Source: Halapricum desulfuricans
GTDB taxonomy: Archaea; Halobacteriota; Halobacteria; Halobacteriales; Haloarculaceae
Assembly: GCF_017094465.1 (NCBI RefSeq)
Contig: NZ_CP064792.1
Span: 62,001-126,000, forward strand
DNA length: 64,000 nucleotides
Reading direction: 5' to 3'
Positions 1-64,000 of this stretch are shown piece by piece (position 1 is the stretch's first letter; each line of letters starts with the position of its first letter). The translations under genes and the position numbers were made by a program. Below the pieces are notes generated by a model. That model ran no database searches, had not been told where the DNA came from, and was given only the letters and a program-made list of their open reading frames with translations.

Positions 1-156
1 GCCGGACCCGCCGAAGGTCCCGCCCATCGCAGCCGAGGTTCCACCGTAGCCGCCGCCCATTCCCCCAGAGGGATGTGCTGCGGCCGGGACGACCAGTGAG
101 AGGAGTGCCCCGGCCGACACGATACCCGTGACGACGACCCGACTGACGGTGTTCAT
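1..156 (-). CDS. Secreted Gly-rich protein, 5' part only
   Basis: The visible part starts at the ATG at 154-156 and leaves the window after 52 codons. It opens with a hydrophobic signal-peptide-like stretch (residues 5-25, ending near an AAA-H cleavage-like site), followed by Gly/Ser/Met-rich sequence with GGGYGG and MGGTFGG. The start overlaps the stop of the upstream gene in an ATGA arrangement (153-156), so the two are probably co-transcribed and translationally coupled. I do not recognise a family. The context suggests two small cell-surface or secreted proteins made together. Confidence 0.6.
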   Translation of the reverse strand, partial: MNTVSRVVVTGIVSAGALLSLVVPAAAHPSGGMGGGYGGTSAAMGGTFGGSG

Positions 157-848
157 CGGCAGCCTCCTGGGCCGCGGTGGTGACCGCCGTTCCGGGTGTC
201 CGACGCGTCTGTGTCACCCGTCCATGCGTTGTCGTCCTGACTCTCGTTCACCCACGGCCCGTGCGGTCCGTGCGTTTCGTTCGTCCAGTCGCCTGCGTCC
301 GCCCCGTTAGCCCACTCGGAATGCGTGTCGTTCACCCACTGACCGTGGTGCATCGGGCCGTATGGGTCATATGTCTCGTTGGCCCACTCACCGGAGTACG
401 TCCTGTTGTGGTACGTGTGGCTCATCCACGACCCGTACGGTCCGTCTGTCCCGTTGGTCCAGTCGCCCGCGTACGTCTCGTTGTAATGGGTGTCGTTTGC
501 CCACTGACCGTGGTGCATCGGGCCGTGTGGCCCGTACGTGTCGTTCGTCCACTCTCCAGAGTACGTTCCGTTAGCCCACTCGCCCGAATGGGTTTCGTTC
601 ATCCACGGCCCGTGGTGGTGACCGCGATCCGTACGGTCGTGACCTGAGCGGTCGCCGTCAGTCACAGCTGGGCGATCGTTCACCATCGGCGCGTGGCGGT
701 CTCCTGGTTGTGGGGAGACATCCCTGGCCGTGTCGTCAGTGGGGTTAACCACACCGAGTCCACCGTGTGCGCTCACGACCGGGAGCAGTAATGCGAGACC
801 GAGCAGTGCGGCTGCCACAAGCAGCCAGCGTGTCGAGATGTTCGTCAT
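153..848 (-). CDS. Secreted sequon-rich repeat glycoprotein candidate
   Basis: 231 residues. Residues 1-27 are a clear signal peptide (a hydrophobic LLVAAALLGLALLL core ending VVSAHG). The mature part is built from imperfect repeats of the type W-x-N-D/E/G-T-Y/H with interspersed GPHGPMHHG, rich in His, Trp and Gly. After the signal I count 11 N-x-S/T sequons (NET, NGT, NDT, NRT, NES), a very high density, so heavy archaeal N-glycosylation is plausible. A single Cys sits next to the C-terminus. No enzymatic domain is visible. The stop overlaps the next gene's start (ATGA), which indicates coupling. The His-rich repeats could bind metal, but that is speculation. Confidence 0.7.
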   Translation of the reverse strand: MTNISTRWLLVAAALLGLALLLPVVSAHGGLGVVNPTDDTARDVSPQPGDRHAPMVNDRPAVTDGDRSGHDRTDRGHHHGPWMNETHSGEWANGTYSGEWTNDTYGPHGPMHHGQWANDTHYNETYAGDWTNGTDGPYGSWMSHTYHNRTYSGEWANETYDPYGPMHHGQWVNDTHSEWANGADAGDWTNETHGPHGPWVNESQDDNAWTGDTDASDTRNGGHHRGPGGCR

Positions 849-1031
849 TGGATGATCACTCTACTTCCCCCTTGGAGGGATGGGGAGTTATCTCCGTGGG
901 CGTGAACGAACGCCTCAAATCGTTTTAGAACGTGTATAAACTGCTTAGACTGTCCTGCAATCACACGACCGTTTCTCCCGGCTGCCAACACCCCCGTCTC
1001 AATGGCTCGACAGGCGGCCAAGGCGACTGCT

Positions 1032-1051
1032 CCGGGGCTTGACCCCGAGGC
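1032..1051. repeat. TnpB-element hairpin remnant 1
   Basis: A GC hairpin with the core GGGGCTTGACCCC, shared with two more copies at 1612-1642 and 1858-1880. In haloarchaea this type of hairpin lies at the 3' end of IS1341/IS605-type tnpB genes. No tnpB frame is visible beside this copy, so it is a solo end. Confidence 0.5.
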
Positions 1052-1055
1052 AGGT

Positions 1056-1292
1056 TCACGCACGTAACATCGCTTCGGCGCGCTCTCGGATTTCCTGATC
1101 AGCCTCGGTCTCAATGGGCATCCCACATACCTCAGCCACGGCTACGTCTGCATCAGGACGCGGAAACTCATCCATAACTGCAAGCGCACGATGCCTAGTT
1201 TCGAGGTCGTGACTTCCAGTGGCGATCTGGTACAGTGTTTCCCGATCTCGGACGGTCGGATCATCCGTCTCGAAGGAGTCCCAGAGGATCAT
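1056..1292 (-). CDS. Small acidic helical protein, HEAT-like
   Basis: 78 residues with haloarchaeal acidic composition. It is predicted to be mostly helical, with a pattern resembling one or two HEAT/ARM-type helix pairs (residues 17-55, ATGSHDLETRHRALAVMDEF). A TATA-like box at 1316-1326 lies about 25-30 bases upstream of the ATG, so the gene is probably leaderless. A longer frame at 845-1126 on the same strand overlaps its 3' end and has non-acidic, shadow-like composition, so I prefer this one. Function unknown. Confidence 0.5.
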   Translation of the reverse strand: MILWDSFETDDPTVRDRETLYQIATGSHDLETRHRALAVMDEFPRPDADVAVAEVCGMPIETEADQEIRERAEAMLRA

Positions 1293-1315
1293 CCCGCTCT
1301 CGAACGGTTGCGTGG

Positions 1316-1326
1316 TAAATATATAG
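1316..1326 (-). promoter_or_regulatory. TATA box of the 1056-1292 gene
   Basis: An AT-only stretch (AATATATA on the plus strand) about 25-30 bases upstream of the ATG at 1290-1292. This is the spacing expected for an archaeal leaderless transcript. Confidence 0.45.
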
Positions 1327-1611
1327 ATTCCGGTTAACGTGATGCTGGAGGGGTGAGCGCTGTGCGTGTCTGATTGTGATTGTTTGAGTAGAACTGTGAT
1401 CGACGCGGCTGGATATCCTCGTTAACCGCCACATTGATGTCGGATTCCTATCTCGACTGAGATCTTATGCCGGAGTCCATTCTCCCCGCGGATGACGGCC
1501 CTGAATCCGACCGGTTCCACTGTGAATATACTGTCTCACACCGCCATTTTCGCAGTTACTGTTCTATCCCTGCATCTCACTGTGCTGCCTTTACAAGCGG
1601 TACGAGGCGAA

Positions 1612-1642
1612 TGCCACGGGGCTTGACCCCGTGGATGAAGCC
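1612..1642. repeat. TnpB-element hairpin remnant 2
   Basis: GCCACGGGGCTTGACCCCGTGG followed by ATGAAGCC is a perfect inverted repeat with the same core as the copies at 1032 and 1858. It is probably the right end (omega-RNA 3' region) of a lost IS1341-type element. The surrounding 1293-1690 stretch holds no gene that I can support. Confidence 0.5.
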
Positions 1643-1709
1643 GTCCCAGGTGACACAAACGATTAAGTCGTATGACGGTCAATAAATAGCTGTGACGGCA
1701 CCTATCACG

Positions 1710-1871
1710 TCTGGCTTCAAGTCCAAAAACACGGACGGTCGGACGCTCCGCCGTCGCCACCAAGTAGGTCAGGGAGAGGCCGAATCCACGCCTGTGGAGA
1801 CTGCGTTCCCTGTGGATTCCCTCGTGGAATCTGCAAAGCGCGTCGTGGAAACAGGAAGCCTCGGGGCTTGA
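1710..1871 (+). pseudogene. TnpB C-terminal remnant
   Basis: A reading frame open from about 1686 to a TGA at 1869-1871 gives a tail of the form ESTPVETAFPVDSLVESAKRVVE, shown here as its key parts: TPVETAFPVDS then SAKRVVETGS. This tail is characteristic of the extreme C-terminus of haloarchaeal IS1341-type TnpB proteins. The stop codon lies inside hairpin 3 (1858-1880), which is the usual arrangement at the right end of these elements. The RuvC-like and zinc-finger parts are absent, so only the last 50 or so codons of a decayed element survive. Confidence 0.65.
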
Positions 1872-1880
1872 CCCCGAGGC
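1858..1880. repeat. TnpB-element hairpin remnant 3 (right end)
   Basis: GCCTCGGGGCTTGACCCCGAGGC is a perfect 10-bp stem overlapping the stop codon of the TnpB remnant. It is probably the omega-RNA 3' hairpin at the right end of that element. Confidence 0.6.
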
Positions 1881-2119
1881 ACTTCACGACCGCGACACTG
1901 CTGTTTCTCGATGTGGTTCGGACCGACAACCGGGCTGATGTGGAGGCGCTCGCTGCGCTCGTCCGCGCGAACTCGTCGCTGAGTACCCCTGAGATCGCTG
2001 GGCTTCTCGGTATCACCCTGGAAGCCGTGCCGCAGGACTCGTCGTCCGGTGATCCGCCTTGGGAATTCGCTCATCCGACGTTGGACGAGACTATGCGTAT
2101 TCGACAGTGGGTCGACTGA
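1868..2119 (+). pseudogene. Host-gene 3' fragment beside the TnpB right end
   Basis: This frame opens with a TTG inside the TnpB hairpin and continues for 83 residues to a TGA. From about residue 14 the sequence looks like genuine haloarchaeal coding DNA (acidic, with a helical stretch VEALAALVRANSSLSTPEIAGLL and a conserved-looking C-terminus). The first residues are transposon sequence. The simplest reading is the 3' end of a gene truncated when the element inserted. The family is not recognised. Confidence 0.4.
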
Positions 2120-2350
2120 CACAGTCATACTCTTTGAGAGTACGAGAGAATGGGGGTTGAGCAGAGGGGATTGAGCAGAATTTCGCCCTATGGAATCAGG
2201 CATTAGTAGTAGTAATACGGCATATCCAATCTGGAGGCTATTACCGAACACAGCAAAACACTCGACATATCCCAGAATCGATAGATGGAGCTTTGCAAGA
2301 TGGAGGGCATATTCAGCAAAGAGCTCTCCAAATCAGAGAAGCAACACTTA

Positions 2351-2361
2351 TATTTATAAAT
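2351..2361 (+). promoter_or_regulatory. TATA box of the 2383 gene
   Basis: TATTTATAAAT lies about 27 bases upstream of the in-frame GTG at 2383. This supports a leaderless start there rather than at the ATG at 2293, which would place the TATA box inside the gene. Confidence 0.5.
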
Positions 2362-2382
2362 TTCCCATACGACCCCCGTCTT

Positions 2383-3276
2383 GTGTACGAGGAATACGGT
2401 ACTGGCTTCGCACGGCATAAAGGCGGAGTTACGGAAGTTGCAAAGTATTTTTGGGAAAATGAGCTTATTGCGTTGCATTGGGGCGACATACCGAGTTCGA
2501 ATCCTGATGACTATGATTCAGGAGCAAATGAGATTCAATATCTGAACGAGTTTGCGAGGGAGGGCAGAATTGTCGGGGCATCATATCGAGAGTTCATTAC
2601 GTCAAAAATGCTGGTTGGTGTCGTGCCGTCCGATTCCAATATCAAATTACTATATTTTGATGATGGAGACTTGGTTCGGGAGAAAGAGATCGAACCGGGT
2701 AGAAGTATTGAGGATGTAAATGAAGAGAACTACAAGATCTACAAAACTCTTCAATTGGAAGATGTGAAGACCGTTTCAAGAGAGGACTATCCAGTACTTT
2801 TCGATAATTCAATAAGACCACCCTCAGCTTCAATTATCAATTGGTGGAATGTAGAGGATCATCTACGAAGAATAATTAATGAGGAAAAACAAAGGCGCTC
2901 GGTATACTCATTGAGGGCTGACGAGGTGGAGGTATTGTGCGAAGAATATCTTCGAATCGTAAATGAGGATTATCGAGCTGTTCGGACAATTGGCGGTCAA
3001 GTTGCTGATGTTGATATATCTGGAGTAGCAGAGAATCACAGGATTTGGGGAGAAGTAACAATGGGCGGAACAAACGATGTCAAGAATAAATTAGACAGCC
3101 TTGAAGATTATATTGGTGATGGATCTAAAGTATTGATGTTTGGCCCAGAAGACTCTAAACCTGATGAAATTCCAGACGATATCACCTACCTTCCTGTAGA
3201 AATAGTGTTTGAAACGGTCGATATCAATAAATCTGGAAGACGAATGCTAAGTGAAATGCTGAATACGACCGACTAA
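2383..3276 (+). CDS. Hypothetical protein, possible nuclease-fold C-terminus
   Basis: About 297 residues when started at the GTG at 2383. The frame is open from an ATG at 2293, but the TATA box at 2351-2361 lies inside that extension. The DNA is clearly more AT-rich than the neighbouring defence genes, which suggests recent acquisition. No family is recognised. The C-terminal half has a helix (RADEVEVLCEEYLRIV) followed by D-V-D-I and W-G-E-V-T, a spacing reminiscent of PD-(D/E)xK nucleases, but the expected Lys is replaced by Thr, so this is only a hint. The gene stands alone and there are about 230 bases with no gene downstream of it. Confidence 0.7.
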   Translation: MYEEYGTGFARHKGGVTEVAKYFWENELIALHWGDIPSSNPDDYDSGANEIQYLNEFAREGRIVGASYREFITSKMLVGVVPSDSNIKLLYFDDGDLVREKEIEPGRSIEDVNEENYKIYKTLQLEDVKTVSREDYPVLFDNSIRPPSASIINWWNVEDHLRRIINEEKQRRSVYSLRADEVEVLCEEYLRIVNEDYRAVRTIGGQVADVDISGVAENHRIWGEVTMGGTNDVKNKLDSLEDYIGDGSKVLMFGPEDSKPDEIPDDITYLPVEIVFETVDINKSGRRMLSEMLNTTD

Positions 3277-3505
3277 ATGTATATTTGAGTCTGTGTAAAT
3301 AGGGACACTGTGTGAAGAGTCCAAATTTCTGAATTCACGGGCTATATGTAAGCTCTATATTCAGTAGTCAGTATTAGCCTATGTCACACATCGAATGGTT
3401 GTTTCGCCAGATTAGGTAAGAGTCAATCTGGAAATATCCTTTCTACGTTACCTTCAGTTCTCTATGCCGATACCGAGAGGTGGCACCTCATCCAACTAAT
3501 GCATC

Positions 3506-3847
3506 TTGGCGAACCCGCCGCAGAGGCGGCCACGGCATTCAAAACGTAACTTGACGGAGCCGCAGCAGGTCAGCCCTACTGGGGGCCGAGACGACAGCGA
3601 CAGGAGGGCTATCGTCGAACGCGAGTATCGGATTACGGACGACGTCTTTGCGCCGTGTGATCGCTTGTATACTCTCTTGTATTTTGAGGCTAACGAAGAA
3701 TCGTTCGAGCATCTAGTGGGACATCTCCAATGCAACGACACACAGGATTGTTCGTACAGGCGCGAGGGAGCAGCGATCGTGCTACTTCCAGAGCGCACAG
3801 ACTGGGACTGGTGGCGTAGTTTTATGCCGGTCGGTGGTGTGTCATAA
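3506..3847 (+). CDS. Hypothetical protein, first gene of the CARF-PIN operon
   Basis: 113 residues from a TTG. No ATG or GTG is available in the early frame, so the start is uncertain. The first 30 residues are Arg/Pro-rich and may not be translated. From about residue 36 the composition is normal (REYRITDDVFAPCDRLYTLLYF, split here as REYRITDD and CDRLYTLLYF). It contains several Cys and Trp (DWDWWRSF). The stop is 5 bases before the start of the CARF gene, so it appears to be part of the same operon. The family is not recognised; it could be a partner or a truncated relic. Confidence 0.5.
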   Translation: MANPPQRRPRHSKRNLTEPQQVSPTGGRDDSDRRAIVEREYRITDDVFAPCDRLYTLLYFEANEESFEHLVGHLQCNDTQDCSYRREGAAIVLLPERTDWDWWRSFMPVGGVS

Positions 3848-3852
3848 ATCGA

Positions 3853-4341
3853 ATGGACACCGTCTGGATTACGACCGGGAGTACCACGGTCGAGGCAATG
3901 GTGAACCCACTCGCTGCCGCCTGTAACGCTGATGGGATTACCGAGTCGTTCGTCCCTGATACGGTCTACTTTTTGGATAATCCTGGGCTGGGATCGACGC
4001 TGTCGGATGCCAAGCATCTCACTAAAGAAATACTGGAGGGTCACGGAATCGATTCACCAACGATCCGCACGGACGATATCGATCACGAGACGGACTTCGA
4101 GAATATTGCTGCCTACTTTCGAGCGGCCGTCGAGGACGCCCGTGCGGCGGACGCAGACGTCGCTATTGATGTCACGCCCGGCCGGAAGTTTATGTCGGTG
4201 TTCGCCTTCAACGCCGGGACCACATACGAGGTCGATCATCTCTTCTATTTCTATCTGCACTCGAACGCCTATTTCGGGCGGATTTATCAGACGATTCCGC
4301 GGACAGCTGGCGAACTGTACGATTTCACGGAGGTACTCTGA
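3853..4341 (+). CDS. Stand-alone CARF-like sensor protein
   Basis: 162 residues. A Rossmann-like start (VWITTGSTTVEAMVNPL) corresponds to the first ligand loop of CARF domains. Near the C-terminus D106-V-T-P-G-R-K-F-M114 matches the D/N-x-T-x-G-x-K-x-M motif that contacts cyclic oligoadenylate in the CARF families (Csm6, Csx1, Can). The length is that of a CARF domain alone, with no fused effector. The TGA overlaps the ATG of the PIN gene (4339-4341 against 4341), implying coupled translation and probable complex formation. No cas gene, CRISPR array, Cas10 or CD-NTase is visible in the window, so the source of any signal molecule is unknown. CARF assignment rests on motifs read by eye. Confidence 0.65.
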   Translation: MDTVWITTGSTTVEAMVNPLAAACNADGITESFVPDTVYFLDNPGLGSTLSDAKHLTKEILEGHGIDSPTIRTDDIDHETDFENIAAYFRAAVEDARAADADVAIDVTPGRKFMSVFAFNAGTTYEVDHLFYFYLHSNAYFGRIYQTIPRTAGELYDFTEVL

Positions 4342-5393
4342 TGGAGGTCTCTCGCCAGCAGCTGCTAGTCTTGTTGAACGCACTCTATGATCTCAACGAA
4401 CGGACGATTTCTGTCCGGCATCCCGCTGAGGCGATTGGCGAGTTAATCCGGATCGACCTCGGTGAGCCCGAAGCAAGCACAGTCCATATAACGACGGGTG
4501 CAATGACATACGAATCGCTACTAGACGATATTCGGCGAGACCACGGGAAGGCAATCTCCGATGAACTTCCGAATGAAGTCGCCTACGTAAAGGCGATGGT
4601 AGCAAGCGGTCTCGTTGACGTGCGAAACCGCGAGGAGATCGACACGTTTCTCCGGCGGTACGGCTACCAGGACCTCCACGAGGGACACCCGCCACGGTAC
4701 GCTGGTATCGACACCAACCTTCTGCCCTGGCGGATGCATGACGTCCTCGGGATCGATCCCATGCTCCACGGACAGGATAGCGAGCCAGCTCCCATTAACG
4801 GGTACACACTCGCCGAAGGTGTTGATGCGGAACTACGACACGGCCACCGGTACGGTCAGACAGCAGTGGATGCGACGGAGCTTGCGGCTGCGCTTGGCTC
4901 AGAGTTCACGCGTCTTGCCGGTCAGCCAAACGAGGATAGCCGAGAAATGCGGTTAGGGCTCAAAGAGTACCGCCGGCTCCGTGAATCCCGGCCACACGAT
5001 ATCGTTGAGTCTGGAGAAGGGGACGCTGATATTATCCGTGGCTGTAAGGCCTACTACGAGGACGAGTCAACGGGTGTCATTCTGTTCTCGAACGATCACG
5101 GCTTCGTTGAGCGAGCACGCGAGCAGAAAGTGCCGGCGATCCACGTCGACTTTGAGCTTGATGTGCCAGAAACGATTACGGCGACGTGGGACGAGATCGC
5201 GTTGTTACTCTATGAGTTTGCCGTGCTCTTTGGAGTCATTGTGCTGCCGAAGGCAACGCTCTATGGTGCGTGGGATGACAAAGACGAGCGCAATTGGCGG
5301 GCCGAAGAGATCGATGTCAAGTGCCGTAGTGACAGCTTCGGGGAGATACTCGGCCGTGAACAGGCGATCGTTCAGTCCTACGAGAACTCTTGA
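4341..5393 (+). CDS. PIN-domain nuclease, putative effector of the CARF gene
   Basis: 350 residues. The first 115 or so are helical, possibly winged-helix. From residue 120 there is a PIN-like core: Y-A-G-I-D124-T-N at the first strand, G-D-A-D-I-I near 228-231, and L-F-S-N-D252-H-G-F-V, matching the acidic residues that bind metal in PIN RNases. A strand with D270 follows. The tail of about 80 residues (277-350) is unassigned. The start overlaps the CARF stop by one base, so sensor and nuclease are probably made in equal amounts. CARF-PIN combinations are known as fusions in CARF surveys; here the two are separate genes. Activation by a nucleotide ligand is inference. Confidence 0.65.
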   Translation: MEVSRQQLLVLLNALYDLNERTISVRHPAEAIGELIRIDLGEPEASTVHITTGAMTYESLLDDIRRDHGKAISDELPNEVAYVKAMVASGLVDVRNREEIDTFLRRYGYQDLHEGHPPRYAGIDTNLLPWRMHDVLGIDPMLHGQDSEPAPINGYTLAEGVDAELRHGHRYGQTAVDATELAAALGSEFTRLAGQPNEDSREMRLGLKEYRRLRESRPHDIVESGEGDADIIRGCKAYYEDESTGVILFSNDHGFVERAREQKVPAIHVDFELDVPETITATWDEIALLLYEFAVLFGVIVLPKATLYGAWDDKDERNWRAEEIDVKCRSDSFGEILGREQAIVQSYENS

Positions 5394-5526
5394 CTTGTAT
5401 CGAGGTACTCTTAATGTCGTGGCTGATACGGAGCCGGTCAGTTCTGAGTGAGTCTTCATCAACTGGCCTCCGCTCCAACGATTCAGTTTCGCCAGCTTCG
5501 GCTAATCGAGGAAATGTAGACGGCTC

Positions 5527-5913
5527 GGCGTTGATCTGTACGAATATTCGAAAGATCTCAGCGATGCGGTCGATATCGGCGGAGCGAAAAATACGAATTT
5601 TGGTCTCCAAGTATCAGCCCACCAGGGGGACTACAGTGGCACGCCGAGCGTGTTCACGGCGAATGTCACTGGGAAACTGAAGATCCGGCCTGCAAGGATG
5701 CCGCTGAATGATGACGATCCGGCATCCTCGCCAGTTCCATAGGACCCAAGCGCATACGATGACTTTCGAACCACATTCGAAACCCTCGATGGCGTGCCTG
5801 CAGGAGAAAAGAGCATATCATTTGACATCCTAACGCGCGGCGAGAATCTCGATAACTTTGAAACAATGGTCACCGAATTCGTTGCTCACTGTCGGCAGGC
5901 AGCGACAGAGTGA
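5527..5913 (+). pseudogene. Pseudogene with in-frame TAG
   Basis: One continuous frame of about 129 codons reads as normal coding sequence (VDLYEYSKDLSDAVDIGG, then SVFTANVTGKLKI, then KSISFDILTRGENLDNF) and ends at a TGA at 5911-5913. It is interrupted by a TAG at 5740-5742 and has no start codon, with degenerate sequence before it. It is therefore the 3' part of a decayed gene. The family is not recognised. It could be a C-terminal domain of a large defence ATPase, but I cannot show that. Confidence 0.55.
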
Positions 5914-5988
5914 CCTCGTGATACTGTTTTCAATACGAAACAAGGTCAAGTAAAGAGCAAAATACCTCTCAAGGGTTCGTGTTATTAT

Positions 5989-7005
5989 TCAGTCCATTTC
6001 TGATATTCCGGCCCAAATGAATAGAGTCATAGCCAGCGCAAACGCTGCGACTCCAACTGAGGGGGATGTTATTATATAAATTATACCACCAATAACTAAA
6101 GATAAGATAAAACCGCCCATTACAGCTTCTGAAGCGTCAGGATCAGGTTCGTCATCGTTCTCGATGGGTTGTGATTGGGCTTGCTCCTGACTGTCATTCT
6201 GCGTTTTCTCTGTATTTCGACTCTTCAGTGATTTGGTGGCGGAGCTACTTTGGGAGGTATTCCACTCATATCCGAGCTGAGTGTGCTGCAAACCATTTAT
6301 ATTGCGAGAATCTACGCAAAACCCAGTTGAAGAACGATTGTTACTCGAACCAGCAGAGCCACTTCCAGAACTTTCGGTCTGTCTCTCTTCTTTAGAATTG
6401 ATTGAGTCTTCATGAGGGGTTTGCGAGTTCGAACGTGGATTAAATGGCTGCTTATCAGAGAGGAAATATTCTAACGCTTCTGATGTCCGTGCGTGGCCTC
6501 TTCCCCTATTTCCTTCAGGAATCGGATGTCTATGTATCTCTTCGTGACACTTGGCGCAGACTGTTATGAGATTACTTTTCTGATCTTGCCCACCTTCTGA
6601 TTTAGGAATTATATGATGTGCCTGTAATTTTACTGTCCCATTTTTCCCACCTTCAGCACCACACTTTTGACATCCCCAACCATCCCGCTCTTTTGTCTGG
6701 TCACTAAGGGATGACCAATTTGCAGAGTAATTGCTTCCTGATCGATTGTCCGCAGCTCCGTAATTGGTCTTTGCACTTGGCAGCGGATCAAGGATACCCT
6801 GCCTGATCTTGACTTTCAAAATATGTTTACAGCCACCTGATGGAGATCGCTTCTCCCAATCTTTGCACTCACAGTATGGGATGTCAAGATCAACATCGTA
6901 CGGGTCCCCCTCACTCCCGCTTACGATGTAGGCTTGTTTACCGCGCTTACTCTTGATAGAGATATCTTGATTTTCAGCACGCCATTGCCTCCGGCGGTCA
7001 ACCAT
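5989..7005 (-). CDS. SWIM zinc finger + HNH nuclease with two membrane helices
   Basis: 338 residues with three parts. Residues 40-62 form a SWIM zinc finger (C45-x-C47...C59-x-H61), a DNA/protein-binding motif. Residues 105-160 are an HNH nuclease: C112-x2-C115, the catalytic LQAHH (H130/H131), then N-L-I-T-V-C150-x2-C153 and H158. Residues 160-290 are a low-complexity, Ser/Asn/Gln-rich linker. Residues 294-335 form two hydrophobic segments (VMGGFILSLVIGGIIYII and VGVAAFALAMTLFIWAG), so the C-terminus is probably a membrane hairpin. The gene is AT-rich compared with its neighbours and stands alone. A nuclease tethered at the membrane suggests action on incoming DNA, but this is inference. 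Confidence 0.75.
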   Translation of the reverse strand: MVDRRRQWRAENQDISIKSKRGKQAYIVSGSEGDPYDVDLDIPYCECKDWEKRSPSGGCKHILKVKIRQGILDPLPSAKTNYGAADNRSGSNYSANWSSLSDQTKERDGWGCQKCGAEGGKNGTVKLQAHHIIPKSEGGQDQKSNLITVCAKCHEEIHRHPIPEGNRGRGHARTSEALEYFLSDKQPFNPRSNSQTPHEDSINSKEERQTESSGSGSAGSSNNRSSTGFCVDSRNINGLQHTQLGYEWNTSQSSSATKSLKSRNTEKTQNDSQEQAQSQPIENDDEPDPDASEAVMGGFILSLVIGGIIYIITSPSVGVAAFALAMTLFIWAGISEMD

Positions 7006-7210
7006 TCACTCATACTGAACCTGACAACCGCATAAACCCCCATCACTGCACTCCTGGAATGGGACAATATAGTGCTGCAATCCAACTCGGGGTCACCGCC
7101 CCCGGGCTACCAGCTTAAAATTCTGTACCATTCTCCTCTCCCCCTTGGGAAAAATAAATCCTATAATCGGTCTCTAGCGGGGCACGACATCTGTGAGTAG
7201 TTCGCGAGAA

Positions 7211-10200
7211 TTAGGCCTCACCCAAGCGTGATAGCAGTTCGTCGGTCCTGTCTGTAGCTTCGTCCCGAGAGACACCTTCGTCGACGTAGCGCTCGATGAC
7301 GCGGGCGCGGATCTGGCCATAATCTAATGTCTCACGAGGTTCGATGTACCCGTTCTCTTCGAGATACGTCTTGAGCTTGTTTGCTTTTCCGCTTCGGAAG
7401 CGGTTCACCTCGCCATTGTGCAGGGCGTCGACGATCTGTCTACCATCCCCATTGACTGACTCAGCAAGTTCACTAACTTCGTCGATAAAGGTACCGCTCA
7501 CCGCGCCAGAGGCTTCGAGAATCTCTCGATCAACGGGCTCGCCACGGCCGACTTTCCAAGCGTCGACGAACTCGTTCAGCGCCGCAGCATTCTTCTCTAC
7601 TATCGTTATCTGGTCGGAATCAACTGAGGACAGGTCTCCGTTACCCCACTGGAGTAGGTTCTTCAGCTGCCCCCAGTGCTCGATCCCGAGCTCTAAGAGC
7701 TGATGGAGCGTGTCGACATCGTCGATTACGTACCACAGGTGCGCTGTTCCGGCGCCACGGTGGGGATTGAATGAATCCACTTCGAGTTCGTCCCCATATG
7801 AAGCGTGGTCGTGACCGTTGGGACGAGGGGGCTTCGGAGTGAACGATTCGACAGAGTCTATATGGGGAATATAGACGGACTCATCGACATCGCGAACCGT
7901 TGTGAGGTCGATGATTTTGTGGGTGACACCGTTCGTGCTCTCCAGTGCAGCAGTCCACTTCGCCACTTCATCACCCTGCGCAGTGAAATAGAAGACCTGT
8001 CGACCGTTCCGCGCAAGTTCGATCGTCGACTCGATGATCGTCCTCGCCCTGCGATCGTCAGTGTTAGCGAGTGTTTCATCAAGGAGGAGTGGGATCTGAA
8101 CTCCCTGTTCCTGCTGTTCGACGAACGCGATTCGGACGGCGAGCAGAACCTGCACCCGAGTGCCGCTCGAAAGCTCATCGAGTGCAAGCCCTTTTTGCTT
8201 GGTTTCGTCGAATACTCGGAATTCGGCTTCGGCCTCATCAAAGTCCAATCGATACCGGCCACAAGTGATCGTCGCCAGGATTTCCCGAGCCTGCTCGAAG
8301 ACGTCCGGGCGACTCGTCTCCATCGTCGCCTCCTGAATATGATCCACTAGGACGTCCCCCACCATCGCAGCACAGTCATCCTGAAGTTGGTCTTTCAGAT
8401 CATCGAGCGCCCGATCACGCTCCGCAAGCGCCATTTCTACTTGATCGTCGGACTTCGCCTGCCTAATCTCCGCCCTGATATCAGCAATCCGTGACTGCAA
8501 CTCATCGAACTCCTCGGCAGTTCGTTCCGCCTCACGAAGGTCCTCTCTGAGGTCAGCAATATCTTGCTCCTTGAGGTCCGGCTCAAAGTCTGGGTAGCTT
8601 TCGAGTTCGTCAGCTGCCGCGTCCGCCCGGATCTTAGCTGCTCGCACCTCCTCCACAGCCGATTCGTATGCGTCGACCTGCTCACAGAGTTCCTCCAGCC
8701 GATCGTGGTCATCGGAGTCAAGATCCAGAGCCGTAAAGATTGCATCGCGTTCATCCGCCAGCGCACCTATTTTCTCGGTCGCTTCCTGCATCGTCGCGGT
8801 AGCCTGATCGAGGTCCCGCTGTGCGGCTTCGCGTTGCTGTTCACGGGTCTCCAGCTGTCGGATTGTCTCAGTTGCCTCGCCGGAGCTCTGCACGTCATCG
8901 TAGCCGTACGGAGCGAGTTTTGTGTGGAGTTGCTCGCGAGCACTCGCAATCTGCTCGTCGACGGTGTCAATGCTCTCTTGCAGTCCTTCAACCTCGTCGT
9001 GGGCTTCCTGCCAGTCGAGGACTCGCTTGGAGATCACAGCGAGTTCGACATCAGACGCATCTGGCGCAGCGCCCAACTGGTCTTGGAGTTCGGCACGGGT
9101 TTCCTCCAACTCCTGCTCTTGCTGTTCGAGCGAGTCCCTATCCGTCGCCAGGCTATCGCGCCATTCAGACCGTCGCTCGGCCAGCTTGTGCGCTGCGATT
9201 GCATCGTACAGTTCGATTAGTCGGGACCGAACCTCGTCGTCGCTCCACATCGTCGGCGGTTCCAGACCGGTTTTTTCGAACGCCTCGCGGTGCGGCTGCT
9301 GTGAATCCCCGCCGTCTACGGACTGTGAGCGAGCGCGTAGTCCATACCAGAAGATACCAGCGGCGACAAGTAAGATGGAGAACAGCAGTGGATTAACCAA
9401 GAGACCCAGCGCGATCCCTGTCGAGGCGAGCGAAACAGCCGAGAACACAGCGATTCGGAACGCTTCCGACCCGTCGTTCGACGTAGTCAAAGCGGACGCA
9501 GCCAGCCACTCCTCCAGGGACTGACTCGCACGTTGAAGCGTCGGTAGATCCGGCTCAGGCTGCTCCCCATCCTCTAGAAGTCGCTCAACAGCGTCCCGGG
9601 TTTCACGCTCGGACTGGAGTGCTTCGGCCTCGCGCGCAAACTTCGAGACAGTCTTCCACGTCACGGGTTCCAAATCAACGAGATCCCCAGTATCGACATC
9701 GAGGGGAATGTCCTCGCGAGCCGTTTTGCGCTGCCGTTCGGCGTCAGCCAAGTCGCCCTCGAGTTCGCGTTTCCGGTCCCCCGCAGCATCGAGATCATCA
9801 CGAAGCGCTTTTAGATGGTCGATACGGCCTGTCGGCAGGCCGTCTTCAGGAAGGTCGGTCTCAGCAAGCCGTTCCTGAGCATCCGTTTTCGTTTTCTCTG
9901 CGTCGTCTTTTTTCTTGGTCCATTCATCGAGGTCCGCCTCGATGGATCGAACCCGCTCGATTTCGTCATCGTCAACCTGATCCAAGATATCGGGGAACTC
10001 ATCAAGCCTCGATTCAGCCTGCGCCAGTTCGTTTCTCGCCTGTGCATAGTCAATCGCCTGCTTGAGCAGTTCGGCTCGCTCTTGTGCGTGACGCGCCGCC
10101 TCAAGTTTACTCCGGAGCCGAGAGAGTTCATTCTGCTCCTGGCGGAGTTCGGAAACATCGTTCCGTGCCTCACGCAACTCCCGAATCGCTCCCTTGGCAT

Positions 10201-10687
10201 TCTGGACGACGTTCCTGTTCGCCCGACTCGGCGAATCCGAATACCCGAGCTCATCGTATGCTGCAGAGAGATCATACCCGCCAGCAGATTCTCGCTCGAT
10301 TATTTTAGCGAACGACTCATTGTTGTTGTCCCGCTGGAGCAGATCGTGGAGAGACAGACGGTAGCGGTCGCGTTGATCGGCCGGCGGAAGATTTGGACCG
10401 TTCGCCGCCTGGCCATCACGTTGGTAGTTCGCGCGTCCATTATCGACCTCGACCCGCCAGGATTCCCCATTCAATGAGAGCTGCCCCACAAGAGATGTCC
10501 GTTCATCCGCAGTCTCAGGCCAACATAGCCATTCGAGCGACTCCGCAAGCGTCGTCTTTCCTGCCGCATTCGGCCCATGAATGACATTGATCCCAGAACA
10601 GAGGTCGTCAACCGAGAAGCCGCCCGTTTCGAACCCAGGCGCTTGGACAATTTGGACCTCCTCGAAGCAAATCGGATCTCTGGTCAC
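7211..10687 (-). CDS. YhaN/Rad50-like SMC ATPase
   Basis: 1158 residues. The N-terminus carries Walker A G38-P-N-A-A-G-K-T45. A long heptad coiled coil occupies roughly residues 165-840. The ABC signature (ALDELSSGTRVQV) and Walker B (IPLLLDETLANTDDRR) lie near 880-920. A hydrophobic hairpin (about residues 409-452, VFSAVSLASTGIALGLLV then ILLVAAGIFWYGL) interrupts the coil, as in Bacillus YhaN. An extension of about 230 residues follows the ATPase head and is unassigned. The start overlaps the stop of the upstream nuclease gene (ATGA at 10684-10687), so the two form an SbcCD/Mre11-Rad50-type complex for DNA end processing. Confidence 0.85.
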   Translation of the reverse strand: MTRDPICFEEVQIVQAPGFETGGFSVDDLCSGINVIHGPNAAGKTTLAESLEWLCWPETADERTSLVGQLSLNGESWRVEVDNGRANYQRDGQAANGPNLPPADQRDRYRLSLHDLLQRDNNNESFAKIIERESAGGYDLSAAYDELGYSDSPSRANRNVVQNAKGAIRELREARNDVSELRQEQNELSRLRSKLEAARHAQERAELLKQAIDYAQARNELAQAESRLDEFPDILDQVDDDEIERVRSIEADLDEWTKKKDDAEKTKTDAQERLAETDLPEDGLPTGRIDHLKALRDDLDAAGDRKRELEGDLADAERQRKTAREDIPLDVDTGDLVDLEPVTWKTVSKFAREAEALQSERETRDAVERLLEDGEQPEPDLPTLQRASQSLEEWLAASALTTSNDGSEAFRIAVFSAVSLASTGIALGLLVNPLLFSILLVAAGIFWYGLRARSQSVDGGDSQQPHREAFEKTGLEPPTMWSDDEVRSRLIELYDAIAAHKLAERRSEWRDSLATDRDSLEQQEQELEETRAELQDQLGAAPDASDVELAVISKRVLDWQEAHDEVEGLQESIDTVDEQIASAREQLHTKLAPYGYDDVQSSGEATETIRQLETREQQREAAQRDLDQATATMQEATEKIGALADERDAIFTALDLDSDDHDRLEELCEQVDAYESAVEEVRAAKIRADAAADELESYPDFEPDLKEQDIADLREDLREAERTAEEFDELQSRIADIRAEIRQAKSDDQVEMALAERDRALDDLKDQLQDDCAAMVGDVLVDHIQEATMETSRPDVFEQAREILATITCGRYRLDFDEAEAEFRVFDETKQKGLALDELSSGTRVQVLLAVRIAFVEQQEQGVQIPLLLDETLANTDDRRARTIIESTIELARNGRQVFYFTAQGDEVAKWTAALESTNGVTHKIIDLTTVRDVDESVYIPHIDSVESFTPKPPRPNGHDHASYGDELEVDSFNPHRGAGTAHLWYVIDDVDTLHQLLELGIEHWGQLKNLLQWGNGDLSSVDSDQITIVEKNAAALNEFVDAWKVGRGEPVDREILEASGAVSGTFIDEVSELAESVNGDGRQIVDALHNGEVNRFRSGKANKLKTYLEENGYIEPRETLDYGQIRARVIERYVDEGVSRDEATDRTDELLSRLGEA

Positions 10688-11985
10688 GCATTCCCCTCCT
10701 TTTGGCTGAGTAGAGTATCGAGCAGGACTCGTGCCTGCTGTTCAAGATGCTCGATAGCATCAGCGTCACCCGGCTCCTCCAGTTCTGTTTCGCGTCGAAG
10801 CGGATTATACGCATTCGCACTATGCGCCTGCCGCACAGCCATCAACGAGTCCTCGACCACCTCGCCGTAGGTATCGCGAGGATCACCGTTCTCGATTTCG
10901 AGCAGGAGGTTAGCGAGGTACGCAGCTGCATTCTCCCCCTCTGCAAGCGCTTCAAGATCAATTTCTGGGCGGGTATCGACGTCAATCGATTCGATCCGAA
11001 CCGAAACTGACCCCTCCCGGAATCCGAGGTCACGCTCCATCGACCGATGCTGATCGACAAGCGCTGAATGGGCCGCTGTCCGACCAGTAAGGTGCACTCG
11101 AACAAGGCTGAGCTCCAACGAGCTCGCATCAAGGTCAGCTCGAACGTGGTCCTTGAGTTCTGCCGAAATCACGGCTGTCGCTTCTTGCGGGTCATCTACC
11201 CCAGACACATCGACCGAAACCTGATCGTAGCGAACAGATGCCAACGGAATCTGTTCAGCACGCACCTCTCCGGTTTCAAGTATCGTAATCATCCACGGGC
11301 CATGAGCCTGCTGTTCACCCGGATCAAGCGGTTGTGGCGACCCCGAGTACAACGCCAGCGGACGCGAATCAATCCGGATCCCTGGACTGTGAATATGACC
11401 AAGTAGCCAGGCATCTACAGCGGTATCACGAAGGTCACTGGACAGCACCGGTGCGTACCGGCTGCCCCGCGAATCAAGATCGGCATGAAGCACACCGATC
11501 TGCGGCACATCATCAGTCCCCGAAAGCTCGTACTCCGCAAGCGGAGACTCGTAGACGTGTTCAGCCGCAAACGACCAGCCATCGAAATGAACTACCGGCT
11601 CCCCGTCTTCTTCAAGCGTCCAGCGCTCCCACTCACCCCCTCTCCCGAGAAACTGAAGTGTGTCGGAATCCAGATTATCGACCATCTCCGGAAGGGCTTC
11701 ATAGTCGTGATTCCCAGCAACCACGACAACCGGAATCCCTGCGTCATCCAGTTGGGCAATCCCGTCCTCGAACGTCCCGTATGCCTCGAAATACCGATTC
11801 TCTTGATCAACAATGTCACCAGCAACCACGACTGCATCAACATCCTGTTCGATTGCTTCGCGGACCGCCGACAGCCAGACAGCCTTCGGCGACAGGCCAG
11901 GGCCATCCAGGTCATCCGGAATCCGACTCGGGTGACGACCGAGGTGGAGGTCTCCGGTGTACAGAAGTGATAAAGCGTCGTTCAT
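10684..11985 (-). CDS. YhaO/Mre11-like DNA exonuclease
   Basis: 433 residues from the ATG at 11983-11985. The frame extends 36 codons further upstream but without family-like sequence. Calcineurin-type phosphoesterase motifs appear in order: Y-T-G-D12-L-H14, V-V-A-G-D-I-V-D, V-V-A-G-N-H-D-Y, G-V-L-H-A-D and L-G-H-I-H-S. These are the metal ligands of Mre11/SbcD nucleases. The C-terminal 150 residues would cap the active site and bind the ATPase coil. It is coupled with the SMC ATPase (4-base overlap). The pair probably trims or opens broken or foreign DNA ends. Confidence 0.85.
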   Translation of the reverse strand: MNDALSLLYTGDLHLGRHPSRIPDDLDGPGLSPKAVWLSAVREAIEQDVDAVVVAGDIVDQENRYFEAYGTFEDGIAQLDDAGIPVVVVAGNHDYEALPEMVDNLDSDTLQFLGRGGEWERWTLEEDGEPVVHFDGWSFAAEHVYESPLAEYELSGTDDVPQIGVLHADLDSRGSRYAPVLSSDLRDTAVDAWLLGHIHSPGIRIDSRPLALYSGSPQPLDPGEQQAHGPWMITILETGEVRAEQIPLASVRYDQVSVDVSGVDDPQEATAVISAELKDHVRADLDASSLELSLVRVHLTGRTAAHSALVDQHRSMERDLGFREGSVSVRIESIDVDTRPEIDLEALAEGENAAAYLANLLLEIENGDPRDTYGEVVEDSLMAVRQAHSANAYNPLRRETELEEPGDADAIEHLEQQARVLLDTLLSQKEGNA

Positions 11986-12214
11986 GAGTGCGACCAAACA
12001 GTGCGATAAGAATAATACCTCACTGGTAAATAAAATCCACGGCCTTCCCGGGTCGCTTGCCAGCGTTTCCCCAACCAGATCGACTGAATTCACCTTTTTA
12101 ACAGCGTGGCACCAGTCACTATATCCGACCGCCGCGCGTTCACGCGGTGAAAATCTCTCTCCGCTGAATCAGCTATACCCTGAATTTGTCGAGGCTATCT
12201 CGTCTACCGCCATC

Positions 12215-12508
12215 TTAGAGCCTCCCAGGACCCCGTCTATCTTCGATTGACCCTTGATTTTGTTTCCGCCGCCACGACTCATCCCCCAATTCCTTACTAC
12301 CAGAATCATCTCCTAACCTATCAATATCTGGCAATCTATCTAGCTTTTCACTCATATCCAGATCCTCGTCCGCTTCTTCCATCAGATTCGTCGAATCCGT
12401 CGAATCCGTTGGATCATCTTCTGTTTTCGAGGAGCTAGATGATTCACTTGTGATTAGAAATATAATAACGGTAAATAGTAAGACAACTGCTATGCTAAAC
12501 CACTCCAT
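12215..12508 (-). CDS. Small single-pass membrane protein
   Basis: 97 residues. Residues 2-20 form one transmembrane helix (FSIAVVLLFTVIIFLI), followed by a very acidic, Ser/Asp-rich soluble tail. A TATA-like TTATTTATC on the minus strand (12534-12543) lies about 27 bases before the ATG, which supports a genuine leaderless gene. It sits in the divergent interval between the YhaNO and AddBA genes. Function unknown. Confidence 0.5.
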   Translation of the reverse strand: MEWFSIAVVLLFTVIIFLITSESSSSSKTEDDPTDSTDSTNLMEEADEDLDMSEKLDRLPDIDRLGDDSGSKELGDESWRRKQNQGSIEDRRGPGRL

Positions 12509-12533
12509 TCACTACACACAAACATCCTGAGGT

Positions 12534-12543
12534 GATAAATAAC
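12534..12543 (-). promoter_or_regulatory. TATA box of the 12215-12508 gene
   Basis: TTATTTATC on the minus strand, 26-30 bases upstream of the ATG at 12506-12508. Confidence 0.4.
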
Positions 12544-12661
12544 CGGGACTACCCAGAACGCAGCAAACACGAAAATCAGTACAGTCCACTTACGGGATCG
12601 AGGAACCAGCCGGTCTGGCATAGTGCAAAGATAGAAGGGGGCAGACGAAGCAAGACAACCA

Positions 12662-15600
12662 ATGACAGAGCGGAAGCTCTTTACTGGATCTAATCAGTTG
12701 GCGCTGGAAACTGAGGCATTCGAGTGGGCGCACTCTATCGCCGGAGACGGGATTGGTCGCATCCTGTATCTCTCAGAGACAGCGAACAGGCACGACCAGA
12801 TCCAGCAGCGATGGCAAGAGACGTATGATCACCTAACACTTCGAGTGGAAACGCTGACCACTTTTGTCTATGATTGTCACGAACAGATTGTCGGCCCAAG
12901 TTCACAGATTCCGGAAGAGCTTGACCGGCGAGCGCTTGAGCATAGCCTCGATACTATTATCGAAGATCGGCCGTGGATGTCCACTCAGCCATACGCCTCT
13001 GCGAATCTCGTCGATGCGTTCAACCGCCGCTTTGCTCGCTTCGAAAACGTTGGTCTCAACAACCCAGATCGAGTGAAAAGCGAATTTCAACAGTCGGAGC
13101 TGCCGGCTCGAATTCGGGACACGACCGTCGATGCATACGAGGCCTACTACCAACGACGCGAAGCGGTGTCCGAACCGTGGTATGTCACGTACAGTCACGC
13201 ATTCGAAACCGTTGGTGATGCCGACATTGCGGACCTTCAGCCGCATATTGATGCCGTCGTTTTGTCTGGACACCTGCAACCTGGATCTGTTGAACAGTCC
13301 GTCATAGAAGCTCTCATCGAAGCATTTCCGACTGCTGCGATCGTGCCGACGTTTACGCCATCGCGCTCGGACGGGGTTGATCAGGCAACGGAAGCGATCC
13401 GCGAGATCTATGCTAATCTTGAGTTCGATGTCGAGCAGGTCACAGAAACGTATGGGTCGGCTGCTCTCCAGCGAGTAGCACAGTCACTGTATAGAAATCA
13501 GCCTCCTGAAGACCGAACGGTGCCGGAGTCGCTTCACTGGCGTGAACTTCCAACGCCAGAGCGGGAGATCAGGTACGTCGCTCGCGACATTCGCACGCGA
13601 CTTGCAGATGACGCAGGCTCTGCGGATATCGGTGTCGTCGTCCCCGGGTTCCAGGCATATGAAGGATATCTTGCTGATGTCTTCGATACGTTCGATCTGC
13701 CCTACACCGTCGATACGGGGAACGCACTGGCCGATACATTTGTGGGCAGCGCAGTCCAGAATCTCATCGATCTATCTGAAGACAATCCACGTGCCGCTGC
13801 GCTCACCGAACTCGTTACTAATCCAGTCGTCACATTCTGTGAGCCAGCTGAAGAAGATATCGTCGTCACGGCCGAGCGCCGGACCGACTCTGTCCGGGTT
13901 AGCGCTGTCCAAGACCAGTTGCCGTCCACGCTGGCCGAGCAAGTCCAGACACTGCTTGAGCAACTGCGGACGCTTCGAGAGGACCCCTTCGAGACAGCGA
14001 TTGAAACAGTTCGCACGCAACTGGAGGAGCTTCAGATTGCTGAAGCGGTTGAAGCTCCTGATTCTCGAATCGATGCCGCACAAGAGCAGGCTGCGCTTGA
14101 GCACGTTCACGCGGTCCTGGGTTCGTTTGAGGAGACCTCTTCGTCGGCGACCGATCTCACACCGGCAGCAGCGCTGCTGCGGGCGGTCCAAGGCGTCTCC
14201 CTTAGCGGTTATAATGGACTATCTGAGCAGATTACGGTCTTGGACCATCTGGATGCCAGGGAGTTCGCGTTCGATCAGCTCTACATTGTGGGCCTGACAA
14301 CTGACCACTTCCCGTCGGTCCGCCGGCATCCCGCTTTTTTCGAGGAAATGGTAGACGCACACCCGAAACTTGAGGTGCTCGACGAACAGGTCCGGGATCG
14401 ATATACGTTCGCGTGTCTCCTCGGGAACGCCGATACAGTTACGATCACAACCCCGTCCACTGATCCGAACTCAACTGCTGTGGTCCGGTCCCCTGTCTTA
14501 GACGAACTCACGCGCGTAACTGGGATCGAACCGACAACCGGGGTTGACGACAGAATTGGGTCTCGGGAAGATCTTCAGCGTGCAATCTCGCCACTCTCGG
14601 AGCGCCGCGCGGCGCTCGATTCAGCGGGCGAACGCGATGACTTTACCACGGCACAGACCATTCGCGCGGACCGTGGAATCACGTGTGCCGCCGAGCGCGC
14701 AGAACCGGATCTATCGCCGCACGATGGGTTACTTGAGCCCGCAACGGTCGCGGACATCTATCCAGACTCCGACCGGGAACCGTACAGTGCTAGTCGGATC
14801 GAGCGATACGTGAATTGCGGCTTCCAATTCTATATGGAGCATATCTTGGATCTTGAGGGTAACGACGATGTCGAACGGACGCCCGACCCCTTGGAAACGG
14901 GCACATTCGTCCACGACACGTTTGAACGCTTCTACAAAGCCCTCCAATCCGAGCCCGGAGACACAGTTGATCTACGGGAGTATGATCAGGCTGCGCTCGA
15001 ATCACATATGCTTGAGATCGCGCTTGACGAACTCGAAGACGCCGCATTCGACTATTCAGGGCTATTCTATCAGCGGTGGCTCGAACAACTCTTTGCGGGC
15101 CTGGGCGATCCGGAGTCGAACCCCCATCACGGAGAGCCACGTCCACACGAAGGTGTTGATCAGGGGTTGTTCAGCCGGTTTGTCGAACGAGAATACAACC
15201 GCGACGGAGACGCCCTCCCAGCGTGGTTCGAGCCGCCGTTTGGCACCGGACTCCCCGGTGAAGACCTTGATCCATTTGCGATTGAACTCCCGAACGGCGA
15301 AGCAGTCGAGTTCCGCGGCTATATCGACCGTGTCGATATCGGTGTCAGCGATGAGGGCACCCAGATACAGCTATTCGACTACAAGACCGGGTACGCACCC
15401 TCGCTGACGAAAACAACCGGTGGCACGACATTCCAACTCCCGATCTACCTCCTCGCTGCCGAAGAGGTGTTGGCGGATAAGATGGACACTGTAACCGATA
15501 TCGCTGCGACGTACTACCAGACGAAACCGCCGAACAAACTCCATGAACCACGCGGAATCGAATCAAAATTCGACTCCGAGAGCGAGCTTCGACGCTTTCT

Positions 15601-15850
15601 TGACGAATTGATACCAGCGCGTCTCGAAACGATCTCCACTGCCGTAGAACACGGCCGCTTCCAGACGACGATGCTCTCACAGAGTGAAGCAGGATGCGAG
15701 TACTGTGCCTTCCAGCGATCGTGTGACGTGCGCCCTCATCAACGCCGGGACCGGGTTGATCTCCTCGACCCTGATCCACAGACGTACGTCCCGATCCGAG
15801 CGACAGACCGTGATTTTGACGACGAGTTCGGAGGTGAAGCCGATGACTGA
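12662..15850 (+). CDS. addB: AddB-like helicase/nuclease subunit
   Basis: 1062 residues. The N-terminal part has UvrD-like organisation, but the Walker A position (LFTGSNQLALETEAF) lacks the GxGKT motif, so ATPase activity is probably lost. The C-terminal 350 residues are a PD-(D/E)xK nuclease of the RecB/AddB type: the entry motif P-Y-S-A-S-R-I-E-R-Y followed by an N-C-G cysteine, R-G-Y-I-D-R-V-D, then L-F-D-Y-K-T-G. Three final cysteines in C-E-Y-C-A-F-Q-R-S-C, with the earlier one, form the typical 4Fe-4S staple. It overlaps the AddA gene by 8 bases. Together they resect DNA ends for recombination or degrade foreign DNA. Confidence 0.8.
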   Translation: MTERKLFTGSNQLALETEAFEWAHSIAGDGIGRILYLSETANRHDQIQQRWQETYDHLTLRVETLTTFVYDCHEQIVGPSSQIPEELDRRALEHSLDTIIEDRPWMSTQPYASANLVDAFNRRFARFENVGLNNPDRVKSEFQQSELPARIRDTTVDAYEAYYQRREAVSEPWYVTYSHAFETVGDADIADLQPHIDAVVLSGHLQPGSVEQSVIEALIEAFPTAAIVPTFTPSRSDGVDQATEAIREIYANLEFDVEQVTETYGSAALQRVAQSLYRNQPPEDRTVPESLHWRELPTPEREIRYVARDIRTRLADDAGSADIGVVVPGFQAYEGYLADVFDTFDLPYTVDTGNALADTFVGSAVQNLIDLSEDNPRAAALTELVTNPVVTFCEPAEEDIVVTAERRTDSVRVSAVQDQLPSTLAEQVQTLLEQLRTLREDPFETAIETVRTQLEELQIAEAVEAPDSRIDAAQEQAALEHVHAVLGSFEETSSSATDLTPAAALLRAVQGVSLSGYNGLSEQITVLDHLDAREFAFDQLYIVGLTTDHFPSVRRHPAFFEEMVDAHPKLEVLDEQVRDRYTFACLLGNADTVTITTPSTDPNSTAVVRSPVLDELTRVTGIEPTTGVDDRIGSREDLQRAISPLSERRAALDSAGERDDFTTAQTIRADRGITCAAERAEPDLSPHDGLLEPATVADIYPDSDREPYSASRIERYVNCGFQFYMEHILDLEGNDDVERTPDPLETGTFVHDTFERFYKALQSEPGDTVDLREYDQAALESHMLEIALDELEDAAFDYSGLFYQRWLEQLFAGLGDPESNPHHGEPRPHEGVDQGLFSRFVEREYNRDGDALPAWFEPPFGTGLPGEDLDPFAIELPNGEAVEFRGYIDRVDIGVSDEGTQIQLFDYKTGYAPSLTKTTGGTTFQLPIYLLAAEEVLADKMDTVTDIAATYYQTKPPNKLHEPRGIESKFDSESELRRFLDELIPARLETISTAVEHGRFQTTMLSQSEAGCEYCAFQRSCDVRPHQRRDRVDLLDPDPQTYVPIRATDRDFDDEFGGEADD

Positions 15851-18800
15851 CAAGAAAACATCCGCCACCACTGACGGCAACTCAAGCGAGGAGTCAACAA
15901 CGATCGAACCGACAGACGAACAGGCAGACGCGTTGGTGCTGGATCGGAACGTGACGATCACGGCTGGCGCTGGCACGGGGAAAACAACGACACTCACCCA
16001 CCGGTACCTCGAATTTCTCCGGTCCAATCCGTCTGCAACCCCGAAAAATGTCGTGACGATCACCTTCACGCGGAAGGCTGCCGCGGAGCTGGAAACGCGA
16101 GTGCGTGAAGAGATCTACGAGGAGCTACAGTCCGTCGAGGATCCCGCGGAGTACGAGCGCTGGCGGGCAGTCCTCGACGAACTCGATGACGGTTACACCC
16201 ACACGATCCACGCCTTCTGTGCTCGACTCCTCCGTGAAAACGCCGTCCAAGCACCCGTCCCGATGGAGTTCGATGTTCTCGATGAAGACGACGCCGCGGA
16301 CCTCCAACAACAGATCATCGTCGAATATCTCGACGCCAATCCCGCCGACCCCGATGTCGATCTCTTGTCTCGACTCTTCGGCTCCCGCGGCCGTCTCGTC
16401 GATATCCTGGCTGGCCTATTAGATGCACGCCCGGACAGCGAGGCGTGGCTGGACACCTGGCGAGACCGAGACGTAGACGATTATATGGACTATCTCTGGG
16501 AGAACGTCTGTGAACTCGACGGTCCAACTGCTAGAGACTTCTTCACCGATCCTGACGTGCAAGCAGCACTGGAAACGGCACAGCGATTCCGTGACGGCGA
16601 GTTCGACGTTGAGGACGGCGCCGACGGCGTCGCCGTCCTCCGAGAAGTTGCAGCTATCGGTGCGACTGTCCAAGGCGCTGATGACGAGCGGGCGTATCAG
16701 GTCGCGTCCCGCGATCTATACGACCTGTTAGAGAAGAGTTCTGGCGGGTTGTATGCAAGTGCGAGCCACCACCTCGTTGGGACCAAAGCCACCTGGAACG
16801 ACGAAACACAAGCCTACAGCGACTGCAAAGACGCGCTTAACACGCTCCTGGATCGGCTGGTGGAGATTGAGGAGGCGATTGCCACTACGCCGGGTGATCT
16901 TGAACGCAACAGCGCGCACTATGTCCTTGCGTTGGCACGGGTATTTGACGATCTCACGGACGTCTACGCAGCTGAGAAAGCACAACGCGAAGCGTTAGAT
17001 TTCCCGGATCTCATCGAAACCACGATCACTTTCCTGCAAAACAACCCCGCCATCCAGTCGTCGTTACAGTCGTCCTTTGATGCGCTGATGGTGGACGAAT
17101 TCCAGGATACCGACAGTCGGCAATGGGAGCTGGTGTCACTGCTTGCCAAGTTGGCTGACAACGACGTCCCGACAGACAACGTGTTCCTCGTCGGGGACAA
17201 AAAACAGAGTATCTACGGCTTCCGCGGCGCCGAAGTGACGACCTTCGAAACTGCAAAAGAAGCCTTACGCGACCAAAATCAGGCTCTTGGCCGTGATTCG
17301 ATCCCCGACAGCGACCAAGACGCACCCACAAACCTCGAACTGTCCGGCAACTTCCGGACACTTGATGGCCCACTCACGTTCCTGAACGAACTCTTCGCAG
17401 ACGTCTTCCAGCCGCTGGACGGCGAGTACGCCGATTACGAAGCCGAGCCACAGGCACTGTCGTTCGAGCGTGACGAGATCGAACCGGTCGCCGAGCTTGA
17501 GGGGTCGGTCGAGTACTTGGTGGTCCCCGAAGATGAAGACAGCGCGGAACAAGCGCTTGATACGGACCACCCGGTGATCGACGCCGCGGCCGAGCATTCC
17601 ATCGCAGCGGAAGCCGAAGCCCTCGGTGCGCGTCTCTCAGGCCTCCTTGCCGACCCACCGGAGATCTATGACACGGACAACGAGGAAATCACTGTAGCGA
17701 CACCCGAAGACGTCGCGATCCTCTTACGCCGCCGCACCCACCTCGACCGATACCAGCGGGCCCTGGAGGCCCACGATATTCCATACTCCGTTATCTCCGG
17801 CCGGGGCTTCTACGATACGCCTGAAGTCCAGACGCTAACCAATCTCCTGCGCGTTCTCGCCGACCCAACTGACGACGTCTCACTCTACGGCGTCCTCCGA
17901 TCGCCACTCTTTGGCTTCCCCGACGATCGACTCGCCCGTCTCGCAGCGACGGACGACTCGCTGTGGCAGTCCCTCCAAACGACTGACGACCAACAACTGG
18001 CCGACGCAGCCGATTTACTCACTAAGTGGCGCGAACTCGCCGGCTGTGTCCACAGTGACGACACGGATGTCTTGCCGTGGAACCGCGTCCTCACACGCGT
18101 CTTCGACGACACAGGCTATCTTGTCAGCATTGGTGCTGACGAAGGCGGCCAACAAGCTGTCGCCAACGTCGAAAAATTCCGTGACGAAATCCGCGACTGG
18201 TCACAAGACGGTACCCAAACTGCCGCGAATATGCTGCGCCGCATCGACCGGCACGCCGAACTTGACCCCCGAGAAGGCGAGGCTGAGGTGCCTGAAGGCA
18301 CGGAGGGTGTCCGCATTATGACGATCCACGCAGCGAAAGGCCTTGAGTTCCCAATCGTCACTGTCCCTGACATTGGAGCCGACCTAAACTTCGGTCGCAG
18401 CATCGATGACTACGGATATGTCCGCCTTATCACAGACCACGATGACGCTCCATTCCTTGCTGCTGGCGGCCCCTCACCCAGCGATGCGTTCAACGTCGAA
18501 AAGACAACCGCTCACAACTATGCCGACTCGATCGAACTCCCGCGCGAACGCGCCGAAGCCAAACGTCTGCTGTATGTCGCCTGCACACGGGCCCGCGATC
18601 ACCTCCTCCTTTGTGGCACCCACGAATTCGAAACCACTGACGATACTCTCGGCTTTGCCGATATCAACGACCACGACGAGGCCACAGCGTGGCGTGACTG
18701 GCTCCAACCGATTCTCCTTGATCGCGATAGCATCGTCGAACCACTCTTCCGTACCGGACGCGTGCACGCACACCTCGACGATAGCACGTACACCGTTTCT

Positions 18801-19556
18801 CTGCCCAGCGAAGGACGTCCACTAAGCGCTGCCGACGACACGGCAAACGAGTCAGAGCCGTTCCCACGCATCGACATCGAAGATCGCCCTGATACCGAGA
18901 CTCAACAGCGGGTGACAGCCACCCAGCTCGTCCACGCCGCTTCAGACTACTCTGAAGAAGGCCCAGACGGGGATACGAATCAGGCAGGCGATTCTGACAA
19001 GTCTGGAACCGACGATGAGACGCTGCCACGGGATGACTTCGGGACGATCGTTCACCGCGTTCTCGAATTCGACCAGCCACGCTCAGAATGGCCCGCACTC
19101 GCTCGTCGTGTTGCTGCTGTCAACGACTTCGAGATCACCGACGAAACCATCGAGGAAGTCATCGAGCACGCTGCTGACGCACGGACATTCCTCGACGCCC
19201 AGGTAGACCAGTACGAAGACGCCGAAACCTACGCAGAACTCCCCGTCTCAGTCGATGTCGGCGAGTTCCAAATTATCGGCGAGATCGATCACTTACGCGT
19301 GACACCAGACGCGTTCGTCATCACCGATTACAAAACGAACCAATTGGGAAGGCGAACAACCGCGGATCTCGCCGAGCACTATCGCCCACAGATGATGAGC
19401 TATGCCCTAGCACTGCTAGAACACGACCCAGAACGCGACGTCATTGTCAACCTTCGCTTCACCGAGGACCGTACAACAGAATCATTCCAATGGAACAGTA
19501 CCGATCGTGATGCGATTGGCGACGAACTTCGGGAGCTCGGGAAAATCATGGATTGA
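15843..19556 (+). CDS. addA: AddA-like UvrD/RecB helicase-nuclease
   Basis: 1237 residues from the ATG at 15843-15845. A GGAGGTG Shine-Dalgarno-like site at about 15829 lies inside the upstream gene, and the long open extension to 15684 is frame overlap. UvrD-type SF1 motifs: A-G-A-G-T-G-K-T (41-48), V-T-I-T-F-T-R-K-A-A, V-D-E-F-Q-D-T near 417, G-D-K-K-Q-S-I-Y-G-F-R-G, I-M-T-I-H-A-A-K-G-L-E-F, and Y-V-A-C-T-R-A-R. The C-terminus has a nuclease core with G-E-I-D-H-L and I-T-D-Y-K-T-N near 1143-1165. This is the classical AddA architecture, coupled by overlap to AddB. Confidence 0.85.
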   Translation: MTDKKTSATTDGNSSEESTTIEPTDEQADALVLDRNVTITAGAGTGKTTTLTHRYLEFLRSNPSATPKNVVTITFTRKAAAELETRVREEIYEELQSVEDPAEYERWRAVLDELDDGYTHTIHAFCARLLRENAVQAPVPMEFDVLDEDDAADLQQQIIVEYLDANPADPDVDLLSRLFGSRGRLVDILAGLLDARPDSEAWLDTWRDRDVDDYMDYLWENVCELDGPTARDFFTDPDVQAALETAQRFRDGEFDVEDGADGVAVLREVAAIGATVQGADDERAYQVASRDLYDLLEKSSGGLYASASHHLVGTKATWNDETQAYSDCKDALNTLLDRLVEIEEAIATTPGDLERNSAHYVLALARVFDDLTDVYAAEKAQREALDFPDLIETTITFLQNNPAIQSSLQSSFDALMVDEFQDTDSRQWELVSLLAKLADNDVPTDNVFLVGDKKQSIYGFRGAEVTTFETAKEALRDQNQALGRDSIPDSDQDAPTNLELSGNFRTLDGPLTFLNELFADVFQPLDGEYADYEAEPQALSFERDEIEPVAELEGSVEYLVVPEDEDSAEQALDTDHPVIDAAAEHSIAAEAEALGARLSGLLADPPEIYDTDNEEITVATPEDVAILLRRRTHLDRYQRALEAHDIPYSVISGRGFYDTPEVQTLTNLLRVLADPTDDVSLYGVLRSPLFGFPDDRLARLAATDDSLWQSLQTTDDQQLADAADLLTKWRELAGCVHSDDTDVLPWNRVLTRVFDDTGYLVSIGADEGGQQAVANVEKFRDEIRDWSQDGTQTAANMLRRIDRHAELDPREGEAEVPEGTEGVRIMTIHAAKGLEFPIVTVPDIGADLNFGRSIDDYGYVRLITDHDDAPFLAAGGPSPSDAFNVEKTTAHNYADSIELPRERAEAKRLLYVACTRARDHLLLCGTHEFETTDDTLGFADINDHDEATAWRDWLQPILLDRDSIVEPLFRTGRVHAHLDDSTYTVSLPSEGRPLSAADDTANESEPFPRIDIEDRPDTETQQRVTATQLVHAASDYSEEGPDGDTNQAGDSDKSGTDDETLPRDDFGTIVHRVLEFDQPRSEWPALARRVAAVNDFEITDETIEEVIEHAADARTFLDAQVDQYEDAETYAELPVSVDVGEFQIIGEIDHLRVTPDAFVITDYKTNQLGRRTTADLAEHYRPQMMSYALALLEHDPERDVIVNLRFTEDRTTESFQWNSTDRDAIGDELRELGKIMD

Positions 19557-19711
19557 ACCACAACAGAGATGGTGTAATATGAGGCCGTAACTCTTCGTCA
19601 GGATCGGAATTCGCGGAATGTCATCCAGTTCGAAGTGCGCCTATTTATCGTTCATTTCCTGCACCTCTCCAACGACAGAGAGCCGTTTTATGTCTTGGAG
19701 GCGTGTCCTCA

Positions 19712-20710
19712 ATGGTAGTGGCTCTTCGAGATGAGATTGTGGATGGAGAACGGTTTGATGAGATACTCGTGACAGTCCGAGACGTGAAGCAGCATCTCAA
19801 TTCCTCTCTTGGATGGTTGCTTACTGTCGAAGACACGGCAGGAAACGAATTTGAGGTGAAGATTTGGCATACCCACGACGTGGATACGTGGTGGCGCGAG
19901 GGATGGCGATATATACTCAAATCCGGTCGAGGAACGCGTCGCCAAGGTGGCCAGGTAACACTACACAGTACAAAGGACTTCGCGGTTCAGCGCCCCGAAG
20001 ATGTCGTAGATTTACTTGCACTAGGTGACAGCCACATCGGGCGTGAGACTCGGCCAGAAGATACCAACGCTCCCTATCACACGAGCCGACAATTCATCGC
20101 TACAATGGGGTATGCGGCCCGATACGACGTTGACGCGGTCATCTATGCGGGAGATCTCTTCGACGATCACCCAACTACTGAGGACATCCAGCTCGCGGAA
20201 AGCGGGTTCAAAATTCTGGCACAGAATAACATCCCATTTTATTTCGTGTACGGGAACCACGGCGTCACCATCGCGAACGAATTCTACGACCGAATTGACG
20301 ATGTTGAAATCGACCATCTCGATACCAACGGAACACAACTGAACAACCAAATTGCGCTGTTCGGCATCGACAACCAGCCAGAAGCAGACTTCCGTACCAC
20401 CGCATCTGAAGTCGTCGATATTTCCGGCGCAGACCAACAAATTCTCGTCGTACACAACGAAATTGACCCCCCTCGTACCGAAAGCGGCCTCAGGCTAGAA
20501 GCATTAGACCCACTTCGCGAAGCAGAGTTCGATTTCATCCTCTCCGGCCATCTCCATGACCACGAATCCAGTCTTCACTCCCGCACAAAAATACAGTATC
20601 TCGGGGCAACCGCTGACATCAGCACGAAATCAAACGCCGACGATCAGTCAGCGTGGTTGGTTCGTCTTTCTTCAGAGACGAACCGCATCGAACGAGTTGA
20701 CGTGACATAG
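19712..20710 (+). CDS. OB-fold + Mre11-like metallophosphoesterase
   Basis: 332 residues from the ATG at 19712. A GTG three codons upstream is possible. The TTTTAT box near 19686 favours the ATG as a leaderless start. Residues 1-95 resemble an OB/nucleic-acid-binding beta domain (ILVTVRDVKQHL...GWLLTVEDTAG). Residues 103-300 are a calcineurin-type phosphoesterase: A-L-G-D-S-H-I-G-R, Y-A-G-D-L-F-D, Y-G-N-H-G, L-V-V-H-N and S-G-H-L-H-D-H. The third motif has Gly where Asp is usual (GNHD). A paralogue with the same architecture lies at 55038-56051. The position directly after AddBA suggests a role in DNA processing. Confidence 0.7.
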   Translation: MVVALRDEIVDGERFDEILVTVRDVKQHLNSSLGWLLTVEDTAGNEFEVKIWHTHDVDTWWREGWRYILKSGRGTRRQGGQVTLHSTKDFAVQRPEDVVDLLALGDSHIGRETRPEDTNAPYHTSRQFIATMGYAARYDVDAVIYAGDLFDDHPTTEDIQLAESGFKILAQNNIPFYFVYGNHGVTIANEFYDRIDDVEIDHLDTNGTQLNNQIALFGIDNQPEADFRTTASEVVDISGADQQILVVHNEIDPPRTESGLRLEALDPLREAEFDFILSGHLHDHESSLHSRTKIQYLGATADISTKSNADDQSAWLVRLSSETNRIERVDVT

Positions 20711-20780
20711 CACTCCAACGGACAGCATCCTTATGGCGGTTGCTGTTCACGTTGCTCCATGAGCGAGAGACGCCCTGGCT

Positions 20781-21540
20781 TTACTCGTCATCTTCAAGAA
20801 CAGCAACGATGTCGGATAGATCGAAGAAACGGAGATCATCACGCTCGTTTGCAGCTTCTTCAACCGAGTGTTTGAACCCAGAGCGGCTGAATAAGGCCAA
20901 TTCATACGTCGGCTCACCGCCTCCGGGAGGTGTCCAGTCGATATGCTCCACGTCGTCTTCAAGATCTGAAAGCACGTCATATCCGAGAGGGGCGCTGGTG
21001 AATTTCGCTTCGCCAGCGATCAGCGTTGCCTCGTCAGTTGGTGCGACAATGTCTACCTCCCGGCCTTTGTACCACCACTGGTTTGGCATCTCTGTGAGCT
21101 GGTAGTCTACACGGAACGCTGGCACCGCTTGGTGACAGAGCGATTCGAACGTGTCGCTTACGAAGTCGGGTAATTCTGGTTCGATAAGGTCTGCATAGGC
21201 GTTCTCGCCATAGAGTTTGTACTTCCCTTCTCGACCGTATAGAAATCGGAAGTAAAACCGGAAGACGGGATCTCGGATCCGGTATCGCGTCCGCTTGCTG
21301 CGTGCCGGATCGGCGAGTTCTGGATGGTGTTTCTCGATGATCCGGAGGGTTTCCAGCCGGTCAAAATAGTACGACATGTTGGTGCTCTCGATGCCAGCTC
21401 CCTGTACGATTTCGTTTCGGCTGTGATTCCCGCTAGCCATCTATTTCAGCACGGAGAAATACGGGTTCACTTCGTTGAGTTCCATCTGGAGGACGGTTTC
21501 AGGCTCATCATGGAGTGGACCATTCCGGAATCTAACTAGT
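20781..21540 (-). pseudogene. Archaeal ATPase (DUF234) remnant with in-frame TAG
   Basis: The 219-codon open part (20781-21440) matches the C-terminal half of the archaeal STAND-like ATPase family with a DUF234 nuclease-like domain: S-K-R-T-R-Y-R-I-R-D-P-V-F-R-F-Y-F-R-F, then R-E-V-D-I-V and I-A-G-E-A-K-F. Upstream in the same frame, a TAG (21441-21443) is preceded by about 30 codons that continue the family (GPLHDEPETVLQMEL, NPYFSVLK). The coding frame thus runs through the stop. The N-terminal P-loop domain is missing. It is a truncated gene with a nonsense mutation. Confidence 0.75.
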
Positions 21541-21586
21541 TTCATAAGAGTGGCTTTAATTACTGCATAGGAGTGACTGAATCATT

Positions 21587-22086
21587 ATGGAGTCTAGCCC
21601 CACCGAGGAGGATCTGATTGCAGGTCTCCAGTCTTTCGCTGAGCAGATTGATGGCGTTCCGACCGTCCGGAACATGCGAGAATCGGGATGCTGACCTGGA
21701 ATCATCGTGTTCGAATCCGAAGAGCAAGTTCCCAACAAGGTCGGGTACTTCCACGAGTTCGATAGCGATCGTCTCTCGGTTGCCCTGGGTGCTGATGAAG
21801 GAGTGGAGATTGAGCCAGGGTATCTTCACATCGCGTTCAATTGGGCGTGGACTCGAGCTGTTCAGATGCACGTCGATACGGGTATAGTCTTGACCCGGAA
21901 GCGATCCAGACTGACATCAGCGAAATTGAGGCCGATATAGATCGATTCAGCACAATTAGAAAGAAAACGACATCTATCAGGTCCACCGCTGACGATATCG
22001 ATACCGAACTCAAGGACATCGAGAACGAAGTCAAGTCAAGACTCACAGACATCCGAACAGAGATTCAGAGTGAAACAGAGAGCTGA
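21587..22086 (+). pseudogene. Hypothetical gene broken by TGA and a frameshift
   Basis: Starting at the ATG at 21587, 35 codons (PTEEDLIAGLQSFAEQIDGV) reach a TGA at 21692-21694. The same frame continues with coding-like sequence (SEEQVPNKVGYFHEF, EPGYLHIAFNWAWTRAVQ) to about 21880. The continuation is then in another frame, an acidic coiled coil (SEIEADIDRF, ELKDIENEVKSRL) ending at 22084-22086. The three pieces make one protein of about 165 residues with one nonsense and one frameshift lesion. The first segment slightly resembles homing-endonuclease-associated repeats. Family otherwise unknown. Confidence 0.5.
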
Positions 22087-22171
22087 GATGACTGATCCGA
22101 TATTCTACTTTCACCACAGATGGGAAACTAATATACGGTTTGGTGTACGACAATCAACAAGCAACGCTGCT

Positions 22172-22177
22172 GGAGGT
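22172..22177 (+). promoter_or_regulatory. Shine-Dalgarno site GGAGGT
   Basis: A strong GGAGGT located 5 bases before the ATG at 22183. It fixes this start and suggests a leadered mRNA, unlike several neighbouring leaderless genes. Confidence 0.55.
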
Positions 22178-22182
22178 ACCTA

Positions 22183-23280
22183 ATGCACATCCCAGAAGGA
22201 CCATACGATCTCAAGGAGTTCTGTCGAGTGATTTTCGACTCGCCAGAACGTGTCCTTGATGGGTATCACGGCCAACGCATCAAATCCTTTCTCTACCTCT
22301 CTGACGACGGCTGGCGCGACTACCTTGATGAACACTACGAGACTGAGGAACTCGGCAATATCACGAAGTTTGTCGGAGAGTATACGAACCGAAAGGGTGC
22401 TGAACAGCCGGCAAAATTCTATGTTGGGCAGTACAAAGACGATCTTCAGATGGTATTAACTGCCGAAACTGAGGAAGCGATTCGACAGGCGCTCCGTCCG
22501 GTTTCGGAGCACAGCAACTGCTTGTCGCCAATGCCGATTATGACTGAAGACTTCCAGACGATGAACGAAATCGTCCTCAGTACCTACGACGATATGCGAA
22601 TTTCCGAATTTAAGTCGAAGCGAGTGCCAAGCCTTGCTGACGCTCGAACGCGACCAGACGTTGATCGCGAAATCGAATACAAAGGCGCTGATGGACGGGA
22701 CCGACTAGATGAATTCCGTGACGAGTATGGTGTTGTTCCGACCCGGATTCAGTACGAACACGAAAACGTCTCGATCCGAATTGACACGTCCGGCAAATTC
22801 ACGCTCGAAACTGTCACCAAAGAGAGCTTCAACATCCTGTTTGACCTGCTGAGTGAGGTCGTGGTAAACGTTCTCGAGTTGCTGGATGTGGCGAATCAAA
22901 TTAAGTTCGAGAAGCGAGAGGTGGTGCCGGGAAACTTGAAAGTGCAAGTGCCGAAGGTGAGTTCTGGTGAGATTGATTTTGATCAGCAAGTGTCTTTGAT
23001 GCAGGCAGAGAATTTTATCAAGGGCACAAAGAACAGTGATGATCTGAATTTTAGCTTCACCGACGTCACCAAGCAGGCTGGATCGCTCGACTTCTCTGCT
23101 CAGGTTACTGACGAGAACCGGGGATCCTTATTCAACGTTAGTGCGACCGAGGAGTCGATGCGGATCGTGCCGAAACATGACTGCTCGTTCCCGTCTCTTG
23201 TCGAATTCTATCTAGCTGTGATACAGCTGTTAGATGGTGGCGCTGAAATGCGACTGTACGAGTCACAGTCAGCAGCCTAA
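22183..23280 (+). CDS. Unknown protein upstream of the nuclease and McrBC genes
   Basis: 365 residues. The start is supported by a GGAGGT at 22172. The sequence is acidic with no signal peptide or membrane helix. The central part has beta-rich segments (VSIRIDTSGKFTLETVT), then a helical stretch (FNILFDLLSEVVVNVLELLDV) and a C-terminal beta-rich part. I recognise no family or catalytic motif. It is followed after 3 bases by a PD-(D/E)xK gene, so the two are co-transcribed. One possibility is a target-recognition or immunity partner. Confidence 0.75.
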   Translation: MHIPEGPYDLKEFCRVIFDSPERVLDGYHGQRIKSFLYLSDDGWRDYLDEHYETEELGNITKFVGEYTNRKGAEQPAKFYVGQYKDDLQMVLTAETEEAIRQALRPVSEHSNCLSPMPIMTEDFQTMNEIVLSTYDDMRISEFKSKRVPSLADARTRPDVDREIEYKGADGRDRLDEFRDEYGVVPTRIQYEHENVSIRIDTSGKFTLETVTKESFNILFDLLSEVVVNVLELLDVANQIKFEKREVVPGNLKVQVPKVSSGEIDFDQQVSLMQAENFIKGTKNSDDLNFSFTDVTKQAGSLDFSAQVTDENRGSLFNVSATEESMRIVPKHDCSFPSLVEFYLAVIQLLDGGAEMRLYESQSAA

Positions 23281-23283
23281 CAT

Positions 23284-24399
23284 ATGACGAATGTTGACCC
23301 TCCTGAATCGGTGCCAGAGGGTCAAGAAACGAAGTATCGTGGACTATACGGCAAGTGCGTTGAGCATAAGCTCGAGGAGTTCCCTGAGCAGTCTAAGAGT
23401 GAAGACCTACGTGAGGAAATCAATGTTCAACGGCAACACCGAAAACTAATCAGCTACTCCATCTTCCCGTTCGTACAGGAGCGGCCGGCTGGCTACAAGT
23501 TCTTCACAGCCGAACCGTTAGAGGAACTCGACGTTCCAAACTTCGATTTCCTCTTGTGGAATTTAGATGGGAAGGTGATCTTCGGTGAGGCAAAGTCTTC
23601 AGTCCCAGCGAGCGCTGACACTGTGGTGAATCAGCTTGAGGAGCGCAAGGAGGTCGCGGAAGACCACAAGGAACACATCGAAGAGGAGTACCTAGGAAGC
23701 GAGATCGATCATATGGAGTTCGTGGTTTCGACGTACGTCAACCACGGAGACAAAATCGCGAAGGCCATTATCGAGGAAGGGGCCGAGTTCATTACCTAGG
23801 TTGTAGACGCTCACCACGACGAGTTATGGATTCGCCAAGCCCGCCCGACGACCTTCCCGGACAACTTGGAAGGTGACGATCCAGATGCGATGCTTCAGGA
23901 ACTAGATCGCCGACATACGCATGACGTGACTGCGTTGAATGGAGAGCTGGACCGGGTTACCACGAGTTTTGGCCAGGCAGACGTGTTACCAACCGCAATT
24001 ATTGTCGATCAACTACGAGTCGTGGTGCAAGCACGTCGAGTCGTAGGGCGGCATCCCTGTGTTGATCGTGCAGATATCGAGTCATACGTCACGAAAGGTT
24101 CACTGAACTACTCTGAGGAACGAGTGAGGAATATTGTGGATGACCTGATTGATGCGGGTAAACGTATTAATTTTCTCTCTGAATGGGACGATGAACGTGC
24201 TGACTTGAAAGTAGTCTCGAACTATACGGCCAAGGATGACCTAGAGCAGGTTCTTGAGAGCAAATGGGTTGATTGGCGAATCGAGGATATGAAGGATGAT
24301 CTCCGGGAAGAATGTGAAGAGCGAGTTACTGCTGAGTTGGGCAGACAGAAGCAACTCAAGGAATTCGATGCAGGTCTTCCTGAGCATGAAGAGTCGTAG
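23284..24399 (+). pseudogene. PD-(D/E)xK nuclease gene split by one TAG codon
   Basis: The frame 23284-23799 gives 171 residues with a restriction-nuclease core: N-F-D88-F-L-L...V-I-F-G-E102-A-K104. It ends with TAG at 23797-23799. The next codons stay in the same frame and read through without a stop to 24397-24399 (VVDAHHDELWIRQARPTTF, then a helical region IIVDQLRVVVQARRVV). No good start exists for the second part: only a TTG at 23866, and an ATG at 23826 is out of frame. The simplest explanation is a single gene of about 371 codons in which TGG (Trp) became TAG. The alternative is two genes, the second from TTG 23866. The second half has helices that could bind DNA. Confidence 0.6.
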
Positions 24400-24592
24400 T
24401 AACTCAGAAATCGCCTCTTGCAAGATACGCTCCCCGCATCAGGCACGGGTATAGAGTACTTCATCACGCCTGACTCGTCTACGGAATCATACATTTTCGG
24501 CTTCGAACTGCGCCAGATAGACCTGTAGCGACAGAGGGCCCGGAACAACACTACCAACTACTTTTTTGTCACCACGCGCAGATTCACCGACA

Positions 24593-25840
24593 ATGAGCAG
24601 TTCATCTGGCGAATATACCGAAGACGATGCAAAGGAAGATCTTAACGTTCTCAAAGAAGTTCCCAACAAGGTAGTTGACGCAATCGACAACGCAACAGAC
24701 GAAGGTGTCCTTGATTTCCTCATCAGGGAGCAACAACTCGATACCGTCCACGATGGGGAGCGTGGAATCGGGCAAGTACGACGAGCGGTCCTCAAGTCCT
24801 CTGTCGCCTCAAAAGACCTCAAGCGGTTAGTCATAACTCGCAACGACAATACACCCCGGGATGTCCTCGTCCCGGATGACGTGTATCGGAATGCGAAGAC
24901 AGCCCTCAAAGCTGGCAAACCTGTCGTTCTTTACGGTCCAACTGGTACGGGGAAAACCACGTTCGCGAAGCAACTCGCCCTAGAAGAGTCAATCGGTTAT
25001 TCACTCAACACCGCGACACCGTCTTGGACAGCGAAGGATATCATCGGTGGAATCGGGCCGAAACTTAGCGGTCACCGACTCAACTACCAGACTGAATTGG
25101 GCTGCGTTTCGGAGGCGATCAAGCGGTCAAAAGACTTCGCGATCGATTACACCGTGATCCTCGACGAGATCACGCGTGCTGACATCTCCAAAATCTTCGG
25201 TCCTCTGTACACCGCCATCGAGAACCCACAGCAGGAACTCATCGAAACAGATGACGGCGAGCCGATCACCCTCAACGACGATGTGAATCTCATCTGTACG
25301 ATGAACATGTCCGATCGAACGGTGAACGAGCTGGACAATGCAATCACTCGTCGCTTCGCTATGATCGAGGTGGATGAATATAGTGACGAGAGTCGTCGGG
25401 AGCTCTTCGAGAAATTCATCGATGACCATATCGAGCAAGTGAGCGATGGCGGCTCGCCCGTGTTCGATGAATCGGACCTTCTCGAATTATTCGAGATAGA
25501 CTACAAAGGGATCAATGAAGGCAACGACCAGACATCACAGGGCCCGATAATGCGATTCGGACCGATGCACTACGAGGACATCGCTCGCTTCTTGGGTGAG
25601 GCTACAAGCGACCCAGATCTCTATCTCGACAACCCAGGGGAAGCCGTTGGTCAGGCGTTCCGAACGTACATCGTCCCACGGTTGCTTAATTCAGCTGCCT
25701 TCCCCCAGATCGAGCGGATTGAGAACCACTACAGAGCGCTCAACGACCAGTTCGAAGAATACAATCTCAAACCGGCTGCCGATCTAGCGAAGCGGGAACT
25801 CGAGTCCGAGCAGCGACAGATGGGATCCTATGAGCAGTAG
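24593..25840 (+). CDS. mcrB: McrB-like AAA+ ATPase/GTPase
   Basis: 415 residues from the ATG at 24593. A TTG nine codons upstream is in frame but weaker. Walker A is G115-P-T-G-T-G-K-T122. The McrB-type Walker B V-I-L-D-E-I-T-R-A-D-I-S-K-I-F-G and the sensor motif M-N-M-S-D-R-T-V-N-E-L-D...R-R-F are both close to the McrB consensus. The N-terminal 90 residues would be the DNA-recognition part and have no familiar domain. It overlaps the McrC gene by 11 bases. McrBC complexes translocate on and cut modified DNA. Confidence 0.8.
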   Translation: MSSSSGEYTEDDAKEDLNVLKEVPNKVVDAIDNATDEGVLDFLIREQQLDTVHDGERGIGQVRRAVLKSSVASKDLKRLVITRNDNTPRDVLVPDDVYRNAKTALKAGKPVVLYGPTGTGKTTFAKQLALEESIGYSLNTATPSWTAKDIIGGIGPKLSGHRLNYQTELGCVSEAIKRSKDFAIDYTVILDEITRADISKIFGPLYTAIENPQQELIETDDGEPITLNDDVNLICTMNMSDRTVNELDNAITRRFAMIEVDEYSDESRRELFEKFIDDHIEQVSDGGSPVFDESDLLELFEIDYKGINEGNDQTSQGPIMRFGPMHYEDIARFLGEATSDPDLYLDNPGEAVGQAFRTYIVPRLLNSAAFPQIERIENHYRALNDQFEEYNLKPAADLAKRELESEQRQMGSYEQ

Positions 25841-27584
25841 CGTAGATAGACAGTACAAATTCGCCCCAAAGACGTTTGACGTGCCAGAACGCGGGCAAAT
25901 TCTCATCGAGGACTGCCCGGGGTCGATCGGTGAACAGCTTCGCCGCGCAAACTTCGATCAGATCAGTCCTGGAGTATACAAGAAGACTCAGAAGGGATTC
26001 GACGACGAGACAGAATACAAAGTCGTCACTGCGACGTTGAAGGGGACTAATCTCCGCATCGAAGCGAGCGACGTCGTCGGTGTCGTGAGTCTGACGCCGT
26101 CGTCGAAAATCCAGATCAATCCGAAGATCGACTGGGAACACATCTTCGATATGGTGCTGGCTGTCTACGATCAAAACAGGTCCATCGAGTACCACGGTGT
26201 TCCTCTCCAGAGCTTCCTATCCGACGATATCGAGCTCTCTGATGTGTTCCTCATCCTCGCGATCAACTATCTCGAGGGTATCGACATCATCCATCGCAAC
26301 GGGTTCATTAGAAATCTGGAGACGAGACGGGCAGATCTTGATGATGTCCGTGGAGAAATTGACGTCGAGCGTACGCTCGTGAATCAAGCAGAAGGCAGTA
26401 CGCAGGTGCACTGCATTCTCAAAGAAGTCGAATACGACAACCCCGCAAATTCGCTGCTCCATTACGCTGGGACCGTCTTACTCCGACTCTTCCGTGAACA
26501 CTCCGACGAATACGATCACCCTGCGTACGATCATATCTTCTCGCAGGTCCATCGCGAAGTGCGTGAATTAGAAGAAATCGGTGTCACGAGCTCTCCGCGA
26601 AAGATGCCTGAGTATCGGAGTTTCTCACTGTACGATCTTCCAAAGCAACGGCATTACTACCAGAAAGCACTGGACGTTTCGAAGGCCATCGCGTCTTCGT
26701 CGCTCGGCCAGCAGTTGCAGGAAGGGCAGCGGGAGTTGACTGTCGATTACGTACTCAACATGGAGTCGCTCTTCGAACAGTATTCACAGGTGGTTATCGA
26801 ACGGCAACTCGAGAGCGTCAGAGAGTACGACTACCTCGACGATCTGATGAACGTGACCTCTGCTCGGTCGCCGACTGTGAAACCGTTCGAAGGAGAGGGC
26901 GGCATCTACCACCAGCCAGACCACGCGATCGAGCGGGGAGAAGAAACGCTCGCTGTTCTCGACTCGAAGTACTATGCTGAAGGCCACGACCCAGTCAAGG
27001 AATCGCCGTCTCGATCCCGGCTCTTCAGCTACGCATACCTGCTGTATGCAGACCATCTTGGGTTCCTCTGCCCGCTTCTGGAGCCGAGAACCCGTCGCGT
27101 GAAGCAGACGGACGCTGAGTTAGAGATCATCTCGCCTGAGAATGGATTCACGCTCGAGGACTACGACGACACTGTACACGACTATCTACACAAACTTCTC
27201 GTCGAAGAGTATCCTGAACTGCGAGCATTTCGTGCAGTATTCGAAAACAAGCTCGCATTGGATGGGGCAGACAAGACTGACTTGGAACGAGCACGAGATA
27301 TGAGTGGTCCGTTCACGTTCCGCGATGAGAAAGAATTCTCTCTCCGGGTGGTGAAAGCCGCTGCCAACGAGCACTCGTGGAACGTCAGAAATCGTGACGA
27401 CTTAGAACAAGGTGGGAGTTGGACTCGTGATCAGATCGAAACTCGGTGTGGTAACTACTACGAACACGCGACGACCTGTATCCCGGTCTTCTGCCGAGAG
27501 GATGGTAGCGAATGGATTGATCTCTATTTCCTCCAGAACGGCGCAGGGGAGGTCACGAAAGAGGGGCCACTGAAGCTCCTGTGA
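25830..27584 (+). CDS. mcrC: McrC-like restriction subunit, long form
   Basis: 584 residues. The N-terminal 400 residues follow the McrC layout: a beta domain (KIQINPKIDWEHIF), helices (DIIHRNGFIRNL), and a PD-(D/E)xK nuclease with H-Q-P-D-H-A-I and V-L-D-S-K-Y-Y-A. It is longer than classical McrC (about 350 residues) because of about 130 extra C-terminal residues with unknown fold (FRDEKEFSLRVVKAA, HATTCIPVFCREDG). It overlaps mcrB by 11 bases, implying one transcript and a fixed ratio. Confidence 0.75.
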   Translation: MSSSVDRQYKFAPKTFDVPERGQILIEDCPGSIGEQLRRANFDQISPGVYKKTQKGFDDETEYKVVTATLKGTNLRIEASDVVGVVSLTPSSKIQINPKIDWEHIFDMVLAVYDQNRSIEYHGVPLQSFLSDDIELSDVFLILAINYLEGIDIIHRNGFIRNLETRRADLDDVRGEIDVERTLVNQAEGSTQVHCILKEVEYDNPANSLLHYAGTVLLRLFREHSDEYDHPAYDHIFSQVHREVRELEEIGVTSSPRKMPEYRSFSLYDLPKQRHYYQKALDVSKAIASSSLGQQLQEGQRELTVDYVLNMESLFEQYSQVVIERQLESVREYDYLDDLMNVTSARSPTVKPFEGEGGIYHQPDHAIERGEETLAVLDSKYYAEGHDPVKESPSRSRLFSYAYLLYADHLGFLCPLLEPRTRRVKQTDAELEIISPENGFTLEDYDDTVHDYLHKLLVEEYPELRAFRAVFENKLALDGADKTDLERARDMSGPFTFRDEKEFSLRVVKAAANEHSWNVRNRDDLEQGGSWTRDQIETRCGNYYEHATTCIPVFCREDGSEWIDLYFLQNGAGEVTKEGPLKLL

Positions 27585-27614
27585 GCCGGAAAAACCGCGC
27601 TGATTATTAACGAT

Positions 27615-27998
27615 TCAGAAGGGGGCAACTAACCAGTCGCCTTCCTCTTTCCGCTCAATCTGCGGACCGAATATTTGCTGCAAGGAGTAGAGTTCACCGT
27701 CATACCGCAAGTCGTAGGTCTTCCCTTGACGATGAAACGATCCTTCCACCACGAACTGGACTGTCGGGCTCTGATACTCGAGATCGTTTGCACGTCGATC
27801 CATTGTCTGAGCTAGCTTTTCTGCCAAGTCACTGTCTTCAAACGCTTTCTCCAGACCAACCACGCTCACTTTCTCTGGAACATCGTCGTTGTCCAATCGC
27901 TGGATATACTCCTCAACAGGCATCTGATGCTCGAACGTTTCGTATTCACCTTTGACGATGATATTGTATCGACCGGGGATCTGCCCAGGACTAGCCAT
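27615..27998 (-). CDS. Small hypothetical protein
   Basis: 127 acidic residues, converging on the mcrC gene with a 30-base gap. Mixed beta and helix: N-terminal strands (RYNIIVKGEYETFEH), a helix (LAEKLAQTMDRRAND) and C-terminal strands (TYDLRYDGELYSLQQIF). No membrane segment or catalytic motif. Family not recognised. Confidence 0.6.
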   Translation of the reverse strand: MASPGQIPGRYNIIVKGEYETFEHQMPVEEYIQRLDNDDVPEKVSVVGLEKAFEDSDLAEKLAQTMDRRANDLEYQSPTVQFVVEGSFHRQGKTYDLRYDGELYSLQQIFGPQIERKEEGDWLVAPF

Positions 27999-28229
27999 TG
28001 CTCACTACACCGTACCATAGAGTAAAAAATGAAGTGTTATCCAACTGACTGTGGGAAGAGAGGCCCTTTCTACTTTCCCCTCATCCAAACTTCTATATGC
28101 CAGCGTATAGTACCTAGACATGAGCGCAGTGGTGCTGCGTAGAGCCTGTGTGACCATGACCCGCAAGCCCGGCGGCGCAAGCCAATGGGCGTTGAAGACG
28201 GACGTGGGCACAGGAAACGCACCTGATAC

Positions 28230-29039
28230 CTATACTTGAGAGAGTTTGGTAGCGAGTTCTTCGTATCCTTCCTCCCGTGCGTATCGAACAATAGGCTGTA
28301 CTGACTGGTCGTATGGCATTGGTTCGCCACCGCCCATATAGCCTTCAAACCAGCAATTAATGCGAGTCCGGACGGTTTCTGCACGTCGTTGCTCAATTGG
28401 TTCTGTCTCAACCCTATCCGAGGAATTAATCATACTATGGTATGCTGATCCCCAATGATCATTGAATGCCTCCTTGGTGACCGGTGCAGAGGGAGTGACT
28501 TCGGTACAGTGGCGTGGGTGTTCAATTTCGTATGCTAAATGACTCGCACAGAGGTCCGCAAGGAGCGAACTCGGATAATAAAGCTCAGACTGAATGCAAG
28601 TCGCAGTCGGAGGGCAAGTATCCGAGATACCGGTGATTGCCCGCCCAAATCGCTCAGCTTTGTCTTCGTCTCCGTCGAGAATAACGAGTGCATCCGTGAG
28701 ACCCAGCTCTTTCACGAGAACGGCCGACTGGACTGCTTCGACCCTCTCCCGATCGGAACCATCGTTTCCCAAATGGGTCGTCGCCGCCAGGAAGTGTTCA
28801 TTTGACTCGATTGCGATCTCGAAGAGATCTCGGCTTTCTTCGTACTCGATGTCGTGCGATTTGTCTCGGAACGGGTAGAACGAATAGTCCTCAGCAGCGG
28901 TATAGATATTATCCAGAATATCGAGTTCGTCAGTACGATCAGCAGTAACGGCGACTGTCACTGTGAGGCCATCGATAGTGCTCGCATCGATCGCTACTGA
29001 TCGTTCGTATATCGTCTCTCCGGCACGAAAGGGACGCAC
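28230..29039 (-). CDS. Hypothetical protein, RNase H-like fold possible
   Basis: 269 residues. An early strand with Asp (SVAIDASTID), a central L-V-I-L-D-G-D-E-D, and a later helix Y-Y-P-S-S-L-L-A-D-L-C-A-S-H-L-A-Y-E resemble the order of acidic residues in RNase H-fold proteins such as the DUF3800 group, which end with a similar L-x-x-A-D-L helix. This is a loose pattern match only. It lies between the McrBC genes and the DUF1156 methyltransferase, all within the defence island. Confidence 0.6.
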   Translation of the reverse strand: MRPFRAGETIYERSVAIDASTIDGLTVTVAVTADRTDELDILDNIYTAAEDYSFYPFRDKSHDIEYEESRDLFEIAIESNEHFLAATTHLGNDGSDRERVEAVQSAVLVKELGLTDALVILDGDEDKAERFGRAITGISDTCPPTATCIQSELYYPSSLLADLCASHLAYEIEHPRHCTEVTPSAPVTKEAFNDHWGSAYHSMINSSDRVETEPIEQRRAETVRTRINCWFEGYMGGGEPMPYDQSVQPIVRYAREEGYEELATKLSQV

Positions 29040-29154
29040 AGGTTACTTTTGATGACTCCTTCGGGTTTCTTGAGCGTTCCGCTTACAACCAAGGGCGACA
29101 TTCAAAGACTGGTATTCTGAATTATCTTCGACGTTCCGAAAATCGGATGACTCG

Positions 29155-31824
29155 TTAGTAGCTCGTGATGTCCCGATCGCCGAGCACTCGTGTGTAAGTA
29201 TCGTCGCCGGTTACATCGGCGAGCCGACCGGCGAGCTCACGCAGGTCGTCATCGACGCCCCACTTCTCGACGTAGTTCTGGACGGACTGGCCCTTCTCGT
29301 AGCGGTAGCGGAGGAACTGGAGTTTGTCGAGGTTCGAGAGATGGTCGCCGCCGTCGCCGTTGGCGCGCTCCTGGATGTACGCCTGGCGCTTCTCGTTGTC
29401 CCAGGTGCCGAGTTCGAAGCCGTCGTCCTGGTTGTATAGGCGCATCTCCTTGAGGTCCTCCGGCGTGGCGTTGGTCCCCCTGCAGAGCTTATTGACGTCG
29501 TCGAAGGACGGACTCGGCGTGTCCAGTAGGTCGATGAACACGTCCTCGACGCCGATATCGCTGGCCTCCTGGATAATGCCGTAGATCTCTTGGACGACTT
29601 CCTTTGCGTCCATGATCTCGCCGTCGCGCTGGACCTTCCCGTGGTGTTTGGAATACTCGCGGAAGCACGCACCCATCTCCATCACGCCGATATCGCCGCG
29701 GGAGAGCTCGCGGTTCTCTTCGAGCTGTTTTCGGGTCCGGCGGGCCGTGCGGTAGATGTCGCGACGAAGGGAGTTCCACGATGCTGCCTCTGTGTCGTCA
29801 ATGGGACGGGCAACGATAGCTATGTCAAAAGAGACTGCTTCACCGCCTATGAATTTGTTAATGTCCGCAGTAAGTGGATAGGTGGCCGTCACTTCGAAGC
29901 CAGCAGTACATAACGATCCTAGTAACTCTCCCCAGGATTCAGAGTCACTATGGTGATATGTGAAGGTAAGCACACCGTCTTCTTTGAGTGATCGGTGAAT
30001 CGTTTCGAACGCTTGGCCTATTTCATGTTCGAAATCTTCAGTAGTTTTACCAAGATACGGATTCGTGACGATCGATTCGGCTCTGGGCGTTTTTTCGGCT
30101 TGGAACCCCTCGTAGTGGTCTTTGAGTAGGATTTTTTGCCAGACGTAGAAGAAGTCGGAAATCTCAGAATACATTACGTTATCGTAATATGGCGGATCTG
30201 TGATTACCGCATCAAATTCATTTTCAGCGTCTAATTGCCTTGCGTCCCCTAATGACAGAGTTGCGTTCGCTTCGATTGGTGGGAATCCTTCCGCTTCGTT
30301 ATTCTCACCGTCAACGACATAGCGCTCTGACGGTGAATTTGCATATTCTACACCACTCAGTACTCTCTCCCAAACAGTGGTGAACGGACCGGAACCGAAC
30401 TTCGTCCCCCAGACATTGTTTTCTACAGGAGACATAGTCGGCACGAAAGAATTTGTTTTGAATGAATGGTCTGCTTTATTGTATCCGTTATTGTATGTCA
30501 CGAAGGTATTATTATACCTAATAGAATCAGAGAAAGCTAGAAGCAGATACTCTCGAGCATTCTTATCTGACACTCCTTCGATAGCCTTCAGCAGCTTTGA
30601 TAGAGAAAGAAGCTGGCGCTTAGTAAACAGATCACACCAATGGTCGTATCCGTGTTCGAAAACGTCGTTTCCATTTACTGATGAAGATGCCGTAACTGCT
30701 CCTTTTGGGATTTCTTCATTCGGCACATATTCATGAAGATGGTCACTTTCCTCCCACTCTTGCTTAGCTTGACGATACAGTTCTTTGTCTTCCTTCTCTG
30801 CCTCCTTGTACCCTTTTTGATCGGCCTTTGACTCACCAGCGTCATCACAATGCTCGCAGTAGTACTCCAGAGCGTAGAGCCGCAGATCGTACCCGCCCTG
30901 TTCCTGAATCGCGTCCGTTATCGCGTACTTCTGTCCACAGTCGGGACAGTTGTACTTCCCGCCTCGCGAGACGTTCCCCTCCTTCGGAACGAAGCCGTGT
31001 CCACAGTCGTTACAGACACTCTCGGACTGCCAGTCGTCCACCAGCGTCACCGCGCCGCAGTCAGGACAGAGAACGTTGTACTTGTCGTCGTTCTCGTAGC
31101 GCCCCGCGGCGACGCGATAGTCCTTGAACAGGGGAACAGTGTGCCCACAGGAGACACAGTCCAACTCCTTCACCCAGAAGTTGTACATCACGTCCGCTTC
31201 GTGGTCGCCGTTCGGACAGGGTGTCTTGTAGTACTGCGTAATCTCGTCGGCGACATCCTCTTTCACTTGCTCGAAAGCTTCTTCAAGCTCTTCGACATCG
31301 GTCTGGCCCGCTTCGAGTTCTTTCTTCGTGACGAACCACGCGACAGGATTCAGGTCGTTGCCGACGACCTCAGCCCCGAAGCGTGAGGCTTCGACCAGCG
31401 ACGTACCGCCACCCATGAACGGGTCGAGAATCTTCTTGTCCTCGACGCGGACGTCCTTCGGGTAGAGTTCCCAGAGACTCTCTGGATCGCTCATGTCCAC
31501 GCGTTCGAGCAGCGACGCCACGTCGAGGTCGGACTCACCATCGGCGTCGTCGCCGTAGTCAGCGAGTGTACCGCCTTCGTGACCGGGCTCGAATACCTGC
31601 ACCTTCTCTGGATCGTCGAGTAGGGTGTAGAGAGAAATCGCGCGGAAGACACAGCCCAGACGGCGAGCCCACCATTTGTGCATCGTGTAGATCGGGCGGT
31701 AGTACATCTTCGCCCGTCCTTCCTTCTCAGCAATCTCGTTCACGCGCTCGATGGGGAAGCCACGCTCGATGGGGAGTTCAGTCCGCTCCTGCCGACCTTG
31801 TGAAGATCCGGATTGCTCAGACAT
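29155..31824 (-). CDS. DUF1156 DNA methyltransferase with zinc ribbons (COG1743)
   Basis: 889 residues from the ATG at 31822-31824. The frame continues 24 codons upstream without family sequence. The N-terminal DUF1156 signature (FPIERVNEIAEKEGR, YTMHKWWARR) is followed by methyltransferase motif I (I-L-D-P-F-M-G-G-G-T). Four Cys-rich knuckles (CPDCG, CNDCG, CPDCG, CEHC) form a zinc-ribbon insert. Motif IV is T-D-P-P-Y-Y-D-N-V, the DPPY of amino-methyltransferases (N6-adenine or N4-cytosine). COG1743 enzymes are often found with DUF499 ATPases and SNF2 helicases in defence islands, as here. Confidence 0.8.
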   Translation of the reverse strand: MSEQSGSSQGRQERTELPIERGFPIERVNEIAEKEGRAKMYYRPIYTMHKWWARRLGCVFRAISLYTLLDDPEKVQVFEPGHEGGTLADYGDDADGESDLDVASLLERVDMSDPESLWELYPKDVRVEDKKILDPFMGGGTSLVEASRFGAEVVGNDLNPVAWFVTKKELEAGQTDVEELEEAFEQVKEDVADEITQYYKTPCPNGDHEADVMYNFWVKELDCVSCGHTVPLFKDYRVAAGRYENDDKYNVLCPDCGAVTLVDDWQSESVCNDCGHGFVPKEGNVSRGGKYNCPDCGQKYAITDAIQEQGGYDLRLYALEYYCEHCDDAGESKADQKGYKEAEKEDKELYRQAKQEWEESDHLHEYVPNEEIPKGAVTASSSVNGNDVFEHGYDHWCDLFTKRQLLSLSKLLKAIEGVSDKNAREYLLLAFSDSIRYNNTFVTYNNGYNKADHSFKTNSFVPTMSPVENNVWGTKFGSGPFTTVWERVLSGVEYANSPSERYVVDGENNEAEGFPPIEANATLSLGDARQLDAENEFDAVITDPPYYDNVMYSEISDFFYVWQKILLKDHYEGFQAEKTPRAESIVTNPYLGKTTEDFEHEIGQAFETIHRSLKEDGVLTFTYHHSDSESWGELLGSLCTAGFEVTATYPLTADINKFIGGEAVSFDIAIVARPIDDTEAASWNSLRRDIYRTARRTRKQLEENRELSRGDIGVMEMGACFREYSKHHGKVQRDGEIMDAKEVVQEIYGIIQEASDIGVEDVFIDLLDTPSPSFDDVNKLCRGTNATPEDLKEMRLYNQDDGFELGTWDNEKRQAYIQERANGDGGDHLSNLDKLQFLRYRYEKGQSVQNYVEKWGVDDDLRELAGRLADVTGDDTYTRVLGDRDITSY

Positions 31825-32090
31825 GAGTACAGTATGTAGCATCGAATACAGGCGAGCCCAATAAGTGTGCGTTCTCTCAACTGGCTCGGATGGCAACTTC
31901 CATTGTGGATGAGATTATCCAAGAATAATCTACTATCGAGCTCTTGCATCCTTGTTGTCAAGATTCCTTGAGGGTGAGATTGGCTCAGGGCTGGCCGCTG
32001 GACAGTTCAGCCGTAGTACAGTGAAACCACCTCATAGAGTTCACGTCCCATTAGTTATTTACCAACGACAAGTGAATTGAATTCCACTTC

Positions 32091-34661
32091 ATGGTATCAT
32101 TTGATACGCCAGGCGGAGCGAAGTTCTACAAAGCGGACCTCCACATACATACACCCGGATCACACGATTACGACGATAAAGATGCTGCGCCAGATGATCT
32201 AGTCGCGGAGTTCGAAAATAAGAACCTCGACCTAGTGGCTGTCACCGACCACAATACCGGAGAGTATTTCGAACAGCTTCAAGAGGCGGCTGAGGGTTCA
32301 AGCGTCACAGTTCTGCCCGGGGTGGAAATTACAACGGGACAAAGCGGGGAACATCAAATACACATGACTGCAGTCTTCCCTCCCGAGGAAGCTGATGCCT
32401 TGTCTCCCTTCCTACATGATATCGGCATCAGAGGAGACCCGGAACATGCGATCGCTGAAGACACGATTCCGAAAATTTGTGACAAGACTCGCGATTATGG
32501 GGGCCTTCCGATATTAGCGCACATTGATGTGGAGGCTGGTGCTGACTTCGAGCTGACTGATCGAAACAATCCGACTCGGCAGAAGGTATTTGATCCCGAA
32601 AGAGTCGCTGCTCTGGAAGTCGTCGCAGAGGAAACGGCCGATGAATTCGAGGACTTCGCTCACATCCGCTCTTCTGACGCCCATTCCTTGGCAGATATCG
32701 GATCAAGATATACCTTTATCAAGATGGATTCACCCACCTTCGAGGGACTGCGTACAGCGTTTGCGGACCCAGAGTCCCGGCTCTCCCTGACTAGTGAACC
32801 AACCACGCATCCGAGTGTGGATGGTTTGCTCAGTCACAACGGGTTCCTTCAGGACAGACATCTCCAACTGAATAAGAATCTCAATTGTCTCATCGGGGGC
32901 AAAGGGACAGGAAAATCAACTGTCATCGAACAGATCCGTTACGCTCTGGACATCGATCCACGCTCGGATGATATCGAAGACGATTATAACGCTCTCATTG
33001 AGAACACCCTTCGACCCGATGGGATAGTGGAAGTGTTAGTCACTGCTACGAATAGTGATCAATACCGAATTAGACGTGAGTACGGCGAAGAACCGGAAAT
33101 CGAACGGATACCGAATACTGAGGATAGCGAGCCACAGGAAGTGGACCTCACGATTGAGCAGTTTAGAACGGAATTTTTCGATGTCGAGATCCACAGCCAG
33201 AGAGAACTAGTCGAGTTAGCTCGGAATGAGATTGATCAACTGGATCTACTCGACTCCTACTTCGACATCAATGACGAAATCGAGGCACGTGAGTCGGTAA
33301 AACAGGATATTAGAGCAAAAAACCGTGAGATCGCTGATCTCCGTGAGGAGGTAGACTCTCTTAAGGCCGAAAAAGAGAGGTTTGAAGCGTTGAAACAGCA
33401 GGTCGAGGTGATGGAGCAGAAGGGTGTAGAAGAATACGTCGAGGGCCAGGAGGAGTGGGAACAAGAACGAGCGGCGCTCAGTAACGTCATTGGAGATGTC
33501 GAAGCCTTAGAGGAAGAAGTCTCATCGCTCGCTCTCGCTGACCAGCTATCGCTCACCGAGGTTGACGATGGTCCGAACGAAGATTTGCTTCAATCTGTAA
33601 ATGAGACGATTTCAGAACTACAAGACGATATCGCTGAACATGAGAAGGAGCTAAAAAGAATTGTCAATGAGGGGCGTGGAGACATCGAAGATATTCGCGA
33701 GAAGTGGAACGAGGAGAATGAGAAGCGCGAGAAAGAGCACGAGTCTCTTGCAGACGAGATCGAAGAAGAGATTGGTGTCGATATTGAGGAATTCTTCGAT
33801 AAAAAGGCCGAATTAGAGGATTTGAGAGGTGTATCGGAAGACTTGGAAAATAAACGGGGACGCCTACGAGACGCCCGTGGTGAGAAAGCTGATCTTCTGG
33901 ACGACCTCCAAGCGGCCCGACAAAATCTCAGCCAGGCCAGAAAGGAAGGGATTGAAGAACTGAATGCTCAGTTAGGCAACGTCAGAGTGTCACTTCACAG
34001 CCAATCGAACCGGGATGAATACACGGACTGGGTCAACCACGTGCTGGAAGGTTCGGGTGTCTGGACTGAGCATAAAGAGCAAATCACTGAAACCATCGAT
34101 CCGCCAGAATTAGCCGAGATTGTTCGTAATAATGATACCGAAACTCTCTGTGAACTCGCCGATGTCACCCCGACGACTGCTGAGAATTTCGTCACTCATG
34201 ACGACCTCGTTGAGCAGCTGACTAAGTTAGAGCTTTACGAGATTCACGATCGGCCGGTCATCGAACTCAATGATGGCGGTTGGAAAGAACTCAATGAGAT
34301 GTCCGATGGTCAGCAATGCACAGCCCTTCTTTCCATCGCGATGATTGAGCGTGAAGTTCCGTTAATCATAGACCAACCGGAAGATATGCTCGACAATAAA
34401 TTCATCTTCACTGATGTGGTGGATATTCTCCGTTCGATCAAGCAGGACCGACAAGTGGTCGCAGCGACGCATAACGCGAATATCCCCATCATAGGCGATG
34501 CTGAGCAGATAGTCGTAATGAGATCTAATGGACGTGCTGGTTTCTATCGGGATTGTGGTTCCATCGACGACGACGAAATCAAAGCACTAGCACAAGATAT
34601 CCTTGAAGGCGGAGAAACGGCTTTCAAAAGACGGAGAGAGATGTATCATCGGGTTGTGTAA
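32091..34661 (+). CDS. TrlF-like PHP phosphoesterase fused to SMC-type ATPase
   Basis: 856 residues. Residues 10-235 are a PHP domain with its metal ligands: D-L-H-I-H, T-D-H-N, G-V-E-I, A-H-I-D and S-S-D-A-H. An ABC/SMC-type ATPase follows: Walker A G-G-K-G-T-G-K-S-T near 269-277, a coiled coil of about 400 residues, signature N-E-M-S-D-G-Q-Q near 736, and Walker B L-I-I-D-Q-P-E-D. This is the architecture of the family named TrlF. A TATA-like TTATTTAC about 30-40 bases upstream suggests its own promoter. Role inferred: DNA-sensing nuclease in defence. Confidence 0.8.
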   Translation: MVSFDTPGGAKFYKADLHIHTPGSHDYDDKDAAPDDLVAEFENKNLDLVAVTDHNTGEYFEQLQEAAEGSSVTVLPGVEITTGQSGEHQIHMTAVFPPEEADALSPFLHDIGIRGDPEHAIAEDTIPKICDKTRDYGGLPILAHIDVEAGADFELTDRNNPTRQKVFDPERVAALEVVAEETADEFEDFAHIRSSDAHSLADIGSRYTFIKMDSPTFEGLRTAFADPESRLSLTSEPTTHPSVDGLLSHNGFLQDRHLQLNKNLNCLIGGKGTGKSTVIEQIRYALDIDPRSDDIEDDYNALIENTLRPDGIVEVLVTATNSDQYRIRREYGEEPEIERIPNTEDSEPQEVDLTIEQFRTEFFDVEIHSQRELVELARNEIDQLDLLDSYFDINDEIEARESVKQDIRAKNREIADLREEVDSLKAEKERFEALKQQVEVMEQKGVEEYVEGQEEWEQERAALSNVIGDVEALEEEVSSLALADQLSLTEVDDGPNEDLLQSVNETISELQDDIAEHEKELKRIVNEGRGDIEDIREKWNEENEKREKEHESLADEIEEEIGVDIEEFFDKKAELEDLRGVSEDLENKRGRLRDARGEKADLLDDLQAARQNLSQARKEGIEELNAQLGNVRVSLHSQSNRDEYTDWVNHVLEGSGVWTEHKEQITETIDPPELAEIVRNNDTETLCELADVTPTTAENFVTHDDLVEQLTKLELYEIHDRPVIELNDGGWKELNEMSDGQQCTALLSIAMIEREVPLIIDQPEDMLDNKFIFTDVVDILRSIKQDRQVVAATHNANIPIIGDAEQIVVMRSNGRAGFYRDCGSIDDDEIKALAQDILEGGETAFKRRREMYHRVV

Positions 34662-34710
34662 ATAAAACACTACTTTTGGATTCAACGTCAAGTCTGTCAC
34701 AGGCAAACCG

Positions 34711-34720
34711 CTTATATGCC
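34711..34720 (+). promoter_or_regulatory. TATA box of the GmrSD-like gene
   Basis: CTTATATGCC lies about 30 bases upstream of the ATG at 34745, consistent with a leaderless or nearly leaderless transcript. Confidence 0.45.
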
Positions 34721-34744
34721 AGTCAGGTAAACGTTTGAGCATCG

Positions 34745-36577
34745 ATGAAAGCGGACACGCTCGATCTGAAGGACATCTTTCGGAAGGATACGAGGTACGT
34801 CGTACCGAGGTTTCAGCGCCCCTACGTTTGGAACGAGGAGGAACACTGGCAGCTCCTCTGGGAGGACCTCCGGCTCGTCGTCGACGAGCTGATGACCCGC
34901 CGGGAGGAGGCAGAGACACAGATAGAGCGCGACGACGCCCAACTCGAAACGTCGCCACATTTCCTGGGTGCGATCGTTCTCGATCAGCAATCGACACCCA
35001 CCCAGAAGTTAGAGACCCGGGAAATCATCGATGGCCAACAGCGACTCATCACGCTACAGGTGCTCCTCTCTGCCGCACGTGCAGTATCGGTGGATCTCGA
35101 TGACTCCGGATCTGCCTCGGTCTTCGAGAAGCTGATGTTCAACGATAGGGACCTGATTCGGGAGGACACGGACCGACTCAAGGTCTGGCCGATCGAAGCG
35201 GACCAGGACGCATTCATTAATGTGATGTCCCTCTCCGATCCCGACTCCGACGTGTCCGAACTCGATGGCGACGAGATACTCCACGAGTGTTTCCGGTATT
35301 TCCGCACCCGGATCAAGGAGTGGATCGAGAGCGGCGAACAGCCAGCAAACGAGCGACTTGACGCTCTGGTGACCACGATGTGGACGCTGATCCGCGTCGT
35401 CGTCATCGATCTCGAAGACAACGACGACGCGCAAGTTATCTTCGAGACGCTGAACGCCCGCGGAACTCCACTGCTCGCCGCCGATCTGATCAAGAACTAC
35501 CTGTTCCGTGAGGCGGCCATCGAACAGACCGATCCCGGGGAGTTGCACGACACGTACTGGGCTCAGTTCGACGAGGACGAGTGGCGAGAGGACATCTCGC
35601 AGGGTCGTCTGGAACGCCCGAAAATAGACGTATTTATTATGCACTGGCTCACGATGAAGATGCGCCAGCAGGTCCGGGCCAAGAAGCTCTTCCCGGCTTT
35701 TCGCAAGTACCTCGATCGGACCGACCACACCACCGAGGAAGTCGTTCGGGATATCGACCACTACGCGTCGATCTATCAGCAGATCTCCGAATCGGACACA
35801 GAGTCGCGTGAGGGAATCTTTTTCCACCGTCTAGACGTTCTCGATACGACGACACCGTTTCCGGTTCTCCTCTGGATGTTCGGTCAGGACGACATCCCGG
35901 ACTCCCAGCGAGTGAAAGCAATCGAAGCGATCGAAAGCTGGTTGATGCGTCGCATGTTGTGCCGTCTGACGACAAAGAACTACAACAACATATTCATCGA
36001 GCTGTTGGAAGTGCTCGAGCAAACCGACTCTGAAGAGGTCGGGGACACCGTCGTCGGGTACTTCCAGAGCAAGGAGGGTGAGAGCGACTACTGGCCCGAA
36101 GACGACGAGGTCAGCGAATCGATGGTCGAACTACAGTACTGGGCACGGATCAATCAGCGACGGCTGAAGATGGTGTTCGCTGCGATCGAGCGAAATCTCC
36201 GGGACACTGGATACAGCGAGACGCTGGAGATCACGCAGGATCTGGAAATCGAGCATCTTCTCCCACAGGAGTGGTCACATCACTGGTCGCTGCCCGGCGA
36301 ACGGGCAGCGGAGGTTGAGCGAATGGAGCGAGACGAAATCAAGAACACGATCGGTAATCTGACGGTCCTGACTGACAAACTCAATCCCTCGATTTCGAAC
36401 GCAGCATGGGATGACAAGCGTGACTCGATCCAGGAGTACACGGTACTCCGGGTGAATCAACACCTCGTCACGAACTGGCCGGAGGAGTGGAATGAGGAGA
36501 CAATCGCCGAGCGCGGAGAGTGGCTTTCCGAGCAGGCGATCGAAGTCTGGCCCGGCCCGAGCGCATCACACTGGTAA
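34745..36577 (+). CDS. GmrSD-type DUF262/DUF1524 restriction enzyme
   Basis: 610 residues, a single-chain GmrS-GmrD form. The N-terminal DUF262 domain has V-P-R-F-Q-R-P-Y-V-W and the nucleotide-hydrolysis motif I-D96-G-Q-Q-R100-L. The C-terminal DUF1524 is an HNH-type nuclease with I-E-H-L-L-P-Q-E-W and K-N-T-I-G-N-L-T-V-L-T followed by N-P-S-I-S-N. The family includes type IV enzymes that cut glucosylated or otherwise modified phage DNA. It lies between the TrlF-like gene and the convergent DUF499 gene. Confidence 0.85.
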   Translation: MKADTLDLKDIFRKDTRYVVPRFQRPYVWNEEEHWQLLWEDLRLVVDELMTRREEAETQIERDDAQLETSPHFLGAIVLDQQSTPTQKLETREIIDGQQRLITLQVLLSAARAVSVDLDDSGSASVFEKLMFNDRDLIREDTDRLKVWPIEADQDAFINVMSLSDPDSDVSELDGDEILHECFRYFRTRIKEWIESGEQPANERLDALVTTMWTLIRVVVIDLEDNDDAQVIFETLNARGTPLLAADLIKNYLFREAAIEQTDPGELHDTYWAQFDEDEWREDISQGRLERPKIDVFIMHWLTMKMRQQVRAKKLFPAFRKYLDRTDHTTEEVVRDIDHYASIYQQISESDTESREGIFFHRLDVLDTTTPFPVLLWMFGQDDIPDSQRVKAIEAIESWLMRRMLCRLTTKNYNNIFIELLEVLEQTDSEEVGDTVVGYFQSKEGESDYWPEDDEVSESMVELQYWARINQRRLKMVFAAIERNLRDTGYSETLEITQDLEIEHLLPQEWSHHWSLPGERAAEVERMERDEIKNTIGNLTVLTDKLNPSISNAAWDDKRDSIQEYTVLRVNQHLVTNWPEEWNEETIAERGEWLSEQAIEVWPGPSASHW

Positions 36578-36602
36578 GCACCAAACCGCCAGTTCGTAGC
36601 GC

Positions 36603-39600
36603 TCACTCCGTCTGGAAGCTAATCTCGACCTTCACACTTGACGCTTCGTCGGGCATCCGCTCGAACAGATCCTGCACCTTCGTATAGTCCTGCTCGGACA
36701 CCAGCGTCAGGCTCACTTGTGTCCGTTCGATGTCAGCAGTCCCCTGCAACGCGCCCGGGACGCCCTCACGGTCGGGCAGCATGAACGTGACGTCGCCGTA
36801 CTCGACAGTCCCGGTCTGGTGATTATCGCGCCACTTCGTCCGGAGAGCGGCAATGTCGTCGCCCTTGTACTCGAAGCGCCACGTCTCGGCCTCTGGATCG
36901 GCCCGCCGGAACGGATATCCTGGGACCCAGTCGGACGCTTTGTCCGAGCCGGTCGTGTTGACGACGTACTCCGGTTGCTCGTCCTTGCCGATGTTCTCCA
37001 GCAGGTACGTCCGAACCATGTACTCCGAAATACTGCTGTCGAAGCGCTCGGCGACCTTGTTCACGGTGAATTGGTCCTCGGCATCCAGGTCGTCGATGTA
37101 CTCCAGAATCTGCTCACCGATCCGATCCGGAACGGTCGGCACGACCTTGACCGTCGTCGGGTCGCGATCGCCCAGCGAATCGAGGTAGCGACCACCGGCT
37201 TCGAGAAGGTAGTCGTCTACGAGGAACTCGTTGACGGCCTCGCGAGCTGCGGTTTCGGTTTCGTCCGGTGGCAGGAACACCGTTTCGTCGGCGCGAATTT
37301 CGCCGATAATCGTGTCGAGGTTCGCGTATCCGTCCTCGCTGATCTTCGCCTCAATCTGATCGACGATGTACGACGCGCCAACCGTCGTTGCGCTGCCGAC
37401 GTCACGGAGCGTCGCGTCAGACTTCGGCTTGTCGAGAATCTCGTTCCCACGAACGATGACGTACTGATCCTCTTGGCTCAGACGGCCGATCGCCCGCATC
37501 ACGACGTCGTGGCTGTCACCGTCGATCCAGACCTCCCCATCTTCGACGAGATCCAGCTCGAAGTCGCCAATGTCGATGGCCGTCGTCCCGCTGCCGAAGC
37601 GCTGTCGAAGCTCCTGCTCGACGTCATCGACACCCCAGACCTTCACGTCGTCCTGATGGACCAGAACGGTGTCCAGAGAACTTCCGGAGAGGTCATCGCG
37701 GAACCCGCCAGTGTCTCTGGCGAGGACTGGTTTGTCATCGAGCGCCTCGACAGTCGCGTTCAGCACGTCGTTGGCACTCCCCGGGATGGGAAGCTCCGGA
37801 TCGCGCAGGAACTGCTCGTAGATATCTTCGATAGACGCTTCGCCACGCCGATCGAGCAGATCCTCAGCGATCGACCAGATGTGGCCCTGGATGTCGAACG
37901 GGTCGGCCGCAGCAGAGTCGGCGATATTCGACGCATCGAGTTCTGCCTCGTCCAGGACGAACACGTCGAGATCCATCGGGGCCGCGAGGTCGAACTCGTT
38001 GAGCAGGTCGTCACCGTCGAGGACTTCACCGTAGAGGAGCTGAATCTCTTCCCGGAGTTCGTCCTCTTCCTGGTCTTTCATTCCCTGGATCGACGCCCGT
38101 ATCTCATCATCGAGGGATTCGTCGGCGAGGACCTGGCGTGCCCCTTCGATGTAGCGAGCCTTGTCGATGTAGCGAGTCCCGGATTCGATTGCCTTGTCGC
38201 CCGATGGCTGGACGAACACGAGGGTGTTTCGCCACTCGCGCCCACGGCCGTCATTCGTGATTACCTGCTTGACTTCTTCCTGCGTCCACTGATCATCCTT
38301 GACGACAACCTTGATCTCGCGGTTGTCTGGAATATCTTGGATGTCGTTCGTTCTGAATCCGACAGGGTGTGCATTAGAGCCGAAGATGTCAGTGATGAAA
38401 TCTGCAATCTCCGCCTTCGCAGACGTTTCCGAGACGTCAACGGCTGCGTTTCGGATGAGCGCGTTCGGGTTCTGTCGATCGCGGATCGCGTACTTGCCGT
38501 TGAGTTTGTGGAGATGCCAAGCGACGCCGTGCAACCGTTCGAGGTTGAGAACGACGTCGGAGACGAGGTCGCCGGTCCGGTACGCCCCCATGACGATTTC
38601 AGAGACGTTTGCTCCTTCGCCCTCGCTGGGCTTGAGCGAGTAGAGAAGGATCGTATTCAGGATTCGGCGACCGTGCGGAACCTCATCGGTATCAATCCGG
38701 TTCTGTATGTCTCCAGTCGCAGCGTTTAGGCGCTCGTAGTTGATCTTCGCCAGTTCGTCTTCGAACTCGATGGCGTCGATGTCCCCGTGCGTGATCAGAT
38801 CGGTCTGATCTCGCATCTCGAGCAGGACCTTCGAGAAGAGGTAGATCATCCCGCGCGTGTTCTGGTTACCCTCGTCAGCGTAGTAACGCGTCTCGAGGGC
38901 ATCCATCAGCACGGGGTGGAACGGGTAGAGGTCGTGCATGTCCGACAGCAGGTCGTCGGGCAGATCGACGTGGTCGGACTGGTCGTAAGCGTCGAAGTAT
39001 TCGTTGACGATCTCCCGAGCAACACTTTCGTTGACGGAATCGATCAGGCGGTGGCGCAAGACTTCGCGCTTGTCCACCTGGTTGTTCATGTTGACTTCGA
39101 CTGCCTGCTCGCGATTCAGAATATCGTGAACCTCGGAACCCTCACGGAGGACAGAGACGATGGTGTAGAGCTCCAGATCGGAGAGAGCCGTTGATTCGAG
39201 GAGAGCCTGAAGGAAGGCCTTGTTCGCACTCTTGCGGTCGCCCTGAAGCGTGTCGAACCAGTCCTCGAGTTCGTCCACGAAGAACGCGACCGTGTCGTCG
39301 CCGACGGCCTCTTTGATCGTCTGCATGTCGGGATAGCCGCCCGATTCGTACGTCCCGGGGTCGTAGTCTAGCGCCTCGAAGAACGGCTCCCAGAGGTACT
39401 CGTACTGTTCGTTCTGCATCGCGACCGTGATCGGGATCGCGGAGTCCGGAAGCGCGGCGTCGAAGCCCTCGACGGAGTCGCTGGCCCACTCACCGGCTGC
39501 TGCCGGATCGTCGAAACAGTGGTAAAGCGCGACCATCTGGTGAGATTTCCCACTTCCGTAGGGCCCGTAGAGGATATGGGTGCCACGAGGGTCGTCTCCG

Positions 39601-39812
39601 GTCAGCGAATCACGCAGAATAGTCAGCGCTTCCCGAAGCCCCTGCGTCATCAGCGTTCGCTCGAAGAAGAGCTCGGCGTCGGACTCGAATTCACCGTCGT
39701 CTTCGACGTTGTAGAGTTTTACCTGCCCGTCTATCTGTCCTTCCTCTCGTAGTTCACGACTCAGCGTCACCGTATCCGAGAGAGTGGTGGACAGCGGTTC
39801 TGTTTCTGCCAT
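36603..39812 (-). CDS. DUF499 family ATPase (COG1483)
   Basis: 1069 residues from the ATG at 39810-39812. The frame extends 6 codons further. Walker A is G83-P-Y-G-S-G-K-S90, and the acidic strand A-F-F-V-D-E-L-E-D-W near 200 serves as Walker B. The remaining 800 residues follow the DUF499 pattern with winged-helix-like segments (EILEYIDDLDAEDQFTVNKV). The C-terminal 100 residues are beta-rich. The gene diverges from the SNF2 helicase across a 150-base promoter region. DUF499 and DUF1156 genes commonly occur together in predicted restriction-like systems, where the ATPase probably drives DNA translocation. Confidence 0.8.
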   Translation of the reverse strand: MAETEPLSTTLSDTVTLSRELREEGQIDGQVKLYNVEDDGEFESDAELFFERTLMTQGLREALTILRDSLTGDDPRGTHILYGPYGSGKSHQMVALYHCFDDPAAAGEWASDSVEGFDAALPDSAIPITVAMQNEQYEYLWEPFFEALDYDPGTYESGGYPDMQTIKEAVGDDTVAFFVDELEDWFDTLQGDRKSANKAFLQALLESTALSDLELYTIVSVLREGSEVHDILNREQAVEVNMNNQVDKREVLRHRLIDSVNESVAREIVNEYFDAYDQSDHVDLPDDLLSDMHDLYPFHPVLMDALETRYYADEGNQNTRGMIYLFSKVLLEMRDQTDLITHGDIDAIEFEDELAKINYERLNAATGDIQNRIDTDEVPHGRRILNTILLYSLKPSEGEGANVSEIVMGAYRTGDLVSDVVLNLERLHGVAWHLHKLNGKYAIRDRQNPNALIRNAAVDVSETSAKAEIADFITDIFGSNAHPVGFRTNDIQDIPDNREIKVVVKDDQWTQEEVKQVITNDGRGREWRNTLVFVQPSGDKAIESGTRYIDKARYIEGARQVLADESLDDEIRASIQGMKDQEEDELREEIQLLYGEVLDGDDLLNEFDLAAPMDLDVFVLDEAELDASNIADSAAADPFDIQGHIWSIAEDLLDRRGEASIEDIYEQFLRDPELPIPGSANDVLNATVEALDDKPVLARDTGGFRDDLSGSSLDTVLVHQDDVKVWGVDDVEQELRQRFGSGTTAIDIGDFELDLVEDGEVWIDGDSHDVVMRAIGRLSQEDQYVIVRGNEILDKPKSDATLRDVGSATTVGASYIVDQIEAKISEDGYANLDTIIGEIRADETVFLPPDETETAAREAVNEFLVDDYLLEAGGRYLDSLGDRDPTTVKVVPTVPDRIGEQILEYIDDLDAEDQFTVNKVAERFDSSISEYMVRTYLLENIGKDEQPEYVVNTTGSDKASDWVPGYPFRRADPEAETWRFEYKGDDIAALRTKWRDNHQTGTVEYGDVTFMLPDREGVPGALQGTADIERTQVSLTLVSEQDYTKVQDLFERMPDEASSVKVEISFQTE

Positions 39813-39964
39813 CTGTTGGTATCTACACACACCTCAGCCCGAGTCAATAAGAACTATGGTCATCCTATCACTTTGAAAAATGGCTGACATACGGCTGATC
39901 ATCTATATCTCCCTACTCCAAAGCGTCGCAAAATCTATCTTCCCGCCCCCGATGCTACTGTGAT

Positions 39965-41719
39965 ATGGGGAGCTACGACCTCGTGGACATCGAGGTCACG
40001 CACGAATCTGCGGACGATCTTCTCGCATCGCTGTCTGAGGGCCAAAATCCCGAGGATCACGTCCGGACTGTCCAGGCCGTTCGTCTCCAAGCGGGTCAGC
40101 CGGACTCGGAACTCCGCTCGCTCAAAGAGCTCGACGAAAACTCGGTGAAGTTGCTCGAACATCAAGTCGATGCTGCGTATCGGGCGCTGTTCGAGATGGA
40201 CGGGAAGGCTCTCCTCACTGATGAGGTCGGACTCGGGAAGACGATCGAGGTCGGGATGATCCTCAAGGAGATGCACTTCAGGCAGACTGACGACTCCGTA
40301 CTCATCCTGACGCCGGCCCAGCTAGCCAAGCAGTGGCAGGCAGAGATGCGCGAGAAGTTCGGTCTCGAATTCGTCTGTAACTACGACGATGAGTTCTCTG
40401 GGTTTGACCAGCACGACTACATCATCGCAAGCATCGACACGGCCAAGAGCGACAGGCACAGGCAGACAGTGCTCAACCGAGACTGGGACGTCCTCGTTCT
40501 CGACGAAGCCCACTACGTCAAAAACGAAGACACAGATCGCTACGACCTGATCGACAAACTCACCTACAACTACGCGTTCTTCCTGACAGCGACGCCAATC
40601 CAGAACGAACTCACGGATCTCTACAACGTTGTTTCATTGCTCCGACCCGGCCTTTTCGGAACTCGCGACGTCTTTCATCACTACTTCGTGAACAGCAGTC
40701 AGGAGACACTGGTCAATCGAGAGGAACTCCAGGACCGGCTGAATAAAGTCATGATCCGCAACCGACGAGCGGACACTGATATTGACTTCACTGAGAGGGT
40801 TATCGACACCCGAAAGTTCGATCCGAGTCCTGCCGAGCGAGAACTCTACCAGGCAGTCTCGGATTACGTCAAGGGAGCATACAGCCAGGACCAAGGGCAG
40901 AAACTCGTACTGATGCTTCTCCAGAAGGAGGTGGTCAGCAGTCCTGCCGCACTCAAAGAGACGATCGAGAAACGACTATACGAGCAAAACGAGCTCACTC
41001 ACGCGGATGAACTGGAGACGATTCTGGATCTCATCGATAATATCGACACTGTGACCAAGCAAGAACGACTGCTCGATATCGTCGAGGAAGCCCGTGAAAA
41101 CGTCGAGATGGGACGAGTAATCGTGTTCACGCAATTCAGAGCGACCCAACGCGAAGTCCTCGATAGACTGGCCGAGGAAGGATACACTGTCCATTCGTTC
41201 CACGGTGGACACTCCAGTGAGGAGAAAGAGCAGATCGTCGAGAATTTCGAAAAAGAGGGTGGTGTCCTCGTCTCGACGGACGCGATGAGTGAGGGCCGCA
41301 ACCTCCAGTTTGCCAATATCATGGTGAACTACGATCTCCCCTGGAACCCGATGCGCGTCGAGCAGCGTATTGGACGCATTCACCGTATCGGTCAGAAACG
41401 GCGAGTGTACATCTTCAACATGGCGCTGCGGGACACCATCGAAGAGTATGTACTGGATAAATTGTACCACAAGATCGATCTCTTCCAACAGACCGTCGGT
41501 GAACTGAGTTCAATATTGAGCCGGCTGGAGGAGTCGGGAACGAGTTTCGAGGACGAAATCTTCGAGCGACTGGTCAACGCCGATTCGGAAGTCGATCTCG
41601 AAAACGACTTTGACGACATGGCTATCGACCTTCAGGAACAGCGAGAGTTAGCGGACAAACTCGAAGAGTTCAACGACGGCGTTTTCGAAGGATTCGATCT
41701 GGGGGCGAGCGATGACTGA
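39965..41719 (+). CDS. SNF2-family helicase
   Basis: 584 residues with all SF2/SNF2 motifs: T-D86-E-V-G-L-G-K-T93 (I), T-P-A-Q-L-A-K-Q-W (Ia), V-L-D-E-A-H near 178 (II), F-L-T-A-T-P-I-Q-N (III), I-V-F-T-Q-F-R-A-T (IV), S-T-D-A-M-S-E-G-R-N-L (V) and Q-R-I-G-R-I-H-R-I-G-Q (VI). It is compact and RapA/DrmD-like in layout. The last residues overlap the ATG of the coiled-coil zinc gene by 8 bases. It probably moves along DNA for the DUF1156/DUF499 system. Confidence 0.85.
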   Translation: MGSYDLVDIEVTHESADDLLASLSEGQNPEDHVRTVQAVRLQAGQPDSELRSLKELDENSVKLLEHQVDAAYRALFEMDGKALLTDEVGLGKTIEVGMILKEMHFRQTDDSVLILTPAQLAKQWQAEMREKFGLEFVCNYDDEFSGFDQHDYIIASIDTAKSDRHRQTVLNRDWDVLVLDEAHYVKNEDTDRYDLIDKLTYNYAFFLTATPIQNELTDLYNVVSLLRPGLFGTRDVFHHYFVNSSQETLVNREELQDRLNKVMIRNRRADTDIDFTERVIDTRKFDPSPAERELYQAVSDYVKGAYSQDQGQKLVLMLLQKEVVSSPAALKETIEKRLYEQNELTHADELETILDLIDNIDTVTKQERLLDIVEEARENVEMGRVIVFTQFRATQREVLDRLAEEGYTVHSFHGGHSSEEKEQIVENFEKEGGVLVSTDAMSEGRNLQFANIMVNYDLPWNPMRVEQRIGRIHRIGQKRRVYIFNMALRDTIEEYVLDKLYHKIDLFQQTVGELSSILSRLEESGTSFEDEIFERLVNADSEVDLENDFDDMAIDLQEQRELADKLEEFNDGVFEGFDLGASDD

Positions 41720-42869
41720 CGCCTCAGTTGCGATCACACAATCCGCTGTAGAGCGGTTTGCCGAAGTGTACCTACCTTCGGTCGGCTGCTCAATCGAAAA
41801 ACAAGGTGACAACTGGAGGGTAACACCCGACGAAGACGCTGAGACGGAACTGATCACCGAGACTGTGTCTATCGTCATTGGTGATGACGCCGATGCTGAC
41901 AATGACTTAGTACGAGCACTCCACCCGGAGAGTTCGTTCTTTCAGGAGCTCTTGACTGAAGCGAGTGAACGGAGTCCCGTCGGAAAAGTCTCTGTGGATA
42001 CATCGAGAACCAGCGTTGAACCACCTAGCTGGATCGAAAACGACACAGTAGAAGTCACTGAGACGAATTTCACACCATTTTACGATCGGACCGCGGTCGT
42101 GATCCTGTTTCAGGTGAGTATCGAGACGGTCAGCGAGTATCAAACGGAACTGCTTCGCGCGGCTGCGATCGACCTGCGGTCAGAAGAGCCCCTCGCAAAA
42201 CTGGAAGAGACGTTCCTGGAGCAGACGTCCCTCGAGAAAGATTCAATCAAAACTGGTCGAACCGACATCGAGAGGTGTGATGTCGAACCACTTGTTCGGG
42301 ATGCCGGTGAGATCCTTGTGGATCGCATCCAACCACGGATAGACGAAATACATCAGGAAGCATCCCGAGCCGCGGATTCAGAGGTCGAGGAATACCGCCA
42401 GATGCAGGAACAACGAATGGAAGAGTTGGAAGGGAAGCATACGACGCTTTCGTCGAAGGTTGACGAACTGAACGTAGCCATCGAACAGAGTGCCCAATCT
42501 GAGCGGATGGAATTACTCAAGGAACGGAAAGAGGTCAAATCCGCGTACAAGGACATCGAAGAAGAATTAGCTGATTTACGCGAAGCTCGAGAGCGGGGCT
42601 TTCCTGAACGACAACGGGAAATCAGGAGCCGACATGCAATCGATGTCAGGGTGAAACCCCTCACTCTGACTCAAGTAGAGTACGAACGGGGTGAGGTTAC
42701 TTTCGAACTTACCACAGGAGATGAATCCCAATCAGTCACCATTGGATATGGAAGCGGTGTCGGTACGACCGAAAGCATCGTGTGTAGTAACTGCGGTCAA
42801 AACCTCTGCGAAGAAAACCCGATCTCCGCGATCAAATGCGGGGTTCAGTGTTCTCATTGCGGGGACTAA
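41712..42869 (+). CDS. Coiled-coil zinc-ribbon partner of the SNF2 helicase
   Basis: 385 residues. The N-terminal 130 residues are alpha/beta. Residues 200-310 form a charged coiled coil (EYRQMQEQRMEELEGKH, LKERKEVKSAYKDIEEEL). The C-terminus has a Cys cluster, C-S-N-C-G-Q-N-L-C ... C-G-V-Q-C-S-H-C-G, consistent with a zinc ribbon. It overlaps the helicase by 8 bases (ATGACTGA arrangement), so it is very likely a dedicated partner. The family is not recognised. Confidence 0.7.
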   Translation: MTDASVAITQSAVERFAEVYLPSVGCSIEKQGDNWRVTPDEDAETELITETVSIVIGDDADADNDLVRALHPESSFFQELLTEASERSPVGKVSVDTSRTSVEPPSWIENDTVEVTETNFTPFYDRTAVVILFQVSIETVSEYQTELLRAAAIDLRSEEPLAKLEETFLEQTSLEKDSIKTGRTDIERCDVEPLVRDAGEILVDRIQPRIDEIHQEASRAADSEVEEYRQMQEQRMEELEGKHTTLSSKVDELNVAIEQSAQSERMELLKERKEVKSAYKDIEEELADLREARERGFPERQREIRSRHAIDVRVKPLTLTQVEYERGEVTFELTTGDESQSVTIGYGSGVGTTESIVCSNCGQNLCEENPISAIKCGVQCSHCGD

Positions 42870-42915
42870 GGGATTAGCGTTCATTTCCAGAGTTCAGTCG
42901 ATACGAATCGATAGC

Positions 42916-43790
42916 CGTCAAAACAGAGCAATAGCGACAGTGTCTGGATCGAATTACTGATCCCTATAGGTGATATCGACGACCCACCAGAAGCAGATGA
43001 ACTCTTCCATGAGTCCACGTACGGCAACACGATACAGCACCGCTCGTTCAGCGACACCCAGACCAAAGTCTACGAGCAGCCCACAAAGACCCAGGCAGCA
43101 GGGATTCCGGTCCTCATTCCAACGTTCCCTTCGATCTGGCTCAGGAAATCCTCCAACTCTTTCGCGAATGCGGTGACGATCTTCGTGGGCCTGTCGATGG
43201 CGAGCCTCGATCGTCTACGATGGAGAGATCACGACTTCTCGTGTGTAAAGAAGACGATATCCCTCGCTGTACGACTCAAAAAGGGCGTGTTCGCGGCCGG
43301 CACGTTGCATGTCGCGAGCGTGCTGGCCAGTGGGTGCGACGGCGATCGCCAGCTTGAGGTCGGACCGATGACCTCGTCGAGAAGGCACAGCTTGGAGCCG
43401 ATGACCGCTACAGCGGACCCAGGCGACGACCAGGTACAGATCGACTCGCCGAACGGAAGGTCATCTACGACACAGATAATCGGTTCCGGACGAATATCAA
43501 CGTCGTCCTCCGAACGTGAGAGCAAGGGCAGCGTCATCCTTTTCCAGAGCTACTTTGTCGAGCAAGCAGCTGAACGAACGCTCAACCTGTCGAGACCACA
43601 CGCGAGAAGAGAGTGGGGAACCCAAAGGGAAGGGACTGGGATGGGCGCCTAGATTCCGAAACGTCGACCGATCAGGTAGCTTTCGTCGGGCCCCCGGTGA
43701 TGTGTGGCCACCGGATGATGAAATTCCGGAGTGGACTGATAGAGGTTCTCAGGATATTCGAGATAGTGTCACTACCAATTTACTAACTCT
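42916..43790 (+). pseudogene. Degraded coding region, several frames
   Basis: No intact gene occupies 42870-43835. Coding-like fragments follow each other in different frames: IELLIPIGDIDDPPEADELF and TYGNTIQHRSFSDTQTKVYE (about 42916-43104), FDLAQEILQLFRECGDDL (about 43130-43185), then IVYDGEITTSRV (about 43210-43245). Frameshifts and stops separate them, so they look like one decayed gene downstream of the SNF2 operon. The family is not recognised. The 3' half (43250-43790) holds no fragment I can defend. Confidence 0.45.
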
Positions 43791-43835
43791 TCAAGATAGC
43801 TCTGCACAAGCATTCGTATTCTATCAGACCCACAC

Positions 43836-46049
43836 TCACAGAAACGCCGGGTCGACATCGTTGAGACGGCCGGTCGACTCGAAGAAATTTCGGAAGTCGC
43901 GGTAGAGACCTGTACACTTCCCGTCAGTATCGTATCGGAGTGTGTGGAAGTCGCCGACGACCGCACAGTACCGCTTGGCCCGGGTGAGTGCAACGTTAAG
44001 CCGGCGCGGCCCATCATCGGGCCGGCCGAGGAAGCCGATGTCCCCTTCGGCGTTGCTCCGAACCAGCGAGATGACGACTGCGGTCTTCTCGCTTCCCTGG
44101 AAGGAATCGATAGTGTCGACCGTGATCGCGTTGGCGCAGTTGATCTGCTCGTTGAGGAGGTCACGGAGCAACCAAGCGTGCGCCGCGTACGGCGTAATAA
44201 CGCCGACTTCCTCGGGCGGAACAGCCTTGAGAATGTCTTGGACAAGGTGGACGACAAGGTGCGCCTCGGCTTCGTTAGCCCGGGAATGGTCGATTACGTC
44301 GACCGTGCCACCGATGTCATACCCTTCGATTGCTGGCTTGTCCTCAAGTGGCTTGACGACTCGGCCAGTGCGGAGAGACCTGTCGTAGAACTGGCGATTG
44401 GAAAAGTAGGCGATATCGGGGTGCATCCGATATTGCGTTTTCAGTTGGAGACCCACTCCCTCGTAGACGCCACCGTCAGCGTAGACATGCTCGAACAGCG
44501 AGAGTCCATAGCTTGAGACGGGCGGATCTTCCGTCGCACTGAACGGTGGGAGTTGCCGGTGATCACCCGCAAGGACAGCCCGGTCGACACGGGCAAGTGG
44601 AATACACGAGGCGGTACAGGTTGCCTGCGTCGCTTCGTCGAGGACCAGGAGGGTGAACTCGCGGGCGAGCGTGGCGGCACTGCTGTTGGTCGCGGCGACG
44701 ACCTCGGCTCTTTCGGTGACATCGTGGTACTGCGTCCGGACGATGTCGTGTGCTGACCGTTCGGCGTTCACACGGTCAAGCGTGAACTCAGCAGTGCCGT
44801 GCTGGCCATAAGCGTGAAGTGAGCCAGCGTCGGGGTTACCTGGCGTTGAGTTGCCGACAACCAGGTTGTCCAGCGCTTGGTTGGAATCTGCACAGACAAG
44901 AACATCTTCGCCGGCGGCAACGGCCCGACGGATAATCTCGACGAGCGTTCGGGTCTTGCCCGTCCCTGGGGGGCCGTGAATACAGAACAGGTCATCGGCG
45001 AGGAGGGCGTATTCGACAGCCAGTTGTTGCTCTTGGTTCAATTCGTCGTCAAAGGACGCGCTCATTGCGGCGGCTTCATTCGAGAACGTGAGTGGACGAT
45101 CGCCGACGAGGACCTCACGAAACGGATCGTCTTGTAGGTCGTCGATGGCCGCGAACTCGCGGTTAAACGGGACTGGATTCAGGAGCTCTGAACACCCGAC
45201 TGTGTGGTCGCCCTCCAGATACGCGCTTACCATCGCCGTGTCGTCGATGCTTCCCCACTTGATAGTCAGCCAGATGGTCAGGCCGCGGATGCGTGCAACC
45301 TCTGCAGGGACCGGGAAAGGATCAGGAGCGTCCTCGCTGTCGGCATGGATCAGGACCTCGTTATCCTGGTAGATATCGAACTCGCTCTCGATAAAGTATG
45401 CCCAGTCACCGTCGCGACGGTCTTCTAGTTCCGGATCAAGCGTAACTCGGAAGCGGTATTCCCCATCGTCGACGCCACGGCAGGTCAGTTCGGGGATGGC
45501 GGATCCACCTTGTTCGTACAGCGCTCGTGCTGAGTGGTTGCGGGCCCGCGTCTCATGACTTGCCCGCGTTGCCGCACGCTCGTTGGTGATGTAATCTCGG
45601 AACTCTGTGAGCAAGTCGGTATTTGCCACGGGATGTCGAGGATCCTCGTGATCGTCAATCGGCGCGTCGTAGCCTGGTGGGTATGTCTCCGGAAGATAAT
45701 CGGAGTGCCAGAATCGGATCCGATCAGCGAGTTGAGTGGCGCCAAATTCGTCAGCAGCAATTGGTTCAATATCGCCGTCCTGTTCGACAATGAAAATCTC
45801 ACCACGCACTTCGTGGTCAGTATAGGCGACGAACTCTCCGGTCGGCGTCGCCGTGTCGAGGCTGTGTAACGGAATACACGTCCACTCGCGGTCAGGATGG
45901 CTGAGCTCGTCGTGGTGGCTGGCGAACGTAGCGATCGGACGAACAGGGATTTGCCTGCCGGATGGTGAAAGGGTCGCCTCAGAGGCAGTGTGGAGCGAAG
46001 CATCAGCGAGAGAGAACTGGTTGACGGCATACTCAAACAGCAGAGACAT
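43836..46049 (-). CDS. SF1 helicase, Upf1/Dna2-like
   Basis: 737 residues from the ATG at 46047-46049. The upstream 75 codons are basic and Cys-rich and overlap another gene's promoter, so I reject them. SF1B motifs: Q-E-Q-Q-L-A-V-E-Y, H-G-P-P-G-T-G-K-T near 359, L-V-L-D-E-A-T-Q-A, L-A-G-D-H-R-Q-L-P-P-F, Y-R-M-H-P, V-D-T-I-D-S-F-Q-G-S-E and N-V-A-L-T-R-A-K-R. The N-terminal 330 residues are beta-rich and may be an accessory nucleic-acid-binding part. It is transcribed divergently from the small gene pair at 46154. Confidence 0.8.
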   Translation of the reverse strand: MSLLFEYAVNQFSLADASLHTASEATLSPSGRQIPVRPIATFASHHDELSHPDREWTCIPLHSLDTATPTGEFVAYTDHEVRGEIFIVEQDGDIEPIAADEFGATQLADRIRFWHSDYLPETYPPGYDAPIDDHEDPRHPVANTDLLTEFRDYITNERAATRASHETRARNHSARALYEQGGSAIPELTCRGVDDGEYRFRVTLDPELEDRRDGDWAYFIESEFDIYQDNEVLIHADSEDAPDPFPVPAEVARIRGLTIWLTIKWGSIDDTAMVSAYLEGDHTVGCSELLNPVPFNREFAAIDDLQDDPFREVLVGDRPLTFSNEAAAMSASFDDELNQEQQLAVEYALLADDLFCIHGPPGTGKTRTLVEIIRRAVAAGEDVLVCADSNQALDNLVVGNSTPGNPDAGSLHAYGQHGTAEFTLDRVNAERSAHDIVRTQYHDVTERAEVVAATNSSAATLAREFTLLVLDEATQATCTASCIPLARVDRAVLAGDHRQLPPFSATEDPPVSSYGLSLFEHVYADGGVYEGVGLQLKTQYRMHPDIAYFSNRQFYDRSLRTGRVVKPLEDKPAIEGYDIGGTVDVIDHSRANEAEAHLVVHLVQDILKAVPPEEVGVITPYAAHAWLLRDLLNEQINCANAITVDTIDSFQGSEKTAVVISLVRSNAEGDIGFLGRPDDGPRRLNVALTRAKRYCAVVGDFHTLRYDTDGKCTGLYRDFRNFFESTGRLNDVDPAFL

Positions 46050-46153
46050 TATTCGATCCTGCTCGGGCGATACTAATAATACTTCGTGGTTATCAAGCGA
46101 AAGTGATAGAACAGCGTTCTCTGAGAGCTCAGAGAAACAAACAAGTAACGTAA

Positions 46154-46396
46154 ATGAATAGTACACTTGTGTCCGACGACGATGACATTCCCACGATCGA
46201 GTTAGGTCCGGACGATCATTTCGAGAACAACAAGCCGTATCAGTGGCGTTACGAGGACAAATTCGGCGAGACATATCTCACGTTGCTATTCGAGAACTAT
46301 CCGGAAGAGACCATCCGCGAAGCCCTCGGCAAAGAGTACAAACAAAAGCGTCACAGTATAACCGACTTGGTCAAGCGTGAGACAATAAAGATATGA
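46154..46396 (+). CDS. Small acidic protein, first of an overlapping pair
   Basis: 80 residues. An acidic N-terminal half (SDDDDIPTIELGPDDHFENN) is followed by a helical, basic C-terminal half (REALGKEYKQKRHSI). The TGA overlaps the next gene's ATG (46393-46396), so the pair is translationally coupled. The family is not recognised. Small coupled pairs next to a helicase may be toxin-antitoxin-like or regulatory, which is only a guess. Confidence 0.6.
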   Translation: MNSTLVSDDDDIPTIELGPDDHFENNKPYQWRYEDKFGETYLTLLFENYPEETIREALGKEYKQKRHSITDLVKRETIKI

Positions 46397-47049
46397 CCGA
46401 CTTGAGTAGCCTAAAAGAAAAGCTGACACCCAAAGGGCAGGATCTGTTGGAGGTCACTATCGACCGGAAGGGCAAGGAGTGGGTGGCAGAACATGAGGAC
46501 CTCATTCTGGCTCAAGCGAAAAAAGTGGGCCATAGAGTAGAAAATACTATGCGATTCACTGAAGAACAAGGGAAGCTGTATCAGCGTATCATTGATTACC
46601 TCTCGCCGCCAGACGGAACTGCTACCTCTACCGCCGAGTTAGAGAAAGAACTGGATTGGGAGCGGGAAGATATCCACGGGGCAGTGATGGATCTAATCGC
46701 CTTTGACGAGTTAGAATTGGTTAATACGAGCCAGTACGCCCGAGTTCGCCTCCGTCAGCCTACACCTTCAGAGCAACTCACACTTGAAGATATGACCGAA
46801 TATGTCTGGCATGCGTATATCATCGAGCAAAAAATTGGAAAAACACGAGCACGGCGGTTATTCACCAGTAAGGAAGCGGGCGAAGCCCATCTCAAGCAAA
46901 TCGCGAATGTTGATGAACTAACAGCAGTTCCAAACGTATCGCATGTCTGGTGCGCTTCGATTGGCAGTAAGGGGTACACACCAGAGTACGCTGTCCTGCG
47001 AAAAGATCCTATTTTCAGGCAAGCTGATGACCCGTATCCAGATGTATAA
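46393..47049 (+). CDS. Unknown protein with winged-helix-like centre
   Basis: 218 residues. Residues 60-115 (KLYQRIIDYLSPPDGTAT, then STAELEKELDWEREDIHGAV) look like a winged helix. A helix follows (EYVWHAYIIEQKIGKTRARR) and then a region with a few Trp/Cys (VSHVWCASIGSKGY). It starts inside the stop of the preceding gene. Function unknown. Confidence 0.65.
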   Translation: MTDLSSLKEKLTPKGQDLLEVTIDRKGKEWVAEHEDLILAQAKKVGHRVENTMRFTEEQGKLYQRIIDYLSPPDGTATSTAELEKELDWEREDIHGAVMDLIAFDELELVNTSQYARVRLRQPTPSEQLTLEDMTEYVWHAYIIEQKIGKTRARRLFTSKEAGEAHLKQIANVDELTAVPNVSHVWCASIGSKGYTPEYAVLRKDPIFRQADDPYPDV

Positions 47050-47301
47050 TAGGGCCACTGTATACGCTGACAACTACCGGTCAATATTCGGAGACTCGGC
47101 TCGGTTGTCAGAGATTGGTGGGGGCTGAGCGGGACGTGGGCTTACGACCAAAGAGGGGACTCAATTCGGGGCTGTAAGGCCGCTGAGAGGCGCAACGTCC
47201 GCAAAGCAAAGGTAGAGTTGAGGGAAGATCCTTGCAAAACCCCCGATAGCAAGCGCCTAACAAACATATTTCCACTGATACGATAATCCAAGCGGCACTG
47301 T

Positions 47302-47418
47302 CTAGTTCAGCACCTCCTCAGCTGGAGTCGAGCCACCCAACGCGTGGTTCGGTCGATTGCGGTTGTAGTAGTGTCTAAAGCGTCTCAGCCAGCGTTTCGC
47401 GCTTGATTGACTGCTCCG
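47302..47418 (-). pseudogene. Integrase-core transposase C-terminal remnant
   Basis: The last 38 codons of a DDE transposase: R-W-L-R-R-F-R-H-Y-Y-N-R-N-R-P-N-H-A-L-G-G followed by S-T-P-A-E-E-V-L-N and a stop at 47302. This is the rve_3-type tail of IS3/IS481-like elements. No upstream part of the transposase is present. Confidence 0.7.
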
Positions 47419-47441
47419 CCAGAACGAGTGTCACAAGCGGC

Positions 47442-47467
47442 GTGCAAGACTTAGAGGATGCAGTCAT
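47442..47467 (+). repeat. 26-bp direct repeat, copy A
   Basis: A sequence beginning GTGCAAGACTTAGAGGAT, matching a copy at 47852 with about four mismatches in 26 bases, in the same orientation. The two copies flank the small gene at 47467-47760. They may be IS ends or target-site debris, as a transposase remnant lies just to the left. Confidence 0.5.
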
Positions 47468-47760
47468 CACTCACCTGGCCGCCTGAACGTGTAGCTTACC
47501 GTATCTGTGTCAACTATGAGGGTGCCGGCGTCGTGATCCACGACAACCGCAACGGTGTCATCGTGCGTGAAATCGTGCAATGGCATCCCAGTCTGGAGCG
47601 TCCCATCGCGCGACAATTCGACACGTGCAGAGCCGAAGTCGATGTGAATCCGAGTATCAGTCGCCGTTACATCACCTGCGCGACCGAATCGACGTAGTTC
47701 ATCAATCAGTGTCTCCCATTCGTTGAGTTGCACTCGTGGTGTCATCCGTCGTTCAGTCAT
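47467..47760 (-). CDS. Small conserved-looking haloarchaeal protein
   Basis: 97 residues from the ATG at 47758-47760, ten codons inside the longest frame. The N-terminal helix (LNEWETLIDELRRFGR) is followed by four to six beta strands (TRIHIDFGSARVEL, TVAVVVDHDAGTLIV) and a final TVSYTFRRP. Soluble and acidic. It is flanked by a pair of 26-bp direct repeats. Function unknown. Confidence 0.6.
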   Translation of the reverse strand: MTERRMTPRVQLNEWETLIDELRRFGRAGDVTATDTRIHIDFGSARVELSRDGTLQTGMPLHDFTHDDTVAVVVDHDAGTLIVDTDTVSYTFRRPGE

Positions 47761-47851
47761 GATGCCGCGTTCAGGAAAGTCTTGATACAAAATCTAGGCC
47801 GCCGAAGTAACGCGGAGAACTACGAACGATCCACCAACTGGTAAAACACTC

Positions 47852-47877
47852 GTGCAACATTTAGAGGATCAAGTCAG
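47852..47877 (+). repeat. 26-bp direct repeat, copy B
   Basis: GTGCAACATTTAGAGGAT and the following bases match copy A at 47442. The interval from here to 48045 holds no gene I can support. Confidence 0.5.
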
Positions 47878-48045
47878 CAATCGGTCTTTGCTTGTTGCAC
47901 ACCGGAAATATAAAGTACGAATTCGGTTGGTCGCCTCTGTGTCCACCATTGTTGGCTCACAAACACAGATATGTCGAGTGATTGAGCAGATGCGACTGCC
48001 TACAAGATGAGGGGAGACCTGGCGTCTTGCGTAGCGAAGATCGAC

Positions 48046-49377
48046 TTATTCCGAATCCTCCCCGGCGTGCTGATTGGTCTGATTTTGGTGGGCCAGATAG
48101 CCACCGCCGCCGAGTCCAGCGAGAGCAGTGAGGACACCGAAGCCGGGACCGAATCCACTGCCCCCGGCGGTCTCATCGTCGCCGTCAGGTCCTGAATCCG
48201 TATCTTGTTGTGATGGCTCGGCAGTGCTGATAGACTGACCAGGATGAGACTGACCGTGATGGCCCAGCGTTCCGAGCATCACGCGTGACCCTTCGCTTGA
48301 GCCCGAAACGCCTGCATCCACCGCGTAGAGGTTGCCATCTCGACTCCCAACGAAGACGGTCCCGTCCACCACCGTCGGCGACGAGTACACCCAGTCGCCC
48401 GTCTCGAATGCCCACTCTTGCTCGCCCGTGCTCGCATCCACCGCGTGGAGGGCATCCACGTAGGGGTTGTCGTTGTCACTCCCGACGAAGACAGTGCCGT
48501 CTACCACTGTCGGCGACGAGTCCCCCCTCTTTTCCATCTCGAATTCCCACTGTTGCTCGCCGCTTGCCGCATCCACCGCGTAGAGGTCGTCGGAACTCCC
48601 GACGAAGACAGTGCCGTCTACCACTGTCGGCGACGAGTCCACATAGCTGCCCGTCTCGAAGGCCCACTCTTGCTCGCCCGTGGTCGCATCCACCGCGTAG
48701 AGGTTGCCATCTCGACTCCCGACGAAGACGGTCCCGTCCACCACCGTCGGCGACGAGTCCACGTAGTCACCCGTCTCGAAGGCCCACTCTTGCTCGCCCG
48801 TGGTCGCATCCACCGCGTAGAGGTTGTAGTCGAAACTCCCGACGTAGACAGTGCCGTCCACCACCGTCGGCGACGAGTCCACCTCGCCCGTCTCGAAGGC
48901 CCACTGTTGCTCACCGCTTGCCGCATCCACCGCGTAGAGGTTGCCGTCCCAACCCCCGACGAAGACGGTGCCGTCCACCACCGTCGGCGACGAGTGCACG
49001 CGGTCGCCCGTCTCGAAGGCCCACTGTTGCTCGCCCGTGGCCGCATCCACCGCGTAGAGGTTGCCGTCCCAACCCCCGACGAAGACGGTGCCGTCCACCA
49101 CCGTCGGTGACGAGGTCACGTTGCTGCCCGTCTGGAAGGCCCACTGTTGCTCGCCCGTTGCCGCATCCACCGCGTAGAGGTTGGTGTCGTTACTCCCGAC
49201 GAAGACGGTCCCGTCCACCACCGTCGGCGACGAGTTCACCATATCACCTGTCTCGAAGGCCCACTGTTGCTCGCCAGCCGCAGCCCGCACGCCAGTAGTT
49301 GTCGTCGTAAGAGCAAGGCTACTGGCCCCCAGTGCTGCCCCAGACTTCAGCACGTCACGTCGGTTCCAGTTGTCCAT
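48046..49377 (-). CDS. Secreted PQQ-type beta-propeller protein
   Basis: 443 residues from the ATG at 49375-49377. The Tat signal is N-R-R-D-V-L-K-S-G-A-A-L-G-A-S-S-L-A-L. About eight repeats of roughly 40 residues follow, each with G-E-Q-Q-W-A-F-E-T-G, S-S-P-T-V-V-D-G-T-V-F-V-G and G-N-L-Y-A-V-D-A. They form a PQQ-like propeller, usually a protein-interaction or assembly scaffold (BamB-like). The tail has G-F-G-P-G-F-G followed by a hydrophobic helix, a PGF-CTERM-like sorting signal but without a basic end. The DNA repeats are unusually uniform. Confidence 0.8.
   Translation of the reverse strand: MDNWNRRDVLKSGAALGASSLALTTTTTGVRAAAGEQQWAFETGDMVNSSPTVVDGTVFVGSNDTNLYAVDAATGEQQWAFQTGSNVTSSPTVVDGTVFVGGWDGNLYAVDAATGEQQWAFETGDRVHSSPTVVDGTVFVGGWDGNLYAVDAASGEQQWAFETGEVDSSPTVVDGTVYVGSFDYNLYAVDATTGEQEWAFETGDYVDSSPTVVDGTVFVGSRDGNLYAVDATTGEQEWAFETGSYVDSSPTVVDGTVFVGSSDDLYAVDAASGEQQWEFEMEKRGDSSPTVVDGTVFVGSDNDNPYVDALHAVDASTGEQEWAFETGDWVYSSPTVVDGTVFVGSRDGNLYAVDAGVSGSSEGSRVMLGTLGHHGQSHPGQSISTAEPSQQDTDSGPDGDDETAGGSGFGPGFGVLTALAGLGGGGYLAHQNQTNQHAGEDSE
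48310..49270 (-). repeat. Tandem DNA repeats of about 120 bp in the propeller gene
   Basis: The block containing GTCCACCACCGTCGGCGACG recurs about every 115-125 bases with few silent changes. This uniformity suggests recent expansion or gene conversion rather than old protein repeats. Confidence 0.7.
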
Positions 49378-49639
49378 AGGGGACGCGACACGCGGACACA
49401 ACGAAAAGTCTGCGGTTTTTCGAGATTAGGGTATTCAGGCAATCTCATGGTCCCTACAATGACGTGCTTGACCCTGAGAAGATACTATCTGGGCGAATGT
49501 CTAAACAGACACTGGACAAGTATGATGAACTTGCGCCCTCTATTCAGCAGCTTCGGCCGCACCTATTTGAACCCTGTCAGTAACCACGTGACCAACTCAG
49601 GGAGATAGTTCAGCAGAGAAGTGACGACAGTAGTTATCC

Positions 49640-50245
49640 TCAGGATCGTACTCGCGCGATTTTTCCGTCTCGTAGCCACGCCTCGTATCGGTCCATGAGT
49701 CCACGTGGGTCCCGCAGGCGGAGCAACGTGTGCGGGAAGTGGCCCGGAAGCATCACGTCGAGAGTGGAGAGCGGTTCGTCGTCGAGACCGCCGTTCTCGC
49801 GGCGTGGCTGGACCAGCGTCTCACACCCTTTTCCGAATGCGGGCGCGTGGCCTGCCTGGTGGACGCGCAGCACCCGTGGCGCGTTCGGGCACACGTACAC
49901 CTCGTTTTCGAGCGTGTAGCCTCGGAGACAACGTGTTTTCAGCCACACGTGCAGCCCGCGGACGAACGCCCCTGAATCGATAGCTCTGTCGGGCCCCCCG
50001 CTAGGGCCGTGGTGGGCGTCGAAGGCCTTGATGTACTGGTACCAGTCGAGTTCGTACTCGATGAGTGCGGGGTCATCGTGCTCCTCAGTTCCGGGTCCGT
50101 CTCTAGCTACTTGGATCGACGAGATGGTCCAATGCCACAGTGACAGCACGGCGATGGCGAGGCCACCGGAGAGAAAGACACCGATAGCCTGACATACGTC
50201 TCTGAACACAGAGCGGAGGGCGTTTCTCTTGAATGGGGGAGGCAT
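49640..50245 (-). CDS. Single-pass membrane protein, unknown
   Basis: 201 residues from the ATG at 50243-50245, 34 codons inside the longest frame. One membrane helix near residues 18-35 (IGVFLSGGLAIAVLSLWHW). A soluble domain follows with His/Trp/Cys-rich stretches (YQYIKAFDAHHGPSGG, RVHQAGHAPAFGKGCETL). No family recognised. It is divergent from the formyltransferase pseudogene. Confidence 0.55.
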   Translation of the reverse strand: MPPPFKRNALRSVFRDVCQAIGVFLSGGLAIAVLSLWHWTISSIQVARDGPGTEEHDDPALIEYELDWYQYIKAFDAHHGPSGGPDRAIDSGAFVRGLHVWLKTRCLRGYTLENEVYVCPNAPRVLRVHQAGHAPAFGKGCETLVQPRRENGGLDDEPLSTLDVMLPGHFPHTLLRLRDPRGLMDRYEAWLRDGKIARVRS

Positions 50246-50327
50246 GGTTCTGCATTCACCGTGGATATAATAGGCTTTGTGGCAACCGACCAGAAGAGAT
50301 ATCAGCCTCAGATTCTCATCCTCGATT

Positions 50328-51103
50328 GTGCGGGTCGTCCTGTTCACGAGTGCGGAACCGCTCTATCTTCCCCGGTACCTCCAGCCGCTCTTCGAGGCCC
50401 ACGCTGACACTATCGACCAGGTTGTCATCGCCCCCTTCAACGCCTCCCCGGCTGAGCAGCTACGCTCGCAGGCAGGTATGTACGGTGCCCGCGCGGGCAT
50501 CCGGATGGCGCTCCGCTACGGACGGAGTCGGGCGCTTGACGCGTTACCCGGGCAGGTCGCCCGGCGGGCCACCGGTCGGTATCACTCGGTTCCGGCGGTC
50601 GCGCGAGCCTATGGCGTCCCAGTTGAGCGAATCCCCGACGTGAGTGACCCGACGTTCGTCGAGCGTATGGAGGACCTCGCACCGGACCTTCTGCTCTCGA
50701 TTGTGGCGGGCCAGCGGCTTCCCGGGCCGGTGCTAGAGAGCGCCGACGACGCGGTAAACCTCCATGGGTCGCTATTGCCGAAGTACCGCGGCCGGGCGAC
50801 CGTCTTTTGGCCGCTGTTCTACGGCGACGATCGAACGGGTATCACAGCACATCGTATGACTGAGCACTTCGACGCAGGCCCAATTCTCGCCCAGCGGGCT
50901 TTCCCCTCGACGACGCCGACACCGTCGATTCGGTGTACCGCAAACTCGCCGAGGCGGGCGCCTCACTTGCGGTCGAGTTGCTTGCCGCCTATCCCAAATT
51001 GCCAGCCGAGCGGCCCAACGAGACGATTCCAGCAGGCTATCACGGGCTTCCGGGCCCCAAGGAGCGACGGCTCTTCTACGAGCGCGGCAACGCGTTTCTT
51101 TAA
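50328..51103 (+). pseudogene. Formyltransferase with one frameshift
   Basis: It starts at the GTG at 50328 (MRVVLFTSAEPLYLPRYL). The formyl-transferase core has its catalytic N, H and D in V-N-L-H-G-S-L-L-P-K-Y-R-G-R and H-F-D-A-G-P-I-L-A-Q. After A-Q-R-A-F-P the frame shifts at a CCCC run (50903-50906). The next frame gives a proper C-terminus (DDADTVDSVYRKLAEAG, YHGLPGPKERRLFYERG) ending at 51101-51103. One missing C would restore it. Archaea do not use formyl-Met-tRNA, so the intact enzyme probably formylated another amine such as a sugar. A sequencing error is possible. Confidence 0.7.
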
Positions 51104-51211
51104 TGGGATCTCTATGACCGATACGCGCATTGTATTCAGCAGGACTGCTGAAACCTATCACCGATTGGGGGCTTCAACAAGGCCAACGGTGTCGAGACGA
51201 AAGTCCGCTCG

Positions 51212-51345
51212 CTAGTCATTGCTGACCATGACTTCGCTGGCCTTGATCACGGCAACGACCTCATCGCCGGGTTCGATATCGTCGGCGATCTGCACCGGAA
51301 AGAAATCACCGGATACGATCACACGCCTTCGTGCGGTCGACCCGG
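51212..51345 (-). pseudogene. TOBE-domain C-terminal fragment
   Basis: The minus strand reads V-I-V-S-G-D-F-F-P-V-Q-I-A-D-D-I-E-P-G-D-E then V-V-A-V-I-K-A-S-E-V-M-V-S and a stop at 51212. This is the second half of a molybdate-type TOBE domain (the GDEVVAVIKASEVM pattern). No start or first half is present. Confidence 0.6.
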
Positions 51346-51373
51346 GGCAGACGTACAACAATTACTGGGAGGA

Positions 51374-52735
51374 CTACAGCGCGCGGTCGAAGGTGTCTTC
51401 GCCGAGTGTTCCAAGAAGGTCTGAATGGTCAATGTGGTCAGTCCGCTCTTCGTACATCTTCCCGAGTTCGAAGAGTTTCTGATCATCGAAGGCACGACCG
51501 GTGAACAACAGCCCCGTCGGGACGCCGTTGTCGTCGAATCCGTTCGGGATTCCAAGACCAGGAAGCCCACAAAGGTTCGTCATTCCACTGATGGCCCACG
51601 GTGCCGAAACGAGGGCGTCGTAGGGTTCAAGCACCTCGTCAATCTCCTCCTGGATACGCTTTCGAATGCGCAGAGCGGTGATGTAGTCTTTGGCGAGAAT
51701 CGAATCAAAGGCGTAGCCGCCTATGCTGCCTTCGGGGTCGGTCAACTCCTGTACGTCGCCAGACGTGATCAAGTCGTTGAATATCGACCCTGCCTCCGCG
51801 GAGATCATCGTCGAAGCTGCCGTCCCAGCGGGTAAATCTGGGATATCGATCTCAGTCAGTTCGGCGAACTCTGACAGGACGTCGAGGGATTGCTGTAGGT
51901 TCTCGTCGTCCGGATCGGTGTCGAGAACTGCCAGTTGTGGCGGATCCGAGAGGCTTACCTCCTCGATAAGGTCCATTCTTTCTGAGGTCGTGTGATCCTT
52001 CGGGTCCGACCCGTAGATGGCCTCAAAGACAGCCTGTGACCCCTCCGCAGTTCGACACATCGGTCCGATCTTGTCCATCGTGTACGACAGCGCCATCACA
52101 CCGTATCGACTGACGACGCCGTAGGTCGGACGGAGCCCTGCAAGACCGTTGTTAAATGTAGGAGACATAATCGAGCCCCACGTCTCGGTACCGATAGCGA
52201 ACCCGACAAGTCCGGCGGCGGGGGCCTGCCCAGATCCGCTGGAGGACCCACCACTCCACTCGTCCTCGTCGTTCGGTGCCCACGGGTTGTGTCCCTTCCC
52301 AGTGAATGTCATCGTCTCTGGTGAGTACCCCATTCCACCGGCGAGTTCGACATTCGCTAGTTTTGCTATCGGGACTGCGCCTGCTTCAAGGAGTTTCTCG
52401 ACCACGGTCGCGTCGTAGTCGAACTCCTGATCACGGTAGGGATTGGCCCCCCACGTCGTGTTGTAGCCCTCGAAGGCGATGAGGTCCTTGAGACCGAAAG
52501 GGATGCCGTGAAGCGGCCCCCGATCGGTTCCGTTCGAAAGTTCCTCATCGGCACGTTCAGCGGCCTCAATAGCCCGATCGTAAGTGATCGTCTGGACGGC
52601 GTTCAGCGTTGGCCCGACGCGAATCAACCGGCTGATGTAGGCGAGCGTCAATTCGTAGGACGTGAACTCCCCATCTCTGAGTCGCTGACCGAGTTCCGGA
52701 ATCGACTCGAACAACACCTCGTCGTCGGGAATCAT
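51374..52735 (-). CDS. Amidase-signature enzyme
   Basis: 453 residues with the amidase-signature triad: K83 in P-F-G-L-K-D-L, the S-G-G-S-S-S-G-S-G loop (about 161-169) with the cis-Ser, and the nucleophile S188 in G-T-E-T-W-G-S-I. It resembles GatA and peptide amidases and hydrolyses an amide bond; the substrate is unknown. The ATG overlaps the stop of the Tat-signal protein upstream, so the two form an operon. It has no signal peptide of its own; co-export with the Tat partner is conceivable but speculative. Confidence 0.8.
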   Translation of the reverse strand: MIPDDEVLFESIPELGQRLRDGEFTSYELTLAYISRLIRVGPTLNAVQTITYDRAIEAAERADEELSNGTDRGPLHGIPFGLKDLIAFEGYNTTWGANPYRDQEFDYDATVVEKLLEAGAVPIAKLANVELAGGMGYSPETMTFTGKGHNPWAPNDEDEWSGGSSSGSGQAPAAGLVGFAIGTETWGSIMSPTFNNGLAGLRPTYGVVSRYGVMALSYTMDKIGPMCRTAEGSQAVFEAIYGSDPKDHTTSERMDLIEEVSLSDPPQLAVLDTDPDDENLQQSLDVLSEFAELTEIDIPDLPAGTAASTMISAEAGSIFNDLITSGDVQELTDPEGSIGGYAFDSILAKDYITALRIRKRIQEEIDEVLEPYDALVSAPWAISGMTNLCGLPGLGIPNGFDDNGVPTGLLFTGRAFDDQKLFELGKMYEERTDHIDHSDLLGTLGEDTFDRAL

Positions 52736-53139
52736 CAGTACGACCCCCTGTAGGCTCGGAAAGTCGTCGCCATATCGGCACCGTTAGCGAGATCGAAATC
52801 CCGGAGTGTATTCGCTGCTTCGCGGTTGCCCGCGACCGCCTCTTCGAGTTGCTCGATGTCCTCACTAGACAGCAGATCCCCGTACTCGTCCTCGATCAAC
52901 TGGAGCAATGCTTCCGTCCCCACCGGACGATCAGCATCGACAGAAACGTCTTCTGGGTCGTGTTCGTCCGCCGTACTCGGCGTAGCGAACAACCCCGCGC
53001 TGCCGAGTGCCGCAAGGAGACCGAGAGTGGATCGTCGATTTATCGATAATGGTGTTTTTTCGTCTAGTTCTTCATCTTCTCTGCCACTATCTTGGATTTC
53101 TTTACTAATACTAGGAGTGAACGGCGGTTTCCTACTCAT
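52735..53139 (-). CDS. Tat-secreted small protein coupled to the amidase
   Basis: 134 residues from the ATG at 53137-53139. A TATA-like TTTATATG (minus strand, about 53168-53175) lies 30 bases upstream, and this start keeps it outside the gene. The Tat signal is I-N-R-R-S-T-L-G-L-L-A-A-L-G-S-A-G. The mature part is helical and acidic (ALLQLIEDEYGDLLSSEDIEQL). The layout resembles small secreted chaperone-like partners of oxidoreductases, but here the partner is an amidase. Confidence 0.7.
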   Translation of the reverse strand: MSRKPPFTPSISKEIQDSGREDEELDEKTPLSINRRSTLGLLAALGSAGLFATPSTADEHDPEDVSVDADRPVGTEALLQLIEDEYGDLLSSEDIEQLEEAVAGNREAANTLRDFDLANGADMATTFRAYRGSY

Positions 53140-53264
53140 ACTGTCCACTTCTGATCCTGAACCCATCACATATAAATCCCAGGTGAATACCCTTTGATCA
53201 GATGGTGATAAATATTAGGAAACATAGGACACGAGCATGACCGCTAATACGACGCAGGCTCTTG

Positions 53265-53305
53265 GTTGACATCCCCCTCCACGTGAACGCGGAGGAATCC
53301 CGAGT
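53265..53305 (-). repeat. Solo right end of a TnpB element
   Basis: GTTGACATCCCCCTCCACGT and the following hairpin (CCTCC-ACGTGAACGC-GGAGG) with ATCCCGAG match the right end at 59961-60000. No tnpB gene accompanies this copy; the protease gene lies beside it. Confidence 0.6.
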
Positions 53306-53351
53306 GGTGGGAGTGGTGGGTTCGCAATCCCGAAAACGTGTCTCTGTTCCC

Positions 53352-54698
53352 CTACAGCGCGTCGAGAATATTCAGGTAGCCGCTGCCGTAGAACGTCTTG
53401 TCGTAGTCCTCGGGGACGTCAGCGGCTCGCTTGAGCGCTGACTCGACTTGGCTGGCGTTGTAGTTCGGGTTCGCACTCTTGACTAGCGCCGCGGCGCCAG
53501 CGACGTTCGGCGCGGCCATCGAGGTGCCGGCCTTCCAGCCGTAGCCGGGCACCTGGGTATCGGGCTCGCCGTCGCCGTCGGTGTCCTCATAGGTAAACAC
53601 CGTATTGAACACGAGATCGTTGAACCACGGAAGGTCGGTCTCAATGGCGTCGAGGTCAGCGTCACCGCCCGGCGCAGCGAGTGTGACGGCATTGGTGCCG
53701 TAGTTCGTGTAAAACGCCGGGCTCTCAGGCGGGGCAACGAGATCCGTTACCTCGCCGTCGCCATCGGCGTCCCAGCCGTAGCCGAGTGGGCCGGTCGCAG
53801 ATACCGACACCGCCTGGGTACCCTCGTTCGGCAGGCTGATGAAGTTCTTGTCGTGCTGGAGGTCGGCGCTATCGTTGCCAGCCGCGATAACCAGCAGGGT
53901 CCCCTCCTTGTTCGCGTAGGTCATCGCGCTGTTGAGCACCTTCCCATAGAATTCCCCATTGGCTTGCCGTGGAATCGGATACGCTCCCAGCGAAAGGTTC
54001 GCCACGTCCGCACCGATGTTCGCGCTGTAGACGACCGCCGCAAGGATGTCAGCGAATGACGCGGTCGGCCCGGAGAACACGCGACAGTCCACCAAGTCGG
54101 TCTGTGGTGCCGTGCCGTTGACACCGATGCCGCCGCCGTTGTCTGCGGCGACGATACCCGCGACGTGGGTGCCGTGATCGTCGCCGCCGACGGGATTGTG
54201 GTCGCCGCCGTCGTCGGTGAAGTTCCGCGAGAGGTCAAGGTTCAGCGGTCCGGCGAGGTCCGGGTGAGTCTCCAGTATGCCAGAGTCGATGACGGCGACG
54301 CGTGTGCCCTCACCCTCCGTCGTCTCGTGGGCTTCTGGGACGTTCAGGGCAGCCTTGTCCCACTGCAGGAAGTCACCGGGTTGGCCCTCGTAGTCCGAGG
54401 CGTCAAAGGACGGCACCTCCGCGTTCACTGATGGCTCGTTCAGTTCAACTTCAATATCCGGCGCGAATCCTCGCACCCCCTTCGATGACTGCAGCGCTCC
54501 CTCGGTTCCGGAAACGACTGCCAGGTCGGTCCCCGACATCTCGTGGACTACCTCAACGCTCTTCGGCAACCCGCGGCCCTTTGTGCGGACGATGTACCGA
54601 TCCGTCGAAGCCGCCGCTGTAGCGGTAGTCCCGAGCGCGATGCCTCCGAGCAATGCTCCGCTTACCTTGAGAACATCTCGTCTGGTACCATGTACCAT
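53352..54698 (-). CDS. Subtilisin-like secreted protease (halolysin type)
   Basis: 448 residues. Tat signal T-R-R-D-V-L-K-V-S-G-A-L-L-G-G at 5-19. An I9-like propeptide occupies about 30-100. The catalytic triad is D138 (V-A-V-I-D-S-G), H175 (D-D-H-G-T-H-V-A-G) and S393 (A-G-T-S-M-A-A-P-N-V-A-G), with oxyanion Asn in V-I-A-A-G-N-D. There is no long C-terminal extension. It is a folded-exported extracellular protease. Transposon debris lies on both sides. Confidence 0.9.
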   Translation of the reverse strand: MVHGTRRDVLKVSGALLGGIALGTTATAAASTDRYIVRTKGRGLPKSVEVVHEMSGTDLAVVSGTEGALQSSKGVRGFAPDIEVELNEPSVNAEVPSFDASDYEGQPGDFLQWDKAALNVPEAHETTEGEGTRVAVIDSGILETHPDLAGPLNLDLSRNFTDDGGDHNPVGGDDHGTHVAGIVAADNGGGIGVNGTAPQTDLVDCRVFSGPTASFADILAAVVYSANIGADVANLSLGAYPIPRQANGEFYGKVLNSAMTYANKEGTLLVIAAGNDSADLQHDKNFISLPNEGTQAVSVSATGPLGYGWDADGDGEVTDLVAPPESPAFYTNYGTNAVTLAAPGGDADLDAIETDLPWFNDLVFNTVFTYEDTDGDGEPDTQVPGYGWKAGTSMAAPNVAGAAALVKSANPNYNASQVESALKRAADVPEDYDKTFYGSGYLNILDAL

Positions 54699-54785
54699 AG
54701 CGTCATTTGAGAATCATATGGCCATAAGAGTTATCTATAGGCCCCAATCTTTCCGGTAGACCGGGCTTCAGCAGTTTCGAGACGG

Positions 54786-54862
54786 AGCCCCCGGCCTCAC
54801 GGAGCGAGGACTTCCGACGGCCAGTCGGAAGCGCGACGCGAGTAGGCCGGGGAGGAAGCCGA
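54786..54862 (+). ncRNA. Structured left end of a lost TnpB element
   Basis: An outer stem CCCCCGGCCT / AGGCCGGGG encloses a hairpin CTTCCGAC-GGCCA-GTCGGAAG. It is followed by GAGGAAGCCGACAC, the same sequence that follows the upstream hairpin of the TnpB gene at 63263. No tnpB is present to the right, so this is an orphan left end or a structured RNA leader. The rest of 54863-55037 contains no supported gene. Confidence 0.5.
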
Positions 54863-55037
54863 CACGACCGCCAACGCATAATATGCTTGAGACTGACTAA
54901 CTCGCCACCCGGTGTATTTGTTATTGGGGCCACGTATCACTATCCAATGACCCTGAGGAGACGGGGTGCTGGCTCAATGAGGAAGCTGAACAGCTCAAGA
55001 TGCAGTAACGATACATCTGATGTACTGCTGGGCGAAG

Positions 55038-56051
55038 CTACGGTATGTTGTACTGTTCACAAGAAACTGAGTCATCTGCGACAGTTAGTAGCCAAGCAAC
55101 GCGATCGGTGGGATCGGTATTGGTGCTCATTCGTTCAACTGCACCGGTGTACATTACTGGGACCCCACACCAATCCTGTCGAGTTGCATCGTGATGATGC
55201 CCACAGAGAATGAAATCAAACCGGTTGCTGAATTGCCCTATAATTTGATCAAGGTCAACACTCTTTGTCCCACGGTCAGTTAGTTGTGCCAACGTCTGGT
55301 GGAGAACTAGAATTGAAGTGGATTCGATGACTGTGTCCGGAAATTCAAGGTTGTCATACTGCAGATCGCCTTCTGGGTGGTGGTTTATACCAAAGAGACG
55401 AAGGGTCGAGTTCACTGAGACACCACTCGTATCAATATTTGAAGCCAGTGTGCCGTCTCTGTCTTCCAGTAATTCATTACCAGCCGTCGACTGATGATTG
55501 CCCCGTACGTAATAAAAGGGGATACCTGCATCAGCTAACGGATCAAACACCGTTTGGTCGACAAACAGCGCTTGGACGGGCGTGGCCGTATCGTGGAAGA
55601 TGTCGCCAACGTGGACGACCGCATCAACCGACCGTTCGATACCGTACGCAACGGCCGTGCTGAACGCATCAATCGGATCAATCTTCTCACCTGTCCGTGG
55701 GTGTTTCGTTCGGCCAACGTGCGTGTCGCCGACGATGAGGATTCGAGTACATTCCTCGACTGGTCCGAGTGGCGTGATGCGTGTTCGCTTACTCGGAGCC
55801 AGTTCGAGATCGTATCCGCCGCCACCTTTCTGTGCCTTGCAGCGAGAGATCTGGTATTGATAGCCAGCTTTCCAGTCAACTTGGGTCTCTGCACCTTCGT
55901 AGTCGATGAGTCGAAGTGGGGTTCCAGCGGTATCGACGAGAGATACCTCGGCTTGCCGTGACTTTCCGGAATTCCGATCCACCGCAGTAACCTCAACAAC
56001 CAACGGAGCAGGAACGGACTGCCCAGGGGAAAGATCATCAGCGGTAACCAA
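55038..56051 (-). CDS. OB-fold + Mre11-like metallophosphoesterase, second copy
   Basis: 337 residues with the same layout as the gene at 19712. An N-terminal beta domain (VPAPLVVEVTAVDRNSG, KAGYQYQISRCKA) is followed by phosphoesterase motifs I-V-G-D-T-H-V-G-R, V-H-V-G-D-I-F-H-D, R-G-N-H-Q, V-L-H-Q and C-G-H-H-H-D. As in the other copy the third motif lacks the usual Asp (GNHQ instead of GNHD). It probably cuts or binds nucleic acid. It has no obvious operon partner. Confidence 0.7.
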   Translation of the reverse strand: MVTADDLSPGQSVPAPLVVEVTAVDRNSGKSRQAEVSLVDTAGTPLRLIDYEGAETQVDWKAGYQYQISRCKAQKGGGGYDLELAPSKRTRITPLGPVEECTRILIVGDTHVGRTKHPRTGEKIDPIDAFSTAVAYGIERSVDAVVHVGDIFHDTATPVQALFVDQTVFDPLADAGIPFYYVRGNHQSTAGNELLEDRDGTLASNIDTSGVSVNSTLRLFGINHHPEGDLQYDNLEFPDTVIESTSILVLHQTLAQLTDRGTKSVDLDQIIGQFSNRFDFILCGHHHDATRQDWCGVPVMYTGAVERMSTNTDPTDRVAWLLTVADDSVSCEQYNIP

Positions 56052-56297
56052 CGAATATCACTAGTCAACTGTATTCGTGTTTCCAGTAAGACGGTGTTGG
56101 TCTACCGTCACTAATCTAACCTGGTCACGTCTGTATCAATCTTCGATTCTTACGAGTGATCTCCTCCAGATAGGGTACTCAGCTTTGCATATTATCGTCG
56201 GAGAAGTCCGTAACCGACATCATCTGTCCTTGCTACGTCCTACGTCATCTACCACTTCAATGTGCAAGACTGAGTAGACGAATAGCGCGCCTCCAAC

Positions 56298-56453
56298 CTA
56301 TTCCGGGATTTCGTATCGAACGAACTCGTTTCCACTACAGGCCGGGCATTCTTCGGTCCCCGGCGACACGTTCGTTCCGCAGTTGCGACATTCGACTACG
56401 ACCTTGGATCCGCCACCTGGCAGTAGCCGAGTGATGACTGTGCGGACACTCAT
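56298..56453 (-). CDS. Small zinc-ribbon protein
   Basis: 51 residues. The pattern is V-E-C-R-N-C-G-T-N-V then E-E-C-P-A-C-S-G-N-E-F, two CxxC knuckles typical of a rubredoxin-like zinc ribbon. The stop is at 56298-56300. It is probably a genuine haloarchaeal small zinc protein. Function unknown. The 56454-56800 interval to its right has no gene I can support. Confidence 0.6.
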   Translation of the reverse strand: MSVRTVITRLLPGGGSKVVVECRNCGTNVSPGTEECPACSGNEFVRYEIPE

Positions 56454-56808
56454 CGTTCTTCGACCTACAACTGACAGGGGATTAATTGTGGCGGCTAACT
56501 CGTCTCACCGGAAATATGGTGTGTGCGACCGTCAAAATCCGCTTGGAAGAAATCCTGTCCTACGCTCCAAGATCTGCTGTGAACACCGATGGAACACTGC
56601 GAACCGTGATCGTCAAACTTGGATCCGGTGATGAAAACGATATGAGATGGGGGGTGGGAGCACTTGTATGCGCTCAGCCAGTGTGGCTTCGATCGCCCCT
56701 TGGTGGGGCAAGTGGGCTATATCGTTTTGAGATATTAATTTCTGGTGGGGTATCCTATTGAGTGGAATCCCAGTTGTGTCGGGCTGCATTGGAAACTATT
56801 TGCGGATT

Positions 56809-57197
56809 TATAAGAAACTACACTCCATAGCGGTGAGCTGTGCATAGAGGACCGCAGCCGAGATACCAATCTCTTGCTGACCCAAATTCTACTCACACTT
56901 GTGGAATATTGAACTATATAATATTTTCTAAAATACTTCCGAGAGCTGGTCTTTGGTGATCCAGGGTTATCTTCCATAACCAGCCAGTAGTGATCTCCCA
57001 GATCCTCGATTTAGACGTAGATATCGGGGAAGATATCGACTTCCCCACAGACATCGAAGCTGTTGTCGACGCCCTCCTTGACGGCTGTGACGAGTGGCCC
57101 GAACTCCCGAGTCGAACCCGAGCATATGCTTGTTCTTCTCGAAGAACTCGGCGATGAAGATCTGTCGCTGGCTCTCGACCAGCGCTCCTCGGCAATC
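56809..57197 (-). pseudogene. Topoisomerase VI subunit B (top6B) N-terminal remnant
   Basis: The frame [19 protein letters not shown] then M-L-G-F-D-S-G is the characteristic N-terminus of archaeal Top6B. After one frameshift it continues [14 protein letters not shown] (the GHKL ATPase N-box), then I-F-P-D-I-Y-V, a stop, and [13 protein letters not shown]. Further on G-Q-Q-E-I-G-I-S-A-A-V-L-Y matches the Top6B R-G-Q-Q-G-I-G-I-S-A-A-V-L-Y motif. Only about 130 codons remain, with several lesions. It must be a second, dead copy. Confidence 0.75.
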
Positions 57198-57322
57198 CCC
57201 GAATCGCACAGGTCGGCTGCACCGATGATATTCGTTAGACAAACCCAGTTGTGCCCGGGTTAAAGCCTTCTCGGTGCTGCGGTGAAAGTGAAGACGTTCG
57301 CCGATTGTGAGAGTTAGCGGAC

Positions 57323-58381
57323 CTATGGTCGTTCGAGCGTGACCTTGCGTGCCTCGTAGTCTTCGAGGAACGAGTCCGGACCACCAACGGAGACAGTCCC
57401 CTCGTCGGTTTCGACGATAATCGTATGTTCGATTGGGATCGTATTCGTCCGTGGTTCGACCATTCCCTGGCGAGTCTCGACGACGGTTCCCTCAAGCGTC
57501 GTGAACGGGTCGTCAGTGTCGACGGGCTGGGCGGTCGCCTGAACGTGGACCGTCGCCTCCGTCTTGTTGTGCAGCGTCGCCTGCAGCGTCGCGTGACGGA
57601 AACTCCGATAGGTCGTCGGAAGTTCGACCGGATCGACGACGGAGTGTTGCTGGGCAAAGGGCCAGTAGTTCGCCAGGAACGAACTGGCGATAATCGGCAC
57701 GATCTGTCCCTGCACGATCGCGATCGCCCGGTCGTCGCTGTTGGCTCGCGAGACCATTTCGGCGGGAGAAGCGATTCCCAGTTGTTCGTCAACCGCGAGC
57801 AGTACTGGCATACCGAGTTGCCAGGTCCGAATGACGCTCCCGACTGGTCGATCGATGCCATCAAGGACGTGTTCGGGATCGTCGACGTCGCTGATCAACA
57901 GCAAGACGAGGACACCGCGATCGATCGCGGCCCCCAGCTGCTCTGCGACTTCCGGGAGATAGCCTTCCGGAACGGCGATGACCAGTTCCTGCTCGGCGCT
58001 TTTGATGTACTCCCGCAGGCGTTTGATGACAGTGACGCGGGATTTGATGACGTCGAACCGCTGGGGTCGCGAGGAGGTCTCCGAGTAGCGCTGTTGCAAC
58101 ACCGGCTCGATGTCCTCAAGTTGGCTCGACAGCATCTCGATGACCTCTTGTGGAGGTTTCGCCTGGATCTTCGTCGGGACGATGTGATCGTCGACATCGA
58201 CGAATCCGCGTTCTTCGAGCTCCTCGCAGATGCTGTAGACGTATCGTTTCGAGACGCCCGTGTCATCAGCGATCGTACTCGCTTTCGCCTCCCCGTGTTC
58301 GAGGATCGTCAGGTACGTCTGAATCTCCTTTTCGGAGAGACCGAACTGTTTGAGCTGGTCTTCCAGCGGGACGGTGTTCAT
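57323..58381 (-). CDS. TrmB-family transcriptional regulator
   Basis: 352 residues from the ATG at 58379-58381; 22 codons upstream in frame look like untranslated leader. An N-terminal winged helix ([20 protein letters not shown], then [20 protein letters not shown]) is followed by a coiled-coil linker and a C-terminal ligand domain of the TrmB type ([31 protein letters not shown]). TrmB proteins regulate sugar uptake and metabolism in archaea. No sugar-related gene is next to it here, so its regulon lies elsewhere or has been lost. Confidence 0.8.
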
Positions 58382-58902
58382 CGACGCTCGCCCCCCAATG
58401 GCTGTCCAATGGGTCCGACTCGACCCGACACAGAATTGTGTGCCCACATTCTATTTCCTGTCTACAGGCTCAGAGTACATATATTGTCTATGATCCTTCT
58501 TCATACCTGTCGCGTTTCGAGTTGATATGGACAGCTGGACCGGGAACTCCTATGACTGCAGCGGGAACGACCACTTCGACGAGGAGGGTATCGAATCGCG
58601 GAGTGACGTTGAGGAATTCACTGTCGCTATCGTGTTGAGGCAGGACACAGCCAACGGCGTGAATCAACTCGTTGAACACTGCGGTTAGCGATAACGAGTG
58701 GCACGCTTTTCTGGAATGTGCGTTCACCGAGTGCCCTTTCGGATACTGCCTCGCTACGTGGGCAGACAGGCCGCCTCCGTAGGACGGTTCGGAATCCGCT
58801 CTGTTCCGACCGATTCCTATCTATTAGTAGGGTTGCCTGTCACTTAAACGTCAGCGTGGGAAACTCGGGGCAACCGTTTGAACGGTAGTTTGTTTCCCAG
58901 CG

Positions 58903-58956
58903 TGACGGCGCGTATCCACGGCCTAAAGGGTGGTATTGCGCCTGTTCAGCGTATAA
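58903..58956 (+). repeat. Solo left-end hairpin of a TnpB element
   Basis: This 54-bp segment matches 61427-61481: TGACGGCGCGTATCCACGGC then a loop and GGTATTGCGCCTGTTCAGC. The 61427 copy is the left end of the intact TnpB element. This copy stands alone, with a damaged inner stem. Apart from it, 58382-59162 has no gene I can support. Confidence 0.6.
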
Positions 58957-59162
58957 TTCCCGCGATCAAGATGGGAGTTCCCGACGAGTCTTAGAGGCAT
59001 TCGAAAAAGCGTCTTTGCTCGTGATAGGGAGATAATTCCGGATCAAAGGGTCACGTAACCTATAGACGATTGACTGTCGTAACCGATTGTTTTTGAACAC
59101 GCACACCGAATCCATTGCTGGGAGCACGGAATCCATGTCACACGCTCCGTAGCTCCCTCCCC

Positions 59163-59315
59163 ATGTCAGACCAGACTGAGCCACTCGGAATGTGTCCAAT
59201 GTGCGGTGCTGAGATAGAGCCGTTTCAGCTCCTCGTTGAGTACGAGAAAGACGATGGGACAACAGGCCGGTTCGCTGAGTGTGAGTCGTGCGGTGAGGTT
59301 GTGCGACCGGAGTAG
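59163..59315 (+). CDS. Small zinc protein, DUF7837-like
   Basis: 50 residues from the ATG at 59163. G-M-C-P-M-C-G-A-E-I and A-E-C-E-S-C-G-E-V-V give a zinc ribbon. The pattern closely follows a haloarchaeal family of about 50 residues (DUF7837-type). Located immediately upstream of the PadR regulator. Function unknown. Confidence 0.75.
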   Translation: MSDQTEPLGMCPMCGAEIEPFQLLVEYEKDDGTTGRFAECESCGEVVRPE

Positions 59316-59369
59316 TCAATGTCAACGCGCCATAGATTTAAGGATGCCTGATTGCTATTTATGTTTGAG

Positions 59370-59639
59370 ATGTACGACCTCACAGGTTTCCAGCGAGATC
59401 TGCTGTACGTCGTAGCTGGCTTAGATGAGCCACATGGCTTAGCTATCAAAGACGAACTCGAAGAGTACTACGAGAAGGAAATCCATCATGGCCGACTGTA
59501 TCCAAATCTCGATACATTGGTCGACAAAGGCCTTGTCGAGAAAGGGCAAAAAGACCGGCGAACCAATATTTACGCGATCACAAGGCGAGGGGAGCGCGAA
59601 ATTGAAGCCCGGCGCGAGTGGGAAAGCCAGTACACGTGA
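59370..59639 (+). CDS. PadR-family transcriptional regulator
   Basis: 89 residues from the ATG at 59370 (two in-frame starts lie 3 and 6 codons upstream). The PadR winged helix reads M-Y-D-L-T-G-F-Q-R-D-L-L-Y-V-V-A-G-L then G-R-L-Y-P-N-L-D-T-L-V-D-K-G-L-V-E-K-G and R-R-G-E-R-E-I-E-A-R. The GRLYPNLDTLV motif is diagnostic. Probably a repressor of a nearby or own gene; no clear target is adjacent. Confidence 0.85.
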   Translation: MYDLTGFQRDLLYVVAGLDEPHGLAIKDELEEYYEKEIHHGRLYPNLDTLVDKGLVEKGQKDRRTNIYAITRRGEREIEARREWESQYT

Positions 59640-59738
59640 GATTAGCTACTTACGGATAATCGAGGACGAGGAGAAAGCCTCACGCTTCAGCGCGCTGAGG
59701 AAGTCAAGGTCCCCGCTTAGGATGATTAATGAGGGGCG

Positions 59739-59960
59739 TCAGTTGGTGTGGTCTTGGGTGTAGTCGAGGAGGAGATCCATAACACGAAGAGCGTCATCGG
59801 GATTATCGATCAGGAGAGGATTATGATGAGAACCGGCGAGGCGGAGGAGTTCGTCGTCTTGATCAGCAGCGACGATGCGCTCGACACGGCCGTTGCCGAC
59901 TTGCACGGAGTCGGTGGCGCGGGTTCGACGCATTGCGACCCAAACGGGTACGTTCCTAAT
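59739..59960 (-). pseudogene. C-terminal fragment cut by TnpB, hydrolase-like
   Basis: From the right end of the TnpB element the frame runs N-V-P-V-W-V-A-M-R-R-T-R-A-T then R-V-E-R-I-V-A-A-D-Q-D-D-E-L-L-R-L-A and G-S-H-H-N-P-L-L-I-D-N-P-D-D-A-L to a stop at 59739. The H-N-P-L-L near the end resembles the catalytic-His region of alpha/beta hydrolases. The N-terminal part is not found on the far side of the element, so the gene was truncated, not just interrupted. Confidence 0.5.
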
Positions 59961-60000
59961 GTTGACCTCCTCCCCCGCGTGAACGCGGGGGAATCCCGAG
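59961..60000 (-). ncRNA. Omega-RNA 3' hairpin / right end of TnpB
   Basis: On the minus strand CTCGGGATTCCCCCGCGTTC continues through a perfect CCCCCGCG-CGCGGGGG stem to GTCAAC. It matches the solo copy at 53265. Position and conservation fit the omega-RNA scaffold end. Expression is not shown. Confidence 0.5.
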
Positions 60001-60072
60001 TCAAGCGGATCGAAGATTCGCGTACATCGCAAATCTCCGATTGCTCAGCGTTGGGATATTAGGGTTTACACG

Positions 60073-61341
60073 TCACTCGGCGGTTGCTCGCGGCTGGAAT
60101 CCGTGAGTCCGGCTGAACTGAATGACGCGAGGCTGGGCCAAACAGCCGTTATCGCTATCCCCGAGTGGGGGAGTCACGCTTAGCGTTTTCTGCCTGATGT
60201 TATCGGCTCCGTTCACGTCGCCGTGAGCGACAACCCCACAGCGGTCGCACTTCCACAACCCACGTTCGACACGGTTGTCCCCGTCTTCGTGCCCGCACAC
60301 ACTACACGACGATGATGTACCGCGCTCGTCGGGCATCTCCACCTCGATGCCACGTTCACGAGCTTTGTAGTCGATGAGGTTCATCAACCGCTTGTACGCC
60401 CAATTATCCAAGCGTTTGTTGCCGTGTCTGCCCCAGTCGTCTTCATCAACACCACTGGGGTCTCCGACGACAAGCGTGCCAACATCGTGAGAAACACACC
60501 GCTCAACGATGTCTTTCGAGAGGGCGTGTAAGAAGTGGTCTTTGCGACGCGACAGTTTTTCACGTGCCCACTCTGCTTTTTGGCTGGGACCGTGCGGCCC
60601 TGCTGTCTGGTACTCTTCTTGCTGGAAGTAGTGCTTGTCCTCGCGGAGCGTGTTGCCCGGATACAACAGAGCGTCGTCGGGGAATGCAACGGCGGCAGGA
60701 TTACAGATTCCGAGGTCAACACCCGCTGCCTTCTCGCCTGGTGCCTCTGCCGCAATCTCGTGCTTGCAGACGACGTGAAGTTCCCATCGTTCCTTGTGAC
60801 TGTTCCAGACGGCACGGACTTGCTGAACGTTCTCCAATTCGACTTCGGGTGGGGCGTCGTACTCAACGAGGATATAGTCGCGGGCACGCGGTGACGGTTT
60901 GTGGAGTTTACCCTTTGAGAGCCGGAATCGGTTGTGTTTCGTGTCGTGGCGGAAGCCGTTGGCTTTCCACGTGACCGTCGAGCGGGGGTGTTCCTCGTGG
61001 ACACGGCGACCTTGGTCGTCGTAGTAGTTCTGTTTGCGGTAGCCCGGCGGATTGTCCCGACTGTCGTCGCTGTTGAACCACGAGGTGAAGGCCTCAGAAA
61101 GCTCTTCGAGAACTTTCTGACTGGACTGACTGTGCAGTCCTCGGTATTTGTCGTGTTCCTTCACCACGGCTTTCAGTTCGGACTCGTCGGGGATTTCGCC
61201 GGTTTCGTCCCACGTCTGGCGGGCGTGGTAGAGGGCGACGTTCCAGAGCTTGGACGCCGACCACCCATGCCTGTCCAGCGATTCCCGAACCTGCGAGTGG
61301 TTCTGGATGCGGCAGACGTGGGTGCGGCGTGTGGTCGACAT
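60073..61341 (-). CDS. tnpB: TnpB RNA-guided nuclease (IS1341 type)
   Basis: 422 residues. RuvC-I has G-V-D-L-G-I-C-N-P-A. The RuvC-II position reads T-L-V-V-G-D-P-S-G-V, lacking the usual Glu but with Asp. The zinc finger is S-C-S-V-C-G...W-K-C-D-R-C-G and RuvC-III is H-G-D-V-N-G-A-D-N-I-R-Q. N-terminal beta and helical domains precede it (WSASKLWNVALYHAR). Full length with no lesion. Such proteins cleave DNA guided by an RNA from the element's right end. Activity depends on whether the altered RuvC-II residue is tolerated. Confidence 0.85.
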   Translation of the reverse strand: MSTTRRTHVCRIQNHSQVRESLDRHGWSASKLWNVALYHARQTWDETGEIPDESELKAVVKEHDKYRGLHSQSSQKVLEELSEAFTSWFNSDDSRDNPPGYRKQNYYDDQGRRVHEEHPRSTVTWKANGFRHDTKHNRFRLSKGKLHKPSPRARDYILVEYDAPPEVELENVQQVRAVWNSHKERWELHVVCKHEIAAEAPGEKAAGVDLGICNPAAVAFPDDALLYPGNTLREDKHYFQQEEYQTAGPHGPSQKAEWAREKLSRRKDHFLHALSKDIVERCVSHDVGTLVVGDPSGVDEDDWGRHGNKRLDNWAYKRLMNLIDYKARERGIEVEMPDERGTSSSCSVCGHEDGDNRVERGLWKCDRCGVVAHGDVNGADNIRQKTLSVTPPLGDSDNGCLAQPRVIQFSRTHGFQPRATAE

Positions 61342-61426
61342 CCCTGTACTACTATCTTATGAAATATCGCTACTTATATTCTATGGAATATCCAGTCGTG
61401 CTATAGTCTGTGGAATCTTTGCCAGA

Positions 61427-61481
61427 TGACGGCGCGTATCCACGGCCTAAGGCCGTGGTATTGCGCCTGTTCAGCATATAA
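61427..61481 (+). repeat. Left-end hairpin of the TnpB element
   Basis: A perfect double-stem palindrome: GGCGC / GCGCC outside and CCACGGCC-TAA-GGCCGTGG inside, about 85 bases upstream of the tnpB start. A damaged copy lies at 58903. Subterminal hairpins of this type are recognised by TnpA transposases of IS200/IS605 elements supplied in trans. Confidence 0.65.
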
Positions 61482-61592
61482 GAGTGGCGGTTAAGAGAGT
61501 TTATTTCAGACATCGACGAGAGTATCGTCTCGCTGGCGGAGACAGTGGACACTGACTTCCAGAGCGGTGAAGCGAGAGACCGCACGCCCTAG
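61482..61592 (+). pseudogene. Gene 3' fragment next to the TnpB left end
   Basis: Directly after the left-end hairpin, 36 codons read E-W-R-L-R-E-F-I-S-D-I-D-E-S then I-V-S-L-A-E-T-V-D-T-D-F-Q-S-G-E and end at a TAG at 61590-61592. The acidic composition is typical of the host. There is no start codon of its own. Probably the end of a gene truncated by the element. The rest of 61593-61887 is non-coding. Confidence 0.4.
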
Positions 61593-61729
61593 CGGTGCGA
61601 GCCGGGTACGACCCACTCCGCAGGACGTTCCCGAAGGTTTGCCAGTAGCGTCAACTGTTCGTCTTCAAGATAGCGGGTGGTCACGATACAGGGCGCGCCT
61701 AGCAACCAAGTTAGCAGTCAACGAATTGG

Positions 61730-61850
61730 CCAATTCCGGAAATTCCCGGAAGACTCGAATTTCCACAAACAGAATCGAGCAACAGCGCAGGAATCGCGAT
61801 AGCCATCAGAGATCCGACAGCGAGGTTTCCGGAAACAACCCGGCCATCTT
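61730..61850. promoter_or_regulatory. Palindrome cluster upstream of orc1/cdc6
   Basis: Within 120 bases there are a TTCCGGAA palindrome followed by TTCCCGGAA, a CGAATTTCCACAAAC stretch, and a longer palindrome GTTTCCGGAAAC followed by AACCC. Origin recognition boxes of haloarchaea often lie next to orc genes and contain TTTCC...GGAAA-type sequences. The match is partial, so these may be origin boxes or an autoregulatory site. Confidence 0.35.
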
Positions 61851-61887
61851 TTTACTCCTCGCCAGGAAACCGATCTGGTAGAACGAG

Positions 61888-62916
61888 ATGATCCGCGATG
61901 CTCGTGTGCTCCGAGCCGGGTTCGTCCCTCGGGAAGTCGAGCATCGCGACGCAGAGGTCAACCACCTCTCCAGCGTCCTCGAACCCATCGCGAACGGTGA
62001 ACCGGCCGACACCGCCATCGTCACCGGGCCCAGCGGCGCTGGCAAGACCTGTATCGCGAAGTTCGTGACTGAACGGCTTCGCGAGGAAGTCCTCGACGTC
62101 GAGACGGTCTACGTCAACTGCTGGCGGAACTACACTCGGTTTCGGACGCTCTACCAGATTCTCGACGAACTCGGCTCGACGATCGACATTCACCGCCAGT
62201 CGACTCCACATGACGAACTCATCGACCGGCTTCAGCAGCACGACGGCCCGCGAACCGTCGTCATCCTCGACGAGGTCGACCAGCTCGAAGACCCCAGCGT
62301 CATCTACGATCTCCACAGCCTCCCGCAGTTCGCGATCATCTGCATCGCGAACAAGGAAGAGGAGCTGTTCAGCCGCGTCGACGACCGGCTTGTGAGTCGG
62401 CTCCGTTCGAGTGAACACGTCCGGATGGACAAGTACCACGACGAGCAGCTGTACGACATCCTGAGTGCTCGCGCGAAGTGGGGGCTCGACGAGGACGTCA
62501 TCACCGACGACCAGCTCTACCGGATCGCCGACGCGGCCGCCGGCGACGCCCGCCTCGCAATAGGCATCCTCCGAACGGCCGCCGGCAAGGCCGATCGCGA
62601 GAACCACGAGCGCATCACCGACGACATTCTCCTGAACGCCGCCGAGGATGCCCGAGCCCAAATCAAGCAGAAGAGCCTCGATTCACTCACGCCGCACCAG
62701 CGCGTCGTCTACGACATCGTTCGCGAGCACGGTCCGATCGGGCCGAGCGAAATTCACGAGCGCTATACCGAGGACGTCGATGACCCACGGACGAAACGGA
62801 CTGTCCGCACGTACCTTTCGAAGATGGAGCAGTACAACCTCCTCGAGGCGGAGGGGACGAGTCGAGATCGAGAGTACTCGCTCGTCGATTCGGCGGCTGC
62901 GTCTCCGATGCAGTGA
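61888..62916 (+). CDS. orc1/cdc6: Orc1/Cdc6 replication initiator
   Basis: 342 residues, a compact form. Walker A V-T-G47-P-S-G-A-G-K-T54, Walker B V-V-I-L-D-E-V-D-Q (124-132), sensor I I-I-C-I-A-N-K and the initiator signature D-D-R-L-V-S-R-L. The C-terminal winged helix (HQRVVYDIVREHGPIGPSEI, then RTVRTYLSKMEQYNLL) binds origin DNA. Haloarchaea carry many orc paralogues, often on plasmids or next to mobile DNA, so this may be the initiator of a local or integrated replicon. Confidence 0.9.
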   Translation: MIRDARVLRAGFVPREVEHRDAEVNHLSSVLEPIANGEPADTAIVTGPSGAGKTCIAKFVTERLREEVLDVETVYVNCWRNYTRFRTLYQILDELGSTIDIHRQSTPHDELIDRLQQHDGPRTVVILDEVDQLEDPSVIYDLHSLPQFAIICIANKEEELFSRVDDRLVSRLRSSEHVRMDKYHDEQLYDILSARAKWGLDEDVITDDQLYRIADAAAGDARLAIGILRTAAGKADRENHERITDDILLNAAEDARAQIKQKSLDSLTPHQRVVYDIVREHGPIGPSEIHERYTEDVDDPRTKRTVRTYLSKMEQYNLLEAEGTSRDREYSLVDSAAASPMQ

Positions 62917-62934
62917 CCGTGATGCCGTCAGCTA

Positions 62935-63165
62935 TCAGGAATGGAACTCGCCGAGGCCCGATTGCTCGTGGTCTAGCGACTCGATGACCTGGGGATCGTC
63001 GTTGCCGGGGTTGTTGACCCGCGTCGAAATCTCGTAAGCGTCCAGATCGTCCTTCGGGTACGGCTGGCACAGTTCCTTGCGGGTGTCCGGGTCTGCAGCG
63101 AGCCAGTCGGACTCAGCGTCCTTCGGGAGGACGACCGGCATCCGGTCGTGGATTGAGTTCATAGT
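62935..63165 (-). pseudogene. SRAP (YedK/HMCES-like) gene cut by a TnpB element
   Basis: The fragment reads N-S-I-H-D-R-M-P-V-V-L-P-K-D then D-W-L-A-A-D-P-D-T-R-K and Y-E-I-S-T-R-V-N-N-P-G-N-D, the C-terminal third of SRAP proteins, including the catalytic His of IHDRMP. Upstream it runs straight into the left end of the TnpB element (hairpin at 63169). The catalytic Cys2 and the rest would lie beyond the window. SRAP proteins crosslink to abasic sites in single-stranded DNA; this one is inactivated. Confidence 0.75.
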
Positions 63166-63168
63166 GAT

Positions 63169-63206
63169 TGCGAGGCGGATACCCTGACCCTTGAGGGCAG
63201 GGAGGA
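63169..63206 (+). repeat. Left-end hairpin of the second TnpB element
   Basis: CCCTGACCCTTGAGGGCAGGG is a nested inverted repeat, followed by GAGGAAGCCGACAC, the sequence also seen at 54849. The tnpB start lies about 60 bases further on. Confidence 0.6.
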
Positions 63207-63262
63207 AGCCGACACCCTTGGCTGTAAATACCTTCAAGTATCACTAAGCATACTAATGAAGT

Positions 63263-64000
63263 ATGGAGGTCGTCCGCAACATCCAGCTCAAGCTCGACGT
63301 TCCCGAGGACGCTCACAGTGTCCTCAACGAGACGTTCGAGCAATTCCGCCAAGCGGCCCAACACGTTGCTGACGCTGGATGGAGTGACGATCCCACACAG
63401 ATCAAGGACACGAAGAACACGCTCCACGAACAAACCTATGCAGAGGTTCGGGAGCAGACAAGTCTGCAAGCCAGTCTCGTCCAATCCGCCCGCAACCTTG
63501 CCGCTGACGCCCTCGACACCTGCAAAGACCGCATCCTCGACGACGGCAAGAAAGCCAGCAAGCCCAAGTTTCGAGGGAGTGTCGTCGTGTACAACGGACG
63601 CACCATCACGTACAACGACGACCACGTTACCCTCGCCACCGTGGACGACCGCGTAACCGCCGAGTTTGTCACACCCGAAGACGAGGAAGGGACGCCGTTT
63701 GCGGAGTATTGGACGGACGACTGGGAACGCAAGGAAGCCACGCTCCACAAACGTAACGGCACGTACTACCTCCACGTCGCAGTCGAGAAAGAAGTCGAAC
63801 CCGCTGATTCTGGCGACCAGCAACCCGAGAACGGAGTGGTTCTCGGCGTCGATTTGAACGTGGACGGATACCTCGCCGTCACCAGCACGGGAGCGTTCCT
63901 CGGTAATGCAGACTACCTCAACCACAAACGCGACGAGTATGAACGTCGGCGCGGCAACCTCCAACAGACAGGCACTCGCTCCGCGCACCTCACCATCAAG
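63263..64000 (+). CDS. tnpB: TnpB, N-terminal two thirds (runs off the window)
   Basis: At least 246 codons from the ATG at 63263 with no stop before the edge. N-terminal part E-V-V-R-N-I-Q-L-K-L-D-V then Q-S-A-R-N-L-A-A-D-A-L; the RuvC-I region is V-V-L-G-V-D-L-N-V-D-G. It differs from the TnpB at 60073 in sequence and in the left-end hairpin, so it belongs to another subfamily. The zinc finger and RuvC-III are outside the window. Confidence 0.8.
   Translation, partial: MEVVRNIQLKLDVPEDAHSVLNETFEQFRQAAQHVADAGWSDDPTQIKDTKNTLHEQTYAEVREQTSLQASLVQSARNLAADALDTCKDRILDDGKKASKPKFRGSVVVYNGRTITYNDDHVTLATVDDRVTAEFVTPEDEEGTPFAEYWTDDWERKEATLHKRNGTYYLHVAVEKEVEPADSGDQQPENGVVLGVDLNVDGYLAVTSTGAFLGNADYLNHKRDEYERRRGNLQQTGTRSAHLTIK

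What the first reader, a model, noticed from the sequence alone, without database searches (positions are those of the whole stretch)
29155..42869. Composite system: DUF1156, TrlF, GmrSD, DUF499, SNF2 and a zinc coil
A methyltransferase, two large ATPases, an SNF2 helicase with a dedicated zinc partner and two nuclease families lie in one 13.7-kb block. COG1743-COG1483-SNF2 sets are known defence neighbours, but the inserted TrlF-like PHP ATPase and single-chain GmrSD would let one island restrict both unmodified and modified DNA. No separate PLD or REase gene is intact; the degraded region at 42.9-43.8 kb may have been it.
Basis: partly seen in the sequence, partly recalled or inferred. Interest (0 to 1): 0.7.

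Follow-up and report, generated by a model that had tools for sequence, protein, structure and literature searches.

The report
Haloarchaeal BREX-like cassette with McrBC

Summary
All six genes are present and look intact. The finding's boundaries and its reading need changing. In about 60 haloarchaeal loci the conserved unit is McrB, McrC, a 127-aa protein (p128), DUF1156 methyltransferase, DUF499 ATPase, SNF2 helicase and zinc-coil. McrBC and p128 (window 24.6-28.0 kb) belong to it and were missed; p128 and McrC co-occur in 31 of 195 genomes (P=2e-31).

The zinc-coil is the separately encoded C-terminal half of a RapA/BrxHII-type helicase. p128 is homologous to the small protein of PglZ-bearing Type-3 BREX-related (BR) loci, probably their inactive STAND. 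The cassette's DUF499 forms one clade near those Type-3 proteins, but PglZ is absent.

TrlF and GmrSD are cargo in the methyltransferase-DUF499 gap, where Type-3 loci carry PglZ. Close GmrSD homologues fill the same slot in six other cassettes and elsewhere in three genomes. The TrlF-like gene is in this slot only here; a 65% homologue lies inside a Type-2-like BR locus. Other cargo includes DitA, IetA, HNH, SoFic and FokI-like genes. The "degraded REase" resembles an MBL-fold hydrolase.

Most likely: a new BR subtype using McrBC as nuclease (mechanism inferred). New variant of a known kind.

The parts
24566..25840 (+). McrB-type AAA+ GTPase (core; real start probably near 24593)
   Evidence: Pfam AAA_5; same position and orientation in related cassettes, mostly 47-83% identity
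25830..27584 (+). McrC nuclease subunit, PD...DxK-like motif (core)
   Evidence: PF10117 8.6e-17; all hits of 52% identity or more lie in cassette genomes; LD[STA]KY in 46 of 46 distinct homologues
27615..27998 (-). p128, 127 aa, predicted inactive STAND/BrxF-like protein without Walker A (core)
   Evidence: 32 of 195 genomes, 31 with McrC; AF2 pLDDT 91.7; hhalign 98.4% / 7e-15 to the small protein of PglZ-bearing loci; no P-loop in 57 of 57
28230..29039 (-). slot-1 cargo gene of unknown function (269 aa)
   Evidence: 71-72% homologues between methyltransferase and p128 in L054, L055, L132; other genes or nothing elsewhere
29155..31896 (-). DUF1156 N6-adenine DNA methyltransferase (core; real start probably near 31824)
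   Evidence: PF06634, HmaB; DPPY and motif I; least conserved at about residues 360-560, putative target recognition domain
32091..34661 (+). slot-2 cargo: TrlF/Ppl-like PHP phosphoesterase + SMC-like ATPase
   Evidence: PF02811, AAA_21, PADLOC Ppl 3e-56; in this slot only here, homologues in 5 of 381 other genomes
34745..36577 (+). slot-2 cargo: single-chain GmrSD type IV-like endonuclease
   Evidence: PF03235 1e-36, PF07510 3e-22; 75-78% homologues in the same slot in six other cassettes
36603..39830 (-). DUF499 AAA+ ATPase (core; real start probably near 39812)
   Evidence: PF04465, HmaC; 85-89% identity in close cassettes; one clade, 100/100
39965..41719 (+). SNF2 helicase core, front half of a split RapA/BrxHII-type helicase (core)
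   Evidence: PF00176+PF00271; RapA is the best solved-structure match, 7e-41
41712..42869 (+). zinc-coil = back half of the split RapA-type helicase plus a C-terminal zinc ribbon (core; overlaps SNF2 by 8 bp)
   Evidence: AF2 pLDDT 85.5; RapA residues 704-968 align over 240 residues, Z 9.6, rmsd 7.7; 55 distinct homologues
42870..43835 (.). degraded stretch with an MBL-fold hydrolase-like fragment (about 42972-43233); not part of the system
   Evidence: 80% DNA identity over 262 bp to a Halorhabdus tiamatea plasmid gene

Best explanation
The locus is a haloarchaeal BREX-related (BR) restriction-modification-like cassette: McrB, McrC, p128, DUF1156 methyltransferase, DUF499 ATPase and a RapA/BrxHII-type helicase encoded in two overlapping genes. 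Shown here: anatomy, conservation, homology of p128 to the small protein of PglZ-bearing BR loci, the split helicase (structure-based), one DUF499 clade, and variable cargo in two slots. Inferred: the methyltransferase marks self DNA with N6-methyladenine; DUF499 with p128 and the methyltransferase scans for unmarked target sites; the SNF2/zinc-coil helicase remodels or translocates on unmarked DNA; McrBC, in place of the missing PglZ, cuts it. GmrSD and the TrlF-like protein are add-ons covering viruses that escape the core, GmrSD probably cutting modified DNA.
For: Strict co-occurrence: p128/McrC 31 shared genomes of 195, P=2e-31; McrC/zinc-coil 30, P=8e-30. Same order in named haloarchaea. 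All McrC hits of 52% identity or more are in cassette genomes; relatives outside are 37-41%. Haloarchaeal PglZ-bearing loci have the order DUF499-PglZ-methyltransferase-p128-like; profile match 98.4%, 7e-15. The DUF499 tree puts the cassette in one clade (100/100), apart from Type-2-like proteins. PglZ is missing from the own genome and from 15 other cassette genomes of 28, and is never in the cassette. SNF2's best solved match is RapA, 7e-41; the zinc-coil model matches RapA 704-968 over several domains, and the two proteins sum to 969 aa against RapA's 968. Active-site motifs conserved.
Against: No functional data. McrBC may be a linked but independent type IV layer. The RapA match is Z 9-9.6 with rmsd 7.7, and coiled coils give similar Z. 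p128's fold match is weak (Z 5.1 at most, all AAA+/RecA), so 'inactive STAND' rests on topology, position and homology to a protein that itself was not verified as the published iSTAND. Some tree joins involve long branches. Haloarchaeal PglZ-bearing loci show no clear SNF2 gene nearby, so the helicase may not share their history.
Confidence: 0.55

Rival explanations
1. McrBC is an independent type IV system that travels with the BR core and cuts virus DNA carrying foreign modifications, much as GmrSD-family BrxU complements BREX on pEFER (PMC8565348). The core itself blocks unmodified DNA without its own nuclease, or uses cargo nucleases.
For: McrBC homologues are classically modification-dependent (established knowledge); McrB/C are transcribed convergently to p128, as a separate unit; BREX plus type IV pairing is experimentally shown.
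Against: Close McrC homologues are never found without cassette genes among 195 genomes, while the true add-on GmrSD also occurs alone. No other nuclease is fused to the core or present in all cassettes.
Confidence: 0.27
2. One reading: TrlF, GmrSD, methyltransferase, DUF499 and SNF2 act together as one system restricting both unmodified and modified DNA.
For: GmrSD recurs in the same slot and orientation; a TrlF homologue sits inside another BR locus.
Against: Slot 2 is empty in 18 of 50 cassettes with an adjacent methyltransferase and holds unrelated genes in most others; the TrlF-like gene is in the slot of this cassette only; GmrSD is in about a quarter.
Confidence: 0.1
3. A passive defence island: neighbours accumulated by co-transfer, without functional links.
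For: Lies on a 180-kb replicon next to other defence-like genes.
Against: Order, orientation and co-occurrence of the seven core genes are conserved across many haloarchaeal families, far beyond chance.
Confidence: 0.05

Closest known systems
DUF499-centred BREX-Related (BR) systems, above all Type 3 (PMC12839542; also called Hma)
   Same: DUF1156 N6-methyltransferase, DUF499 ATPase, SNF2 helicase without fused nuclease, and a small p128 homologue probably equal to the published iSTAND
   Different: PglZ absent; McrBC present in its stead; helicase split into two genes with an added zinc ribbon; PglZ's position is a cargo slot. The paper's main text mentions neither McrB/McrC nor a split helicase; its supplements were not readable here
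RapA / BrxHII SNF2 helicases
   Same: SNF2 core, degenerate domain and alpha+beta domain with coiled-coil insert
   Different: encoded as two overlapping genes; N-terminal stretch before the helicase is only about 60 aa; extra 4-Cys cluster at the C-terminus
McrBC type IV restriction
   Same: AAA McrB and McrC with PD...DxK-like motif
   Different: tied to one BR core; short McrB N-terminus; specificity for modified DNA untested
BREX + BrxU (GmrSD) island of pEFER (PMC8565348)
   Same: a GmrSD enzyme placed with a BREX-family system
   Different: here GmrSD is inside the operon gap and exchangeable with other defence genes
Ppl / TrlF-like PHP-ATPases
   Same: N-terminal PHP domain plus SMC-like ATPase, PADLOC Ppl 3e-56
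   Different: embedded as cargo rather than alone

Membership tests
BR system (DUF499-centred) | DUF499 ATPase + DUF1156 N6-methyltransferase + SNF2 helicase together | tested here: met
Type-1 BR | PD-(D/E)XK nuclease fused C-terminally to the helicase (79% of published taxa), or another nuclease nearby | tested here: inconclusive
   No nuclease domain on SNF2 or zinc-coil by Pfam; the published definition tolerates separate nucleases and no Type-1 sequences were put in the tree
Type-2 BR | N-terminal HKD (PLD) nuclease on the helicase plus DUF3780 | tested here: not met
   SNF2 has about 60 aa before the helicase and no PLD hit; no DUF3780 among genes tested
Type-3 BR | standalone PglZ in the locus | tested here: not met
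   no PglZ in the own genome or in any cassette
Type-3 BR | iSTAND component | tested here: inconclusive
   p128 is homologous to the small protein of PglZ-bearing loci and lacks Walker A, but that protein was not itself matched to the published iSTAND alignment
Type-3 BR | helicase without nuclease, BrxHII-like architecture | tested here: met
   RapA/BrxHII-like halves in two genes; the N-terminal Tudor domain was not tested
BREX | BrxC and PglZ | tested here: not met
   DUF499 instead of BrxC (only a marginal BrxC hit), no PglZ
DISARM | DrmA/DrmB core | tested here: not met
   among the ten genes of 24.6-47 kb scanned, only the SNF2 gene hits DISARM models (DrmD, and weaker DrmA by its helicase domain); no DrmB
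McrBC type IV restriction | McrB AAA GTPase + McrC with nuclease motif | tested here: met
McrBC type IV restriction | cleaves only modified DNA | not testable with these tools
   needs biochemistry
GmrSD family | GmrSD_N (DGQQR) and GmrSD_C (HNH) domains | tested here: met
Ppl/TrlF-like | PHP domain followed by SMC-like ATPase | tested here: met

The most novel reading that the evidence does not exclude
A BREX-family machine in which McrBC, normally a reader of modified bases, has become the obligate nuclease acting on unmodified DNA, directed by the DUF499/p128/methyltransferase complex and a two-chain RapA-like helicase, with the vacated PglZ position serving as an exchange slot for auxiliary effectors.
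Probability: 0.4. Interest if true: 0.78.

Novelty: new variant of a known kind. Interest (0 to 1): 0.6.

Why it matters
Which protein cuts DNA in BREX-family systems is still debated. A subtype without PglZ and without a helicase-fused nuclease, strictly tied to McrBC, gives a natural substitution experiment: if McrBC does the cutting here, the BREX-family core is a targeting platform that accepts different nucleases. It also assigns likely roles to two proteins currently annotated as hypothetical or unnamed (p128 and the zinc-coil), and gives a slot in which new haloarchaeal defence genes can be sought.

Tried and rejected
(1) A remnant PLD/REase at 42.9-43.8 kb: protein searches found no long match, and blastn found only an MBL-fold hydrolase gene. 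(2) Solved-structure match for p128: no Foldseek hit under 0.001, VIA Z 5.1 at most, all AAA+/RecA-like; used only as weak support. (3) Foldseek alone on the zinc-coil: no hit under 0.001; RapA emerged only with VIA-align, among coiled-coil matches of similar Z but as the multi-domain one. (4) Sequence profile of the zinc-coil against PDB: coiled-coil noise only. (5) McrC against PDB by sequence: no match. (6) DUF499 in phage genomes: no match. (7) Papers pairing DUF499 with McrB: three papers hold both words; only one (PMC7641849) was opened, and the passages read there do not describe this pairing.

Full report
OBSERVATION. Catalytic motifs are readable in all five enzymes. The window is part of a 180,725-bp contig, probably a plasmid, in a 2.88-Mb genome.

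THE REAL UNIT IS LONGER. The methyltransferase, zinc-coil, p128 and McrC were searched in the same 195 genomes of the order. p128 occurs in 32, McrC-like genes in 34, zinc-coil in 31; p128 and McrC share 31 genomes (P=2e-31), McrC and zinc-coil 30 (P=8e-30). Gene maps of 40 fetched loci and 45 named haloarchaeal loci found by DUF499 give one arrangement: McrB-McrC, convergent to p128, then methyltransferase and DUF499 read leftwards, then SNF2 and zinc-coil read rightwards. McrBC and p128 (24.6-28.0 kb) are thus core, and were outside the finding. Rearranged forms exist, some with two to four methyltransferases per DUF499.

ZINC-COIL. AlphaFold from 31 homologues gives pLDDT 85.5. Among VIA-align matches, most cover only the coiled coil (about 217-309); E. 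coli RapA entries 8so8, 6bog and 8spg align from residue 1 to 326-327 with the RapA C-terminus (704-968 in the best; Z 8.7-9.6, 240-242 residues, rmsd 7.7). SNF2's best solved match by sequence is RapA (7e-41). SNF2 (584 aa) plus zinc-coil (385 aa) about equals RapA's length, and the genes overlap by 8 bp. This agrees with the domain layout published for BrxHII (degenerate REase-like domain, then an alpha+beta domain with a coiled-coil insert; PMC12839542). So the partner is the split-off back half of the helicase, with a zinc ribbon added. It evolves much faster than SNF2 (mean identity 57% against 89%), which is unexplained.

p128. AlphaFold pLDDT 91.7. Structure matches are weak but uniformly AAA+/RecA-like; no Walker A in 57 of 57 homologues; three strands follow one another before the last core strand, as described for BrxB/BrxF inactive STANDs. 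Ten haloarchaeal loci with the order DUF499-PglZ-methyltransferase-small protein carry a p128 homologue at the last position (hhalign 98.4%, 7e-15). Calling it the iSTAND is an inference.

RELATION TO BR SYSTEMS. These PglZ-bearing loci fit Type-3 BR systems (PMC12839542). In the DUF499 tree the cassette is one clade (100/100), separated with the Type-3-like proteins from Type-2-like ones (long branches limit the finer order). PglZ is absent from the own genome and from every cassette. McrB/McrC are not mentioned in the paper's main text.

CARGO. In 50 non-redundant loci with a co-directional methyltransferase next to DUF499, the gap is under 300 bp in 18 and at least 1 kb in 31. This gap, where PglZ sits in Type-3-like loci, holds: GmrSD; DitA (L041, L086); IetA+DUF6414 (L042); MTaX1-HNH nucleases (L047, L086, L087); a nucleotidyltransferase/HTH pair (L051, L120); SoFic (L053); FokI-like proteins (L058, L059, rearranged); a second McrB-like pair (L105, L111); transposase remains (L046). 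GmrSD-family genes lie inside 14 of 62 loci, plus one where the methyltransferase was out of view (L101/L127). Of nine genomes of 382 with a GmrSD at 75% identity or more, six have it in this slot and three elsewhere; Halobaculum saliterrae (L094) adds a seventh. At a rough background of 26 GmrSD genes in 195 genomes, three in cassettes have P about 2e-6 (assumes random placement, which defence islands violate). The TrlF-like gene has homologues in five of 381 other genomes: none in a cassette slot, one (65%) between methyltransferase and PLD-helicase of a Type-2-like BR locus (L134), one (45%) 8 kb from a cassette end (L137), two elsewhere, one fragmentary and not followed.

DEGRADED STRETCH. 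42,870-43,835 matches only an MBL-fold hydrolase gene, 80% over 262 bp.

MECHANISM. Shown: anatomy, conservation and homology. Inferred: self-marking by the methyltransferase, whose variable middle (residues about 360-560) fits a target recognition domain; scanning by DUF499/p128; remodelling by the split helicase; cutting by McrBC. The strongest argument for McrBC as effector is that close McrC relatives are never seen without cassette genes, unlike GmrSD. The main rival is that McrBC is a tightly linked type IV layer. Only genetics or biochemistry can decide.

VERDICT. Confirmed block, corrected boundaries, reinterpreted contents: a new variant of BREX-related systems with exchangeable cargo.

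Noticed in passing
L147-L151 (e.g. L147:6233-13249): A paralogous pair in five haloarchaeal genomes: SNF2 (589-607 aa) followed by a 675-1125 aa protein whose first ~390 aa are the zinc-coil domain and the rest a long array of tandem Cys/His zinc-knuckle-like repeats; with an Mrr-type REase gene and an opposing ResIII helicase in L147 and similar-sized neighbours in three others. Possible separate, undescribed defence system.
   Followed up: partly
L065, L067, L068, L071, L112, L113, L117, L125: Cassette versions with two to four DUF1156 methyltransferases for one DUF499/SNF2 set, suggesting several target specificities.
   Followed up: no
window 41712-42869 vs 39965-41719: Zinc-coil is far less conserved (57%) than the overlapping SNF2 gene (89%) across the same loci.
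   Followed up: no
L138-L144, L078-L080: Haloarchaeal PglZ-bearing BR loci have no clear SNF2 helicase gene within the fetched flanks, unlike the published Type-3 description.
   Followed up: no
window 43836-46274: Superfamily-1 helicase related to PADLOC MkoA next to the cassette.
   Followed up: no
window 7211-20710: Rad50-like ATPase plus metallophosphatase pair, then a PD-(D/E)XK protein and UvrD helicase-nuclease (AddAB-like) pair and another metallophosphatase.
   Followed up: no
window 5989-7005: HNH endonuclease gene, with a sub-threshold SWIM zinc-finger hit.
   Followed up: no
L119 McrB: Natronococcus pandeyae McrB is 83% identical to the window's while most others are near 65%, hinting at recombination of McrB between cassettes.
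   Followed up: no
L127:2915-12652 (Haloferax sulfurifontis contig): A 9.7-kb slot 2 that includes GmrSD and many short ORFs on one strand.
   Followed up: no
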